The notes beneath the pieces were generated by a model. That model made no database searches. It had not been told where the DNA came from and saw only the letters and a program-made list of their open reading frames with translations. Of a DNA stretch of 64,000 nt, positions 1 to 64,000 are shown in pieces. Position 1 is the stretch's first letter; each line of letters opens with the position of its first letter. The stretch covers positions 22,765,763-22,829,762 of the forward strand of contig JARDYH010000007.1 of NCBI GenBank assembly GCA_029215795.1. Reading direction: 5' to 3'. Both the position numbers and the translations under genes were made by a program. Origin of the DNA: Anniella stebbinsi (lineage: Eukaryota; Chordata; Lepidosauria; Squamata; Anniellidae).

Positions 1-175
1 GGTGGATTCACAAATTTGTCATGAGCGCATGTGGTGGCTTAGCACTCGCCAGGCCAACCCAAGCATCAGAAGAGGCTTGCGCAACCTGGCAAAAGGGGAT
101 GGACAGTGTTGACAATGGGCAAGAGGCTGTCAACACAGGCACAGGTAAGTTCACCTACCCCTAGCTACCGACTTG
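1..175. other. unassigned sequence
   Basis: No gene is recognised. A splice-donor-like ACAGGTAAGT lies near 155-165 with an open frame upstream of it, but there is no acceptor within the window and no recognisable protein, so I do not call an exon. Confidence 0.4.
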
Positions 176-233
176 GGCCTAATCCACACCAAGCAGGATA
201 TAGCACTAAGAAAGTGGCATGAAAGCAGTATAT
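176..233. repeat. left end of outer foldback MITE (family A)
   Basis: It contains CACACCAAGCAGGATATAGCACTA. The reverse complement of this stretch recurs, with a few changes, at about 6830-6870 on the far side of the provirus. I infer a small element with inverted ends that was later split by other insertions. Confidence 0.5.
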
Positions 234-453
234 AGGGTGACCATTTGAAAAAGAGGATAAGGCTCCTTCAACTTTAATAGTTGTTTAGAAAAGGGAATTT
301 CAGCAGGTGTCAGTTGTATACATGCAGCCTCTGGTGATATTCCCTCTTCATCACAACTGTTAAAGCTGCAGGAGCTATAATAGAGTGACAGGCTATAATA
401 GAGGGCAGGGCTCCTGCAGCTTTAACTGTTGTGGTGAAGAGTGTATTTCACCA

Positions 454-586
454 GGGCCAGATCTACACCAAGCAGGATATAACATGTTGAAAACAGTTCG
501 AAAACTGTATATGGAGTGTGTTCTGGGCCCCAACAGTTGTCAAAACCAGTATAAACCACTTTAAAGCAGTAGTGTAGATCCTGCCC
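454..586. repeat. inner family A MITE copy
   Basis: It begins GGGCCAGATCTACACCAAGC and ends AGTGTAGATCCTGCCC, which are inverted relative to each other. Its sequence is related to the outer family A ends at 176-233 and 6735-6870. It is nested inside the family B element. Confidence 0.5.
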
Positions 587-672
587 AGGTGCTGCATGCA
601 TACAAATGATACCTGCTGAAATTCTCCTGTCAATACAACTGTTAAAGATACAGGAGCCCTGTCCTCCTTTTC

Positions 673-676
673 ATAT
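673..676. repeat. provirus target-site duplication (left)
   Basis: ATAT directly precedes the LTR and recurs at 6722-6725 directly after the other LTR. A 4-bp duplication fits gammaretrovirus-type integration. Confidence 0.75.
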
Positions 677-1209
677 TGTTGTCCCTCAACGGGAGGGAGG
701 TTTATGGCCTCTGGAGTCTCTTACCCAATAAAGACCCAGAGACTGGAGAATTCAATTTAACTGTTTAATGGCTTCACTGCAGTGAAGGGGCCTCCGGCTT
801 CAGCAAATCAAGAGTCCCCCGAACAAAGGATTTCACACACTTATATAAACTTTGGTCACAGAAGTAAAAAACATTTTCATTGGTCAAACACCTCTACAGT
901 CTAATAACACTGACCATTATAGGTTTGTGCTCAAGGGATTATATTTCAAGTGCATAGATAAGATATGCATATATGACTAAGTTATAGAATCCACTTCATC
1001 TAATTGGCTATGTGCCAGTCACGCTGACCACACTCGACGTTTCATTGGCTTCAAAACTCTTCTCTTTGTCCTCTTCACGGCATAGCCATTAATTAATCCT
1101 GACAGGTAGTAGAGTTAACCCCTTCCATTACACAGAGGCAAATGCAGACACACAGACACCTTAAGGAGACATTACTTTCTCCAAGTTGAAATTCCTTCAG
1201 TGTCTATCA
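677..1209 (-). repeat. 3' LTR of the provirus
   Basis: 533 bp. On the minus strand it starts TGATAGACAC and ends GGGACAACA, so it has the TG...CA ends of an LTR. A TATA box (TTATATAA) lies at 841-848 and an ATTAAA polyadenylation signal at 764-769, both on the minus strand. By eye it matches 6189-6721 base for base. Confidence 0.93.
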
Positions 1210-1220
1210 AATCCCCCCTG
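1210..1220 (-). other. polypurine tract
   Basis: On the minus strand CAGGGGGGATT lies immediately upstream of the 3' LTR start, the expected place for plus-strand DNA priming. Confidence 0.75.
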
Positions 1221-1236
1221 TCGAGAATATGTCTGG

Positions 1237-2487
1237 TTACAAAACAGACTTATGCCCCTCGACCATACTGCGCATCTCAAGGAATTTCTTCACCTCCTCT
1301 CGGCTCCTCTGGATCGGATCCGGGTCTGTTGACTTCACAAGCATTACACGATTAGATGAAGTTGGCAACACATTCTTGAAAACATTACAACATAAAGGCA
1401 CACATTGTATTCCGCAACAAACTACAAGAAAGATGCACACTAAAATTATGAGAAAAAGAAATGCCTGCTTTAACCATGAAAAGTTAGGCAGCCACGAAGT
1501 CAACCATGAGGTTAGCCCTGAGAGATCCAGTCCTTGATCCTGTGTTATATTGGCAACAATGTCATGCAATTTTCTCACTCTTGATTCTACAAATTCTGAC
1601 TGGTCAGACAAATTAAAACAACACATCTCTTCAAATTCTTCACACCCATGGTTGTGTCTTAATAAAAGATAATCGATGGCGGCTCGATTTTGTAAAGTAG
1701 CTGTTCGCAACTCTTGGATCTCACTGTTAAGAGCTGCCATGGCTTGTGATGTATAATTCAAACCCTTGGCTAGAGCACAAGCCACTTGATTCACTTCCAC
1801 ACTGTCAGCCACAGCTAAACCTGGAACACCCACTAGGGATACAGCCAAAGATACGGTTTCAGCTTTGCTCAACAAATCCACGTTACTATTGCATGTCTCA
1901 TCCAAAACAACTCCTCTCCTTTGGCGAGGAGACGATGTCACTCTCTGGAGACCAGATTGGGGTTTCTTAGGCAACCACACCGCCAGCCTACCTATGGTAC
2001 AAGGCCCCCCAGTGGAATTAGCCGGAATGTATGAATAGGCTTGCCTCCCACAAAGTAAAAACCATCCTGGAGGTAAGACTCTGTAAGCATGGCAAGATGG
2101 GTAATCAGTAACTTCAAAGCAGCACAGTGGCGGATCTCTCTTTTTGGCAACCTCTGCACAATCTTTGGTACAACCCACAAATCGAACGCACTCCGTGTTA
2201 CTGAGTGACGTCACCTTTAAAACTTGGATGTGAAACATCTCTCCATTGAGCTGGGTCACCCCTGGTTTCCAATGTGCAAAATCTCCAAACGTAGCAGGTT
2301 TGTTGAGGTTGGTCTTATACTGAAGAAATAGCTTAGAACGTTTCACAGGTGTGGGAACTCTTATCATACATGAGGCAAGGACATCTTGTGCTGAGTTCCC
2401 CCCTTTCAAACAAAAGTATGTTGTGTTCACTATATGTTTGGCTATATGTACCCACACATTATCATTTGCTTCAAACTTCTTAATCAA
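1237..2487 (-). pseudogene. env: env, truncated (short SU plus intact-looking TM)
   Basis: An open frame of 416 codons that begins at a TTG; no ATG or signal peptide is visible, and the frame opens after a stop near 2515. SU is only about 190 residues, roughly half the usual class I length. The furin-type site RQRR is at residues 188-191. The TM subunit has a hydrophobic fusion region (about 211-230), the heptad and immunosuppressive-like region (LQNR at 265), a CX6CC motif (C282, C289, C290), a membrane segment (about 341-360) and a cytoplasmic tail of about 55 residues. The TM style recalls alpharetrovirus and other CX6CC envelopes. The N-terminal receptor-binding half of SU is missing, so function in entry is unlikely. 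Normally env is made from a spliced message; a donor candidate lies at 5967. Confidence 0.85.
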
Positions 2488-2488
2488 T

Positions 2489-2779
2489 TCATTTTGACCT
2501 GTTACAGACTTCTGAACTCACGGCCCTCCTCCTACTAGGCCCAGGAGAACAATTACTTTCTACATTCTTTTGCCTTTTAAACAGAAACCTTAGTCCTTCT
2601 ATAGGTTGAGCTTTCCAACGTTGTCCGTCTGAGTCAGCCTCTGGTGTGACTCTCGCTGCAACTTCTCTCTCCTTTGTCTCCTCCGGGGCTGCCTTTACTC
2701 GAGTATAGTGGATCCACGGTTTCACGCCTTCAACCTTCACGGCTGAATGGGTAGCGAGGATGACACTATGCGGCCCCTT
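2489..2779 (-). pseudogene. pol: pol, integrase C-terminal tail after an in-frame stop
   Basis: The frame of the main pol ORF continues here after a TAG at about 2780. It contains the class I integrase tail pattern (VKVEGVKPWIHYTRVKAAPE) and runs to a stop at about 2489, next to the env frame. The TAG is a single-codon break and the sequence on both sides stays in frame, so I read this as a nonsense mutation in the integrase C-terminal domain. Confidence 0.8.
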
Positions 2780-4684
2780 CTACTTTGGCTCTAACGGCTC
2801 ATCCTTCCACGATCGGATTAGGACCTGGTCTCCGACCCGAAACTTATGAACCGGCGTGTCCAATGGCAAAGGAAGCCGTTCGTGGATATATCTGTGGAGA
2901 GAAGACAAAACACCAGAGAGAGACTGCAAATAACCCTTTATCCATGCCTCCCCCCTTACATGCATTTGACTCCCATGCGTCACCACTGGATTCTTAGGAT
3001 AGGGCTTCCCATACATCAATTCAAATGGGCTCACTCCCAATTTGGCTCTAGGGGCAATGCGAACTCTGAGTAGGGCAAGAGGCAAAGCTTCTGGCCATTT
3101 CAAATGAGTCTCTTGGCAAATTTTCGCTAATTGCCTTTTTAGAGTCTGATTCATTCTTTCAACTTGTCCACTAGATTGTGGCCTCCAAGCCGTGTGGAGG
3201 TCCCATTGTATTCCCAACGCCTTAGCAACCCCCTGAGTCACTGCTGAAACAAAATGGGGTCCTCTATCTGAGGCCAAACCCTCTGGTATCCCAAACCGTG
3301 GGACCACCTCCTTGAGCATTACGCGAACCACTTCTTTGGCCTGGTTCGTTCGACAAGGAAATGCTTCAGTCCAAGCTGTCAAAGTGTCCACCAATACCAA
3401 CAGGTATTTGAAATGTCCTTGTCTGGGGACCTCTGAGAAATCCACTTGCCAAGATTCCCCTGCTAAAAGTCCATGCTTCCCAGTCCCTGGAGGGGGCCTT
3501 GGGGCAATCTTGGGGTTGTTGGCACAACAAACAGAACATCTCTGAACTATCTGTTCGGCCATCTTTCGCATCTTGGGTCCCACCATGACTCTTTGAAGTC
3601 CTTGGGTCATGGCGTCCGGCCCCAAATGAGTACTCTGGTGATATCCCTGGATTACGTGGCTGAGGGTCCATTGTGGCACCAACACTTGTCCTTCCGGCAG
3701 CATCCACCATCCATCCTTCTTCTCTCTTGCTCCTAGTTTCTCTGCCAATTGATTCTCTTTGGCACTGTACTTTGGAGGTTCTCTTGGCAACTTCAACTGA
3801 GGTACAAGAGCCAGCACTGCGGTGTCTATAGTTCCTTCTCGAGCTGCTTTCTTGGCTGCTGCATCGGCTCTTCGATTCCCTCTGATGACTTCACCGTCAC
3901 CTTTCTGATGGGCTCTACAATGCACCACTGCCACTTGCGTTGGTCTATTGACGGCCTCAAGCAAATTCAGAATCTCGGTCCCATGCTTCACGGGACTGTT
4001 GTTGGCAGTCAGCAATCCTCTCTCCTTCCATATCGCTCCATGGGCATGCAATGTTGCAAAGGCGAATTTGGAGTCGGTGAATATTGAAGCTGTCTTCCCT
4101 TCTGCTAGTTGAAGAGCTCTTGTCAGAGCTATTAGCTCTGCCTTTTGCGCTGATGTATTGGCGGGCAAGGCTCTTGCTTCCACGGTGTCCCACAACGTAA
4201 CCACCGCATACCCTGATTTTCTGATTCCATCTTCCATAAAACTACTTCCATCAGTATAATATTCCAATTCCGCATTGGGTAGTGGGGTGTCTTTGAGGTC
4301 CGGCCGACTGGCATACACGCTCTCTATAGTTTGGATACAATCATGCTGCGTTCCCTCTTCTTGTTCCAAGGGCAACAATGTAGCTGGGTTCAAGCTATTG
4401 GAGACCTGCAGGTTAACATCCCCTTGATCCAGAAGGATGACCTGGTATCTGGCCATGCGACTGGGTGAGAGCCAATTTCCTCCTTTGGCATCCATCACAG
4501 CCATCACTGCATGGGGAGTATACACAACCATTGTCTGTCCCAAGGTGAGCTTCTGAGCTTCTCTCACCAACATTGCCGTTGCGGCCACGGCCTTCAAGCA
4601 TGCTGGCCATCCTCGACTGGGTGCATCCAATTGCTTGGAGAAGTAAGCCACCGGTCTCTTCCAGCTTCCCAGCAACTGAGTCAA
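2780..4684 (-). pseudogene. pol: pol: RT connection, RNase H and integrase
   Basis: 634 codons are open; the frame extends a little further upstream, and the first codon shown is TTG. The RT connection region is at residues 1-110. RNase H covers about 138-280, with D145 (YTDGSS), E183, D204 (FTDSK) and D274. The integrase zinc region has H349/H353 and C383/C386. The integrase core has the DDE triad D415 (QVDF), D473 (SDRG) and E509 (QVER). All these catalytic residues are present. The polymerase catalytic palm is not part of this ORF and is absent from the provirus. A frameshift at about 4690-4705 separates it from the RT remnant, and a TAG ends it within the integrase tail. Confidence 0.9.
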
Positions 4685-4941
4685 AACTCCAGACGTTCGT
4701 GCACATAAAGTTGGAATGGCTTTTCCATATCTGGCAGGCCAAGAGCAGGAGCTGTCATCAGGGCCTCCTTGAGGTCGTCAAAGCCCTTTCGACATTCTGC
4801 TGTCCATTCTAGCACTCCTTCTCTGCCTGCAGTGGCCTCTAGCTTGAGGGGGTATTGTGGTATTCTTGGCGGGATGGCTCCTGGTTCCAGTACCTCCTTG
4901 ACTGGGGTGGCCCACTTTGCCCTTCCTGGCCTTTCCTCATC
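4685..4941 (-). pseudogene. pol: pol: RT remnant with palm deletion
   Basis: The frame runs from an in-frame TGA at about 4940-4942 into RT N-terminal sequence (WATPVKEVLEPG). After about 30 codons it jumps to thumb sequence (CRKGFDDLKEALMTAP). The fingers and palm between them, with the YxDD active site, are missing; roughly 200 residues or more are lost compared with full-length class I RT. The frame then closes at about 4690, and the downstream pol continues one frame over. RT cannot be functional. Confidence 0.8.
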
Positions 4942-5319
4942 TCAAACCCACGGCATGACTGCATCAAGGACATCTGAAGGAATAGGATCACTTTCTGCTT
5001 GCTTTGATGAAGGGCTCATCTGAGTGCACTGCCAAGCATTTTCTCTCTCTGCTGGCTCCATCAACAAATGCAGTTGAGCCTTCCAGGCTTCCTCTGGGGG
5101 CAGTCTCATGGTGATCCTGTCCCCTGAGAAACTCAGTCTCAGTCTTTGAGTCATCCTATTCCAAGCCTCTTTCTTGGGAGTCAGAGCCTCCCCTTCCTCA
5201 CGTGCAATTCTCTGCAACCCTTCCAAATTCATCCTTAACTCATCCGTTAATCCTGAAGTTGGAGAAGATGGGGAGCCCGCAGCCGGCTCAGAGAGCTGCG
5301 CGTCTCCCATCCGCCCCAA
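4942..5319 (-). pseudogene. gag-pol remnant (probable PR/RT boundary)
   Basis: 125 codons in the same frame as the RT remnant, separated from it only by a TGA. The C-terminal part (RLRLSFSGDRITMRLPPEEAW onward) is placed like the protease-RT linker of class I pol. The N-terminal part (MGRMGDAQLSEPAAG...) is unassigned and may be gag. It overlaps the end of the matrix ORF by 32 bp in another frame. Capsid, nucleocapsid and the protease active site (DTG-type) are not visible, so a large internal deletion lies here. Confidence 0.6.
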
Positions 5320-5698
5320 CTTCTGTGACCAAATGCTTTTTCTCCTTCTCTATCCTCCCTGCATTTTGCAAAGTCAGCAATCCAGACCCCCCTTTCAGCC
5401 CACATGATTTCTGGGCTGATTCATTTTGGAACAAAGAGATAAAAGCTGAAACATATGGGAGCTCACACCATTTTTCCTCCCTCTCACAATACAGACTCAA
5501 TTGCAAAATCACATCATAGTTCAAACTGCCATGGACTGGCCAAACTTTTCCCTCTGGCAAATGGTATTTTGGCCAGGCCTTTGTACACAAAAAATTCATC
5601 TGCTTTTTCGACATAGGAGCGCTTCCAAATATGGTCCAATTTTTTAACACACAACCGAGGGGTGTCGTGAGAGGAGCCTTTGATTGAGAAGTTCCCAT
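5288..5698 (-). pseudogene. gag: gag matrix fragment
   Basis: 136 codons from a real ATG at 5698. The start MGTSQSK has glycine at position 2 and fits an N-myristoylated retroviral matrix that binds the plasma membrane. A W/F-rich stretch around residues 20-60 (NWTIF, WPKYHLPEGKVWP) is typical of class I matrix. The frame runs off into a stop after about 136 residues, before any capsid (no major homology region seen). Identity as matrix is likely from position and style; the boundary to the next fragment is uncertain. Confidence 0.75.
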
Positions 5699-5960
5699 TG
5701 TTTGCTTCCTTTCCCAATTGCAACCGCCGCTCAGCTGGAGACTGTATCTTTCCCTCTACTAATGGGAGGGGCAACCCCGGACTCGAACCAGTGCCCCCTC
5801 CTCCGCCTCCAGCGTCTACGCGGTTTCCTGCTCTGCTCCGGCTCTTTCCCACAGCCCGGTTAAAGGTGAAGAAGGGGGGACTCAAACCCGCCTTTTTCCC
5901 TATAGCATCAACACAGTGAAATCTGTTACAGTTGCTTGTCTTACTCCAAAATGAATGGGA

Positions 5961-5970
5961 CACTCACCAG
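5961..5970 (-). promoter_or_regulatory. candidate major splice donor
   Basis: The minus strand reads CTGGTGAGTG, with GT at 5967-5966, close to the consensus donor. It lies in the leader, where class I retroviruses splice to make env mRNA. Confidence 0.5.
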
Positions 5971-6167
5971 TTTCGAAGGCTTCCCTCTTCCCTCTTCTGG
6001 TTAAATTAATTCTCCCAGCGTGTTCCTGCTCCACTCCACTGCGTCGCCCGAACCAGAGAGAGAATGTGGCCCCCGGATAAAAACATTCCAGGGCGCGCCG
6101 GCCACAATTGTCGCTCCTGGAAAGGGCACCGCGCGAGTATGGATCAGGGCCAGGCTGCACTTCGCCT

Positions 6168-6186
6168 CCTGGCTGACGCTCGCCAA
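6168..6186 (-). other. candidate primer-binding site
   Basis: The minus strand starts TTGGCGAGCGTCAGCCAGG two bases after the LTR end. The TGG start fits a tRNA CCA end, but I could not match the rest to a tRNA I know. The tRNA used is undetermined. Confidence 0.4.
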
Positions 6187-6188
6187 TT

Positions 6189-6721
6189 TGTTGTCCCTCA
6201 ACGGGAGGGAGGTTTATGGCCTCTGGAGTCTCTTACCCAATAAAGACCCAGAGACTGGAGAATTCAATTTAACTGTTTAATGGCTTCACTGCAGTGAAGG
6301 GGCCTCCGGCTTCAGCAAATCAAGAGTCCCCCGAACAAAGGATTTCACACACTTATATAAACTTTGGTCACAGAAGTAAAAAACATTTTCATTGGTCAAA
6401 CACCTCTACAGTCTAATAACACTGACCATTATAGGTTTGTGCTCAAGGGATTATATTTCAAGTGCATAGATAAGATATGCATATATGACTAAGTTATAGA
6501 ATCCACTTCATCTAATTGGCTATGTGCCAGTCACGCTGACCACACTCGACGTTTCATTGGCTTCAAAACTCTTCTCTTTGTCCTCTTCACGGCATAGCCA
6601 TTAATTAATCCTGACAGGTAGTAGAGTTAACCCCTTCCATTACACAGAGGCAAATGCAGACACACAGACACCTTAAGGAGACATTACTTTCTCCAAGTTG
6701 AAATTCCTTCAGTGTCTATCA
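6189..6721 (-). repeat. 5' LTR of the provirus
   Basis: 533 bp and apparently identical to the 3' LTR. On the minus strand the promoter has TTATATAA at 6353-6360, with CCAAT boxes upstream at 6391-6395, 6515-6519 and 6556-6560. An ATTAAA signal lies at 6276-6281. U3, R and U5 order is inferred: start near 6325 and poly(A) site near 6255. Confidence 0.93.
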
Positions 6722-6725
6722 ATAT
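6722..6725. repeat. provirus target-site duplication (right)
   Basis: ATAT, matching 673-676. Confidence 0.75.
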
Positions 6726-6734
6726 GGTCACCCC

Positions 6735-6870
6735 AGCGGTATAAAAAAGGCAGGAGCCACACTACTGCTTTATAGAGGTATTGAAGTGCACTAACAACTG
6801 TTGGGACCCATAAGACACATACCCTATAATGCTTTCATAGTGCTATCTCCTGCTTGGTGTAGATCTGGCC
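6735..6870. repeat. right end of outer family A MITE
   Basis: It ends GCTTGGTGTAGATCTGGCC, inverted to the left end at 176-233. It follows directly on the family B terminus (GGTCACCCC). Confidence 0.5.
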
Positions 6871-8128
6871 ATACTCTTCAAGATGCCAACAGACCAGTAG
6901 CAATCCACTGAGAGGAAAGGGCAAACATCTGGCATGCAAGAAGGAAAATTAACTTCATTTATTCTTTATATATGGGTTCCTAACTGTAAATGAATGAATG
7001 AATGAATGAAAGAAAGAAAGAAAGAAAGAAAATAAATTCTTAACACAAAATAATATTTTTCAAAATTAAAATTAATTTATCTTCTGTGATGTAGGCCCAA
7101 AGTAACCTTTCCTCCCATTTATTTCAGAAGTAATATGTTTCGGACAGAAATTTTAATGTGAAAAATACCATTGTATTTTCTGTCAGAGATCTTAACATAT
7201 GGGACACATCTCCCCCACCTAGAAATATATTTTGCCCCTTCCGCCACCCCCATCATTTTTGTCCTAGTGCTACCACTGAGGCAACCTGATCCAGACCTTA
7301 AAATCCTTCCTGCTCCTCATGTTAGTGTTGTGATCCACATCAGGGTCTTGTGTGTACCCTGCTCGACTGAGATTTAAAATAACATCTATGGGGGCAGTAT
7401 AGTTTGATTGTGACTGAAACATGTCAAAAGTGGAGGAAAAGGAAGGGGAAGCGTGGAATCCCATGACTGCTTTGAGTGCCTTGGAAAATAAGAAGGGATA
7501 TTTGAAAAACTACATGGTAGCCTGGATGCAGATATTAGGAAGCTATCATGGGCTGCTTTGGCTTTTAATGAAGAAGCCCTATTACCAAACCCAGGCTCCT
7601 ATTACCATTTAATTTTTTATACCCAACTTTTTAGGTCATCAAGTTTCAAGGCTGGTAAATCTAAAAGCAAATCTGTTGGGGAAATATTTGCTTTCAAAAC
7701 CAGGGAAAACCAATGATTTATTTTTTAAAATGCCACATTAAACGTCCTGATCATTTTTGTTCATTGATTTATTCCCCCCCCCCAAATATTGTGATTTTGG
7801 AGCTTTTATGATAATCATACAATACCTGAAATAATAAGGCTATAAATATCACTATAGTTGTGGTAAAGGAAGATTACCGCTCCATTACTGGAACATAATC
7901 AGCTTAGTTTTAGCCCTGTGTGGATTTCTGATATAATTATCCTCAGGGTATATTAGATAAATATCTACAAGTATGTCCTTTGAAATATCTCCTCTAATCT
8001 TGCACTGAATTCCTAACAAGATTTCTTTCTTGTGTTCATTCTTTGAAGGGAAAGACAGGCGGAGAAGGGTGGAGAAAATAGTGTATGTTGCCTAGAATAT
8101 TACCTTTTGTCTGTGCATGTGCCATTTA
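6871..8128. other. noncoding, AT-rich
   Basis: A short GAAT/GAAA microsatellite lies at about 6992-7030. Short open frames here have no recognisable domain. Confidence 0.6.
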
Positions 8129-8232
8129 TTTATTTATTTATTACATTTCTATACTGCCTGATAACCAACACTCTGTTGGTTTAGCAAAGTGTCATAGAAT
8201 AGAATAGTAGAGTTGGAAGGGGCCTATAAGGT
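8129..8232 (-). repeat. (TTTA)n repeat fragment and CR1 3' tail
   Basis: (TTTA)n with TATACTGCCTGATAACC, also found at 55071-55140. It is followed by CATAGAATAGAATAG and AGAGTTGGAAGGGGCC, the reverse complement of a CR1 LINE 3' end. Confidence 0.65.
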
Positions 8233-8375
8233 AAAAAAAAAAAAAAGTTGTACACAGATTATAATTCACCCTACAAACAAACCCTGAATACAGGGTCTTG
8301 GCACAAGAAGGGGTGTTCCACCCACCCACCACCACGTTTCCCTCAATCTTATTTAAATCTTTTGAATTCCTTTAC

Positions 8376-8466
8376 AGTGAAATCCTATGTGTTTCAATTC
8401 AGAAGTAAGTCTCATTAGGTTCAATGGGATGTCCTCCCAGGTACGTGAGTATAGGATTGCAGCTTT
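8376..8466. repeat. squamate-type short interspersed fragment
   Basis: AGAAGTAAGTCTCATTAGG, then TTCAATGGGATG and TATAGGATTGCAGC. I recognise this as a very common reptile repeat phrase; a relative lies at 48145-48200. The family name is not certain. Confidence 0.5.
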
Positions 8467-9398
8467 ATAAGTCTTTAGACATTTCACCTAAGTAGGAACT
8501 TTCAAATGGTTAGAATAACTCAAATATGATTTCACTTAAGGCAAAACTTGATTGCAACTTAAAGACATGTGTCTGACACCAAATGACACAAGTCATCAGA
8601 TTTTCAGCAGGATATACTATATCCAGCAGGAATGTGCATCACTTTTCAGGCAAAGCCTGAGATGAATCGGGCCAGAAGAACATAAGAGGAGCCATGCTGG
8701 ATCAGACCAAGGGTGACCAACCAGCTATTGACCAGGAATCAAGAAGCAGGACATGAGTACATCAGCACCCTCCCACCCACATCCACCAGTAACTGGTGCA
8801 TATAGGTTTACTGCAACTAATACTTCAAACCAGTTCTGTTGCTTTTCGAGTCAAGAGGCAACAAACCTAAGCAAAATCCAGAACAATGCTCTGCTTAATG
8901 ACAAGTATCCCAAAACCGTGGGAAATACAGAGACTTTTGTTTTCTGCATCTTGAAAAATAATATTAAACACATTTCTTTAATTGTAACTTTAAAACCACA
9001 GATTGGGGATGACGGTGGAGAACGTGTGGTTGGCAGTCTGACAGATCCATTTTCTAATGCTGGGATACATTTTACCAAGGGTTCCAATCTCTGTGCTTGG
9101 TGTGTGTGTGTGTGGGGGGGGGGGGGTAACAATTGATTCGTGACTATGTGTTGAGTTAAAAAAGTGTGTGCCTCCCAGGTTTTTCTGCTTGCTAGTAGGG
9201 TTTTTTTTCAGCATGCAAAGAGCTTGGTTAGGTTTGCTGTGATGACTGGCATTACATCCTTTTATTTACTTATTTACTTATTTTCCTGATTCTTCTGGTT
9301 TCACCTTTGCAATCCTTCTCAATAATTATTTCTCCCTATTCTTTCTCCTCCACTACATTCTTATTCTGTTATTTTTGTTTTGCCTGACTGTCACTGTT
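8467..9398. other. noncoding
   Basis: No gene is supported. The 127-codon open frame at 8753-9136 runs into a GT/G tract and has no domain signs. Confidence 0.6.
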
Positions 9399-9409
9399 AT
9401 CTATCTATC

Positions 9410-9477
<68 letters not shown>

Positions 9478-9492
9478 CATCTATATCATCTG

Positions 9493-9538
<46 letters not shown>

Positions 9539-9620
9539 ATCTATCTATCTATCATCATCTATCTGTCTATTTATCTATCAATCTATCTATCTCTTCTCTC
9601 TCTCTCTCTCTCTCTCTCTC
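9399..9620. repeat. (TCTA)n/(TC)n microsatellite
   Basis: About 220 bp of ATCT repeats with interruptions (ATCATC, ATCTGT) ending in a pure TC run. Confidence 0.97.
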
Positions 9621-10351
9621 AGGATCGTTTACCCACACACACACCTTCCTTCCTATTGTGGGAAAGGGAAGAAACATATTTTTTTGAATTCTTTACTTAA
9701 TTTACATGTGTTCTTTGTCCTTCAGTTATTTTCCATTAGTGTGTGTGTTTTAGTTGTACTTAATTAATTAGCAGTAGTTTTTAGTTCAGACAGGGAGACA
9801 GACATACAGACAGATCTCAGATAGTGCTTTCCACCATCACCTCATTCCAAGGTGTGGGTTTCTGTCAGTTTTTTTAAAATTATTTTCTCCTTCCTAGTTG
9901 TCTTGCCCTTCTCCTCTTCCTCCTCTTCCTCCTCTTCCTCCTCCTCCTCCTCCTCCTCCATCTTTGTCGTATTTATTTTATCACTGTTCTGTTAGGATGG
10001 GTGAACAAGCAATTTTTGTGATCACACAGATTCTCCAGAAACCAATTTGAAGCTAATTTCTTCTCATTCCCCATGTTTGTTTGCATGCATTTTTTCGGGT
10101 CAGTTGAACAAGCAATGGGCATATTTTGAATGGGAAAATTGCACATTTTTAAGAGACTGCACTCCCCCCAATAGAGTGGACTGAAACAATGTGCATTTCT
10201 AAATACGCATATTTTTTCCCCAGTGTGAATGTGAGTTCAGGAGTGTGCTCTCCTGCTTGTGTTTGCATTCATGTCTGCAATCATGGCATGTTCCAACGGT
10301 CTTGTGTGATGTGGGATTGTAATTGTGCCTGTGCCTCTGTGTGTGTGCCTC

Positions 10352-10383
<32 letters not shown>

Positions 10384-11219
10384 TGTGTTGGCATTGCTTT
10401 GCACATATACACAGTGCTGACCTGATCCCTTGTGCATCCAAGTACTGTTTGTATCTTTTTCTTCCTAAGCAAGTTCACAACACATACCAGTTATAGTTTT
10501 AGTTAATATGCCTTTATTGCATTATGTTCATTATCCCGTAGTTGGCTTTCCAATACTTTCTTTTTCAATTACAACTTCAGTTTCTCCTTCCTATTTACAT
10601 TTTATTAATTTCTAATTTTAATTTCTTTTATTAATGTTCTCTCTTGTGCAGTGTGGGACTGTAACAGTGCAGGTCACATCACTTGTGCGCCCAAGCATTG
10701 CTTTGTTTCTTATTTCTAATAAAGTTAACAACCCATTAACAATTATGAAACTGGCTGACGATGTGTGGAAGGCATGTGGTGTCAGCAGCAGTAACGTTAC
10801 TCAGGGCAGAGTGTCATAACTCTGCCCTGTGCTGCCCAAGATCAAATGTCCCACATTTGCAGTAGCATGTTGGACTTGGAGCATTCATCCAAGAAGCTTC
10901 CTGCCACCCAAATTGCAACGTGGGCAATTTTCATAGATAAGGTAACAGGCAGCTGCAGCAGCAGGACTGTGGCTGCTTCCTCCCGCCCCCTAGTGGTGGA
11001 TGTTGATTTCATTAGATGTTTTGACATTGCCCAAAAAAGCAAACAAGACAGGATCCCCAAGTTATAATTCAACAGAAACTCACACAGTGCTAGGAAATGT
11101 ACAGAACTGCAGTTCATCAATGTAACTTAAATAAAAAAGGAACGAGTTTGCAATAGTTTAAAGACATGTCGATAAACAAATAAGGCCCAATCAATAATAA
11201 ACACCAAATTACAAAGGAA
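9621..11219. other. noncoding with short microsatellites
   Basis: A CTCTTCCTC/CTC tract lies at 9907-9960 and a TG/GA tract at 10335-10386. The stretch at 10840-11050 has a coding-like look but no domain I can name. Confidence 0.55.
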
Positions 11220-11227
11220 GTCAATAG
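11220..11227. repeat. hAT target-site duplication (left)
   Basis: GTCAATAG, exactly repeated at 22924-22931 on the other side of the element. Confidence 0.95.
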
Positions 11228-11247
11228 TAGGGATGTGCACTGACCCC

Positions 11248-11385
11248 CCGGATCGGATCGGATAGCGGATCGGAATCGGACCTGGGGGGTCGGATCGGAT
11301 CGGATCGGATTGGATCGTGTGTCGGATCGGATCGGATCCGATTCCGATCCGCGGATCGGATTTTCCGATCCGGATCGGACGCCAT
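11248..11385. repeat. GGATC-rich subterminal array (left)
   Basis: Many overlapping CGGATCGGAT units in both orientations, just inside the terminus. Dense short repeats at hAT ends usually serve as transposase binding sites; that role is inferred here. Confidence 0.85.
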
Positions 11386-12030
11386 TTTGAATGCTTTTTC
11401 CTATAGCAAATTATTGTTTTATGAAAACGCCTATAACTTTTTCATTTTTAAAGACAGAAGGATGAAACTTGGGCACATTGTACACTGGTTAGGGATAGGT
11501 ATCTGTGAGAAATTTCAGAAAGATTGGTGCATGCAGTTTGTGGCAATTAATTTTTTAATAAATAACATGGAATGCCTATAACTCGGTCATTTTTAAAGTT
11601 ACACACATGAAACTTTGCCACATTGTAGGTGGTACCTTGGGACCCACGTGTGTGAAATCCCAGAACCGTGGGTGCTTGCCTGGTGTGGCAATGAATTTTT
11701 GAAAAATGGGTAGTAGTGGGGTAAATGCAGTTATGCCTCCCATGTTTTTATTTTTAAAGATACAAACAGGACACTTCGGCACATTACAGGGAACACTTCC
11801 CTTGATATGTGTGTAAAATTTCAGACAGCTAGCTCCAGGCATGTGTTGGCAATGAATTGTTGAAAATTGGGTAGCAGTGGGGTAAAATACAGTTTTGCCT
11901 CCCATTTTTTTATTTTCAAAGATACAAACGGGAAACTTTGGCACATTGCAGGGAACACTGCACTTCAAATGTGTGTGAAATTTCCGGAAGCTAGGTGCAA
12001 CATTTTAGTGGGAAACGAACGTTTATTCAT

Positions 12031-12618
12031 GGCATTTCACATGGGATTTATGGGTTGGTTTTAAGAGCTACAAAGCTCTAACTCGCTCACATGGCACAGG
12101 ACCTATGCCCGCTCAAACGCTGAAAATTTCACAAACTTTGGTGCAATGCTTTAGTGGGAAAACAAAGGTTTATTCATGGCATTTCACATGGGATTTATGG
12201 GTTGGTTTTAAGAGCTACAAAGCTCTAACTCGCTCACATGGCACAGGACCTATGCCCGCTCAAACGCTGAAAATTTCACAAACTTTGGTGCAATGCTTTA
12301 GTGGGAAAACAAAGGTTTATTCATGGCATTTCACATGGGATTTATGGGTTGGTTTTAAGAGCTACAAAGCTCTAACTCGCTCACATGGCACAGGACCTAT
12401 GCCCGCTCAAACGCTGAAAATTTCACAAACTTTGGTGCAATGCTTTAGTGGGAAAACAAAGGTTTATTCATGGCATTTCACATGGGATTTATGGGTTGGT
12501 TTTAAGAGCTACAAAGCTCTAACTCGCTCACATGGCACAGGACCTATGCCCGCTCAAACGCTGAAAATTTCACAAACTTTGGTGCAATGCTTTAGTGGGA
12601 AAACAAAGGTTAAACATT
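12031..12618. repeat. 147-bp tandem repeat, 4 copies
   Basis: Unit starts GGCATTTCACATGGGATT at 12031, 12178, 12325 and 12472. The copies look nearly identical. The period is a multiple of three, which creates a spurious 188-codon open frame. The opposite arm has three copies. Confidence 0.95.
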
Positions 12619-12620
12619 AT

Positions 12621-13032
12621 TATTTTAAACCTTCAGGAAGGGGACATTGCCTGCCTGGTGTGGATTGGTAATGAGGGAAGAAAGTTTTACTTATTCATTT
12701 GTAAAATGTAAAGTGATTGTAAATTGCTTTAGGGACCCATACATTTACATGACAAGACAGGTGTTGGTTGCAGGAATGCTACCAAATGCACTAGTAGCTA
12801 ATCCCAGGTAATAGCTATTCAGATCCTAGCTAATAGCTATTATTCAGATCCTAGCCTGGGAAGGGATCTTGCAGGATAAGTGATTGTTCTTTTCTTGTGT
12901 AGTATGTAATTCTAAACCAGAAGGCTGCTTTGATGTAGAGCCAATCCACATGGTCTCTTGCAGCACCTAGTATTATTTATTTCTCCTTCCACAGCAGAAT
13001 CTGGAAGGCGGGCAGGCAGGCTGGCATTTAAT
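12621..13032. other. spacer inside the large hAT
   Basis: Mostly unique sequence with a short duplication of AATAGCTATT...CAGATCCTAGC around 12810-12855. Confidence 0.6.
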
Positions 13033-13838
13033 GGGCAAAGTCCAACAGCGGCGTTGGGGACTGGGTGACATTCTCCTTGAGGGCGAATGCCAAGTCCCAT
13101 GGCTTGTGCGAGGAGGGCGGCTTGCTCTCTTTGCAGGAAGGATCTGGAAGGCGGAAGGCGGCATCAGCAGCGGGCGGGCAGGCTGGCATTTAATGGGCAA
13201 AGTCCAACAGCGGCGTTGGGGACTGGGTGACATTCTCCTTGAGGGCGAATGCCAAGTCCCATGGCTTGTGCAAGGAGGGCGGCTTGCTCTCTTTGCAGGA
13301 AGGATCTGGAAGGCGGCAGGCGGCATCAGCAGCGGGCGGGCAGGCTGGCATCCAGGGCAAAGTCCAACAGCGGCGTTGGGGACTGGGTGACATTCTCCTT
13401 GAGGGCGAATGCCAAGTCCCATGGCTTGTGCAAGGAGGGCGGCTTGCTCTCTTTGCAGGAAGGATCTGGAAGGCGGCAGGCGGCATCAGCAGCGGGCGGG
13501 CAGGCTGGCATTTAATGGGCAAAGTCCAACAGCGGCGTTGGGGACTGGGTGACATTCTCCTTGAGGGCGAATGCCAAGTCCCATGGCTTGTGCGAGGAGG
13601 GCGGCTTGCTCTCTTTGCAGGAAGGATCTGGAAGGCGGCAGGCGGCATCAGCAGCGGGCGGGCAGGCTGGCATCCAGGGCAAAGTCCAACAGCGGCGTTG
13701 GGGACTGGGTGACATTCTCCTTGAGGGCGAATGCCAAGTCCCATGGCTTGTGCGAGGAGGGCGGCTTGCTCTCTTTGCAGGAAGGATCTGGAAGGCGGCA
13801 GGCGGCATCAGCAGCGGGCGGGCAGGCTGGCATGTAAT
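13033..13838. repeat. GC-rich tandem repeat, 5 copies, 160/162 bp
   Basis: Unit starts GGGCAAAGTCCAACAGCGG at about 13033, 13195, 13355, 13517 and 13677. Steps alternate 162 and 160 bp because of CATTTAATGGG versus CATCCAGGG junctions, which suggests amplification as a dimer. Confidence 0.93.
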
Positions 13839-15225
13839 GGGCAAAGTCTCTCCTTTCCCGGGCACTGTGGCAGTGAGAGTTCCATAGGCTGCAAAAGAAG
13901 AAGGGGGGGAAAAAAGAATGAATATTAGTTGACCACTTCAACACAACTAGCTCCCTTCCACCCAGGATTGCCCTTCCTGAGTGCCCACGCCCCAGCAGGC
14001 ACACGGGGCTGCCTGCTCACTCGGAAGTTAGCAGGCAGACAGCCACCCTTTAGTTAGGTGGAAGGTGCCCCCCCATTCACAGAACACTTACCGTAGTCCT
14101 CCTGAGGGTGTTGTTGATAAGATGCCACTTCCAGGCGGGCAGTGACGGGCAGGTGGGCAGTCTGCATTACCGTCTCTCCTGGGCACTGTGGCAAAGAGTT
14201 CCATAGGCTGCAAAAGAAGAAGGGGGGGAAGAATATGAGAAAAATGATACTTTTCCACCACTGGCTCCCTCCCACCCAAGACTGGCATGTGCCCGGTCCT
14301 GAGTGCCCACGCCCCAGCAGGCACACGGGGCTGCCTGCTTGCTTACTCGTGGGTAAGCTGTCTGACAGGCTCTTACCAGAGTCGTGCGGGCGACGTGAAT
14401 CGATGGGCCACCTCCATGCGGCCGTGGCTGGGGCAGATGGGCAGTCTGGATTCACGGGTGCGCTTTGCGCAGTGGCGAAGAGTTCCATAGGCTGCAAAAG
14501 AAGGAGGGGGGGGGAAAAGAATGAATATTAGTTGACCACTTTAACACAACCAGCTCCCTTCCACCCAGGATTGCCCTTCCTGAGTGCCCACGCCAAAGCA
14601 GGCACACGGGGCTGCCTGCTCACTCGGAAGTTAGCAGGCAGACAGCCAAACTTCAGTTAGGTGGAAGGTGCCCCCCCCCATTCACAGAACACTTACCATA
14701 GTCCTGAGGGCGTTGAGGACTCGGTGAGATTCTCCTGGAGGACCCCTAGTCCCATGGCTTGTGCAAGGAAGGCGGCTGGCCCGCCTCGCAGGAACGATCT
14801 GGAAGGCGGCAGGTGGCATCAGCAGCGGGCGGGCAGGCTGGCATGTAATGGGCAAAGTCTCTCCTTTCCCGGGCACTGTGGCAGTGAGAGTTCCATAGGC
14901 TGCAAAAGAAGAGGAGGGGGATAATGAATATTACATGAATACTTTTATACTGCAAAAGAAGAAAGGAAAATAAATAAAGATTTGTATTAAATAATTAATA
15001 CATGCAAGTCGTAGTAGTCTCCCACCGGCACACTTCTCTTGTTTGTGATGCAATCCTCTTTCTCCTGCTGCACCCCTCCCTTTCTAAATCACTCTTCTGA
15101 GCCCATTGTTAGAGGGATTGGCTATCCTTTTGTGTCTGGCAGGACACAGCTTACCGGATCATTAGAGAATCACCATTTCTTTTGTCCTTGGGTTATTCAT
15201 TCACTCCTAATAGCACCCTACGTTA
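13839..15225. repeat. segmental duplications inside the large hAT
   Basis: AGTTCCATAGGCTGCAAAAG recurs at about 13878, 14197, 14481, 14889 and 15511. It is followed by a G-run and then a block with CACACGGGGCTGCCTGCT. The units are 280-620 bp apart, diverged and not strictly tandem. Part of the 160-bp unit recurs at 14745-14850. Confidence 0.85.
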
Positions 15226-15384
15226 GGCTGACCAGATCAAATCCAGGTCAGGGTTCCTAACTTCAGCAGTTGTAGAGAAAAGGGAATTTCTGCCAGTGTC
15301 ATTTGTATGGAATTAGTTCCTGCTGAGATTCCCTCTTCATCACAACAGTTAAAGGTGCAGGGGCCCTGCCTTCTTTTCTATATG
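15226..15384. repeat. family B MITE half inside the large hAT
   Basis: It begins AGGCTGACCAGATCAAATCC and ends TCTATATGGCCACTCT. It matches the half-unit seen twice, in inverted order, at 26971-27293. Confidence 0.65.
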
Positions 15385-15777
15385 GCCACTCTGCCTGCAC
15401 TCTTACCTGAGTCGTAGGGGTGACGTGAATCGAGGGGCCACTTCCATGTGGCCGTGGCTGGGGCAGATGGGCAGTCTGGAATCACGGGTGCGCTTTGCGC
15501 AGTGGCGAAGAGTTCCATAGGCTGCAAAAGAAGGAGGGGGGGGGGAAAGAATTAACATGAGATAAATCATACTTTTCCACCATTGGCTCCCTCTCACCCA
15601 GGACTGGCATCTGCCCGGTCCTGAGTGCCCACGCCCCAGTAGGCACACGGGGCTGCCTGCTTGCTTACTCGGAAGTAAGATCTCAGACTGCCCCACTTCT
15701 GGACACTCTCAGGTGTCCCTGCGTTGACTGCACACACTTACCTTATTCGTGCGGCCGCTGTGGATCGGAGGACTCCA
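15385..15777. repeat. further copy of the segmental unit
   Basis: Continues the 13839-15225 pattern: GTGAATCGAGGGGCCAC, AGTTCCATAGGCTGC and CACACGGGGCTGCCTGCT blocks. Confidence 0.75.
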
Positions 15778-16772
15778 GTGGCACATAGGCTCCTCCAGGC
15801 AAAGTCACATTGGCATAGGCTCCTCCAGGCAAAGTCACATTGGCATAGGCTCCTCCAGGCAAAGTCACATTGGCATAGGCTCCTCCAGGCAAAGTCACAG
15901 TGGCACATAGGCTCCTCCAGGCAAAGTCACATTGGCATAGGCTCCTCCAGGCAAAGTCACAGTGGCACATAGGCTCCTCCAGGCAAAGTCACATTGGCAT
16001 AGGCTCCTCCAGGCAAAGTCACATTGGCATAGGCTCCTCCAGGCAAAGTCACATTGGCATAGGCTCCTCCAGGCAAAGTCACAGTGGCACATAGGCTCCT
16101 CCAGGCAAAGTCACATTGGCATAGGCTCCTCCAGGCAAAGTCACAGTGGCACATAGGCTCCTCCAGGCAAAGTCACAGTGGCATAGGCTCCTCCAGGCAA
16201 AGTCACGTTGGCATAGGCTCCTCCAGGCAAAGTCACAGTGGCACATAGGCTCCTCCAGGCAAAGTCACATTGGCATAGGCTCCTCCAGGCAAAGTCACAG
16301 TGGCACATAGGCTCCTCCAGGCAAAGTCACATTGGCACAGGCTCCTCCAGGCAAAGTCACAGTTTGGCACAGCTCCCTCCAGGCAAAGTCCCAGTGGCAC
16401 AGGCTCCTCCAGGCAAAGTCACAGTTTGGCACAGCTCCCTCCAGGCAAAGTCCCAGTGGCACAGGCTCCTCCAGGCAAAGTCACATTGGCACAGGCTCCT
16501 CCAGGCAAAGTCACAGTTTGGCACAGCTCCCTCCAGGCAAAGTCCCAGTGGCACAGGCTCCTCCAGGCAAAGTCACAGTTTGGCACAGCTCCCTCCAGGC
16601 AAAGTCCCAGTGGCACAGGCTCCTCCAGGCAAAGTCACAGTTTGGCACAGCTCCCTCCAGGCAAAGTCCCAGTGGCACAGGCTCCTCCAGGCAAAGTCAC
16701 ATTGGCACAGGCTCCTCCAGGCAAAGTCACAGTTTGGCACAGCTCCCTCCAGGCAAAGTCCCAGTGGCAGAG
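15778..16772. repeat. 30-32-bp minisatellite
   Basis: About 32 units built on AGGCTCCTCCAGGCAAAGTC. The first half uses CACATTGGCAT and CACAGTGGCACAT joints. From about 16360 a two-unit pattern with GTTTGGCACAGCTCCC and GTCCCAGTGGCAC appears. Open frames of 200-270 codons in all three plus frames are by-products of the repeat. Confidence 0.95.
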
Positions 16773-16930
16773 GCAAAGTCCCAGTGGCAGAGGCAAAGTC
16801 CCACTGGCAGAGGCAAAGTCACAGCTGCATGGGCCCCTCCAGGCAAAGTCCCAGTGGCAGAGGCAAAGTCCCAGTGGCAGAGGCAAAGTCCCACTGGCAG
16901 AGGCAAAGTCACAGCTGCATGGGCACCTCC
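16773..16930. repeat. shortened minisatellite variants
   Basis: AGAGGCAAAGTCCCAGTGGC units of about 20 bp in two blocks, each ended by CAGCTGCATGGGC. This is a transition to the next satellite. Confidence 0.8.
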
Positions 16931-17925
16931 AGGCAGGCAGGCGGGCAGAGGCAGAGGCAGAGGCGGGCATGATGCCAGGCGCTTGCGCATTGCACAAGTA
17001 AGCAATAGAACCGTGAGACCAGCCCACGCATTCCGGCTACTTCACAATGGCGGCAACCTAGCAGGCGGGCAGGCAGGCAGGCAGGCAGGGGCAGAGGCAG
17101 AAGCGGGCATGATGCCAGGCGCTTGCGCATTGCACAAGTAAGCAATAGAACCGTGAGACCAGCCCACGCATTCCGGCTACTTCACAATGGCGGCAACCTA
17201 GCAGGCGGGCAGGCAGGCAGGCAGGCAGGGGCAGAGGCAGAGGCGGGCATGATGCCAGGCGCTTGCGCATTGCACAAGTAAGCAATAGAACCGTGAGACC
17301 AGCCCACGCATTCCGGCTACTTCACAATGGCGGCAACCTAGCAGGCGGGCAGGCAGGCAGGCAGGCAGAGGCAGAGGCAGAGGCGGGCATGATGCCAGGC
17401 GCTTGCGCATTGCACAAGTAAGCAATAGAACCGTGAGACCAGCCCACGCATTCCGGCTACTTCACAATGGCGGCAACCTAGCAGGCGGGCAGGCAGGCAG
17501 GCAGGCAGAGGCAGAGGCAGAGGCGGGCATGATGCCAGGCGCTTGCGCATTGCACAAGTAAGCAATAGAACCGTGAGACCAGCCCACGCATTCCGGCTAC
17601 TTCACAATGGCGGCAACCTAGCAGGCGGGCAGGCAGGCAGGCAGGCAGGGGCAGAGGCAGAGGCGGGCATGATGCCAGGCGCTTGCGCATTGCACAAGTA
17701 AGCAATAGAACCGTGAGACCAGCCCACGCATTCCGGCTACTTCACAATGGCGGCAACCTAGCAGGCGGGCAGGCAGGCAGGCAGGCAGAGGCAGAGGCAG
17801 AGGCGGGCATGATGCCAGGCGCTTGTGCATTGCACAAGTAAGCAATAGAACCGTGAGACCAGCCCACGCATTCCGGCTACTTCACAATGGCGGCAACCTA
17901 GCAGGTGGGCAGGCGGGCAGGCAGT
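16931..17925. repeat. 140-bp satellite, 7 copies
   Basis: TTCACAATGGCGGCAACCTA occurs at 17041, 17181, 17321, 17461, 17601, 17741 and 17881. Each unit has a GGCA/GGCAGA purine-rich part and a conserved part (GCATTGCACAAGTAAGCAAT, CATTCCGGCTACTTCACAAT). The copies look nearly identical apart from the length and composition of the GGCA tract. Confidence 0.97.
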
Positions 17926-18504
17926 TTTTTAAATCATATAGCCAAAATAAACACAACACACAGTGACAGCCCTGCAAGGCTGCCACATAAGTCCATAAGA
18001 CACAGTCAGAAACAGTGTGGGATGCTGCTTGTCATCCACTCAATGTAGGAGCCTGGAAGAGGAATCCTATCGCGTCCTTCGTTCATAGTCAGAGAGGTGC
18101 ATGCGTTCCTTGGCGATAAAATTAAGCCTTCTTCTTATCCAAAGTTCTCATGAACCTCTGACGTGGTCTTACAAGAAGAAACGCCCATGGAAGTGTGGGA
18201 CCTTACAGAAGGCCTGGAGGGAGCCATCGGAGTTCAATTTCAGAGGCACACGTGCAAGCACATTGGTTCAAGTCAAACAACATAGAATGTGTGAGATGCT
18301 TGTGCATCCCCTCAATGTAAGAGGCTAGGAGAAGAAACTAGATCCCTTCGGGATCCATCGTTCAGAGTTGAGTTACTGAGCTGTAAACAACACAGCCAGT
18401 AAATTAAAGTAAAGAAAATTAATTAACCGAAAATAAGAATTAAAAAATCAAGGGCCTGCTGGTGCCTGCCCAAAGGTGTGGGATGGATGGGGGGTGCCTG
18501 CCAA
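17926..18504. other. region downstream of the transposase
   Basis: The probable 3' untranslated region. Two diverged copies of a block (CTCAATGTAGGAGCCTGG near 18040, CTCAATGTAAGAGGCTAGG near 18312) lie in direct order. No clear polyadenylation signal was found. Confidence 0.5.
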
Positions 18505-20463
18505 TTACTCCCCCGCGGGCATGAGGGTGGGGTATCCCAGCAGGGGCAGATTGACCTTGAGGAAGACCAGCTGCTCCACAATCTCAGCGTCCAAGCGAGA
18601 GCGGTGGGGTGTGACCACGTCGCCCGCCATGGAAAACACCCGCTCGCTTGGAACGCTGGACGGTGGGCAGCTGATTCTGTCCATGGCCACCCGCGCCAGA
18701 TCAGGCCACATCTGGCGCCGAGATGACCAGTAGGCCAGGGGTTCGATGGAGCCGTCCTCCATCTGCTCCGCCAGGTAACGCTGCACTGCTGCTGCAGCGT
18801 CATCCTGGCGACGGCTGGGTTGAGTGCCTCTATGCCCAACCGCAGCCTGCAAAGCCTTGTCCCAAAACCCCTGGCCTGTCCCCCTGCTGGGTGTGGTGGT
18901 GCTGGTGCCGCCGCTGCTGGTGGTGCTCAGCGGACTTAGCGCCTGGGCTTCGCTGGGCTCCTCCTCTGCCTGCCCAATCCTGGCATCCCGGGCCGCCCGA
19001 ACGTCCGTCACCAGCATTTCCACCCAACCTGCCCGGGAAGTCTGCCCACATAACCCATCCTTGATGCGCGGGTCGCACATGGTGGCCAACATGTACTGCC
19101 TCTCGTTGTAGAGAGGCTGGACCCGGCGGGATAGGCTTTCCCTCAGCCTCGTCACCACTTCCCGCACCTCTGGCAGGAAGCGCCTGCCGGTGACGGCATC
19201 CCCGGCCTCCAGAAACTCGCCCATCTGATTCTGGAGATGCCTGGCCATGGGGAGCACCTGGCTGAGAAGGGCAGTGCTGCTGCTCAGGGTCTCGGTGGCC
19301 TCAAGGAACGGCTTGAGGACCACCAGAAGCTGGGACATGGCCTCCCACTGCTGCCTGGACAGTGGGGCCTGGATGCCAATGTCCCCGACCCTGAACATCT
19401 CGTGGACAACACGCTGTTGCTCCACCATACGCTCGAGCATGTGGTAGGTGGAGTTCCAACGTGTTGCCACGTCCTGCACTAGCCGGTGCTGCGGAAGTCC
19501 CAGCTCCTGCTGCTTCTCCCGCAGCAACCGACTGCCCTTCACGCTGTGGTGGAAATGCCCAGCCACCTTCCTGCAGCTCTCTAGGAGATTACGGATTTGG
19601 GGAGGGAGAGGGGCCTTGCTGCCTCCAAGGCCATCCCTGACGACCAGGTTGAAGACGTGCGCGATGCAGCGGATGCCCTCAAATCCGCCATCGCGCACCG
19701 CCTTCAGCATATTGGCTCCCCCGTCCGTGACCATGTAACCGCGGGTGTGCTGGTGCCCGCCCAGCCACCCTGCCACCATGCGGTTCATGGCCTCCGTAAT
19801 CTCCTCCGCCGTGTGGGACTGGTCCATGACTGCGGTATGAAGGAGGGCCCAGCGGCAGCCCTCCTTCCCAGTCCCAGAAGTCCTGGGTGCTTCCTGCCCT
19901 GAGGCTCCCCACCAGTGAGCCGTCAGGGACAGGTAAGCGTGCACTCCTCCTTCGCTGGACCAGATGTCCGAAGTGAAGTGCACCTTCTGAGCCTCTGCCT
20001 GGCACAGACGACCCAGAACTAACTCCCTGCATGCCTGGTACAGGGAGGGCACCACACGCCTGCTCAGGGTGGTGCGACACGGCGGCTTGTAGTATGGAAC
20101 CACAAGAGCCATCAGCCTCTTGAAGCCTGCGTTCTCGACGAGGCTGAATGGCTGGTCATCCAACGCCACCATCTCACCGATGCAATTGGTGATCTGGTTG
20201 GGCGCTGGAAAACGCCACCTTGTGGCTCCATACTTCCCCCACCCCATCTCTTCCATGGTGGCCTGGCGAAGCCTCTTGGGGATGGGAGGTCGAGAGCTGG
20301 CAGAAGTTGCAGGAGCCTTCTGCTTGCCCTTGCCGCTAGCACCAGTCTGCTGCGAGGTGCCCGCCTCGGTCCCAAGCAAAACAGACTGGTGGTGCCTCTG
20401 CATGTGGCGGGTGAGGTTCGTGGTGGTGAAGTGGCCTGGCATTTTTCCCCTGCTCACTGACAT
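18505..20463 (-). CDS. hAT transposase, main ORF
   Basis: 652 codons from an ATG at 20463, uninterrupted. The start falls inside a BED zinc finger; its second half is visible (TTNLTRHMQRHH, residues 14-25), and the first cysteine pair (CRHC) lies just upstream in the same frame at about 20467-20478. RNase H-like catalytic residues fit the hAT D-D-E pattern: D166 (FTSDIWSS), D247 (MVTDGGANM), and E608 in the C-terminal block (SVPSERVFSMAGDVV), with the CxxH motif C266/H269 (RCIAHVFNLVV) and RWNSTYHML between. The C-terminal hAT dimerisation region (residues 596-640) is complete. The enzyme would cut and paste the element by binding its ends. The ATG is probably not the natural start; see the upstream ORF. 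An assignment to the Ac/ZBED group is likely. Confidence 0.92.
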   Translation of the reverse strand: MSVSRGKMPGHFTTTNLTRHMQRHHQSVLLGTEAGTSQQTGASGKGKQKAPATSASSRPPIPKRLRQATMEEMGWGKYGATRWRFPAPNQITNCIGEMVALDDQPFSLVENAGFKRLMALVVPYYKPPCRTTLSRRVVPSLYQACRELVLGRLCQAEAQKVHFTSDIWSSEGGVHAYLSLTAHWWGASGQEAPRTSGTGKEGCRWALLHTAVMDQSHTAEEITEAMNRMVAGWLGGHQHTRGYMVTDGGANMLKAVRDGGFEGIRCIAHVFNLVVRDGLGGSKAPLPPQIRNLLESCRKVAGHFHHSVKGSRLLREKQQELGLPQHRLVQDVATRWNSTYHMLERMVEQQRVVHEMFRVGDIGIQAPLSRQQWEAMSQLLVVLKPFLEATETLSSSTALLSQVLPMARHLQNQMGEFLEAGDAVTGRRFLPEVREVVTRLRESLSRRVQPLYNERQYMLATMCDPRIKDGLCGQTSRAGWVEMLVTDVRAARDARIGQAEEEPSEAQALSPLSTTSSGGTSTTTPSRGTGQGFWDKALQAAVGHRGTQPSRRQDDAAAAVQRYLAEQMEDGSIEPLAYWSSRRQMWPDLARVAMDRISCPPSSVPSERVFSMAGDVVTPHRSRLDAEIVEQLVFLKVNLPLLGYPTLMPAGE

Positions 20464-21032
20464 CTTGCAGTGGCGACAGACAGCAAAGCGGAATCCACTG
20501 CCACCTCAAAGTGGTCCCACACCTTGCTTGCCTGTCGCTTCTGGGGTGACACAGACGGCCTGCCGGCGCCTTCGCTCTGTGGTGTCACCTCAGGAGCAAG
20601 GGAATGAGTGGAAGAGAGGACGGATTGTGGAGAGTAAGTCTCTGGTGCTGCCTGCTCTTCCTCTTGCCCCACATCAGAGTCCTCCTTCTCACTCTGAACC
20701 TCGCTGACTTCCACAAGATCTGGGAAAAGATCAGTCAGCGGGTTCACAGGCTCACCCACCAAAGAAGGAGCTGGATATAGTGCTCCTTCTTCATGCCCAC
20801 TGCTGCTCCCAGCACCTGCCTCATGTTGCTGAAAGAGTGCCCTGCAGGCACTACTTTGAGTTGCCTCTGCCTGCTTCTGCTGCCCCAGTGGAGAACGCCT
20901 CAGTTTAACTGGGGGTGTGGAAGTAGGCTGCCTGCTGCTGGTCCCAGCAGCAGCAGCAGCAGCGCCATGCCCAGAGCGGCCTCTCCCAAATGCTGCCTTG
21001 GGAGCACCCCCCCTTTGAGTGCCACGCTTCAT
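20454..21032 (-). CDS. hAT transposase, N-terminal part in another frame
   Basis: 192 codons from an ATG at 21032. Residues 1-60 are basic and alanine/serine-rich, 85-130 are acidic, and 160-177 lead into the start of a BED finger (SKVWDHFEV). The frame then leaves the finger, while the CRHC half appears one frame over, and it closes after 192 codons. The two parts overlap at 20454-20463. Joined, they would span roughly 840 residues, a normal ZBED-type transposase length. A single missing nucleotide at about 20490-20500 explains the split; a sequencing error, a mutation or programmed frameshifting are alternatives. Confidence 0.75.
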   Translation of the reverse strand: MKRGTQRGGAPKAAFGRGRSGHGAAAAAAGTSSRQPTSTPPVKLRRSPLGQQKQAEATQSSACRALFQQHEAGAGSSSGHEEGALYPAPSLVGEPVNPLTDLFPDLVEVSEVQSEKEDSDVGQEEEQAAPETYSPQSVLSSTHSLAPEVTPQSEGAGRPSVSPQKRQASKVWDHFEVAVDSALLSVATARCQ

Positions 21033-21654
21033 TTTATTTTTATTATTATTTATTTTTGTGTAAGTGTGTGCTTTGCTGACTTTTTTTGTGTTTGTAGCAG
21101 CAGGCTACACAGCCCAGCAACACACACTCACTCACAAGCGCACACACACACACACACACACACAGAGAAAGAGAGAGAGAGAGAGAGAGGATAGAAATAT
21201 TTTTTTATTATTTTTTTGGGTTTTTTTCAGAAAGCGAAAGTAGAACAAACACACTCACTGCAAAGACAAACTGAACTCACAGACAAACAAACGTGCTATC
21301 TAAGAAAGGAAAGGCAAGAGAGAAAGGAAAGCCAAGAGAGAGAACAAGAAAAGCTGAAGTAAAAGATCAGAAACTCCTCAAAACCACCTCCAAATGCAAT
21401 CAAATCAATTCAATCAATACAGTCTCTCCAACACAGCTCCAAAACACTCCCTAATCTCCTCCACGTTCAACCCACAAAGAGCCAGAAGGGCAGGGCTGAG
21501 AGAATATATACTGGTGCCCTCCTCCAGCATTGCGATTGGAGGCTGAAGAAAGTCTTCACAGGATTGGGTGATTCAGTCATGTATTCTAAAGCACAATTGG
21601 TGGATCAAGCTGTCAAACACACACACACAAACACAGCCTCCCCCTCCCTTTCCT
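21033..21654. other. region upstream of the transposase
   Basis: Contains a CA/GA microsatellite (21131-21190) and purine-rich sequence with repeated AAAGGAAAG. It is the likely promoter and 5' untranslated region of the transposase, but no TATA box or start signal is evident. Confidence 0.5.
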
Positions 21655-22923
21655 GAAGGTTTAAAATAATAAAGTTTAACCTTTGTTTTCCCACTAAAGC
21701 ATTGCACCAAAGTTTGTGAAATTTTCAGCGTTTGAGCGGGCATAGGTCCTGTGCCATGTGAGCGAGTTAGAGCTTTGTAGCTCTTAAAACCAACCCATAA
21801 ATCCCATGTGAAATGCCATGAATAAACCTTTGTTTTCCCACTAAAGCATTGCACCAAAGTTTGTGAAATTTTCAGCGTTTGAGCGGGCATAGGTCCTGTG
21901 CCATGTGAGCGAGTTAGAGCTTTGTAGCTCTTAAAACCAACCCATAAATCCCATGTGAAATGCCATGAATAAACCTTTGTTTTCCCACTAAAGCATTGCA
22001 CCAAAGTTTGTGAAATTTCCAGCGTTTGAGCGGGCATAGGTCCTGTGCCATGTGAGCGAGTTAGAGCTTTGTAGCTCTTAAAACCAACCCATAAATCCCA
22101 TGTGAAATGCCATGAATAAACGTTCGTTTCCCACTAAAATGTTGCACCTAGCTTCCGGAAATTTCACACACATTTGAAGTGCAGTGTTCCCTGCAATGTG
22201 CCAAAGTTTCCCGTTTGTATCTTTGAAAATAAAAAAATGGGAGGCAAAACTGTATTTTACCCCACTGCTACCCAATTTTCAACAATTCATTGCCAACACA
22301 TGCCTGGAGCTAGCTGTCTGAAATTTTACACACATATCAAGGGAAGTGTTCCCTGTAATGTGCCGAAGTGTCCTGTTTATATCTTTAAAAATAAAAACAT
22401 GGGAGGCATAACTGCATTTACCCCACTACTACCCATTTTTCAAAAATTCATTGCCACACCAGGCAAGCACCCACGGTTCTGGGATTTCACACACGTGGGT
22501 CCCAAGGTACCACCTACAATGTGGCAAAGTTTCATGTGTGTAACTTTAAAAATGACCGAGTTATAGGCATTCCATGTTATTTATTAAAAAATTAATTGCC
22601 ACAAACTGCATGCACCAATCTTTCTGAAATTTCTCACAGATACCTATCCCTAACCAGTGTACAATGTGCCCAAGTTTCATCCTTCTGTCGTTAAAAATGA
22701 AAAAGTTATAGGCGTTTTTGTAAAACAACAATACTTTGCTATGGGAAAAACGCATTTAAAATGGCGTCCGATCCGCCGATCTGATCCGATCCGGATCGGA
22801 CCTCGCCGGATCGGATCGGATCGGATCGGATGGTGTGTCGGATCGGATCGGATCGGATTTTCCGATTTTTGGGGCGGATCGGATTCGGATCGTGGATCGG
22901 ATCCGATCCGATGCACACCCCTA
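21655..22923. repeat. right terminal arm of the large hAT
   Basis: Inverted copy of 11228-12620 with three, not four, 147-bp units (landmark CTAAAGCATTGCACC at 21694, 21841 and 21988). Confidence 0.9.
22765..22918. repeat. GGATC-rich subterminal array (right)
   Basis: Dense GGATC units in both orientations adjoining the right terminus; the counterpart of 11248-11385. Confidence 0.85.
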
Positions 22924-22931
22924 GTCAATAG
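22924..22931. repeat. hAT target-site duplication (right)
   Basis: GTCAATAG, identical to 11220-11227. Confidence 0.95.
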
Positions 22932-24230
22932 ACCCGATGTAGATTCAGCATATCAAACATATCAAGTCTCATATCAAATGTATGTTGACGTTATCCAACA
23001 GCTTGTTGCTGTGGTGGTATATCTCAGCAAGGCAGGAGACGCTGATGATCTTTTTGCCCACAGCCCTGTGAGTCTTATCTCCTGCACAGAAGGCAGCATT
23101 GCCGGTAGTTCTATGGTAGTGAGCAGTGAGGAGGAAGAGGAGGAGGAGATCACCAGCATGGCCATTGGTCTGGCATTATGGGAGTTGTAGTTCAAAATAT
23201 CCGGAGAGCACCTTTCCATACCTCAAGCACCATGAATGGATGTAAGCTTTTATGTCCAAAATCTCCCCCAACCCACTCAACATTTCTCATGGCATGTGTT
23301 GATTGGTCTTTTGATACTTCAAAATAGGTGAGGCGTATCTTGCCACTATCATCAGCAGTTCATCTTTGTGAGGAGGAAAATAAGATTGGAGGCCATGATC
23401 CTCCCCTTGTTGGAACAAGACTTCAATCTCTCACTGTCTCTCTTTAATCAGGTTCCTATTTTAGCTGCCACAAAGATGTCAACAAAAGAAAATAAGCTAT
23501 CACCCCTCTAGGGGTTAAATTGGATTTCTCAGCGTTCAAATGTTCCTCAGTGGGGGGGGGGGAAATCTCACCTGCACCTTCCATCAGGCAAATTACTTCT
23601 GACTTTTAATTTATTTCTCCAGGAAATGGAAAGGCCCGGCATATCCAAAGTCAATAGGGAATAAAGAATGAGGTGTAATCAGGCTCCTCACCAATTCAGA
23701 ACCCCAGTCCCTGTCAGATTTAATAGGTTCTTCAGCCACAGAATTTGTAGAATGCATGGCATGTCCTTTCTGTTCAGCATTTTATTTTGGACTTTGCTAG
23801 TTAATGATCCCAACAAGTGACAACTAAAATTTACTTGATGTTGGCATCTCCTCTCTCTCTCTCCCCGTGTCTCTCCCCCACCATCTTTCTCTGTTTGTGT
23901 GTGTGTATGTGTGTGTGTGGTGTATAGATGTGTATGCATCTAATCCTACCTGTTCCCAAATCAATCAAGAGCGTGGGGCTTCTATAGATAGCAAGAGCAT
24001 GGGATGTCAGATTCGATTCTCTCCGAAATTCAGGGACATTCCCATCACTCTTCTTAGAGTGAGTGGTATCCAGCAGAACCGCTCCACCTCTTCTGTTTCC
24101 TTTGCATTCATGGGAGTGACCATTTGTGCGACACTGCTTCCACGCTTCAGAAAAAGAACTCCAGAAATCGGTGAAAGCACTTGTTTCCAAGATTGGGAGC
24201 TCCCTTCTGTAAGCTCCGCTGACATGCCCT
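22932..24230. other. noncoding
   Basis: A reptile repeat phrase (TTATGGGAGTTGTAGTTCAA) lies at about 23177-23198 and a GT-rich tract at 23895-23921. No gene is supported. Confidence 0.55.
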
Positions 24231-24468
24231 CTCCAGAAACAAGTCTATTATTATGTGTGTTGTACTATTATATGCTGCCTTGGGAGGGCTCCTGCCCTAA
24301 AAGGCAGCCAAGACATATTTTAAATAAAATAAAGTCTCCATCTAAGGAAACCACCATCAGGGAAATGGAGAAGAGGTGTATTTTTGTGATTATCGCTATC
24401 TGTTTTTGACTGTGCATGTTTTAATTTGTAAGCGACCTTGAGTCCCAGTATTGGGAAAAAGGTGGGAT

Positions 24469-24507
<39 letters not shown>
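24231..24507 (+). repeat. retroelement 3' tail ending in (ATC)n
   Basis: GTAAGCGACCTTGAGTCCCA, then GGGATATCATCATC... Loss into a simple repeat is typical of a LINE or SINE 3' end. The family is not assigned. Confidence 0.45.
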
Positions 24508-24639
24508 GAATACTGAAAACTGGATGGGTATCCAGCATTTAATGCTGTTTGCGCTTTCACTTTCCCAGAATGGGGGAGCTTTGACCGAGTCTATGGGATC
24601 TGGGAAGGGTTAGACTTGGGTGCTTGTTTGGAAAATGTT

Positions 24640-24924
24640 TGTTGTTCAAGTCCTGCCCCTGTGTGCTCTGCACCCATCATCCCATTCTTTGGTATTGCAC
24701 TTTGCGAGTGGAGAAGAAAACACAAGAAATAAGACACACACACCAGAGCTTGGGATAAACTAGGGCCTCTTTATTTAACATGGATATTCTCCCCTCCATG
24801 GATCTGAGCGTGAACGTGCGGGAATCTCTCTTATTTATCTCAGGCAACTAGCCTGCCAATCAGGGCGAGCCACTCCATTGAACCCAGGGGTCGGGTATAC
24901 CCGCCCCCCTGTTCAAACAACACT
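24640..24924 (-). repeat. possible solo LTR
   Basis: The minus strand carries TGTTGTTTGAAC at the right and ends near TTGAACAACA at the left. Between them are a CCAAT-type box (GATTGG), an AT-rich TATA-like GATAAATAAG and an AATAAA signal in promoter order. No target-site duplication was found, so this is tentative. Confidence 0.3.
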
Positions 24925-26579
24925 TGAGTGTTTGGTGAGACCATCTGCGTCATCCACAGCCCGTGCTGCACAGCTCAGGTAGATGAGACAAGCTGGTCCC
25001 CAAAGGCAAGCCATATCCTGACATGGGAGCTGCACAGCCCCCGAGGAGCAGGGTCTCTGACTTGCCCCCACCATAAAGGTGCCAGAGTGCTCACCGTTCC
25101 TATTCTCATCCCCCCAAAATTCCCGCACCATCCGCGTATCATTTATATTCACCTATTTATCCTCCATTTAAAAGATTAAATCCAGTATGGAGTAGGCGAA
25201 ACCTTTGCATACTAATGCCAGGGAAAATTCCTACTCAGCCTCCTCCACAAAGAGGACGACTGGCTAATCCCATACTAGTTGATAAGGAGGGAGGGCGAGG
25301 CCAGAAAAGAAGAGGCCGGATGTCCACGCAGGGCAAGCCTTTATAGGCTTGGCTCCGCCTCCACGCCAGGCTATACACATGCCTTGCATGTGTATAGTCT
25401 TCTTTCTTTTCTTCTTCCCGCCCACAAAATCCGACCCCTCCCAAGACGTTCCGGCTGGGTGGGGATCAGGCTTCTGTGATTTTTGTGTGAACTGAGCAGA
25501 AAACACAGACATCTAAAACTCATTTTCATTCCTCATAGTTCCTCTGCCCTGCACCTCTATTTTCTATTTTTATTTTTAGTTTCTTAACTAGGGTAATGTC
25601 TATGCTATTAAATAAAAAAGTCAGGGGAACAGAGCACCCTTTGTTTGGAAACCCCAAACAGTAAAGGCTTCTCTTGAACAAAGCTCCCTGCTCAGATTCA
25701 TCTGAAACTTGGCAGACATGAATGGCACGTAAGGGGCAACTATCCCTGCAAATGCCACCTGGTTCTGCCAAGAAATAATAATAATAAAAAGCTATCAGAA
25801 GTTCCATTTTATAAAAAAAGAAAATAAAAATAAAAATATAAGGGCATGTAGCAGAACAACTCTGGCACCCATTTGTCTGAAATTTGGCAGACATAATCCC
25901 CTTCTAAGGGGTGACTGGGTCCAAACATTTGAACTAATCATGATGATGAAAATTAAGTTGAAGCCATTTGTTCTCCTGTTTTACTGATTGCTCCCAAGAA
26001 GTGCCTCTTTAATAAATGTGTTGCAAAACAAGAAGAAAAAAAACCACTACAGGCCTCGATATTACTTATATAAAAAACTGCTTTTAAAAATGACACATTG
26101 AGCTAATACTGTGAAACTTGGCATCCATGATCCAGATGATGAGATCAAACCAGTCCAAATAAAATTACCACCACCAGTACCAGAAGTACTGAAAATGCAC
26201 ACATTTGTCAGATTTACTCCAAGCTATGGCTTGGCATATCAAATATTTCTTTAAAATGTTGGTGGAAACTGCTGACGCATGTCCTTCAGGTTTGTTGAGG
26301 GGATGAGACTTTCGTTGGTTTACTGAGGTTATGAGCAGCAGTTCAAAAGGTATTAAAGTTATGTCAAGCATGCTAGAATGCTGCCAGTTGGAATTCAATT
26401 GCAGAGAGCTCCTGTGTGTAATGCCTATTCCTTTAGTTATGGAATGTGACCTCCTGAGGTGAGATTCATGTTACTATATGGATTGGGACCCTGACCTGGG
26501 GGGGTAGGGAAACTTTAAACACATCCCTGACCCCACTGTGATTCCCAATCTGGATTAGGCTCCACATGTGTTCACACTC
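24925..26579. other. noncoding
   Basis: Several degenerate blocks of the type AAACTTGGCAGACAT... (about 25700, 25880, 26115) resemble the module found in the hAT arms. A short inverted repeat (TATACACATGCCTTGCATGTGTATA) lies near 25373-25397. No gene is supported. Confidence 0.5.
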
Positions 26580-26582
26580 TAT

Positions 26583-26808
26583 GGCTCAATTCGGACGACA
26601 CAATAAACAACTGGTGTGGGGGAAACAATCATCAGTTGTTTTGACTATTGTGTCATCCGAATACTGCCATAGTCAACTCAGTGCTGATCCTAATCCACAC
26701 CACAGTTGATTATTTATTACCATGTTGTGTGGGGAGTACCCCCTAGTTGAACAACTGTAAAGTTGATTATTACCCCACCATTGACTATCGTGTTGTCCAA
26801 ATTCAGCC
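26583..26808. mobile_element. 226-bp MITE (family C), copy 1
   Basis: Inverted ends GGCTCAATTCGGACGACAC and the diverged mirror at the right. It is flanked by TAT on both sides (26580-26582 and 26809-26811). It has the same length as, and is clearly homologous to, 35712-35937. A 3-bp duplication fits Harbinger-type elements, but the targets (TAT, ACT) are not the usual TWA. Confidence 0.8.
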
Positions 26809-26821
26809 TATGTATGCTAAT

Positions 26822-26970
26822 AAAATGGCTGTGGCTGTGAGGATTTAGCGTTATTCAGTCATTTTCATTGTGTGTAACCTCTTAATGTTTCTGAGGGGAA
26901 GTGGGGATAAGTTTGCTACCCCCCCCACACACACACACATACACCTTCATCCCTGTTCTCATCACTTTCT
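26822..26970. other. noncoding
   Basis: Nothing recognisable apart from a short C/CA tract at about 26920-26942. Confidence 0.6.
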
Positions 26971-27293
26971 TAGGCTGACCAGATAAAATCCAGGTCAGGG
27001 CTCATGTAACTTTAACAGTTGTAGAGAAAAGGGAATTTCAGCCGGTGTCATTTGTATGCAATTAGTTCCTGGTGATATTCCCTCTTCATCACAACAGTTA
27101 AGGGTGCAGGCACTATACTAGAGTGACCATATACAAAAGAAGGCAGGGCCCCTGCAACTTTAACTGTTGTGATGAAGAGGGAATTTCACCAGGAATTAAT
27201 TGCATACAAATGACACTGGCTGAAATTCCCTTTTCTCTACAACTGTTAAAGTTACATGAGCCCTGACCTGGATTTTATCTGGTCACCCTACAC
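26971..27293. mobile_element. family B foldback MITE, dimer-like
   Basis: The left end GGCTGACCAGATAAAATCC and right end GGATTTTATCTGGTCACCC are inverted. Each half carries AACTTTAACAGTTGTAGAG and GGGAATTTCAGCC. Half-units meet at about 27112 (AGAGTGACCATATACAAAAG). A long hairpin is predicted. Confidence 0.75.
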
Positions 27294-28124
27294 TTTCTAC
27301 ATGTTCAGGGTGCTGTCTGCAGAGGGCAGCCTCCTCAATCCATGGAAGTTATTTCCCAATATTTTAGGATCCTGATTCTTGAAACAAAATCAAGATTACC
27401 ATTAGCTAAGTATTTACAATCCCATCCGTCATATTGATGAACCTGCAAGAAAATGGATTCAAATGCACTGGGGAGAGAGTAGAACTGGCAACACTAGAAT
27501 GATAAACCACCAAATTCAAGGATATTACAAAGAAGAAATGATTTCGGGATCTATAGACTCAAGACTGCAAGACTCCATATTCTATTTATCATACCTGTCT
27601 TTAACTATTTACAATACATCATGAGTTTTCTTAAAAATGGGGTTGGGAGAGAGTAAAATATGTAACTGTGTTCACATAGCCCAATCAGGATCCGTCCTTA
27701 GTGTGCAAGAATTCTGTGTACGTGAATCAGTATGGGTGTGGATGACTTTGTGGCAGGCACTGCATGTGTGGATAATGGGAGGGAAGTGGCCACCAAGTAT
27801 ATTGGCAGCAGGCTGGTGAGCTAGGCCATCCAATGATACAACATTTCTCATGGGTTAATTGGACTTGTGGGACAGTTGTCTGATCTCCCAGCTGTTAACT
27901 TGGCTCCCAGCATTCATATGAAATCCTGGCCATGTTACTGAGGAAGAGGAACGTGAAACTAGGGTGGATGGAGAAGTCTGTTTGGGGTGGTGGAGCTCAA
28001 TGCTTTTATTGGATTAGTCTCCTGGACTTCGGTCCATCTTCTGCTAACTGGCCCAACTCGGTCTGCAGTGAATCAAGCCATTTAGTTAGACTTTCCATGG
28101 TTTTTAATTTGCACAATTTGTGTA
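27294..28124. other. noncoding
   Basis: No recognisable feature; short open frames only. Confidence 0.6.
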
Positions 28125-28605
28125 AATTCAATCTATCAAGTTTTATTGTTTGTAGCCAATGGCCATCACAATACAAACACAAAGCACACAAGTATGAAAC
28201 AGAAAAAAAAACACTTGGTACAATAAAAGAGGAGTACAATAAAACGATCAGCATTTAAAACATCATTTCTGTTTAACCCCCTTAGGATTTGACAGTGCTG
28301 TGGTTTAGAAAGGCCACTCTTGTCTTTCTTGCAGCTAGCACAAATAAAGCTATCCTATAGCTGATGAATTTGTCCACATCAGCCAACAGCCATCTAATTT
28401 TAAAATCATCTGATTTGCCTTCTAAAGTGGTCTGGAAAGGGAGAATAAATTTAGCCCTGGGAGAATTATATAATGGACAGTATAAGATATAATGTACGAG
28501 ATCTACACTACCTCCTGATTTGCAAATGCAAAAGCGCTCTTTTACAGGTCTATTAGAAAATCTTCCAGCCAGATACTCAGTGGGCATCATTTGAAATCTG
28601 AGCTG
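28125..28605 (-). pseudogene. non-LTR retrotransposon 3' end, copy 1
   Basis: 102 open codons (28282-28590) show a zinc-knuckle-like C-x-C-x9-H-x4-C pattern (FCICKSGGSVDLVHYILYC), then DDFKIRWLLADVDKFISYR. This is the usual C-terminus of a LINE ORF2 after the reverse transcriptase. It is followed on the minus strand by a 3' tail with ACAAACAATAAAACTTG. It is 5' truncated; RT is absent. Homologous pieces lie at 61155-61445 and 61620-61975. Family not assigned. Confidence 0.65.
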
Positions 28606-29156
28606 GGTAAAAGAAGGCCTAACAGGGAAAAAGGTTAATTCTCACAAATAAGTAGCCCTTTTATGGTCTGTTTTGATTTTGGTATACCAAGTAGCATATT
28701 TATAGTTCTTTATGTATTCAAAATATCTTTTGGCATCTAATCTGTGTAAATTGCACAAAGTATGGCTACAATTTGCGCAAATCATGCATATTTCAGTCAC
28801 AATTTGCACAATTTGTGCAAATTTCAGCTGCAATTCATGCACACATACATTCACAAGAAGCTCCCAGAGTTCAAGGAAGACCCTTGGCTCAGCTCACAAA
28901 TACAAGCCAAATCAGACATGCCACAGAACTCCATCGAGACCAAAAAGGGCTGGATGTCCATGTGATGGACATCCCTAGTTGAATCCTTTAAGCTGAATGC
29001 TGTTTAATACCGAATACATTTAAACTTTTTGGTCACTCACTTATTTTCATATATCATTAAATGATTTGTTGTTGTTGATGACGATGATGTATTTTTTTTT
29101 AATATTCATTTTAAGACCAGAACTAAGACTATCTTATGTTGGCTCATACTCCATGA
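28606..29156. other. noncoding
   Basis: Short direct repeats of CAATTTGCRCAAAT around 28765-28830. Nothing else is recognised. Confidence 0.6.
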
Positions 29157-29500
29157 AGCCAGTAAATAAATAAATTAATAATAATAACAACATTTCTATG
29201 CTGCTCCATAGCCAAAACTTTCTGGATGGTTTACAAAAGGATAAAAAAAATTAAAAATGACATATAAAATTTTAAACCATGAAAACATACGGTATACACA
29301 AAAACATACATCTGAAAACGACTATAAATGTCTAGGTGCTGCCAGCCAAACCTAAAAACAGATCCGGGATCAGTTAAGCTCATCACGTATTCTTAAATGC
29401 CTGGGAAGAAAGAAAGGTCTTGACCCGGTGCTGAAAAGGTAGTAATGTTGGCACCAGGCAGGCCTCGTTGGGGAGAACATTCTGTAATTGGAAGCTAAGG
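29157..29500. repeat. unassigned interspersed repeat
   Basis: (AAT)n start, TTTCTATGCTGCTCCATAGC, then GAAAGGTCTTGACCCGGTGC and GTTGGCACCAGGCAGGCC. I recognise this as a frequent reptile repeat, and a similar layout is at 60240-60690. Family not assigned. Confidence 0.5.
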
Positions 29501-30214
29501 TGGATGCTTGAATAGAGGCTCCCTGTGGTCAGTGAGGATATTGTGCAATGTCAGAAATTGTGCTGGCTTACAATTTGCCCACCATAGATCCACACTTTTC
29601 CTTGGCTTTTCAGGCCCAAATTTAGATGGAGGCGGATGGAATGCCTGAGCCCATGTAAAGGCTGAATGCCTGAATTGGGCTACAATGTATCCCACAATGG
29701 TTAATGTACTTTCACCCACCCAGAAACTTGGATTTTGGCACATCAAATAAATCATGACATGCTATGTATGGTTTGACCAGGGGTTATTCTTGGTTTTTTT
29801 CATTGCCTCGACGTCGCCTGTATGCTAGCATTGCTTCATCTATGCTGGCAATCCAATATAGGATAAGGCAAGATGGGCATGAGATGGAACGCTGGGCTGT
29901 GGGAATTGCCATTGCTTCTTTGGACTTGGTTTTGGGAGGGAGTGTACACCTCTTGCAGCAGCCAGCAATGTGAACTTATGTTTGTAAAATGCAAGGTTCC
30001 CCTTCTAGATAGGAAGAAAGAGCCCCTGGCGGGCAAAAGGGTTCATTCATGTGGTATCCAAATTGTTAGGGTATTTCTCCACCACCTAGAAACTTTTTTA
30101 AAAAAAATGGTGCCTGCGAACGAAATGCTCCCGGGTTATTAGAGGAGGGTTATTTGAAAGTGGAAGAGATTTCCAGCAGCAGCTAGAAGTGTGCAACTAT
30201 GCTGTATTCGTAGG
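29501..30214. other. noncoding
   Basis: Nothing recognisable. Confidence 0.55.
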
Positions 30215-30222
30215 CATTTTAC

Positions 30223-32034
30223 TAGGGATGTGCACTGGATCGGACCCGATCCACGATCCGAGTCCGGTCCAGTGGGAAATCGGATAAATTATCCGATTTC
30301 CGATCCCGCAGCTGGATCGGCCGATCCAATCCGAACCGGTCCGAAAAAGCTCCGAACCGGTTCGGCGGATCGGCGGATCGGCGGGCGCCCACTGGCGCCC
30401 ACCGCCGCTTCCATTGGCGGGCGCCAGCGGGCGCCCGCCGATGAAAGTGGACAGCGGGGGGGGAGGAGGGGGGCACTTACCTTCTCGGCCCGGTGGCTCC
30501 CGTCCGGCGCCGGCGCCTACTACTACTAGCAGGCTCCGCGGCCTGCTCTAGGGTGGCGCGCCGGGTGATGTCATCACCCGGCGCGCTACTCTAGAGCAGG
30601 CCGCGGAGCCTGCTGGTAGTAGTAGGCGCCGGCGCCGGACGGGAGCCACCGGGCCGGGAAGGTAAGGAGGGGGTGCGTGGAGGGGAGGAGGGGGCGCGCG
30701 GAGGGGGGAGGGGGGAGGGGGGCCCTTACCTTTCCGGCCCGGCGGCTCCCGTCCGGCGCCGGTGCCTACTATTCCCAGCAGGCTCCGCGGCCTGCTCTAG
30801 GGTGGCGCGCCGGGTGATGTCATCACCCGGCGCGCTACTCTAGAGCAGGCCGCGGAGCCTGCTGGTAGTAGTAGGCGCCGGCGCCGGACGGGAGCCGCCG
30901 GGCCGGAAAGGTAAGGAGGGGGTGCGTGGAGGGGAGGAGGGGGCGCGCGGAGGGGGGAGGGGGGCCCTTACCTTTCCGGCCCGGCGGCTCCCGTCCGGCG
31001 CCGGCGCCTACTATTCCCAGCAGGCTCCGCGGCCTGCTCTAGGATGGCGCGCCGGGTGATGTCATCACCCGGCGCGCTACTCTAGAGCAGGCCGCGGAGC
31101 CTGCTGGAAGTAGTAGGCGCCGGCGCCGGACGGGAGCCGCCGGGCCGGAAAGGTAAGGAGGGGGTGCGTGGAGGGGAGGAGGGGGCGCGCGGAGGGGGGA
31201 GGGGGGCCCTTACCTTTCCGGCCCGGCGGCTCCCGTCCGGCGCCGGCGCCTACTATTCCCAGCAGGCTCCGCGGCCTGCTCTAGGATGGCGCGCCGGGTG
31301 ATGTCATCACCCGGCGCACTACTCTAGAGCAGGCCGCGGAGCCTGCTGGAAGTAGTAGGCGCCGGCGCCGGACGGGAGCCGCCGGGCCGGAAAGGTAAGG
31401 AGGGGGTGCGTGGAGGGGAGGAGGGGGCGCGCGGAGGGGGGAGGGGGGAGGGGGGCCCTTACCTGCCCGGCCCGGCGGCTCCCGTCCGGCGCCGGCGCCT
31501 ACTACTACCAGCAGGCTCCGCGGCCTGCTCCAGGGTGGCGCGCCGGGTGATGTCATCACCCGGCGCGCTACTCGAGAGTAGGCCGCGGAGCCCGCTGGTA
31601 GTAGCCGCCGGCGCCGGACGTGCCGAGAAGGTAAGTGGCGGGGAAGGGGGCTTACCCCCCCCCGGAGCCGTCCGCTTCTATCCGCTGGCGCCCGCGGGCG
31701 CCAGCGGATGGAAGCAGGCGGCCCCAGGGGGGGTAGGGAGCGCGGGGGAGGGGGTTTACCTGCCGGGGCCGTCCACAGCGGACGGCCCCGGGGGGGGGAG
31801 GGAGTTAGGCCCCCCCTTACCCACCCGCCGCCATTTTTTCCTCATAGACTTGCATTGCAATGCAAGTCTATGGGGAAAAAAATGGCGGCCGATCCAAAAA
31901 TTTCCGATTTTTGGATCGGGATCGGACTCGATCCGGTCCGGGGGGCCTCCGATTTTGTCCGAACCGGTCCGGGACAAAATTGGAGGTCCCGATCCGGGTC
32001 CCGATCCGATCCGGGGGGTCCGTGCACACCCCTA
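30223..32034. mobile_element. non-autonomous hAT relative, 1.8 kb, GC-rich
   Basis: Starts TAGGGATGTGCACTGGATC and ends with the mirror of TAGGGGTGTGCAC. A perfect 8-bp duplication CATTTTAC lies at 30215-30222 and 32035-32042. The ends carry GGATC/GATCC arrays like the large hAT. The interior (30420-31640) is five copies of a GC-rich palindromic unit. There is no transposase frame. Confidence 0.92.
30480..31640. repeat. five tandem GC-rich palindromes
   Basis: Units of about 242-249 bp. Each is centred on GGGTGATGTCATCACCC, with cores at 30566, 30815, 31057, 31299 and 31548. On each side run TCTAGAGCAGGCCGCGGAGC and GGCGCCGGCGCCGGACGGGA in mirrored order. Strong cruciform potential and very CpG-rich. 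Confidence 0.92.
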
Positions 32035-32042
32035 CATTTTAC

Positions 32043-34189
32043 ATGCTTGTTGACATTAATTCTTCTTAAAACTTTGCTCTGCTTTTCCAGCTTGATTGGG
32101 AAGCAATCATTCGTATTGAGATACTTTTAAAAATGCCAGTAGGTGGCACACTTTTGCATGCCTGAAAGCCTCAAAGTCTTTCCATTCCACTTGTCACACT
32201 GTATAGTTCCCAATGGAATGGAAGATCTTGAAGGAACACATTTGATTTATTCAGTATTTTTTTTTTCTTCCCTCCTCCCCTCAATAACTGCTTTTCTTGT
32301 GGTGGTTTGGTGGATGCGCTAACTGCTGTGAGCTTGACAGCATTCAAGTTTAATCCCAGCACCACCAGGAAGGCTAACTTTTCAATTATATGTGATAGTA
32401 ATTTGTTTGAAATTCCAAAATAGCAGTTAAAAGGGAAGCAATTTTCCCTGGTAATAGCATAAGCATAACAGAGAAGGGGCAAGGAAGAAAAGTCAAAAAT
32501 AGGCAGATTCCTTGGCACAGTCCGTAGCTGCTCTTATATGCTAATTCCACTTTCTGTCAATAAGCAGCTGCCCAAATATGACACCATACTATTGATTCAC
32601 AGAGAATGGAGCAGGTGAAATGCCACCATCACCAGACAATAGTCATGGAAAGTGCTTATTGCATATATTTTGAAGGATAGTTCTGGGAAGACAGAGAGAT
32701 CGACAATGGATTCAAATGAGTTCAGATTTCTATGAATCAAATTCCTTTTTCTGAGTCATGTGGATTCTGTGGACTTGAGGACAGCCCCCCCCCCCATTTT
32801 TTTGTGTGGGGGTGGACTAATTTACATTAGCACTAATTCACATTTATACTCATGCAAAGTTGTGCAAAAAGAATGAAATTCAGATAAGAAAAAAAATCCA
32901 TCATTGAATGGCTGATGGAATGAAAGATGCCTAATAATCCATGAAACATGGATGGAATGAATTTAACAAAATCTGTGTATCCCTCATACTTTGAGACGCT
33001 GGTACCCACCCTTTTAGAACTCATAGCCAGTGTCATACCCTCCCTAAAGGAAGCCTCCTTAGAGGAAGAACTAGAGCCTTCAGAAACCAGGGTCAAACTA
33101 TATCAATTGCTGGCAACAGGATAGGAGGAGCCAGGGTCTTCTGGGGAAACCACTGCTATCACAGGTAGGGGACTCTGACTCTGGAGCAGATGTTGGGCAA
33201 CCCCCTGTCCCCAAGGAGCATTGCCGCCTCAAGTGATAAGCCAGGAGGCCTCCTGTAAGAAGGAGTGCTCACTTACAATGATGGTCTCCTCAGGAGAAAG
33301 TGACTCCTCTTGAGTAGGGCTCTGGCTAGAGAGCTCTAATGGGCAGCAGCTGAGGCTGGGTGGGGCTCAGCAGCCTTTGTGATTGAAAGCCTTCAGTCAG
33401 AGCTTGCTAGTTATTGGAAGCCATGCCTCACCAGCTTCTCCTGCTTTGTCTTCTGACTCTGTCTTGTGCTTGAACCTCTGTACTGTAGACCTTGGACCCC
33501 TGCTTGAATCTGCAATGAGATTAACTATGTATTGGACTGTCTATGACTCCTGCTTGTTTCATCGCTCCTGCTTTGCCTGACTCCATATACCTGATTGATT
33601 GTTCGTGCTTCATGAGGAAGTAAGCCAAATTAGCTTTGAATTATCTAGCTATTTTGACCAAGCAGGAATTCAACCTGACCTTTAGTTGCAACTAGAAACT
33701 TGCTGGAAATATGGGGATGAGTGGAACACCATGAACACTTTCACTCATCATACTGAATCAGCTTTTCTGACCTCGCAGGATCTCATGCTTATTTTGCTAG
33801 AGTTGGGACCCCTACATTTACCTTAGGATGTCACCTTAGGGGAAATCCGAACTATAACCAACCTCATCCCTTGAGTGAGAATGGGAAACAAATATTTATT
33901 TATTTCCTTACTCATTTATTCATTTCCCCTTGTCTTCTCTGCCATTCTTTTCCTTTCTGAAAGACACCACCAGCCTCTCTACCCCAGCTCTTTATCTGGC
34001 TGGCGTTAATCTCCCACATTCCCACTGCACACAAATGACTTGCTCCTCTCCAACAGAGGTGCCCCTTGCTGTTCTTTCCAGAGGTGCTGCTTTTGAAAGT
34101 GTAGATTTGTCTCGGCAGGATAAAGCTGGATTGATGGTAGAAGAGCGGAAGATTTTTAAATGAACAACTTGAGCCCTTGGCACCACAGT
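32043..34189. other. noncoding
   Basis: A stretch at 32990-33600 reads like the untranslated end of a retroelement (TTCTGACTCTGTCTTGTGC) but I cannot assign it. No gene is supported. Confidence 0.5.
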
Positions 34190-34226
34190 TGTGTATATGC
34201 ACACAAAGTTTGTGTGCATATACACA
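34190..34226. repeat. perfect short palindrome
   Basis: 18-bp arms (TGTGTATATGCACACAAA and its complement) with one base between them. Part of the arm recurs at 34226-34252. Confidence 0.9.
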
Positions 34227-35708
34227 CAAAGAGATGCACACAAAGTTTGTGGTTGTGTTTGCTTGCAGGAATTGGAAGCTAAATACCCAAAATGGGCATT
34301 TTTAATGCAATGTAATAGAACAGGGAAGGGGACATTGTCTTTTCTCTTTCTTTGCTGCATGGTCATTTCAGCTTTGCTTTGTAGTACAGGTATATGCACC
34401 AAACCCCAGCTTTGACTCGGACCCAGGTTCAGCACTTTGAAATATTGCCTTATTGAGATTGGAGTGATTTGAAGTCCATCTGTTTCAAACTCAGCACTGA
34501 ATCCCAGCTGAGGTTCAGAAATCTGAGGCTGTGTGCTTCCCTTTAATTACCACGGGAAATCAAGCTCAGCTATAACTTTTCCCCCTCTTTGACAGAAGTG
34601 GATGTTAATTGCAAGTGTAGTATATCCTTAGGAAGGTATTGGGCTTGTTAAATGTCAGAAACAAAGGTTTGGGGTGGAGATGGGGATGGGGATGGGGTGT
34701 GCTACACATCTTCATATTTTGATTTTTTTTAAGGGAATAACTGTTCTATTGCAGAGATAGTTGCTCCTTTGAGGGCATCATGACTGACAAAGTTCAGAAT
34801 TATGGCTGCGGGGTGTGGGGAGGTTGTTAGGGTATTGTACAAGAACAGACTTAACATTTTGAGGTATGCAAAAAAGAGTATGCACTTATCCACCTATGTT
34901 TTTTTTTTGGGGGGGGGGTAGATTTTTCTGAAAATGACAGACAACCTAAACGTGTCACTAAGTAAGAAACCTGAAGAGAAGGATAGGTGCAGGGAGTCAT
35001 GTGGAAGGGGACTCCTCAAATTGGGGGGTTGATCCCTCCCCCATTTTTGGGGGACAATTTGTATGAAACTAGCACACATCATAGTGTTATCACCAGGCAA
35101 GAAACCTGCAAAGTTTCAGAATGATCGGTGTAGGACTAGGGAGATACAATGTTTGGAAGCCAGTTTAAGGCTTTTTCTCCAGAATGAAGTGTGGTAGCAT
35201 TCAAAGAATTAGAGTGTTCAAATATTACTATAAAATAGGAGCCAAGAAGGCATGCTTGGATATTGCTTGAATGACAAGGAGTACTTGGATATTGTTTTAT
35301 TACTTGGCCCACAAGGCATAATGGATATTACCTGAGCCACATAGCTTTTTTGGAGTGTTTGAGCCACAAGGAAGACTAGGATATTGTTTGAACTACACAC
35401 ACACCATACTTGGATTGTTGAAATGACCAATTGATGTACCTGTAAAACCAGCCAGTGATGTAAAATGTGAAAAACTGATTATGTCACCAATGTGTTCAAA
35501 TGGTGTGCACACCCAGCAGAAGAAAAGGAGAAGATGGGGTGAGGCTTTTCATTCTAAAAATCAAAACTTTGTAGAACACCATAACCTATGCTCACAAATG
35601 TACACTCATCTGGACACCATGCACTTTGACAGTTCGAGCCACAACGTAAACACTTTTGACAGTTTGAGCTACAATGCAGGTACTTGCATTTTGTTCAAAC
35701 TAAAACAC
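34227..35708. other. noncoding
   Basis: A GGGGAT microsatellite lies near 34675-34700. A degenerate hAT-arm-like block (GCAAAGTTTCAGAATGATCG) is near 35109. From 35220 to 36070 the phrase GAGCCACAAGG and variants with TTGGATATTG recur at irregular spacing. Confidence 0.5.
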
Positions 35709-35711
35709 ACT

Positions 35712-35937
35712 GGCTCAATTCGGACAACACAATAAACAACTGGTGTGGGGAAAACAATCATCAGTTGTTTTGACAATTGTATCATCTGAATGCTGCCATA
35801 GTCAACTCAGCGCTGATCCTAATCCACACCACAGTTGATTATTTATTACCATGTTGTGTGGGGAGTACCCCCTAGTTGAACAACTGTAAAGTTGATTAGT
35901 ACCCCACCATTGACTATCGTGTCGTCCGAATTGAGCC
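35712..35937. mobile_element. 226-bp MITE (family C), copy 2
   Basis: The ends GGCTCAATTCGGACAACAC and GTCGTCCGAATTGAGCC are inverted. ACT is duplicated at 35709-35711 and 35938-35940. Same length as copy 1 with only scattered differences. It lies inside the irregular GAGCCACAAGG region. Confidence 0.82.
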
Positions 35938-35940
35938 ACT

Positions 35941-37853
35941 CCTGGATTTTGTTTGAGTCACATGGAAGACATTTTGTTTATTTGAGCTACAAGGCAGCCA
36001 GTTTGACAATGTCAGGCACAAGGCATGCACTTGGATTTTGTCTGAGCCACAAGGCAGACACTTTAACTATGGTTTACTAATAGAGATGATGAGGTAGTGA
36101 TGTATAATGCCAACAGAGAACCGCTTGAGGGCCTAAAATGATGAGAGTTCATTTCCAGGGAGTTTGGTAACAGATGGTGCTGAGTGGTAGTTGGGAACAT
36201 TGGTGGGAGTAATCATGATGCCTCTTGGGCAGGAAAGGGTGAGCTTCCAGCTCAGGCTAGACTGGCTGCCATGATAGAGCAAGTGGAGGCAGACGGGGTA
36301 GGTGGTACTTAGAAGAGTTGGCGAGTCAGGAGGAAAGGTGAAAGAGGCAGCAGGCAGCAACAGTTACACAGGAGAACTGTGTGTGTGGAGCAGTCCCAGT
36401 GGCTTAACTTCACTGCAGCTCCAAGGCTGCTGCCTGAGTGACAGTGCACAATGCCACTGGAAAGGGAACACTTTGTGTGGAGGAGGCAGCAGGCGGTGGT
36501 AATGTCACCCCAGCGCAACGGCTGCAGCCTGCCTGGCCTAAGCAGTACCACTGCACAGGGGGCTCTTTGTGTGAAGGAGGCAGCAGCAGTGCCTTGATGT
36601 GTAATGTTAGCATTAAATAACTTTTAATGGCCATTACACCAGCATGAGGTGGCATACTCCATTGGTTGAGACACAGGAGAAAAGGCACACTGCTTGACAC
36701 AAGTACCACCAACACATCTAGTCATTTAATTCTTTAACGAAAGGGTAATTGTTCTAATACATTAGGGTGTGATCCTATCAGGATAGTTGCTACCTCTGAA
36801 ATTGGAAGCTGCTGATTATCCTATGCAGGCTGGTTGGACCTCCATTCCCTGGGCACCCTATATTTATGGCTAGATGGGTGTTTTGCCCATCTAGCCAGGG
36901 AGCTTCAGAGAAGGCAGGAGAAGGCTGGGTGTTGCATAGGAAGCTGTGTAAAGTGGTTCTGCAGTCTCCTCCCCTTTCTGCCCCCAGGACCATCCCCTTT
37001 TTCCACTCTCCACACTCCATTTCCAAGCACAGAGATGGGTGAGAACTGTGCTGGCTACAAGGGGGGCAGGGCAGGGCAGTTTCTGGAAACTGAGTTTGGA
37101 GCCCTGGTTCAGACCTCACTTCCCAGAAATGGAAGAATCCTATTATTCAACATGGCTATGGGATTGCACCCATGGCCACTATAACCAGGAATAAAAGGGA
37201 GTGTCACCAACATAAATTAAGAATCAAGAATTTGTGGGGGGGGGGGTTATAATCATAATGGGGAAAGAACCCGATTGGATTTAACTACTTGACTGCCTAA
37301 TGGAGCAATCCTATGAATGTTAGAGGACTTTTTTGTGTTTAAACATTCATAGGATTGCACCTTAAGACATGCAAAATAGTGGGAACTCAGGAGGAAAACT
37401 AGCGAAACAAGAACAACAACGTTACTGATGTAATGCAAATTTACTAAATGAAAAAAAATAGGAATGAGAAGTGAATGGCACCAAATTGATGGGACAAATT
37501 CAACAACATAAAATATTTCAAAATTGAATGGGGGGGAGGGTTGGGAAGAATCCAGTGCACAACCCTGGTATATATGTATATATATATATATATATATATA
37601 GAATAAGATAAAGTTAGGAATGCATACTTTGCGTGAAAATATACATATACATTTATATTTTGTGAGAAAATAAATTTACAAATATGTATTTAAATATTAA
37701 GGCTCTTCTTTTCCCTGAGCCCACTCCTGGACAATAGGTACTGGAGCCAAATAAAACATGTCAAGCTGAACTCTAACTTTTATCCCACAATAGTATGTTA
37801 TTGGACCAAATATTGCCGGGACTTCTTTGGGTTGTGCTTTCTGTGGAACCTTC

Positions 37854-37889
<36 letters not shown>

Positions 37890-38400
37890 CAGCACCAGCC
37901 AATTGATCCTGAGCAGAAAACTGAGAAGCAGAACAGCAAAGAACCATTGTGCTCATTACAATAACAGCATGGTTTTCTTCAACATCTAGGCAGGATGTTT
38001 GAAATTGGACTTGCAACTAACTGTGTATATTACAGGAATTATGTTACATTTCGGCTGTCGCTGTAACTAATGTTTGCAATCCCTCGGCTTGCTGATAACT
38101 TTTGACTTGTTTCCAAGGGTGACTGTAGGGTTACATTACAAACAGTAAATGGATGCCCCAGGTAGCTTTGGGGAGGGTGTTTAAAATGAAGACAGATATT
38201 GGCTTGTGGGGGGGGGGAAAGTGTCTTTGCTTTTTCACTTTTTATGTGGTGTTGTGTGTGTGTTTAAACTGAGCATGTACATAGCAGCCACCATATAAGG
38301 AGATATTGCCCTAGAGAACAGATTGTTTACTTGTAAGAAATAAAATGAAGTGTAAAAAATGGTCTTGCAGTTAGTTTAATTAATTAAAATTTACCATTTT
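35941..38400. other. noncoding with simple repeats
   Basis: (TA)n lies at 37567-37601 and (CA)n at 37857-37888. A 17-bp inverted repeat (GCAATCCTATGAATGTT, 20-nt loop) lies at 37305-37358. No gene is supported. Confidence 0.55.
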
Positions 38401-38409
38401 CCTCTCCAG

Positions 38410-38519
38410 AAGAAACCCAAGAGGAAGGATAAAAAGAAAGTCAAGATGACCATACACAAGGAGGTTTCTGATGAAATCAGCCCTCATGGACCCACAAGCT
38501 TACCCTGTATATTATCTAG
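38410..38519 (+). CDS. candidate host exon (110 bp), unknown gene
   Basis: Preceded by a pyrimidine tract and acceptor (TTTTCCTCTCCAG) and followed by a donor-like AG|GTAAAA. Only one of the three frames is open across it. That frame gives a lysine-rich start (KKPKRKDKKKVKMTIHKE) and then a polar stretch of about 19 residues (VSDEISPHGPTS...). Its size suits an internal exon. I do not recognise the protein. A chance open frame between splice-like sites remains possible. Confidence 0.4.
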
Positions 38520-38914
38520 GTAAAAGAGACACCCAATATGTTCAATGGGTTCTCTTTACCCAAATGGGAGAAGTACCTGGGAAATATATCTCTTATTGGT
38601 AGTTCAGAAAGATGAATAACGTGGGATTTCATGTTTTAAAAACAAACCTGTATCTTATAATTAAATATTTATTAAATATTTATTTAATTATAAGATATAG
38701 GACCTCTGGTATTAATCACTCAGTTCTTGGTCTTACCCTACCTATTCTAACCCTTCTAACTCACAGTAATTACATGTCGCTTCATCAATCCCTAAGGCCC
38801 TATCTCCAAAATCGTATCTCCTATCTGACTGTTTACTCTCCCCTTATATAAACGCCATCTCTACACACACAGGCCCCTCCCACCATCCTCTCATTCTCTA
38901 CCATACATACATGA
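38520..38914. other. noncoding
   Basis: An AT-rich inverted repeat (TATCTTATAATTAAATA and its complement) lies at about 38648-38702. Confidence 0.6.
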
Positions 38915-39250
38915 TAGCATTCTTCAAGAACTTGAAAGGCTTTCACAGAGAGGAGGGCCAGGTTCTCTTCTTGATCATCCCAGAGTGCAGGACATGGAAT
39001 AATGGGCTCAAGTTACAGGAAGCCAGATTCCAGCTGGACATCAGAAAAAACTTTCTCACCATTAGAGCAGTATGACAATGGAACCAATTACCTAGGGAGG
39101 TCGTGGGCTCTCCTACACTAGAGGCATTCAAGAAGCAGCTGGACAGCCATCTGTCAGGGATGCTTTAAGGTGGATTCTTGCACTGAGCAAGTGGTTGGAC
39201 TAGATGGTCTTATAGGCCCCTTCCAACTCTACAATTCTATGATTCTATGA
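38915..39250 (+). pseudogene. CR1 LINE 3' end
   Basis: Contains degenerate ORF2 C-terminal sequence, the diagnostic GTTGGACTAGATGGTCTTAT and CCCCTTCCAACTCTACAATT, and ends in ATTCTATGATTCTATGA. It is strongly 5' truncated. The class is typical of birds and reptiles. Confidence 0.9.
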
Positions 39251-39788
39251 ATTAACCCTAACTTACCTGGGCTTTACTTAACACAGCAAACACACACAAG
39301 AATCCACACAAACTCAACATAGCAAGCGTTGTGATTATGTCACAAGGTTGCTTCTTTCTACAGTGGTGTGAAACCTGATCCCTCCTTTTGCTAAGTCTTG
39401 GTCTGCAATTATGTGCATCACACAACATCACGGATAAGCATAACTGAGCATCTGCCAAGGCCCATATCTCATCAGAGTGTTCACTGCTAGCCAGTAGATC
39501 CCTTTGCTCCTCTATTTTGACACTGATTGTTTACCTGCCCTCTCCAAGCAAGATAGGAGTGGTGAGACAAAATAGCACTGTATGGATTTTGATAAATCTG
39601 TTCCATCTATGTTTCATGGACTGTCGGGCATCTTTCATTGATAGAATCAGATGTTTTGTAGGAGAGTTTCATTCTACTTGCGCTAATCCACATATGGGCT
39701 AATGCATTCGTGTGCATTAGTTCATGCAAATTGCCCCAAAGTGAAAAACACATCCAAATCTGCATTTCCACACTTTATCCTGTGAGAG
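39251..39788. other. noncoding
   Basis: Nothing recognisable. Confidence 0.6.
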
Positions 39789-39796
39789 GAAATGTA

Positions 39797-42700
39797 TAGG
39801 GGTGTGCATCGGATCGGATCCGATCCACGATCCGAATCCGATCCGACCCAAAATCGGGAAAATCCGATCCGATCCGATCCGATCCGACCAACCTCCGATC
39901 CGATCCGATGAGGTCCGATCCGGATCGGACGCCATTTTGAATGCTTTTTCCCATAGCCAAGTATTGTTTTACAAAAACGCCTATAACTTTTTCATTTTTA
40001 AAGATAGAAGGATGAAACTTGGGGACATTGTAGACTGGTTAGGGATAGTTATCTGTGAGAAATTTCAGAAAGATTGGTGCATGCGTTTTGTGGCAATTAA
40101 TTTTTTAATAAATACCCAGGAATGCTTATAACTTTGTCATTTTTAAAGTTACAAACATGAAACTTTGCCACATTGTAGGAGGTACCTTGGGACCTATGTG
40201 TGTGAAATTTCAGAAACATAGGTGCTTGCCTTGTGTGGCAATTAATTTTAGAAAAATGGGTAGTAGTGGGGTAAATACAGTTACGCCTCCCATTTTTTTA
40301 TTTTTTAAGATACAAACAGGAAACTTGGGCACATTACAGATACCACTTGCCTTGATATGTGAGTGAAATTTCAGAAACATTGGAGCTTGCCTTGTGTGGC
40401 AATTAAGTTTTGAAACAATGAGGAAAGAAACACCTATAACTTTGTCATTTTTAAAGTTACACACATGAAACTTTGCCACATTGTAGGTGGTACCTTGGGA
40501 CCTATGTGTGTAAAATTTCAGAAACATAGGTGCTTGCCTTGTGTGGCAATTAATTTTAGAAAAATGGGTAGTAGTGGGGTAAATACAGTTACGCCTCCCA
40601 TTTTTTTAGTTTTGAAGATACAAACAGGAAACTTGGGCACATTACAGGGAACACTTCACTTGATATGTGTGTAAAATTTCAGAAACATTGGTGCTTGCCT
40701 GGTGTGGCAATTAATTTTTGAAACAATGAGGGATTCATTGGACAGCACTTGCCCATAAGGATTCATTGGACAGTACTTTCCCATAGGGAATCATTGCATT
40801 GCACTTTCCCATAGGGAATCATTGCATTGCACTTTCCCACTGAGAAATACAGTTATGCCTCCCACATTTTTATTTTTGAAGATACAAACAGGAAACTTGG
40901 GCACATTGTAGACTGGTTAGGGATAGTTATCTGTGAGAAATTTCAGAAAGATTGGTGCATGCGTTTTGTGGCAATTAATTTTTTAATAAATACCCAGGAA
41001 TGCCTATAACTTTGTCATTTTTAAAGTTACACACATGAAACTTTGCCACATTGTAGGAGGTACCTTGGGACCTATGTGTGCTAAATTTCAAAAACGTAGG
41101 TGCTTGCCTTGTATGGCAATTAATTTTAGAAAAATGGGTAGTAGTGGGGTAAATACAGTTACGCCTCCCATTTTTTTATTTTTTAAGATACAAACAGGAA
41201 ACATGGGCACATTACAGGGAACACTTCACTTGATAGGTGTGTAAAATTTCCGAAAGCTGGGTCCAGGCATGTGGTGGCTATGGAATTTTTAGATTAAATG
41301 TTTCAAAAAATGTTCCACAGAGGCCAGGTCTTCCTTTCCTCCCCCTCCCGCTTCCCGCGAAGAAAAGGAAACACTGTCTCGTCTCGATCCCTTTGATCCT
41401 TGCTAGTATCCATTACAGGGCTCGTGTCTGCTTTCCTACTTTCACTTTTTTACTCAAGCAGACACGAGCCCTGTAATGGATACTAGCAAGGATCAAAGGG
41501 ATCGAGACGAGACAGTGTTTCCTTTTCTTCGCGGGAAGCGGGAGGGGAAGACCTGGCCTCTGTAGAAATTTTTTTGAAACATGTAATTTAAAAATTCCAT
41601 AGCCATCAAATGCCTGGACCTATCATTCTGAAATTTCTGACACATATCTACCCCTAACCCATCTACAAAGTGAGCAATGTTCAGACTTCTAACTTTTAAA
41701 ATAAAAAAGTTATAGGCGTTTCTTTCCTCATTGTTTCAAAAATTAATTGCCACCACATGCCTGGACCCAGCTGTCTGAAATTTTACACACCTATCAAGTG
41801 AAGTGTTCCCTGTAATGTGCCCATGTTTCCTGTTTGTATCTTAAAAAATAAAAAAATGGGAGGCGTAACTGTATTTACCCCACTACTACCCATTTTTCTA
41901 AAATTAATTGCCATACAAGGCAAGCACCTACGTTTTTGAAATTTCACACACATAGGTCCCAAGGTACCACCTACAATGTGGCAAAGTTTCATGTGTGTAA
42001 CTTTACAAATGACAAAGTTATAGGCATTCCTGGGTATTTATTAAAAAATTAATTGCCACACAAGGCAAGCACCTACGTTTCCGAAATTTCATACACATAG
42101 GTCCCAAGGTACCACCTACAATGTGGCAAAGTTTCATGTATGTAACTTTAAAAATGACAAAGTTATAGGTGTTTCTTTCCTCATTGTTTCAAAAATTAAT
42201 TGCCACACAAGGAAAGCTCCAATGCTTCTGAAATTTCACTCACATATCAAGGCAAGTGGTACCTGTAATGTGCCCAAGTTTCCTGTTTGTATCTTAAAAA
42301 ATAAAAAAAATGGGAGGCGTAACTGTATTTACCCCACTACTACCTATTTTTCTAAAATTAATTGCCACACAAGGCAAGCACCTATGTTTCTGAAATTTCA
42401 CACACATAGGTCCCAAGGTACCTCCTACAATGTGGCAAAGTTTCATGTTTGTAACTTTAAAAATGACAAAGTTATAAGCATTCCTGGGTATTTATTAAAA
42501 AATTAATTGCCACAAAACGCATGCACCAATCTTTCTGAAATTTCTCACAGATAACTATCCCTAACCAGTCTACAATGTCCCCAAGTTTCATCCTTCTATC
42601 TTTAAAAATGAAAAAGTTATAGGCGTTTTTGTAAAACAATACTTGGCTATGGGAAAAAGCATTCAAAATGGCGTCCGATCCGGATCGGACATCTGGTCCG

Positions 42701-42804
42701 ATCCGATCCGACCAGCCTCCGATCCGATCCGATCCGATCCGACCCCCCAGGTCCGATTCCGATCCGCTATCCGATCCGATCCGGGGGGTCAGTGCACATC
42801 CCTA
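39797..42804. mobile_element. non-autonomous hAT relative, 3.0-kb foldback
   Basis: Ends TAGGGGTGTGCATCGG and, read inward from the right, TAGGGATGTGCACTGACC. A perfect 8-bp duplication GAAATGTA lies at 39789-39796 and 42805-42812. GGATC arrays at both ends are followed by arms of over 1 kb that are inverted copies of each other, built from the same roughly 150-bp module as the large hAT. No transposase. The whole element can fold into one hairpin. Confidence 0.93.
41325..41565. repeat. central hairpin of the 3.0-kb element
   Basis: Arms of about 105 bp (landmark GGCTCGTGTCTGC at the inner left and GCAGACACGAGCCC at the inner right) surround a loop of about 26 nt at 41433-41458. The arms look almost perfect, apart from a few bases in the C-rich outer part. 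Confidence 0.88.
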
Positions 42805-43468
42805 GAAATGTACATAGTTTGGGTGGTGGGTTTTTACATCTTTGTACAACTATTTTGTGTACAATTCTGGAAAGCTTTTCAAAAATAGTCCACAGGTTTG
42901 TGGAATCCACACAACTGAGAAAAAGCTGGTCTACTGTAGAATCCATGTATTGGATTCATAGAAAGCTGTGAGTCAGATTCATGGAAATCTGAACTCATAT
43001 GAATCCAAACATTACATATTTCTCAGACAAAGTGATGTCACGGTAGTCCAGGGAGGGAATGGAGTCTGGAGGATGTCCCCTTGCTCAGTGTGGACTGTAA
43101 ATACCCATTTATGCAAATGGAAGTCATAAAGGGGCCATCTGCACACAATTACAGGAGTAACTGGCCCATTTACACCTGTAAGTTCTGATAGATGTCAGCT
43201 TTATGGCCACCATTTGCATCCTTTACAAAAAAGAACAAGTGGCACACAATTGCCCAATCCCTCGCTGAGCTGGCCTGAGGCTACAAATAAGACCATGGTG
43301 GGAACTTTGCACAGAGCATCCTTCTCCCACCAGCTGTGTTGTGATTTCTAACCTCAGTCCAGTCCTTGGGGGAAGGAGATGACCCGCTAGGACCTGGAAG
43401 CAAAAGAAGCCATTCTGCCTCTGCCTTCCCTTCCCAAGATAAGTTATGAAAGATATAACCCTATACAT

Positions 43469-43548
43469 GAAAAAAGTCCTACATCTCCCAGAATCCTTCC
43501 AGCCAGGCATGCTGTCTGAAGCATGCTGGGAGTTGTAGGCTTTTTTCT
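43469..43548. repeat. 80-bp foldback repeat
   Basis: GAAAAAAGTCCTACATCTCCC pairs with GGGAGTTGTAGGCTTTTTTC, with inner arms GGCATGCT/AGCATGC. A compact MITE-like palindrome. Confidence 0.7.
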
Positions 43549-44826
43549 GTCTAAACAAGCAGAGGATTGTGACCTAAGGGGCTTGATGCAGAAGGGGTGA
43601 CACAATGGTAGCTTCCAAAATCAGGGCAAGCAAGGACAGTGTTGTTCACCCTGATCCTAGTCAAAAGCATATGATCATGAATGTTCAGTTTTGTAAAAGC
43701 CCCTGATCAAATGTCCATGACGTCTCAACTTATTACACCTCTGACTTCATTATCCTGCCATTGTAGAAGAGGGCTTTAGTGGAAGCTCTGCCTTCCTGTA
43801 AAATTCACCATTCCTCATATCTGCTGCTCTATGAGCCCAGGAGGGGGTCTCAGTTTGAGCAGTGCCTAGGAGTAATATGTATTGCTTTTTACAAAGGGGT
43901 GCCCTGAACAAGCACACCTAAGACCTATAAGGAAAATCCACACAGTGATGGGTATTTGGAAAGCCTTCATGTCTAGATGAAACAACCTTGTTAAGTATTG
44001 CCTTAGGATATTCTAGACACATGGGAATGGAGGCTTTCCAGCTAACTGTGAAAGAGATGAAGGGGAGTTCTAACCTTCCAGTGAAGCTTAATTCAGATTA
44101 GCAATTCATTGCATCTCCAGTGAACTTAGTAGAAATATTACCCTTTCCAATTCACTCCACATTAGTGAAGCGCAAGCAAGCAAACGGCCTGGGATTAACA
44201 CATTTTCATGTCGTAACTTGGGAACGCTTGCAGTGGGGTGTAGATAATTATTAAAATAACCTGCGGATATCCTCTAAGAGACAGAGGGTCCTGCTTATAT
44301 AGACCTATGCAACATCCACTGGGCATAGCAGGGTAGAAATAGCCAGATTTCCACGAGATGGAAATTAAGCCGTCACTCGGCATGCTGGAAGTGAATTGAT
44401 TCAGCACACACCTCCTTGTTTACACTCAATCAATGCAAAGGGAAGGGAAGTGGAATAAATGTTATCTTATAACAAGGGAGAAGTATAATCCACCATTTTT
44501 AAGGCACATCCATGCAGAGAGCAAGAAATAGAATATTTCAATGCTATCAGTCATATCAACACTTAACGGTGGATTCACATTTTAGCCCAGATGCTGCAAT
44601 ACATTTATGTTGGCAAATGTTGCTTTCTCTTACTTTTGTGCGGCATATTGTGTACTATTCCCTTTCCACCAAATGTGAACAGCTATTGTAGCTTCTTGTA
44701 ATATTCTTTCTTTGTTGCATTTAGCCCATCTGAAGATTTGTCCAGCTATAAATTAGAACCATTGTACGAACAGAAAACTGCAGTTTGCAAAGGCAGTTAA
44801 TTACATCATTTCAAATATGGGATGTT

Positions 44827-44867
<41 letters not shown>

Positions 44868-45079
44868 GGAATTGATGGGATTGGAAATTAAACTTTTTCC
44901 ACTTATTTCTTGTAGGAACATTCAGAATTGTCCAAAGAAATTTCAGTCAGGACTAGCTCCCAGGTTTGAGGGGTCCCTGGTCAATGTGCCCTTGGGTGGA
45001 TCCCACATCCATCAAAGGTCCCTGTGGGTTTATGTGGCCCTGGCAAAGTGGCAGCTGCAGTGTAATAATGAATTGGGTG

Positions 45080-45149
45080 GCTTCAAGCTTCCATTTTAAT
45101 TTCCCACAATGTCCTGGTGCTATACGTGGGAAGTTAAAATGGTGGCTTC
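45080..45149. repeat. 70-bp foldback repeat
   Basis: CCATTTTAATTTCCCAC (45091-45107) pairs with GTGGGAAGTTAAAATGG (45126-45142). GTGGCTTC also occurs on both sides. Confidence 0.65.
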
Positions 45150-46310
45150 TAGTATCTTGGTCCATGGGAAGAAGGGAGAAGGCAGGACTGATTCTAAATT
45201 CACAGGGAAAGCAGTCATGGGATATGTAGGGCTACTGGGCCCCAGCATCTGTCCAAAGATGCTGCCCATAACATGACAATGCCAGGTCTATTTCACCTGC
45301 CTTATAGAAGCACTTTGACTTCCCTAAGGCATTTTTTGGAGCAGGATTTTCAAATTCACCTCAGAATTTAACTTTAGATCTTATCCAACTTTCTGTTGAA
45401 TTTTACTATGGAGATACCTTATTTTCACTGTGCATCACACTGGGAGTTTGTGTTGAAACATGGCTCATACATTTCCAGTACAGATAAGTGACCCTGGTAG
45501 CCAGATTATTCTCAGGTTTTAGCAATTTTGCCCCCAGCATGCAGACTTTCTTCACTAGCCCTGCATTCCTAACACATTATCTGAGGGTATAGATGTATGG
45601 ATTTTATATGCAGTTATCTTTTGGGTTACAGATGTCTTCAAATTTTGCAACCCAGTTCTCAGTTCAGCAAATGTGTACAAAAAAATGTATCCATTACGGA
45701 AACACCAGCACAATTCTTTTTTTCTTGGTAGAAAGGCAGGGTACAGATCAAGCAAACAAATATGTGTAGAGAAATGCACTTTTATAAGGGGAATGCATGT
45801 ACAAATGCATATTTTAGTGGGAAATGCCTACGATGTACATTGCCATGTGCTTTTAAAAAAGTGGCAGGAAGACTGGAATGGAGAGGTGATTGAACACATG
45901 CAAATCACAACATGGATTGGAAACAGGCTGATCTGACCTTTTCTATCTCATGTATGCAAAATGGATGTTAACTGTACAGATGCTAAGAGACATCCTCATC
46001 AGTAACTCCCATCCCAGAATGGACTCCATCAACAACCATTATAACTGGCTGCAGTGGGGGGGAGGGGGAGAAGTACCTGAATGACTTCGTTGGGGATAAC
46101 TTTCATTTGGTTCATCTTTGGCCAAAACTGACTTCTGCAATGACCAGTCAACTTGATCACAGTAGGCACATGTACATGTTCCCCCACATGTGTACATGTT
46201 CATATGAGGGAGGGGGAAGTGAGCACTCCCCTTGAAGGATCAGGACCATAGCTTAGGAGTGCTCCTTGATCCTTTGCTGTTCCTGGATCTTTAGGTGTGG
46301 TGGTAGCAAG

Positions 46311-47569
46311 TAGGGGTGTGCATCGGATCAGGTCCGATCCACAATCCGGAGCTGATCCAACCGAAATCAGATAAAATTATCCGATTCCGATCCTGGCTTC
46401 TGGATCATCCGATCTGATCCGAACTGGTCTGAAAGGACCCGATCTGTTTCGGTTAAGATCAGAGGATTGGACCTCCTCCTCCCCTTCATGCTTCTTACCT
46501 GCTGGGGCCGTCCACTGCCACCTGTGGGCGGCAGCAGATGGCAGTGGACGGCCCCGGCAGGTAATCCCCCTCCTCCCCTTCATGCTCCTTACCTGCTGGG
46601 TCCATTCGCTGCTGTCCGCTGCCCCCTTCTACTGAGAAACAGGCTCCGTGGCCTGCCTCTCAGTAGCGCAATGGGTGATGAAGTCACCAGGCGCGCTACT
46701 GAGAGGCAAGCCACGAAGACTGTTTCTCAGTGGAAGGGGGCAGCGGACGGCAGCAGATGGCCCCAGCAGGTAAGGAGCGCAAAGGAGAGGAGGGGGAGGG
46801 CCCCATTTACCTGCAGGGGCACCCGCTTCCATCTGCTGCTGCGATCTACTGAGAAACAGGCTTCGCGGCCTAGTTCTCAGTAGAGCGCTGTGTGATGACA
46901 TCATCACCTGGCGCTCTACTGGGAACTAGGCCATGAAGCCTGTTTCTCAATAGATCACAGCAGCAGACGGAAGCGGGTGCCCCAGCAAGTAAGGAGCATG
47001 AGGGGGGAGGAGGACGAGGGCCCTACTTACCTGCCGGGGCGCCTGCTTTCCTCTGGTGCTTTGATCTACTGAGAAACAGGCTTTGTGGCCTGCCTCTCAG
47101 TAGCGCCCCAGGTGATGACATCATCATCTGGCGTGCTACTGAGAGGCAGCCCACAAAGCCTGTTTCTCAGTAGATTGGAGTAGCGGATGGCAATGAACTG
47201 CCCCGGCAGGTAAGAAGTGCAAGGGGGAGGGGGCTTACCTGCTGGGGCCATCTGCTGCCATCCACTGCCACCTGTAGGTGGCAGCGGACGGCAGCAGACA
47301 GCCCTGGCAAGTGAGGAGCACAAGTGGGGTTGGAGGGGCAGGGAGGGGGGAGTTAGGCCCCCACTCACCCACCCACTGCCATGTTGCTAGCCTATGGTGA
47401 AAACACCAAAAATGGTGGCCGATCCAAAAATTGGACGTCCGATTTTCGGATTGGGATCAGATCTGTTCCTATCTGAGGGACCTCCAATTTTGTCCAAACC
47501 AATCCAGGACAACATCGGAGGTCCCAATCCAGGTCCCGATCCAATCCAGGGGGTCCGTACACATCCCTA
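46311..47569. mobile_element. non-autonomous hAT relative, 1.26 kb, older
   Basis: Starts TAGGGGTGTGCATCGGATC and ends with the mirror of TAGGGATGTGTAC. The flanks GTAGCAAG (46303-46310) and GCGGGAAG (47570-47577) match at 5 of 8 bases, as expected of a decayed duplication. GATCC units are mutated. Inside are three palindromes around TGATGACATCATCA-like cores (46675, 46893, 47113) with TACTGAGAAACAGGC arms. Confidence 0.85.
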
Positions 47570-47577
47570 GCGGGAAG

Positions 47578-48442
47578 AAGTGTATTTGCATAATTATGAT
47601 TGGCGTAGGGCTTTATGAACTCAGCTGGTGTCTATGCAGCAAGGGTGGACCTGTACCCAGGGGCATGTGGTGACTTACGAGCACTCAGATCCACTCTCTT
47701 GCCAGGTGCATTCAGTTGGGTCCATAAGGGCTGGTCATAGGGTGGGTGGGTCCCCTGCCCTCATGGTCCCAACTGGACACTTATGGCATTCCTAACTTGG
47801 TGTGCCAGCTGCAACCCTTCCTCTATTGTTCATACTTGGCAACAATTATCCCTGTTTTGGTTCCCTATTGCAGTGTGCAATATGTGCAGTGATAAAGGTT
47901 TTCTGGGGAGGAAATAGAATTGGAATTCTGGCTAATTTGCATTGGGTGCTTTGTATCAGAAAATTTCCAGTTTGCATCAAATACAATTTATCATGCCCTA
48001 GAGACTGAACAATTTTGCATTCTACTTGTAATTAATCAACAGCAGTTTTTTTTTAAAAAAAATACTCCATGTTGCTTTTTTGTCCCAATGCACCACAAGT
48101 ATTTGACCCGAAATATTTGAGCAGAGAAATTCAATCACTCTAAGGTTGTAATCCTGTACACAGTCACCTGAATTCAATGGGACTTACTTCTAATTAGACA
48201 GGTATTGATTTACACTGTGAATGTGATTTAGAAGTTATATTATGTAGATTTTTTTTTTTTTAGGAACAAGAATTTTTATGAGAAGATGTGCAATGCATTA
48301 ACGTTAGCAACCCACAAAACTGTCCATGATATGCTAACAACCACTCATCTGTTATAACAGAGTTCCGCTCTCTTCCACTACAGCTGTTGGGGCACCTTCA
48401 ATTTCATGGTTGCTATTAATTAATTCTGTTTTACAATGAAAC

Positions 48443-48477
<35 letters not shown>

Positions 48478-50082
48478 AATATATATATCTACACACACAC
48501 AAATATCTATGTAGCTATCTACACAAACACACACAAATATCTATCTATCTATCTATCTATCTATCTACACATACACTCACAAATATATATCTGCTAGGGA
48601 CAATCACCTGGGGGGGAAAAAAAATCAATTACAACTCTGAAACTGCCAAGCTTGCCAGAAATTGTTTCTTAAATTTGTTGCACTTTATGAAATGATTAAA
48701 AAAGAAAAGAAGAAAAAGAAATCTGCTGAAAAGTAAAACACCAGAAAAATATTCCAGAAAATAATAATCTAGTTTGGGAAAAAGCCTTCCCCACACCTCT
48801 GTCTATGTGGGGCTACCAATTGATACAAAATGTTCCCCCACATGTTCCCATGGTAATTTCATTGTATAATAATAGAAAATATTTGGTACTTGAATTTGCT
48901 TGTTTACCGTTCATTTCTCCTCCCAGTTCTGTTTCCCCCCCTTGTGTCTCAAACCTCTTAGATGGTAAGTCACTACTATAACCCCCTTCTGTGTTTTGGC
49001 AGACAGGTGATATGTAAATAGAATATGTGTACATGCATAGAATTGGGCTTCAATTGTGTCAAGGTTATTTTCATGGCTTGTCTAGGGGAGCAAGTTGGCT
49101 GTGATTTATTTACCAAGCATACCACAATGCTCAGGTTGCTGCAATTCATATTGCTGTTTGCATCCTGTCAACAATTGAAGATTTACAAGGACAGGCTTTT
49201 ACTCTGTCGAGACTCAACTCTTTTTCCTCTTTGAGATCCAGCTCTTCCTCCTCAATTTTTGTGTATTGCTTTCATTGATCCAATCCATTTTAAAGTATGA
49301 ACCCCCTCTCCTATAGCCTTCTTTTCTTCCGGCTGTGAAGAGTTCTATGCCACAATTTAGACCTTTGACTATGTGCTGGGTTTCCACATCAATGGAATAA
49401 TGCATCTCAGGGTACCACCTGTGTGCTTCTCAGGAGATGCAAGAGTCAAACAGCTTTGCTCTCAACTTGGTGCAAGTAAAATATATATATACCGCCACCG
49501 CCGCCACCAAAAAAGATAGCATATTCGAAATGTAAGACTCACAAAGCGAATACTGTAAAAGGAACAACCAGTTTTGTCAAAAAGAACAAAAGTGCACTAT
49601 TAGTCCTCGTGAAGGCTTGAGGCTTATAAAGGCAAGGTAATAAAGTCAGGCCTAGAGGCCTGCCATTTTCTTTTGGGAGGGGGTATCCCTTAGAGGAGCA
49701 GTTTCATTTCCCCAGTTAAGTTTCATTTCTTCAGGTTTGAAACCATACTTTCAGTTTGGGGGATGAGGGATAAAGGTAGAGAGCCAGCCAGGAACAGCCA
49801 GCCAGAAAATGGCATGAACATGGAGAAGAAGTAGACTGGGAAAGGTTAAGTGCAGCTAGGGAAACTTGCATTTTGCAGCTTTTGTTTTCCCTTAATGCCT
49901 TTTGTATTGCTCAGCTCTGTTGAGTAAATACATTTAGTTGTAAGTTGCTTGTTTTAATATTCCTGCAACCTGTTTTGTTAAACCCCAAGGGTCTGGTTTG
50001 TCAATCACCCCACTTCTACATCCTAAACACCACATTGTTGGGAAGGGGAAGGTAAAGGAAGGAAGGTGAGACTCTGCCGTAG
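47578..50082. other. noncoding
   Basis: A squamate-type fragment (AATTCAATGGGACTTACTTC) lies at 48145-48200. An AT/CA/ATCT compound microsatellite lies at 48447-48565. No gene is supported. Confidence 0.55.
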
Positions 50083-50540
50083 GGTGACCATATGCCAGGA
50101 AAAACCAGGACATGTCTGGATTTTTGGTCACAAATCCGGGAAAGGGGGGGGGACTTATGAAATTTGAAAAAAAAAACTGGATTTTTCCCATCTTCCCCCC
50201 ACCCAAAGGTCAGCTCTACTTTATAGTCAATGGGAATTAATTTTTAAAGATACAGTGATGATACTTGGCATCATGATAGCGCTTAGGGAGGGTTTTAACT
50301 ATGCCAAATTTTAAGCAGATCCATTCATCCATTGATTTTTAGGATTTTTTTTTTACAAATAATTGAGATTTTAAAATTAATTTTAGAAAAAAAATCATTT
50401 TTAAAGATGAGATGAAACTTGACAGCATGATAGCTCTTAAGTAGGGCTTTATTCATTCCAAGTTTCAATCAGATCTGTCCATCCATTGAGTTTTTTAAAG
50501 TTTGGGGTTTTAAAATTAATTAAAGAAACAACAACACTAG
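50083..50540. repeat. MITE-like element carrying hAT-arm-like modules
   Basis: It starts AGGGTGACCATATGCCAGG (family B-like terminus). It then has two diverged units with TTTTTAAAGATACAGTGATG or TTTTTAAAGATGAGATG, then ACTTGGCATCATGATAGC or ACTTGACAGCATGATAGC, then CAGATCTGTCCATCCATTGA. The right end is not located. Confidence 0.5.
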
Positions 50541-51577
50541 AGCCATGCCCTTCAAACTCAGGTTGTCAAACCTCCTTTTTGGGGTCTTGCACCTTGAGCA
50601 GTTTCAGCCCTTGGATATCTCACTTGTATGTGGAACAGATTTGTCTTAATTATGTGCTGTAAAATCAGACATGTGCCCAAGATTCATTTAACTTTGCCAA
50701 GGGTGAGGAGGAATTCTCCAACAGTTTATCCAGGGTGAGGCTCACCATTAGTAGTGGCATTAGCATAGCTTCTTTCTTTTTTTCCTAAGGATTTCCCCCT
50801 TTATTTATTTATTTATTTATTTACAGTACTTATATACTGCTCCCCATTCAAGAATTTCAATTGCCACCACTATTTTGCATCACAGGCCTAGCATCATTCC
50901 AGGATTTGTGTATTGGAGGTGTATTCCATTGAAAAAAACAAAGAAGAAAAGGTTTCCAAGTAAACATGGATAGAATTGGGAGGTAAGTCCCACTGAAACC
51001 AATAAAACAATTGCCTACTTAAGGAAAGCTCTTACAAGCCTTGTGTTTCAAACAGTGCTGTCGGATTCTGTAGAGGGCAGGTATCATGATGTCCCACAAG
51101 ACTAGCGAGCTGTATGAGTTACTTGGGTGAAGTGGTTTTCATTGTTCTGTTTACATTGTTTGACACTGGTCTCCAGAGCAAAATATATTTCTGTTTGCTG
51201 GCTGGGTTGTACTACGATGATACTGTATTCAACAATTATATACAGAAATTGCATTTTTTTTTTTTGGGTAGCGCCTGAAATGTGATGCTCAGCTACTGTA
51301 CTTCCTTACCACCTTGCCAGAGACAGATGGTAGACCACCACCACAGCAAGGAGCAGAAAGGTGGGACTGCAGTTCCTTGTCCTAGCCTCATCAGGAGCAG
51401 ATGCTCACTAGATGATTTGGTGTTATCATGGAACATGACCACCTCAATCAGATTGTCAGGAGGGCAGCTGTAGATCAGTCTGAACACAACTGAGTTGAAT
51501 TTGGTATTCAGGACCTTAGACAGCTCCAACACTGTGCTGCTCCAACAATGGTTAACAACATATCAAGCAGCAGTCCT

Positions 51578-51613
<36 letters not shown>

Positions 51614-54600
51614 TCTTAGTGGATACAGGGGGCCTGATCCAGATCCTAAAAGCCACCCTAACCACATGTTAGGGTTCCAGTCTAGATAAAAAGCCCTGCA
51701 CCTACTCTACAATAAAACTAAAAAGTAGCTGCTACATATAGATTTAAAGTAATATTTGGCCCAAAGCAGCCCCCTCTACAGGTTGAAAAAGTGGGGCCGA
51801 GAGTCAAAAATAAATAAATAAAAAGCAGTTAAGCCAAAATTCATTTATTGATCCATCATGTTGAGACCCTTACACATAGTCCTTAATGAGAGAAACAAAA
51901 TCTACAAAACATGTACCTATAGCTTTAGTAATAAGGTTTAAATATACTTCTAAAATAAGATGGATAACCGATGTCTACTTATACAAAATGTAAACATCAT
52001 TCCTAAAATTAGAAACACAACCATTTTTCCCATTATAAACATTATGACATGTGTGTAGATTTATTTATTTACTTATTTACATTTGTGAAAATTGGAGCTT
52101 CAATTTCCATGGAGATACTGAGTGGGTTGGAGTTATCTTTTGTAAACAAATTCTCAGTAACTTGATGAGGTGGGGGAATCCTGGGAGAAGTTTCCCCCCT
52201 TCTCTTTTCAAACCTTTGCCTTTTTGTTGTGGTGTTCCTAGGCATTATGTTTCCCTCAATAACATGCTGTTGGAATGGTGCTTCATCATGCATGAGCACT
52301 GATGGAGAAAAACTGGGTCATTAGTTTGGGCATACTTTGCCATTGCTCCATGGCTGATTTCATCCTCATTAGTATCAGTTCCCGTATTAAAGTCCAATCA
52401 CTGTGTCTCCAGTCCAAGGGCATTCTTGGTAGTGACTCCTCTTTGGAGTCTCTGGCCAACTTACTGAGAGTGGTGCCAATATACCCTTTGTTCAACCCTG
52501 ATCCCAAGAAACCAATGGGATTCCCTCAGGCCCTGCAAAGCTGCTGACACTGGTCTGGCTCCTCAATTTGGGCTATATGTTCTTCAAGGGCAGACTGACT
52601 GATTGATAATTAAGACATTCTTGTCTTCATCCAAGCCAACAGCTCTCACAGTTTTGAATGTTTATCATTCTGTTTCAGTTCACAAATCATTTGAACTTGC
52701 TCCATTCGCAACTCTGAATATGTTCATGAACAGGACTAAACAAGTTTATTTCATGTTTGGGAGAAATGCTTGAATATTCCCAAACTATTCATCGTGTCTG
52801 AATGAACAGGCACACTTTGGAATGCACATTTTTCAAAAGAGATGCATTTTTTAAAGCTTTGGTGGGGAAGTGCACACTTAAAGAGAGAGGGAAAAAAGCA
52901 TGAACGGACAAGTACATGTTTCCATTTGAATTGCACACTTTTCCTGTCTAAATGAAAAGGAAAAAAAAAACAGGTTGCTGAGAATGGACCCAAGCGTTTG
53001 GAGAGTTTCAGCAACCTTTAGGACCCTGGTTCTCCCATCCCTTATTGGAGATTTTCTGAAACTTAGAGCTCCATCACACCAGCAATTCAGTGCACTCTTT
53101 CCATGCCTGGTGTGTGGATTTGCAGCACGCTACTCACATGATGCCATGTCTGTCCTGCTGACACTCTGCCTCTTCCCCAGCCTTTCTTAAAACACTAAAA
53201 GTATGGATTATTTTCCCTAAGCCCATTTAATGTGCCCTAAGCCTCTGTGTAGTTTAAAGGAACTGGGGGCTTGAATGGACCGCATCAGGTCCTGGCAGGA
53301 AAAAGCGATCTTTCTTAGAAGCCAGCTGCAAGCCTCAATATAAAACCCAAACCTTGCATCCCAGGTTGAAACTTTTTTAAAAAAAACATACAACGTCCGA
53401 CTCTCTGCAGATACAGGATTGTGCTCCCTCGATGCCTTCAAAGAGCCAGACTAAAGGGTTGCTCCATTTTTGTCCAGTACTCATCTGACAGGACCTGACT
53501 GACAGGAAAAAGAAAAGGGGAGGGGTGGAATGGAGTGGAAGAGCAAATGAGTGAAAGAGAGAAAGAGCAGCTATTCAGGTGAAAGGGATTGTAAGCTTGG
53601 TGCGCTTTTGTCTCAGAGGTAAAAAATTGCGGAGGCAATCCAGGGGGGGATTGGGTGTGATGGAGTCATAGAGAGAGGAGGGGGGAGCAGTAGCAACAAC
53701 AGTGCCTATGCTACTTTGTCCTTGATTATACTGTTTCTTTCCTTTTCTTTTTTTGTCTTGGTTCAAAAATTCAATAACACTCCCCTCTTCTCCCACACTA
53801 GGCAATTAAACGGAAAATACGTTTCATTTTGAAAAATAAGCAGCCTGTAACCTGCTTTTAAGCTGATGCTGCACTCACAGTTTGGTGCTTACGGTCTAAC
53901 TGGGAAAATGAAAAGCTTTATTTTCTTTTTTTTCCCTTCACTGCATCCAGTGCAGTTAGGATTTAAAATGCACTATCACCGGCTATGGAGTTAGATAGAA
54001 TGCATTTTTTGGGAGGGGAAAAAAAATCTCTGATGTTCTCTTGTGTGTATTATATCCCCCACTTCAGCAATTCAGCTAAATAGTTTAGTCACGCTAAACA
54101 TGTAAACACCCATAAAAGCATTTAAAGACACAGCATCAGGAGAAATAGGAAAGTAGGAGTTAAGAGAATATTTTAGATGCATTCATATGTATACACAACC
54201 CTCAGGATCCCATAGGAACAGTTAGGAATTTAATGATTTCTCCACCAGCTTCCTGTCTTCTCATCAACATCCCCAAGGTAGGAAATATAGTAGGAGGACA
54301 ATAGAGTCACAATGAAACAGCTTAAAATAAATAAATAAATAAATAAACACCCCCTGCAACCATCAATTAAAAGACTAGCAGCAATGATAATACCTCTCAG
54401 ATAGCCATAGTGGAGGTTAGGCTAGTCCACAGCAAAAAAAAAACAGTCTTGATCCACAAAACGTTCACCCAAAGTGAGAGAAAAACATCTTATGAAGCCT
54501 CATCAGAACACCTGCCATGTGTTGATGAGTAATGGCGTTGGTGCCCAATGGCTATGTCTCCCCCAGCCGATGCCTGTGCTGGGTACAGTTCCCACCAATG

Positions 54601-55070
54601 ACACGTTTGGCCAACAAGAGAAACCATCCTGGACCAAACCTGAAGAGTTGAGATAGCGGCTGAAGAAATGATGATACACCACGACATAGGCTGTTCCTAT
54701 TTAGGCATTCTGTAGAGGCAGAATGCTACATTGTTTGCAACTTCCCCATCTCTTCAAGCAGAAGGGGAAAAGAGGCAACATTCTGTTGCCTCCTCTCAAA
54801 ATGGTAAGCCCTCCTCTCCTGTTAGATGGTTTTTTAAAAATATATATATTTTCACCGCCCGCCCAGAAATACTGGTGCTATCTGAGATGTCTTTTAGCAT
54901 ACCTCAGCCCATTGAAATTGGAGTAAAATCGTAGGCCAAATACTTTGCACAGACTAAAATTTTACATTTTACTGATGGCTGGGTATTTCTCTATGATAAC
55001 ATACTGCTGAGGGAGGAGCATTAGCACTTCTGGAAGAATGAAGAGGCAACTTCACAGTTTAGGGAAATTA
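50541..55070. other. noncoding
   Basis: A (TTTA)n fragment with ATACTGCTCCCCATTCAAG lies at 50798-50862 (same family as 60240). An (ATC)n tract is at 51578-51613 and an AAAT tract at 54327-54347. Scattered short open frames have no domains. Confidence 0.55.
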
Positions 55071-55190
55071 TTTACTTATTTATTTAATGAATTTTATATT
55101 GCCTGATAACCGAAGCTTTCTGGGTGGTTCACAAAAATTAAAACCACAACGTACAACATAAAATATAAAACATGGAAGTTTAAAAACACA
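55071..55190. repeat. (TTTA)n repeat fragment
   Basis: ATTGCCTGATAACCGAAGC follows TTTA repeats; the same family as 8129-8180. Confidence 0.5.
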
Positions 55191-55524
55191 ATATAAAAGC
55201 ATTGGTGATGATTTGAGCTGCCTGCTTTCTTGATGTTCCATGGCCCAAATGCTTCTGGATTTAGTACAAAACTTGTGGCTTAATTTTCTGGCTTCTCTGC
55301 TGTCCCATTTTGTTGCACTTCCCACAGATCTGGAGAAAATGCTTGTACTCTTTAGAAGTCCCTCCTTCTGCAATTAGAATATTGTGAACTGCAAAGGGAA
55401 AGGAATCCTATTGACCCTATCCCTGCCTCCCATCCTAACTACTGCAGTGAGGAATGTTAGGATCCACACATAAATTGCCAGCCCTGCAGAGAGCTTACAT
55501 GAGAAGAGAAAGCTCCCTGATGTA

Positions 55525-56436
55525 GAAGAACCACTGGTTTTTGGATAACCATTCCATTATAGGCAATGGAAATTAACCAAAATGCTTACAGCTCTGGCAT
55601 TTTTAAAGATAAAGAGATGAAACGTGGCACCATGTTAGCTCTTAAGTAGGGATTCCAACTTGGCATGGCTAAATCCCTACTTAAGAGCTACCATGGTGCC
55701 AAGTTTCATCTCTTTATCTATAAAAATGATGGAGATGTAAGCATTTTGTTGATTTCCATAGACTACAATGGAGTGGTTATTCTAACTTTAAAGGAGTCCT
55801 AAAAATCAAGACATGAATGGACCTGCTTCCAATTTGGTATGGCTAAATCCCTACTTAAGAACTACCATGGTGCCAAGTTTCATCTCTTTATCTATAAAAA
55901 TGATGGAGATGTAAGCATTTGTTGATTTCCATAGACTACAATGGTTATTTCAACTTTAAAGGATTCCTAAAAATCAAGACATGAATGGACCTACTTCCTA
56001 TTTGGCATGGCTAAATCCCTACTTAAGAAATACCATGGTGCCAGGTTTCATCTCTTTATCTATGAAAATGATGGAGATGTAAGCATTTTGTTGATTTCCA
56101 TAGACTACAATGGAGTGGTTATTCCAAATTTAAAGGATTCCTAAAAATCAAGACATGAATGGACCTGCTTCCAATTTGGCTTGGCTAAATCCCTACTTAA
56201 GAACTACCATGGTGCCAAGTTTCATCTCTTTATCTTTAAAAATGACAGAGCTGTAAGCAGTTTGGTGAATTTCCATTGCCTATAATGGAACTGTTATCCA
56301 AAAACCAGCGGTTCTTCAACGGATAATCCAATGAAGCAGAGCAAGGGAGCTGCTCTGAAAATCAAAGTGGAGAAACTGACCGATGGAGCTCCGCTTTGAA
56401 TTTTGGAGTGGAGCAGACCCACTCCGCACACCCCTA
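55525..56436. mobile_element. foldback element related to the hAT arms
   Basis: The outer arms AACCACTGGTTTTTGGATAA (left) and TTATCCAAAAACCAGCGGTT (right) are inverted. Inside are four units of about 168-174 bp (CTAAATCCCTACTTAAG at about 55669, 55843, 56011 and 56185) with the same CTTGGCACCAT...TTTTTAAAGATA theme as the hAT arms. The right side ends CCGCACACCCCTA, like the hAT terminus. No matching left terminus was found, so it is truncated or a different family. Confidence 0.6.
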
Positions 56437-59217
56437 ATGCTGATCTATATTTTAGGCTTGTTGTAAAGAGTCTTGAAATAATGTACTGTAAGGCTTCTGA
56501 ACAAATATATTTCCCCACATCTCTGATCTTGTTAATTATGCAAGAATTATTTCCCATAGCATGTCAGTCTCTCTTGTGATCAGACTATTTCAGCATTGTT
56601 GCTGTCCCATATGCTGCCTTGACTGTAAACACCATGGAGTCGTAACTGTTTAATAAATATTTCTACTAAGCTTGTAAAATAGCAATCAATAGATTAAGTA
56701 GCATAATTTCTGTGATATTCCTTGAGGTCAACCGGTTCTCCTTAACTATCCCACATCAATTCAGTCTTAACAGTTTAAATACTAGGTAATGGTCTCGTTT
56801 CAAAACACCAAGAATTCACCAAAGCTCATTTCTTTTTAATGAGATAGTAGAGATATTATACACTGTTATCGGGGGGTTTATGCTGTGATGTAAAGGCTAA
56901 TGACAGATTTGTGTTCCTTGTGTTGAGCTGGGAGAACACTTTTTTTTCCTCTGGTAAGTGCATATTTAAGACAATTTAGGATTACCCTAATTCCCTGTGG
57001 TAGTCAGCTAGCCAAAATATTGTCATTCCACTTCACTGTAACCTCTTCTTGAAATTATAGCATGCATTGCTCAGCACAATGCTTAAAGAAAGCATCCACT
57101 CAACAAACATCCAACAAAGCCGTTCTGTGCAATACAGAAACAACTGTGATGATGACTTCAAGTTACATCAGCTTGAATAGGAGATTGCCTTGGGGTAGGT
57201 GGGGGTAATGAGAAATGTTGACTTCAAACAATTAGGTGCACCAAATAGGACAGAGTATTGCACTGATAATTTCCTTATAATTGGGGTGGATCATGAGTTG
57301 CCATTCTGAAAACTATGGCCCCTTCTGTACACCAAAGAGGTTGAACACCAGGAGAGGTGTGGGGGAGGGGATTTATCCTGAATCTTCTTTCCAATTGGTT
57401 CCCCCATTCCACCTCCCATGCTATTCTGAGAGGGATGTCCCCAATCCTCAGGAGCATGGTTGTTGTTGCTGCTGCTGTTTTTTCAGGGGACTGCAGGAGG
57501 AAGGACTAAATTTCAAGAAATGCCTCCCCTCCTTCTGTCAGAAGGAAAGTCAATTTAGGGCAAGATATTGCTGGTGTAAGGCCAACTATGTGACCATTAA
57601 ATTATTATGGTTCTCAGTGTGTTTGATGGGATTGGGAAAGGCCATAGTATAAACAAATGAATCAATGAATAAAGAATGTTTGTGGGTGTTAGATTGTTAC
57701 ATTCATTCAGGGGTGTAGATATGTGTAGGGATGGATGAAAAAGAGGGCCCTTTAATTCCTTGTGAAAAGGGGGGTTCTTTTGGGGATATATTTTGAGACT
57801 GAAAAAAGAAAAAGAAAATATGTCCCTGAGTTGCCAAGACAAAGATGTGATACTCTCCATGTCTGCACATGATGTTGTGCTGAAAGAACTAGGTGATGCT
57901 CCCCTGATTGGCTAGGAAGTGCAGTGATGTGATCATGTTAATTATGTGATCCCTGATAGGCTGAGAGATCTTTAGTTGGCAATCACAAAGCTTATTGCAA
58001 ACGATTCTAAACTAGACAGATGGCTGATCCTACTCAATCAGATCATGAATTATTGCATGGGCGTTTCAGTGCCCAACACACACATACACACACACAACAG
58101 CTTTCATTTTTCTCTCAGAGCATCATCACACAGGGAGAAATCATGTTTGCTTACCGTCACTTCTCCACACGCGTGGTTGTCCCTCATTATTTTGTCCCTC
58201 AGCGGGCCAATTTGATGGCATTGCTTTTCCTGCACACAGCAGGAGATAGCAGCAACATTCATCTTTAAAAATAAGTTGGATTTACTGGGGTATTTTCTTT
58301 GTCGTGCGCAGGAGGTAAAAGGGGCAGAAGGCAGACAACATTGTGAGAGGGACCTGCAAAAAGTCTGCGAGTGCCCAGTAACAAGTGTGCAAGAAAATGC
58401 TCATCTGATGGAGCGCTCAGATTCACCTGTTATTCTGGCATTCTGCTTCTCCCCTTTTCATGAAGAGAAGACACTGGTGTTAGTTTTGTTGTGGGTGCCA
58501 TTTGCATCTCACCACCACTGCATATTGCATTGGGAGTCGGAGGGTGGTGAACAAACACTTCTACTAAGTAATAATGCTCCAGGAACTACAGTTCCCATCA
58601 AATTTCACCAAAAGAGGGATGCAAAAATAATTTTAGAATACAGTCCTATTGATTGTGCCTTTGGTGATTGGAAGCCCCCAAACGTGGAGGCATCCCATCA
58701 TCCAATGCAAGGTGGGAAGAGTGGTTGAGGCAATCTTCAACTCCCCACCCTTCAGATATTGCTAGATAGGCTTTTCAACCCATTTAGTGAGGGCGCTTCA
58801 GAGGGGAAGAGAAAGAGGCTCAGGATAACTCATATCCTGGCTTCTCTGGTTTCCTCTCCTCCCTCCCCACTGGGAAACACTCTTTTCCCCCACTCTGAGG
58901 TCAAGTTTCCAACCTTGAAGAGGCAGCTGGATTGGTTCTCTCTGTGACAGCTACAAGGGGGATGGGTCTGGAGTCAAATGGTCTCTGACCCCACCCCCAT
59001 CCATGGTCAGAGCATGGTGGGTTTTTCCAAGCCATCCTATGGTCCCTGAGACACTGTGCCAGGGAACATAGGTTGTGGAATCCTACCCTAAATTGGACTA
59101 GTGGTGTGCCTCAGATGGAGTGTGAAGAAGGGGCTCTTAGTTCTATGGGAATGTAAAATGGCTCTATCCTATATAAGAATTGCTAAGCCAACAGATGTCT
59201 GGACTAAAGACTAAATT
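56437..59217. other. noncoding
   Basis: The 150-codon open frame at 58276-58728 has no domain, no splice context and no homology I recognise. No gene is supported. Confidence 0.5.
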
Positions 59218-59448
59218 TATTAATTATTGCATTTATATTCCACCTTTTTCCTCCAAGGAACCCAAGGCAGCATACATAATCCTCCTCCTCTCCATTTTAT
59301 CCTCACAACAACAACCCTGTGAAGTAGGTTGGGCTGAGAGTCTGTGACTGACCCAAAGTCACCCAGAGAGTTTCCATGGGCGAGTGAGGACTAGAACCCA
59401 GATCTCCCAACTTCTAGTCCAACACTTTAGCCAGTATACCACACTGGA
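59218..59448 (-). repeat. MIR-like tRNA-derived SINE
   Basis: On the minus strand an A box (TGGCTAAAGTGTTGG, 59419-59433) and a B box (GGGTTCTAGTCC, 59388-59399) are followed by a core (GGTGACTTTGGGTCAGTCAC) and CACAGGGTTGTTGTTGTGAG, ending near AATAATTAATAAA. The arrangement is that of CORE-SINEs of the MIR type. Confidence 0.85.
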
Positions 59449-60239
59449 AGACCACCCATAGCAAATCTTTCAGATTTCTGACTTTAGATACTAGCAATAT
59501 TTCTTCATGTTCAGATGTAGGTCAATATCCTTGGTCAATAGCCAATAATGATTCCATTAAATGACTTGTGCCACTCAGGTCTTCAACTGGAAGTGTTATT
59601 AGTAAGTCAATTTTCCTTTTTCATCAAGTCCAAGGAAACAATCATGTAACAAAGCATTTGGCTCAGTAACATTTTCATCATAACTAACCCAAGCTAATAT
59701 TCTGTGTAAAATTACTACCATGAATTAACTTTATGTCAGTAGAAAATGGGATTGTGTGTAATTACTGATTCCCATTCACAATAAACTAAGCAAATTATCT
59801 CCCACAACGTAAATGTGCCATATATTTGTTTGGAAGCATAATGAAGAAATAAATTTGTGAAAGAAATATGGACTGAATCTGCCAAATTATTGTAAATGAT
59901 TGCTTCTTTAAAATGAAGGCATGTAATTGCAATTGGAAATGTTATCCTCTTAATGGGTGCATTATTATTTCAGGAGACCAATAATCCTCTTTGCCGGTGC
60001 TTCATTTCAACAGTATTGGTGGATTTTATGCATCTTAATATCAAAATGCCATGCAATCAATACACAGAATGATTTACCATTGGTAGGATTAGGGTCATCA
60101 TAACACATATTTGAGCCAAAGTGACAAACAAATGGAAATCTCACATACTAAGTTGGAGAAAGGATCATTAGGACACTGGCTGCAAAGAAGAAATATGCAG
60201 AAATACATTATATTAAGTCTACAAAGGCCAACTTCTTGG
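59449..60239. other. noncoding, AT-rich
   Basis: Nothing recognisable. Confidence 0.6.
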
Positions 60240-60690
60240 TGAATGAATTTTATTAATATATTGGTTTGTTTACCATATTTACATACTGCTCCCCATCCAA
60301 AAGATTTCAAAGCGGTGAACCAAAAACACAATAAAATAATAAAAATGTCATATTAAAACTGCAATTTTTAAAAGAACAACATTCTGATAAAACCCCAGTA
60401 CTGGTAAAACCGAGGCCGATCATTTATGGGAATCTTCCTGAAACAGCAATGTTTCCAGCAGGTGCTGGAAGCAATGCAACATTGTCGCCTGCCTGAATTC
60501 CAAACACAGGGAGTACCACAGGAAGGGGGCTACCACAATGAAGGCTCTTCCCTTGGTGGACTGCAATTGGACCATAGGTTCATGTGGAACCACCGGGGAC
60601 ATGCTCTCAGATGACCTCAGTGACCAGCAGGTTGGTAAGGGAGAAGGCACTCTCTCAGGTATCCTGGTCTCGAGTTGTTTGTACTCTAGT
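60240..60690. repeat. unassigned interspersed repeat
   Basis: TACATACTGCTCCCCATCC, then GGGAATCTTCCTGAAACAGC, CTACCACAATGAAGGCTC. A similar layout to 29157-29500, and its start matches 50798-50862. Family not assigned. Confidence 0.45.
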
Positions 60691-61154
60691 GCAAACTTTG
60701 TATGCTAGTGCGAAGAGGTGAACTTTCAGTGCATAGAATTTTCCGGCAGCTTGACAGAATCTATACACAATATTATGTGCATTTAACCATGGGCCCAATT
60801 AAAATGCATGTAAACACTTCAATTGGAGAAGTAAGCGCATGCTGAAACCCCTTGCTGAAACCAACTGAACTCAAAGTACCTATCTGGATCATTCATACAG
60901 ACAGACGATGAAAACTGAAGCCCAAGCAGAATTGGGCACTTTCAGTCTGAGTCTGCTGGTGCCCTGAGCAAAGCAGACATTCCCTCTGAAGCCAACAGAA
61001 GCAAAACTGCCTCCAAATGAAGCTTTATCAGCACCTCGTGTTTTGGAAATGAACCAGAAGCTTTTGTTTACAAATAGTATATTTTGCTTTCATTTCTCTA
61101 AATCCTGCAGGGGGGGTGGGAGTGTGGCCAAGTGAATGACAGGTTCACCATCTT
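60691..61154. other. noncoding
   Basis: Nothing recognisable. Confidence 0.6.
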
Positions 61155-61445
61155 GTTGAAATTTCATTATTTATAGCCAACAGTCATTGCAATATAAACA
61201 CAGGAAAACACTGAACAATCAAAACGGAGGGGCACTGGTCAGGCCATAAAAATACAAGTCATCAAATTTTAAGCATTGTTTAAATTAAAACAGAACTCCC
61301 CTTAGCTTTTGTCGCTGGAGTTTTTTTCAGAGAGGCCCCTCTTACCTTTTGTTGCAGCTAGTGCAAACAAGAGCTACTCTATAGCTGACAAATTTGCCGG
61401 TGTCCAACAGCAGCCATCTGATCTTAAGGTCATCTGCAAGGATTA
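61155..61445 (-). pseudogene. non-LTR retrotransposon 3' end, copy 2
   Basis: The minus strand encodes DDLKIRWLLLDTGKFVSYRV, homologous to copy 1 at 28282-28590, followed by a tail with GTTGGCTATAAATAATGAAA. It is 5' truncated before the zinc-knuckle region. Confidence 0.6.
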
Positions 61446-61619
61446 GATATAGATATAGTTTTCTGAATTTTATTATTTTTATAAATTTATCATAAAATGT
61501 ATCATAAAATAAAGAACCATTGCCAAGAACAAAATTCACAGGGATTAAGATATCGCAGAACCAATAAATTCAATGAAAATAAATAAATAACCAGAGGCAT
61601 AGATGAAAACAGGAAACAA

Positions 61620-61975
61620 TTTTTAATACAATTCCTCATACCGTGAGACTCTGCCCTTGCCGTAGTGGCAAAGTGGAGGATCTGCCTCATTTTTTGTTCT
61701 ACTGCCATATCTATTCTCAAATGCATTCTAAATATTTAGATTGTTTTCTTGAGAAAAACTTCCAGCTGGTCCAATTCAGAAAAAAATACACTTTTTGTTT
61801 ACATGCGAAAGCAAGACTTGTCTATTGGCATTGGCCAATTTCTCTCTACAATGCAAAAATTCTGATCTTGCAGAATGTATGTTTTGTCATACCATTGTTT
61901 TTTTTTTTATCATGATTGTTGTAACCACTGGTTGAAACAATAAAGATCTGTCTGTCTGTCTGTCTGTCTGTGTAT
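61620..61975 (+). pseudogene. non-LTR retrotransposon 3' end, copy 3
   Basis: The plus strand encodes LCPCRSGKVEDLPHFLFYC, the zinc-knuckle-like region of the same LINE type. It runs to AACAATAAAGATCTG and a (TCTG)n tail at 61950-61972. It lies head to head with copy 2; both keep a 3' end, so they are separate insertions. Confidence 0.65.
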
Positions 61976-62362
61976 CTATCAGGCCCCCTATCCCTTACTC
62001 TAAGGTCCCAATTCCAATTGGGACCCCTGTCCATACTCTAGAGTAAATATGAAAATATTACTTGTAGCTGCTAGGCACATCTTTGAAATAATGTATGTTT
62101 TGGCTTGAACACACTACTGAGAAGGGTAAAACTTCACATAGAAACATTTTCATATAGATTTTAAAACACACATTTATTCCAACAAAAGTAACAATACTAT
62201 GATGCATGCATTTTAATAGGAATTGCTGATTATTATTTCAGGGAAATTAGCAGTACTCTATAAAGTCCAGAATTCTAAAATAATTTTGAGCACAGAATTC
62301 TACTGGCATAAATCTTTGATAGACTCATAAAATTCAGAATTAAGTATAGCTTAGTTACTTAC
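61976..62362. other. noncoding
   Basis: Nothing recognisable. Confidence 0.6.
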
Positions 62363-62441
62363 ATATCACCTGAGCCAATCCCTTTCTCTTCTTTTTTGGG
62401 AGTGCACATTTTGGGATCTTTCTTTTTGGGTCTGCTAGGGC
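62363..62441 (-). CDS. candidate host exon (79 bp), unknown gene
   Basis: On the minus strand it is preceded by CATTTACAG and followed by GTAAGT, a consensus donor. Two frames are open. One reads PSRPKKKDPKMCTPKKEEKG, the other is also lysine-rich. There is no long pyrimidine tract before the acceptor. I do not recognise the protein; chance is a real alternative. Confidence 0.3.
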
Positions 62442-63878
62442 CTGTAAATGCAGCAGCAGAACAAGCTCCTTGCAAATGCACCAAAATAAACAAACAAATA
62501 ATAATAATAATAATAATAAGCATGAAATAAGGAACTCAGAGATGCCTAGTTCTTAGGATACCATATCTCATAGGAAGGCACATTACTCAGTCTCTCAAAC
62601 AAGAAGTCCTAGAATTTTATTTAAGAAAGATCATTCCATATAACATCTTAGAGAGTAGCTGTGTCAAGGAAAACTCAGGGAAAGCTGGATTTTTGAATGT
62701 GTTAACTTTAGATTGTACTTAAAAAAAAGTCCACATTTGGTTCCCCACCACTGCAGTGAAATAACAAGAGTATAAATATTTTACATGTTTATTGTACTAG
62801 AATGAATGCTGCAACACCTATCTTTCCTAGTAGCAGGGTGTTCCATAATTCAACATTCTTCAAGATAATTTTATACTGATATCTAATTCCTTTTTTGGAA
62901 ACCACTAAATTTATTACATAATTCACATTTCCTTAAGGTAAGTATGGACATCAATGCTTAAGCTATCATGATGCTATTTCCTGGGTTTGGTGGGAGGTCT
63001 TCAAATCCTAATATAACAGGATCTGTCTGACAAACGCTGCATTTCTGGAATTTTCTGAAGAACAGTGGCCTTTATTTTCAAGATATTTATCTCCCCATGG
63101 ACAGTTTCAGATTTCTTCTTTTAGATAGATTGGGCCTAGCTACCTACAAATTCTTTCCCATCTCCCTGGTAATGCACCACTCCAATTCGATACTCCTTCT
63201 CTTCCAGCCAATATGAATTGTAAAACAATCTGTATGGGTTCCCATAGGTTAAATAATAATAATAATAATAATAATAAAAACAAATAAAAACCCTACAACT
63301 GTGTTACAGTAGTAATAGGACACAGCACATTCAAGATTTCCCCCCCTGATTTGACACAAAAAAGAGTTACCTGAAAGATGCTGAACAAATGGAGTAATCA
63401 GCCCATACATTTTCACACCACTGAAGTCTATGAGAAAGAAAACAGACAAATCCTGCCAAGCCGCTGACTCTCATCAAATTCTAAACAGCTATAAATGAGC
63501 TATTTCTTCCCCTTTCTACCTCATAATTGTCCCAGACCATTCTCAAATGGACCTCTCTTATGCTGGAAAGTTTCAGATCAATCTGTTGAACCATTTTCTG
63601 AGTATAAGCTGTTGGACCTACTGACTTCAAATTTCTGGTTATAATAGATGAATGTGATTTGCCCAACTCACTCTTAACATAGGGCCACAGCTGCAACCTT
63701 GTAACATATATTGTGTGTGTGTGTGCAAGAGAATGTGAGAATGTGTGTATGAGAGAGAGCTGAAAGTTACCTGCTTTTTCATTTTACCTGATGAAGAGTT
63801 GCGAGTGAAGAAGAAAGCAATAGAATAAAGACACAGGCCCTTTCCACACCATAGGGGTGGAGAGGGTGGGAAGTGAGC
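62442..63878. other. noncoding
   Basis: (AAT)n tracts lie at 62497-62519 and 63250-63277, and a GT/GA-rich stretch at 63711-63762. No gene is supported. Confidence 0.55.
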
Positions 63879-63906
63879 AAACCCGGAAGTAGCCACTTCC
63901 GGGTTT
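63879..63906. promoter_or_regulatory. palindrome with paired ETS-like sites
   Basis: AAACCCGGAAGT and its exact complement, with AGCC between. Each arm holds CCGGAAGT, an ETS-family core. The surrounding DNA to 64000 is GC-rich, with GCGGCGGCCATTTT (YY1-like) at about 63967-63980. It may be a promoter start or a transposon end; the window stops here. Confidence 0.45.
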
Positions 63907-64000
63907 GGCACGCTGAAGGCGCATCACGAATGCGATGGCCAGGGCTTCTTCCAGGCCATCACAAGTTGCGGCGGCCATTTTTTTCCAAAGATCCAAAGAA

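Follow-up and report, generated by a model that had tools for sequence, protein, structure and literature searches.

An Ac-like hAT transposon with foldback-type inner arms in the genome of Anniella stebbinsi

Active hAT elements are described, in the excerpt cited (PMC4890040), as rare in vertebrates, and they are used as gene-transfer tools. Among the closest known systems to the transposon presented here is Ac/Ds of maize, which resembles it in its ends (C/TAGGGATG...CATCCCTA), its 8-bp duplications, its multiple CGG-containing subterminal repeats (AAACGG) within 200 bp of each end, and its one autonomous element (transposase of 807 aa) with heterogeneous non-autonomous partners; Ac differs in being 4.6 kb long with 11-bp inverted repeats, and the available portion of its description makes no mention of kilobase arms, satellites or core inversion (PMC3260210). 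Hermes, a hAT element of the house fly, shares the transposase fold and the dimerisation domain. It likewise has an nTnnnnAn target and dissimilar ends whose BED-site repeats are mostly opposite in orientation on the two sides; however, it is ~3 kb long and has 17-bp inverted repeats and another repeat motif (PMC10368747). Long terminal repeats (to ~1.25 kb), some with variable-number internal tandem repeats, are found in Galileo, a P-superfamily element of Drosophila for which exchange between copies has also been proposed. Its transposase belongs to another superfamily, its duplications are 7 bp long, and its longest repeats, as excerpted, never occur in nearly complete copies (PMC3573991). 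Tetris, a foldback element of Drosophila virilis, is similar in having arms with internal tandem repeats (~220 bp in Tetris) that feed satellite DNA; in the text available, an autonomous copy was not found, and the authors suggest Mutator (PMC4079207). CGG-binding BED/hAT proteins (CGGBP, hAT-19) also belong among the closest known systems. The initial annotation placed the combination of features outside the described hAT types known to it; in the literature searched, we found no autonomous hAT of the architecture described below; Repbase, Dfam and squamate assemblies lie outside this comparison.

The window, i.e., the whole stretch of 64,000 nucleotides analysed here, contains a hAT element at 11,228-22,923 (11,696 bp in length), delimited by the following features:

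11,220-11,227, unstranded: left 8-bp target-site duplication, GTCAATAG
11,228-11,413, plus strand: left end, L type, beginning TAGGGATGTGCAC; CGGAT array mostly inward-pointing, 14 CGGAT to 3 ATCCG in 170 bp
11,414-12,611, plus strand: left arm, including a 147-bp array at 12,004-12,611 (4.1 units)
21,678-22,727, minus strand: right arm, including a 147-bp array at 21,678-22,138 (3.1 units); outer border approximate
22,728-22,923, minus strand: right end, R type, beginning TAGGGGTGTGCATCGG; inner border approximate
22,924-22,931, unstranded: right 8-bp target-site duplication, GTCAATAG

The two sides match over about a dozen tip bases (TAGGG[A/G]TGTGCA), which constitute short terminal inverted repeats of the hAT type (about 10-20 bp); the next ~170 bp are largely different. 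The initial annotation had proposed that long inverted arms replace the usual short terminal repeat. The kilobase arms are real, but they are subterminal, lying inside the short terminal repeat and the unlike L and R ends. With long inverted repeats that hold internal tandem repeats, the element is an Ac-like hAT with foldback-type arms, albeit subterminal ones. Our main reading, to which we assign a probability of about 0.85, is that of an Ac-like hAT cut-and-paste transposon that has multiplied recently, is autonomous by gene content and undergoes arm exchange and core inversion. The 8-bp duplication, the Ac-like ends and the hAT identity, all proposed initially, were borne out by re-derivation of the bounds and by the domains, fold and target motif presented below.

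The transposase had been called near-intact, and a hAT gene is indeed present:

18,505-21,032, minus strand: transposase gene with a BED finger, an RNase-H-like core and a hAT dimerisation domain; intact copies have it as a single 842-aa frame

In the window copy, however, the frame is broken within the BED finger by the deletion of 1 bp, which splits the gene into frames at 18,505-20,505 and 20,454-21,104. Two of the ten copies read across the whole gene are broken, namely this one and L010, which has a premature stop. The whole 842-aa frame was free of stops in all 54 scored protein matches, the best-scoring of 2,319 first-look candidates; because these 54 were picked by best score and the 20 copies treated below by left-end identity, neither set yields the family's intact share.

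Pfam models for Dimer_Tnp_hAT (1.8e-15) and zf-BED (3.8e-10) matched the protein of copy L020, and the best solved relative by sequence was Hermes (5.8e-13). The AlphaFold model has a mean pLDDT of 68.1, with 283 of 842 residues under 50. When its fold was compared with solved structures, Hermes was again the best match (9.0e-16, TM 0.69 on the target), and every one of the 12 matches at E <= 0.001 was Hermes. The modelled protein has the RNase-H-like transposase fold seen in Hermes. Residues D356, D437 and E797, placed by sequence motifs, are a candidate DDE triad. Two other assignments were ruled out: a P-type transposase with 7-bp duplications (Galileo/P superfamily) by the hAT domains and the 8-bp duplications, and a Mutator foldback because the transposase is a hAT. 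The closest proteins in both protein searches, in which ~8,000 candidates sharing most words were scored, are ZBED4-like hAT proteins with at most 53% identity. They represent the same protein lineage but other families, compared by protein alone; over residues 272-690, the identity is 51-52% for Crocodylus, up to 53% for Hemicordylus and 44-47% for Anolis. Variants in the transposase (13 nonsynonymous at 1,919 sites, 10 synonymous at 607) were too few for a selection test.

Searches of the genome (1.89 Gb, 91 contigs) with the ends had 1,209 and 1,157 first-look candidates; of 39 further L-end matches, 20, chosen by a 99-100% left end, were fetched. Second full-length copies with other 8-bp duplications, whose absence would have refuted the initial annotation, were found: all 20 are full length (11,039-13,783 bp), with perfect 8-bp duplications of their own, and all share the tips, one having a changed tip base. 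Common tips together with individual perfect duplications exclude chance. The copies differ from one another by a mean of 0.0014 (0.14%; transposase region, 190 pairs), and it is this low divergence that marks the family as young. Youth had originally been argued from the near-identical arms; the conclusion stands, but arm identity alone is an unsound basis for it, since the arms convert each other (see below). Copy identity and open frames suggest mobility at present.

Near-identical, repeat-rich copies are difficult to assemble, and one could therefore ask whether segmental duplication or assembly artefact, not transposition, produced them. The flanks argue against this notion: among 53 copies there are 51 distinct 8-bp flanks, and they carry the hAT target motif nTnnnnAn (T2 in 46/53, A7 in 42/53, both in 36/53). 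Combined with duplications that are perfect in 20 of 20 copies, the distinct flanks refute such an origin for the element as such, and we consider it extremely improbable.

The two ends of the transposon are distinct in sequence and polarity. Across 21 copies, 77 of the 219 columns at positions 1-186 distinguish L from R, whereas the 584 columns at 187-770 hold no fixed difference. The CGGAT array of the R end is oppositely oriented to that of the L end (5 CGGAT to 14 ATCCG, read inward), and 36 of the 41 CGGAT matches in the window copy fall in the outermost 170 bp of one side or the other. By analogy with Hermes, and with Ac for the CGG words, these CGG-containing arrays would be bound by the transposase through its BED finger, which would thereby distinguish left from right; we infer that the CGGAT array is a putative BED-finger binding site. 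The ends would be spared from conversion by being too dissimilar and by a requirement for one end of each type. Their difference may be kept up by selection or by heterology alone.

Three shorter relatives of the autonomous element (hereafter, element A) are found in the same window:

30,223-32,034, minus strand: relative B, non-autonomous; flanked by the duplication CATTTTAC; tandem units of ~242 bp, palindromic; L and R end types of A
39,797-42,804, minus strand: relative C, a non-autonomous foldback; duplication GAAATGTA on both sides
46,311-47,569, minus strand: relative D, non-autonomous, probably older; L and R end types of A; flanking 8-mers GTAGCAAG/GCGGGAAG, with 3 mismatches

Over the first 50 bp of elements A-D, the ends compare at 0.71-1.00 (L-L) and 0.74-0.98 (R-R), vs. 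0.42-0.59 for L-R. The first 70 bp of the L end of C are identical to those of A. The two arms of C agree with one another at 97-100% (positions 200 to 700) and with those of A at 85-95% (180 to 600); the arms are homogenised within each family. The CGGAT arrays have a clear orientation bias in A and C and a weak one on the right of B (CGGA:TCCG, 4:7) and the left of D (2:2). Bearing the same L and R end types, B-D are probably mobilised by the enzyme of A or a closely related one.

The relatives also bear on how the family arrived. A recent horizontal transfer followed by a burst would be consistent with copies 0.14% apart whose nearest proteins found are so distant, although that protein comparison covered ~8,000 candidates sharing most words, from a library that may lack many reptile genomes. 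B and D, which are diverged yet have the end types of A, indicate a longer history of related elements here. We regard a horizontal arrival as unlikely.

The arms of the window copy contain an ungapped inverted pair of 1,055 nt at 99%, the longest found; the gapped alignment (11,322-12,464 vs. 21,678-22,830) extends over 1,156 columns at 97.5%, and the best arm alignments in ten complete copies cover 1,037-1,368 columns at 96.0-97.5%. Three of the 19 arm variants at 187-770, stemming from two copies, are present in both arms, each within one copy (permutation p 0.005); none is common only to arms of different copies, and the other 16, outside the array, are confined to a single arm. Further both-arm variants of one copy were found inside the 147-bp array, and the left side of L023 has R-like bases at 182-186. 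The core is inverted in three of 60 typed copies: in L022 and L078, it is flipped with both ends and the duplication intact, and in L107 the flip was recognised by the L tip adjoining the transposase. We conclude from the same-copy variants and the inverted cores that the two arms undergo recombination and mutual conversion. That 16 of 19 variants occur in a single arm indicates that conversion is slow relative to the burst.

Could the arms be alike through youth alone, the founder having acquired them by a single recent inverted duplication and no exchange having followed? The preponderance of single-arm variants and the ~0.14% divergence of the copies are compatible with this scenario. It comports poorly with the three variants that recur in the two arms of a single copy, none being shared only across copies, with those in the 147-bp array, with the R-like bases of L023 and with the flipped cores; moreover, element C, whose arms lie 5-15% from those of A, has two near-identical arms yet retains the common ends. 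We judge this scenario quite unlikely. It is also conceivable, if doubtful, that long arms are selected within the transposition machinery, either as extra transposase sites or as a hairpin transcript that tunes silencing. Non-autonomous element C retains its arms, and several transposase-domain sites have been reported, in the excerpt cited, in the long repeats of Galileo (PMC3688188). However, most matches to CGGAT, the putative binding motif, lie outside the arms, in the outer 170 bp per side, and relatives B and D hold palindromic interiors of other sequence instead.

We favour exchange between the arms. Breaks left by excision would be repaired from the sister or from the opposite arm, the latter converting one arm to the other; arm-templated repair would at times cross over and flip the core, and the same repair would lengthen or shorten the tandem arrays. 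We tentatively propose, at somewhat less than even odds, that an autonomous, probably still active hAT has split two jobs: short, asymmetric, shielded ends would give the transpososome its polarity, and long inner arms would be the element's own substrate for recombination, through which one arm is copied onto the other and the core is flipped while the element stays mobile. If so, the transposon would homogenise itself, be invertible and turn out foldback elements and satellites. Foldback elements have mostly been described, in the excerpts cited, without a working enzyme (Galileo, PMC3573991; Tetris, PMC4079207), whereas here dozens of young copies of the long-armed form have an open transposase frame. 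How the arms originated and convert each other, how the core inverts and how satellites grow can thus be traced at ~0.1% divergence, and the requirement for one L and one R end becomes directly testable in this family.

The core between the left arm and the gene is occupied by satellites:

13,008-13,848, unstranded: tandem array of a 162-bp unit, repeated 5.2 times here and 2.2-5.2 times across ten complete copies
13,876-15,700, unstranded: degenerate internal repeats of greater length; in 3 of 10 complete copies, a unit of 282-326 bp was scored as a tandem array
15,776-16,774, unstranded: 62/92-bp tandem array
16,745-16,935, unstranded: 90-bp tandem array
16,930-17,924, unstranded: 140-bp tandem array; 7.1 units here

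The internal satellites claimed at the outset are real, comprising the 162-, 62/92-, 90- and 140-bp arrays and the 147-bp array of both arms. By coordinate sum, the arms and these arrays make up ~46% of the element; the earlier estimate of more than half holds when the degenerate repeats are counted (~62%). Plus-strand satellite frames of 220-276 aa were rejected as genes and read as tandem translations. Array lengths vary among almost identical copies: the 140-bp array has 3.1-11.1 units in six of ten complete copies (TRF period of 136 or 140 bp), and TRF reported a period of 148 bp for it in the remaining four.

Element A, the hAT transposon of autonomous type, shares the window with three shorter, non-autonomous relatives:

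11,228-22,923: element A, 11,696 bp, bounded by two copies of GTCAATAG
30,223-32,034: relative B, duplication CATTTTAC, end types of element A
39,797-42,804: relative C, duplication GAAATGTA, end types of element A
46,311-47,569: relative D, flanking 8-mers with 3 mismatches, end types of element A

The initial annotation had described a perfect 8-bp duplication, long inverted arms and internal satellites, and all three features were borne out. The duplication is present on both sides; the arms, which lie inside the ends, have a longest ungapped pair of 1,055 nt (99% identity) and a gapped alignment of 1,156 columns (97.5%); and TRF detected arrays of 147, 162, 62/92, 90 and 140 bp. One stretch of the core, the part between the arms (element 3,997-4,182; window 15,224-15,409), resembles window positions 27,095-27,290, 26,970-27,110 and 233-375 at 75-91%; it is perhaps an older dispersed repeat that was captured there.

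Searching the 1.89-Gb genome with the left 173 bp yielded 1,209 first-look candidates, the best 40 of which, the window's own copy included, all matched at 99-100% over the full query length. We retrieved 20 of the 39 non-window matches together with their right ends. All 20 were full length (11,039-13,783 bp) and carried a perfect 8-bp duplication; therefore, the initial annotation's proposed refutation, that no second full-length copy exists, fails. One of them (L010; 11,535 bp, duplication present) has a single altered base in a still recognizable right tip. With the right 184 bp as the query, the best 40 of 1,157 candidates matched at 91-100% over the full query length, and, the window's own aside, none of these is the right end of a retrieved copy.

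Could the copies have arisen by segmental duplication? The target sites count against this origin: 51 distinct flanking 8-mers were found among the 53 copies with a readable flank, and the sites show a preference, with T at position 2 in 46/53, A at position 7 in 42/53, and a fit to nTnnnnAn, the target motif given for Hermes in PMC10368747, in 36/53. The best reading is that element A is an Ac-like cut-and-paste transposon with very high recent activity. Between copies, the gene region diverges by a mean of 0.0014 and a maximum of 0.0041 (190 pairs, all sharing over 1,000 bases). If 1-2e-9 substitutions accumulate per site each year, the mean would correspond to an age of less than 1 million years.

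The transposase had been called near-intact. In the window the gene is broken, its frame split where 1 bp is deleted within the BED finger. Of the nine other copies in which the whole gene was covered, eight have a single open frame, and L010 has a premature stop. Eleven copies with partial coverage are open across every stretch covered. When the 842-aa protein of copy L020 was searched against the genome, the best 54 of 2,319 candidates all spanned the 842 residues at ~100% identity with no stop; because only top-scoring matches are counted, 54 is a minimum, and 54/54 is no measure of how large a part of the family is intact. Six further open copies (L009, L011, L023, L024, L026 and L061) fall outside the 54, and therefore at least 60 places have an open frame. 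Pfam recognized zf-BED and Dimer_Tnp_hAT domains, and the closest solved protein, both by sequence and by fold (predicted model, mean pLDDT 68), is Hermes. In each protein search, which scored the ~8,000 candidates with the most words in common, the nearest proteins were at most 53% identical (Hemicordylus; Crocodylus; Anolis, 44-47%; caecilians, lower).

Alignment of the first ~780 bp of the left and right sides of 21 copies revealed two zones per side. In the outer 186 bp, the left and right majority bases were unlike in 77 of 219 columns; at positions 187-770, they were unlike in 0 of 584. The ends are rich in CGGAT: counting both strands, there were 17 matches on the left and 19 on the right per 170 bp, where shuffled letters give 0.33 and 0.36; the other 11.4 kb of the element holds 5. 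Read inward, CGGAT outnumbers ATCCG by 14 to 3 at the left end, and at the right end the counts are 5 and 14, respectively. BED sites in Hermes ends are described as mostly in opposite orientation on the two sides (PMC10368747), Ac binding to subterminal hexamers containing CGG is reported (PMC3260210), and a CGG-word preference has been measured for BED/hAT proteins (PMC8097297). We infer that CGGAT may be bound by the element A transposase.

The arms exchange sequence. Of 19 arm variants at positions 187-770, 12 were left-only, 4 right-only and 3 in both, and each of these three sits in the two arms of a single copy (L009, one; the window copy, two). The permutation p for same-copy sharing was 0.005, with small numbers and a shuffle that ignores copy relatedness. 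Further sharing was seen in the 147-bp array of the same two copies, where alignment is less sure, and the left side of L023 has R-like bases at 182-186. Inverted cores were also found. In L022, the core (~1.3-10.3 kb) is inverted between normal L and R ends, and the duplication is perfect; in L078, read from tip and transposase matches, the transposase adjoins the L tip, the R tip lies ~15.2 kb off and TTTTGCAG flanks both; L107 was judged flipped by its transposase-side tip alone. In total, 3 of 60 copies typed at the transposase side were flipped (two sets of 21 and 18, then 14 typed by tip and 7 by subterminal sequence; 12 of 33 short stretches were left untyped). On the best reading, the internal arms are substrates for conversion and crossing-over in repair, presumably triggered by excision, with one L and one R end retained. 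Selection would maintain the L-R difference; alternatively, heterology by itself may protect the ends from exchange. A more novel reading would add that the arms are a recombination device serving the element.

Array length varies among 10 complete copies despite 0.14% gene divergence: unit numbers are 2-4 for the 147-bp array, in either arm, 2-5 for the 162-bp array and ~3 to 11 for the 140-bp array in copies where the TRF period is 136 or 140 bp. For the 140-bp repeat, the best 40 of 156 first-look genome candidates were scored, and 8 of the arrays listed lie ~5-7 kb from a matched right end, the position expected within element A. Several window arrays have periods of 140-174 bp, near nucleosome length.

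In enzyme, Ac and Hermes are among the closest to element A; in anatomy, Galileo (P superfamily) and Tetris (PMC4079207) are. The longest Galileo repeats are reported never to occur within nearly complete copies (PMC3573991). In a recent paper on a turtle/fish/frog hAT, the traits given for the superfamily are 8-bp duplications and inverted repeats of 15 bp (PMC11008031). An autonomous hAT with kilobase arms was not found in the literature searched, which comprised few subscription papers and neither Repbase nor Dfam.

Among A-D, similarity over the first 50 bp was 0.71-1.00 for L-L (the D boundary used here lay 2 bp outside the true one, which lowers its left values), 0.74-0.98 for R-R and just 0.42-0.59 for L-R. 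The two C arms are 97-100% identical between 200 and 700, and A and C arms 85-95% between 180 and 600. Thus, ends group by side and arms by element. A and C show a clear orientation bias of CGGA; in B it is 10:1 on the left and weak (4:7) on the right, and in D it is absent on the left (2:2) and 2:6 on the right. B consists mostly of tandem ~242-bp GC-rich units, each a palindrome. C is a 3.0-kb foldback with nested inverted repeats and an extra central palindrome (~41,310-41,560), and degenerate ~160-bp repeats make up the A and C arms (11,686-11,984; 22,144-22,553; 40,059-40,731; 41,688-42,628). Finally, 55,653-56,436 holds a 174-bp tandem array followed by a minus-strand tip, TAGGGGTGTGCGGAG..., at 56,436, with ATGCTGAT beyond; this may be a further hAT-like element, one whose subterminal motif differs. 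The end of a CAGGGTTGTGCAC tip likewise lies at 37,567.
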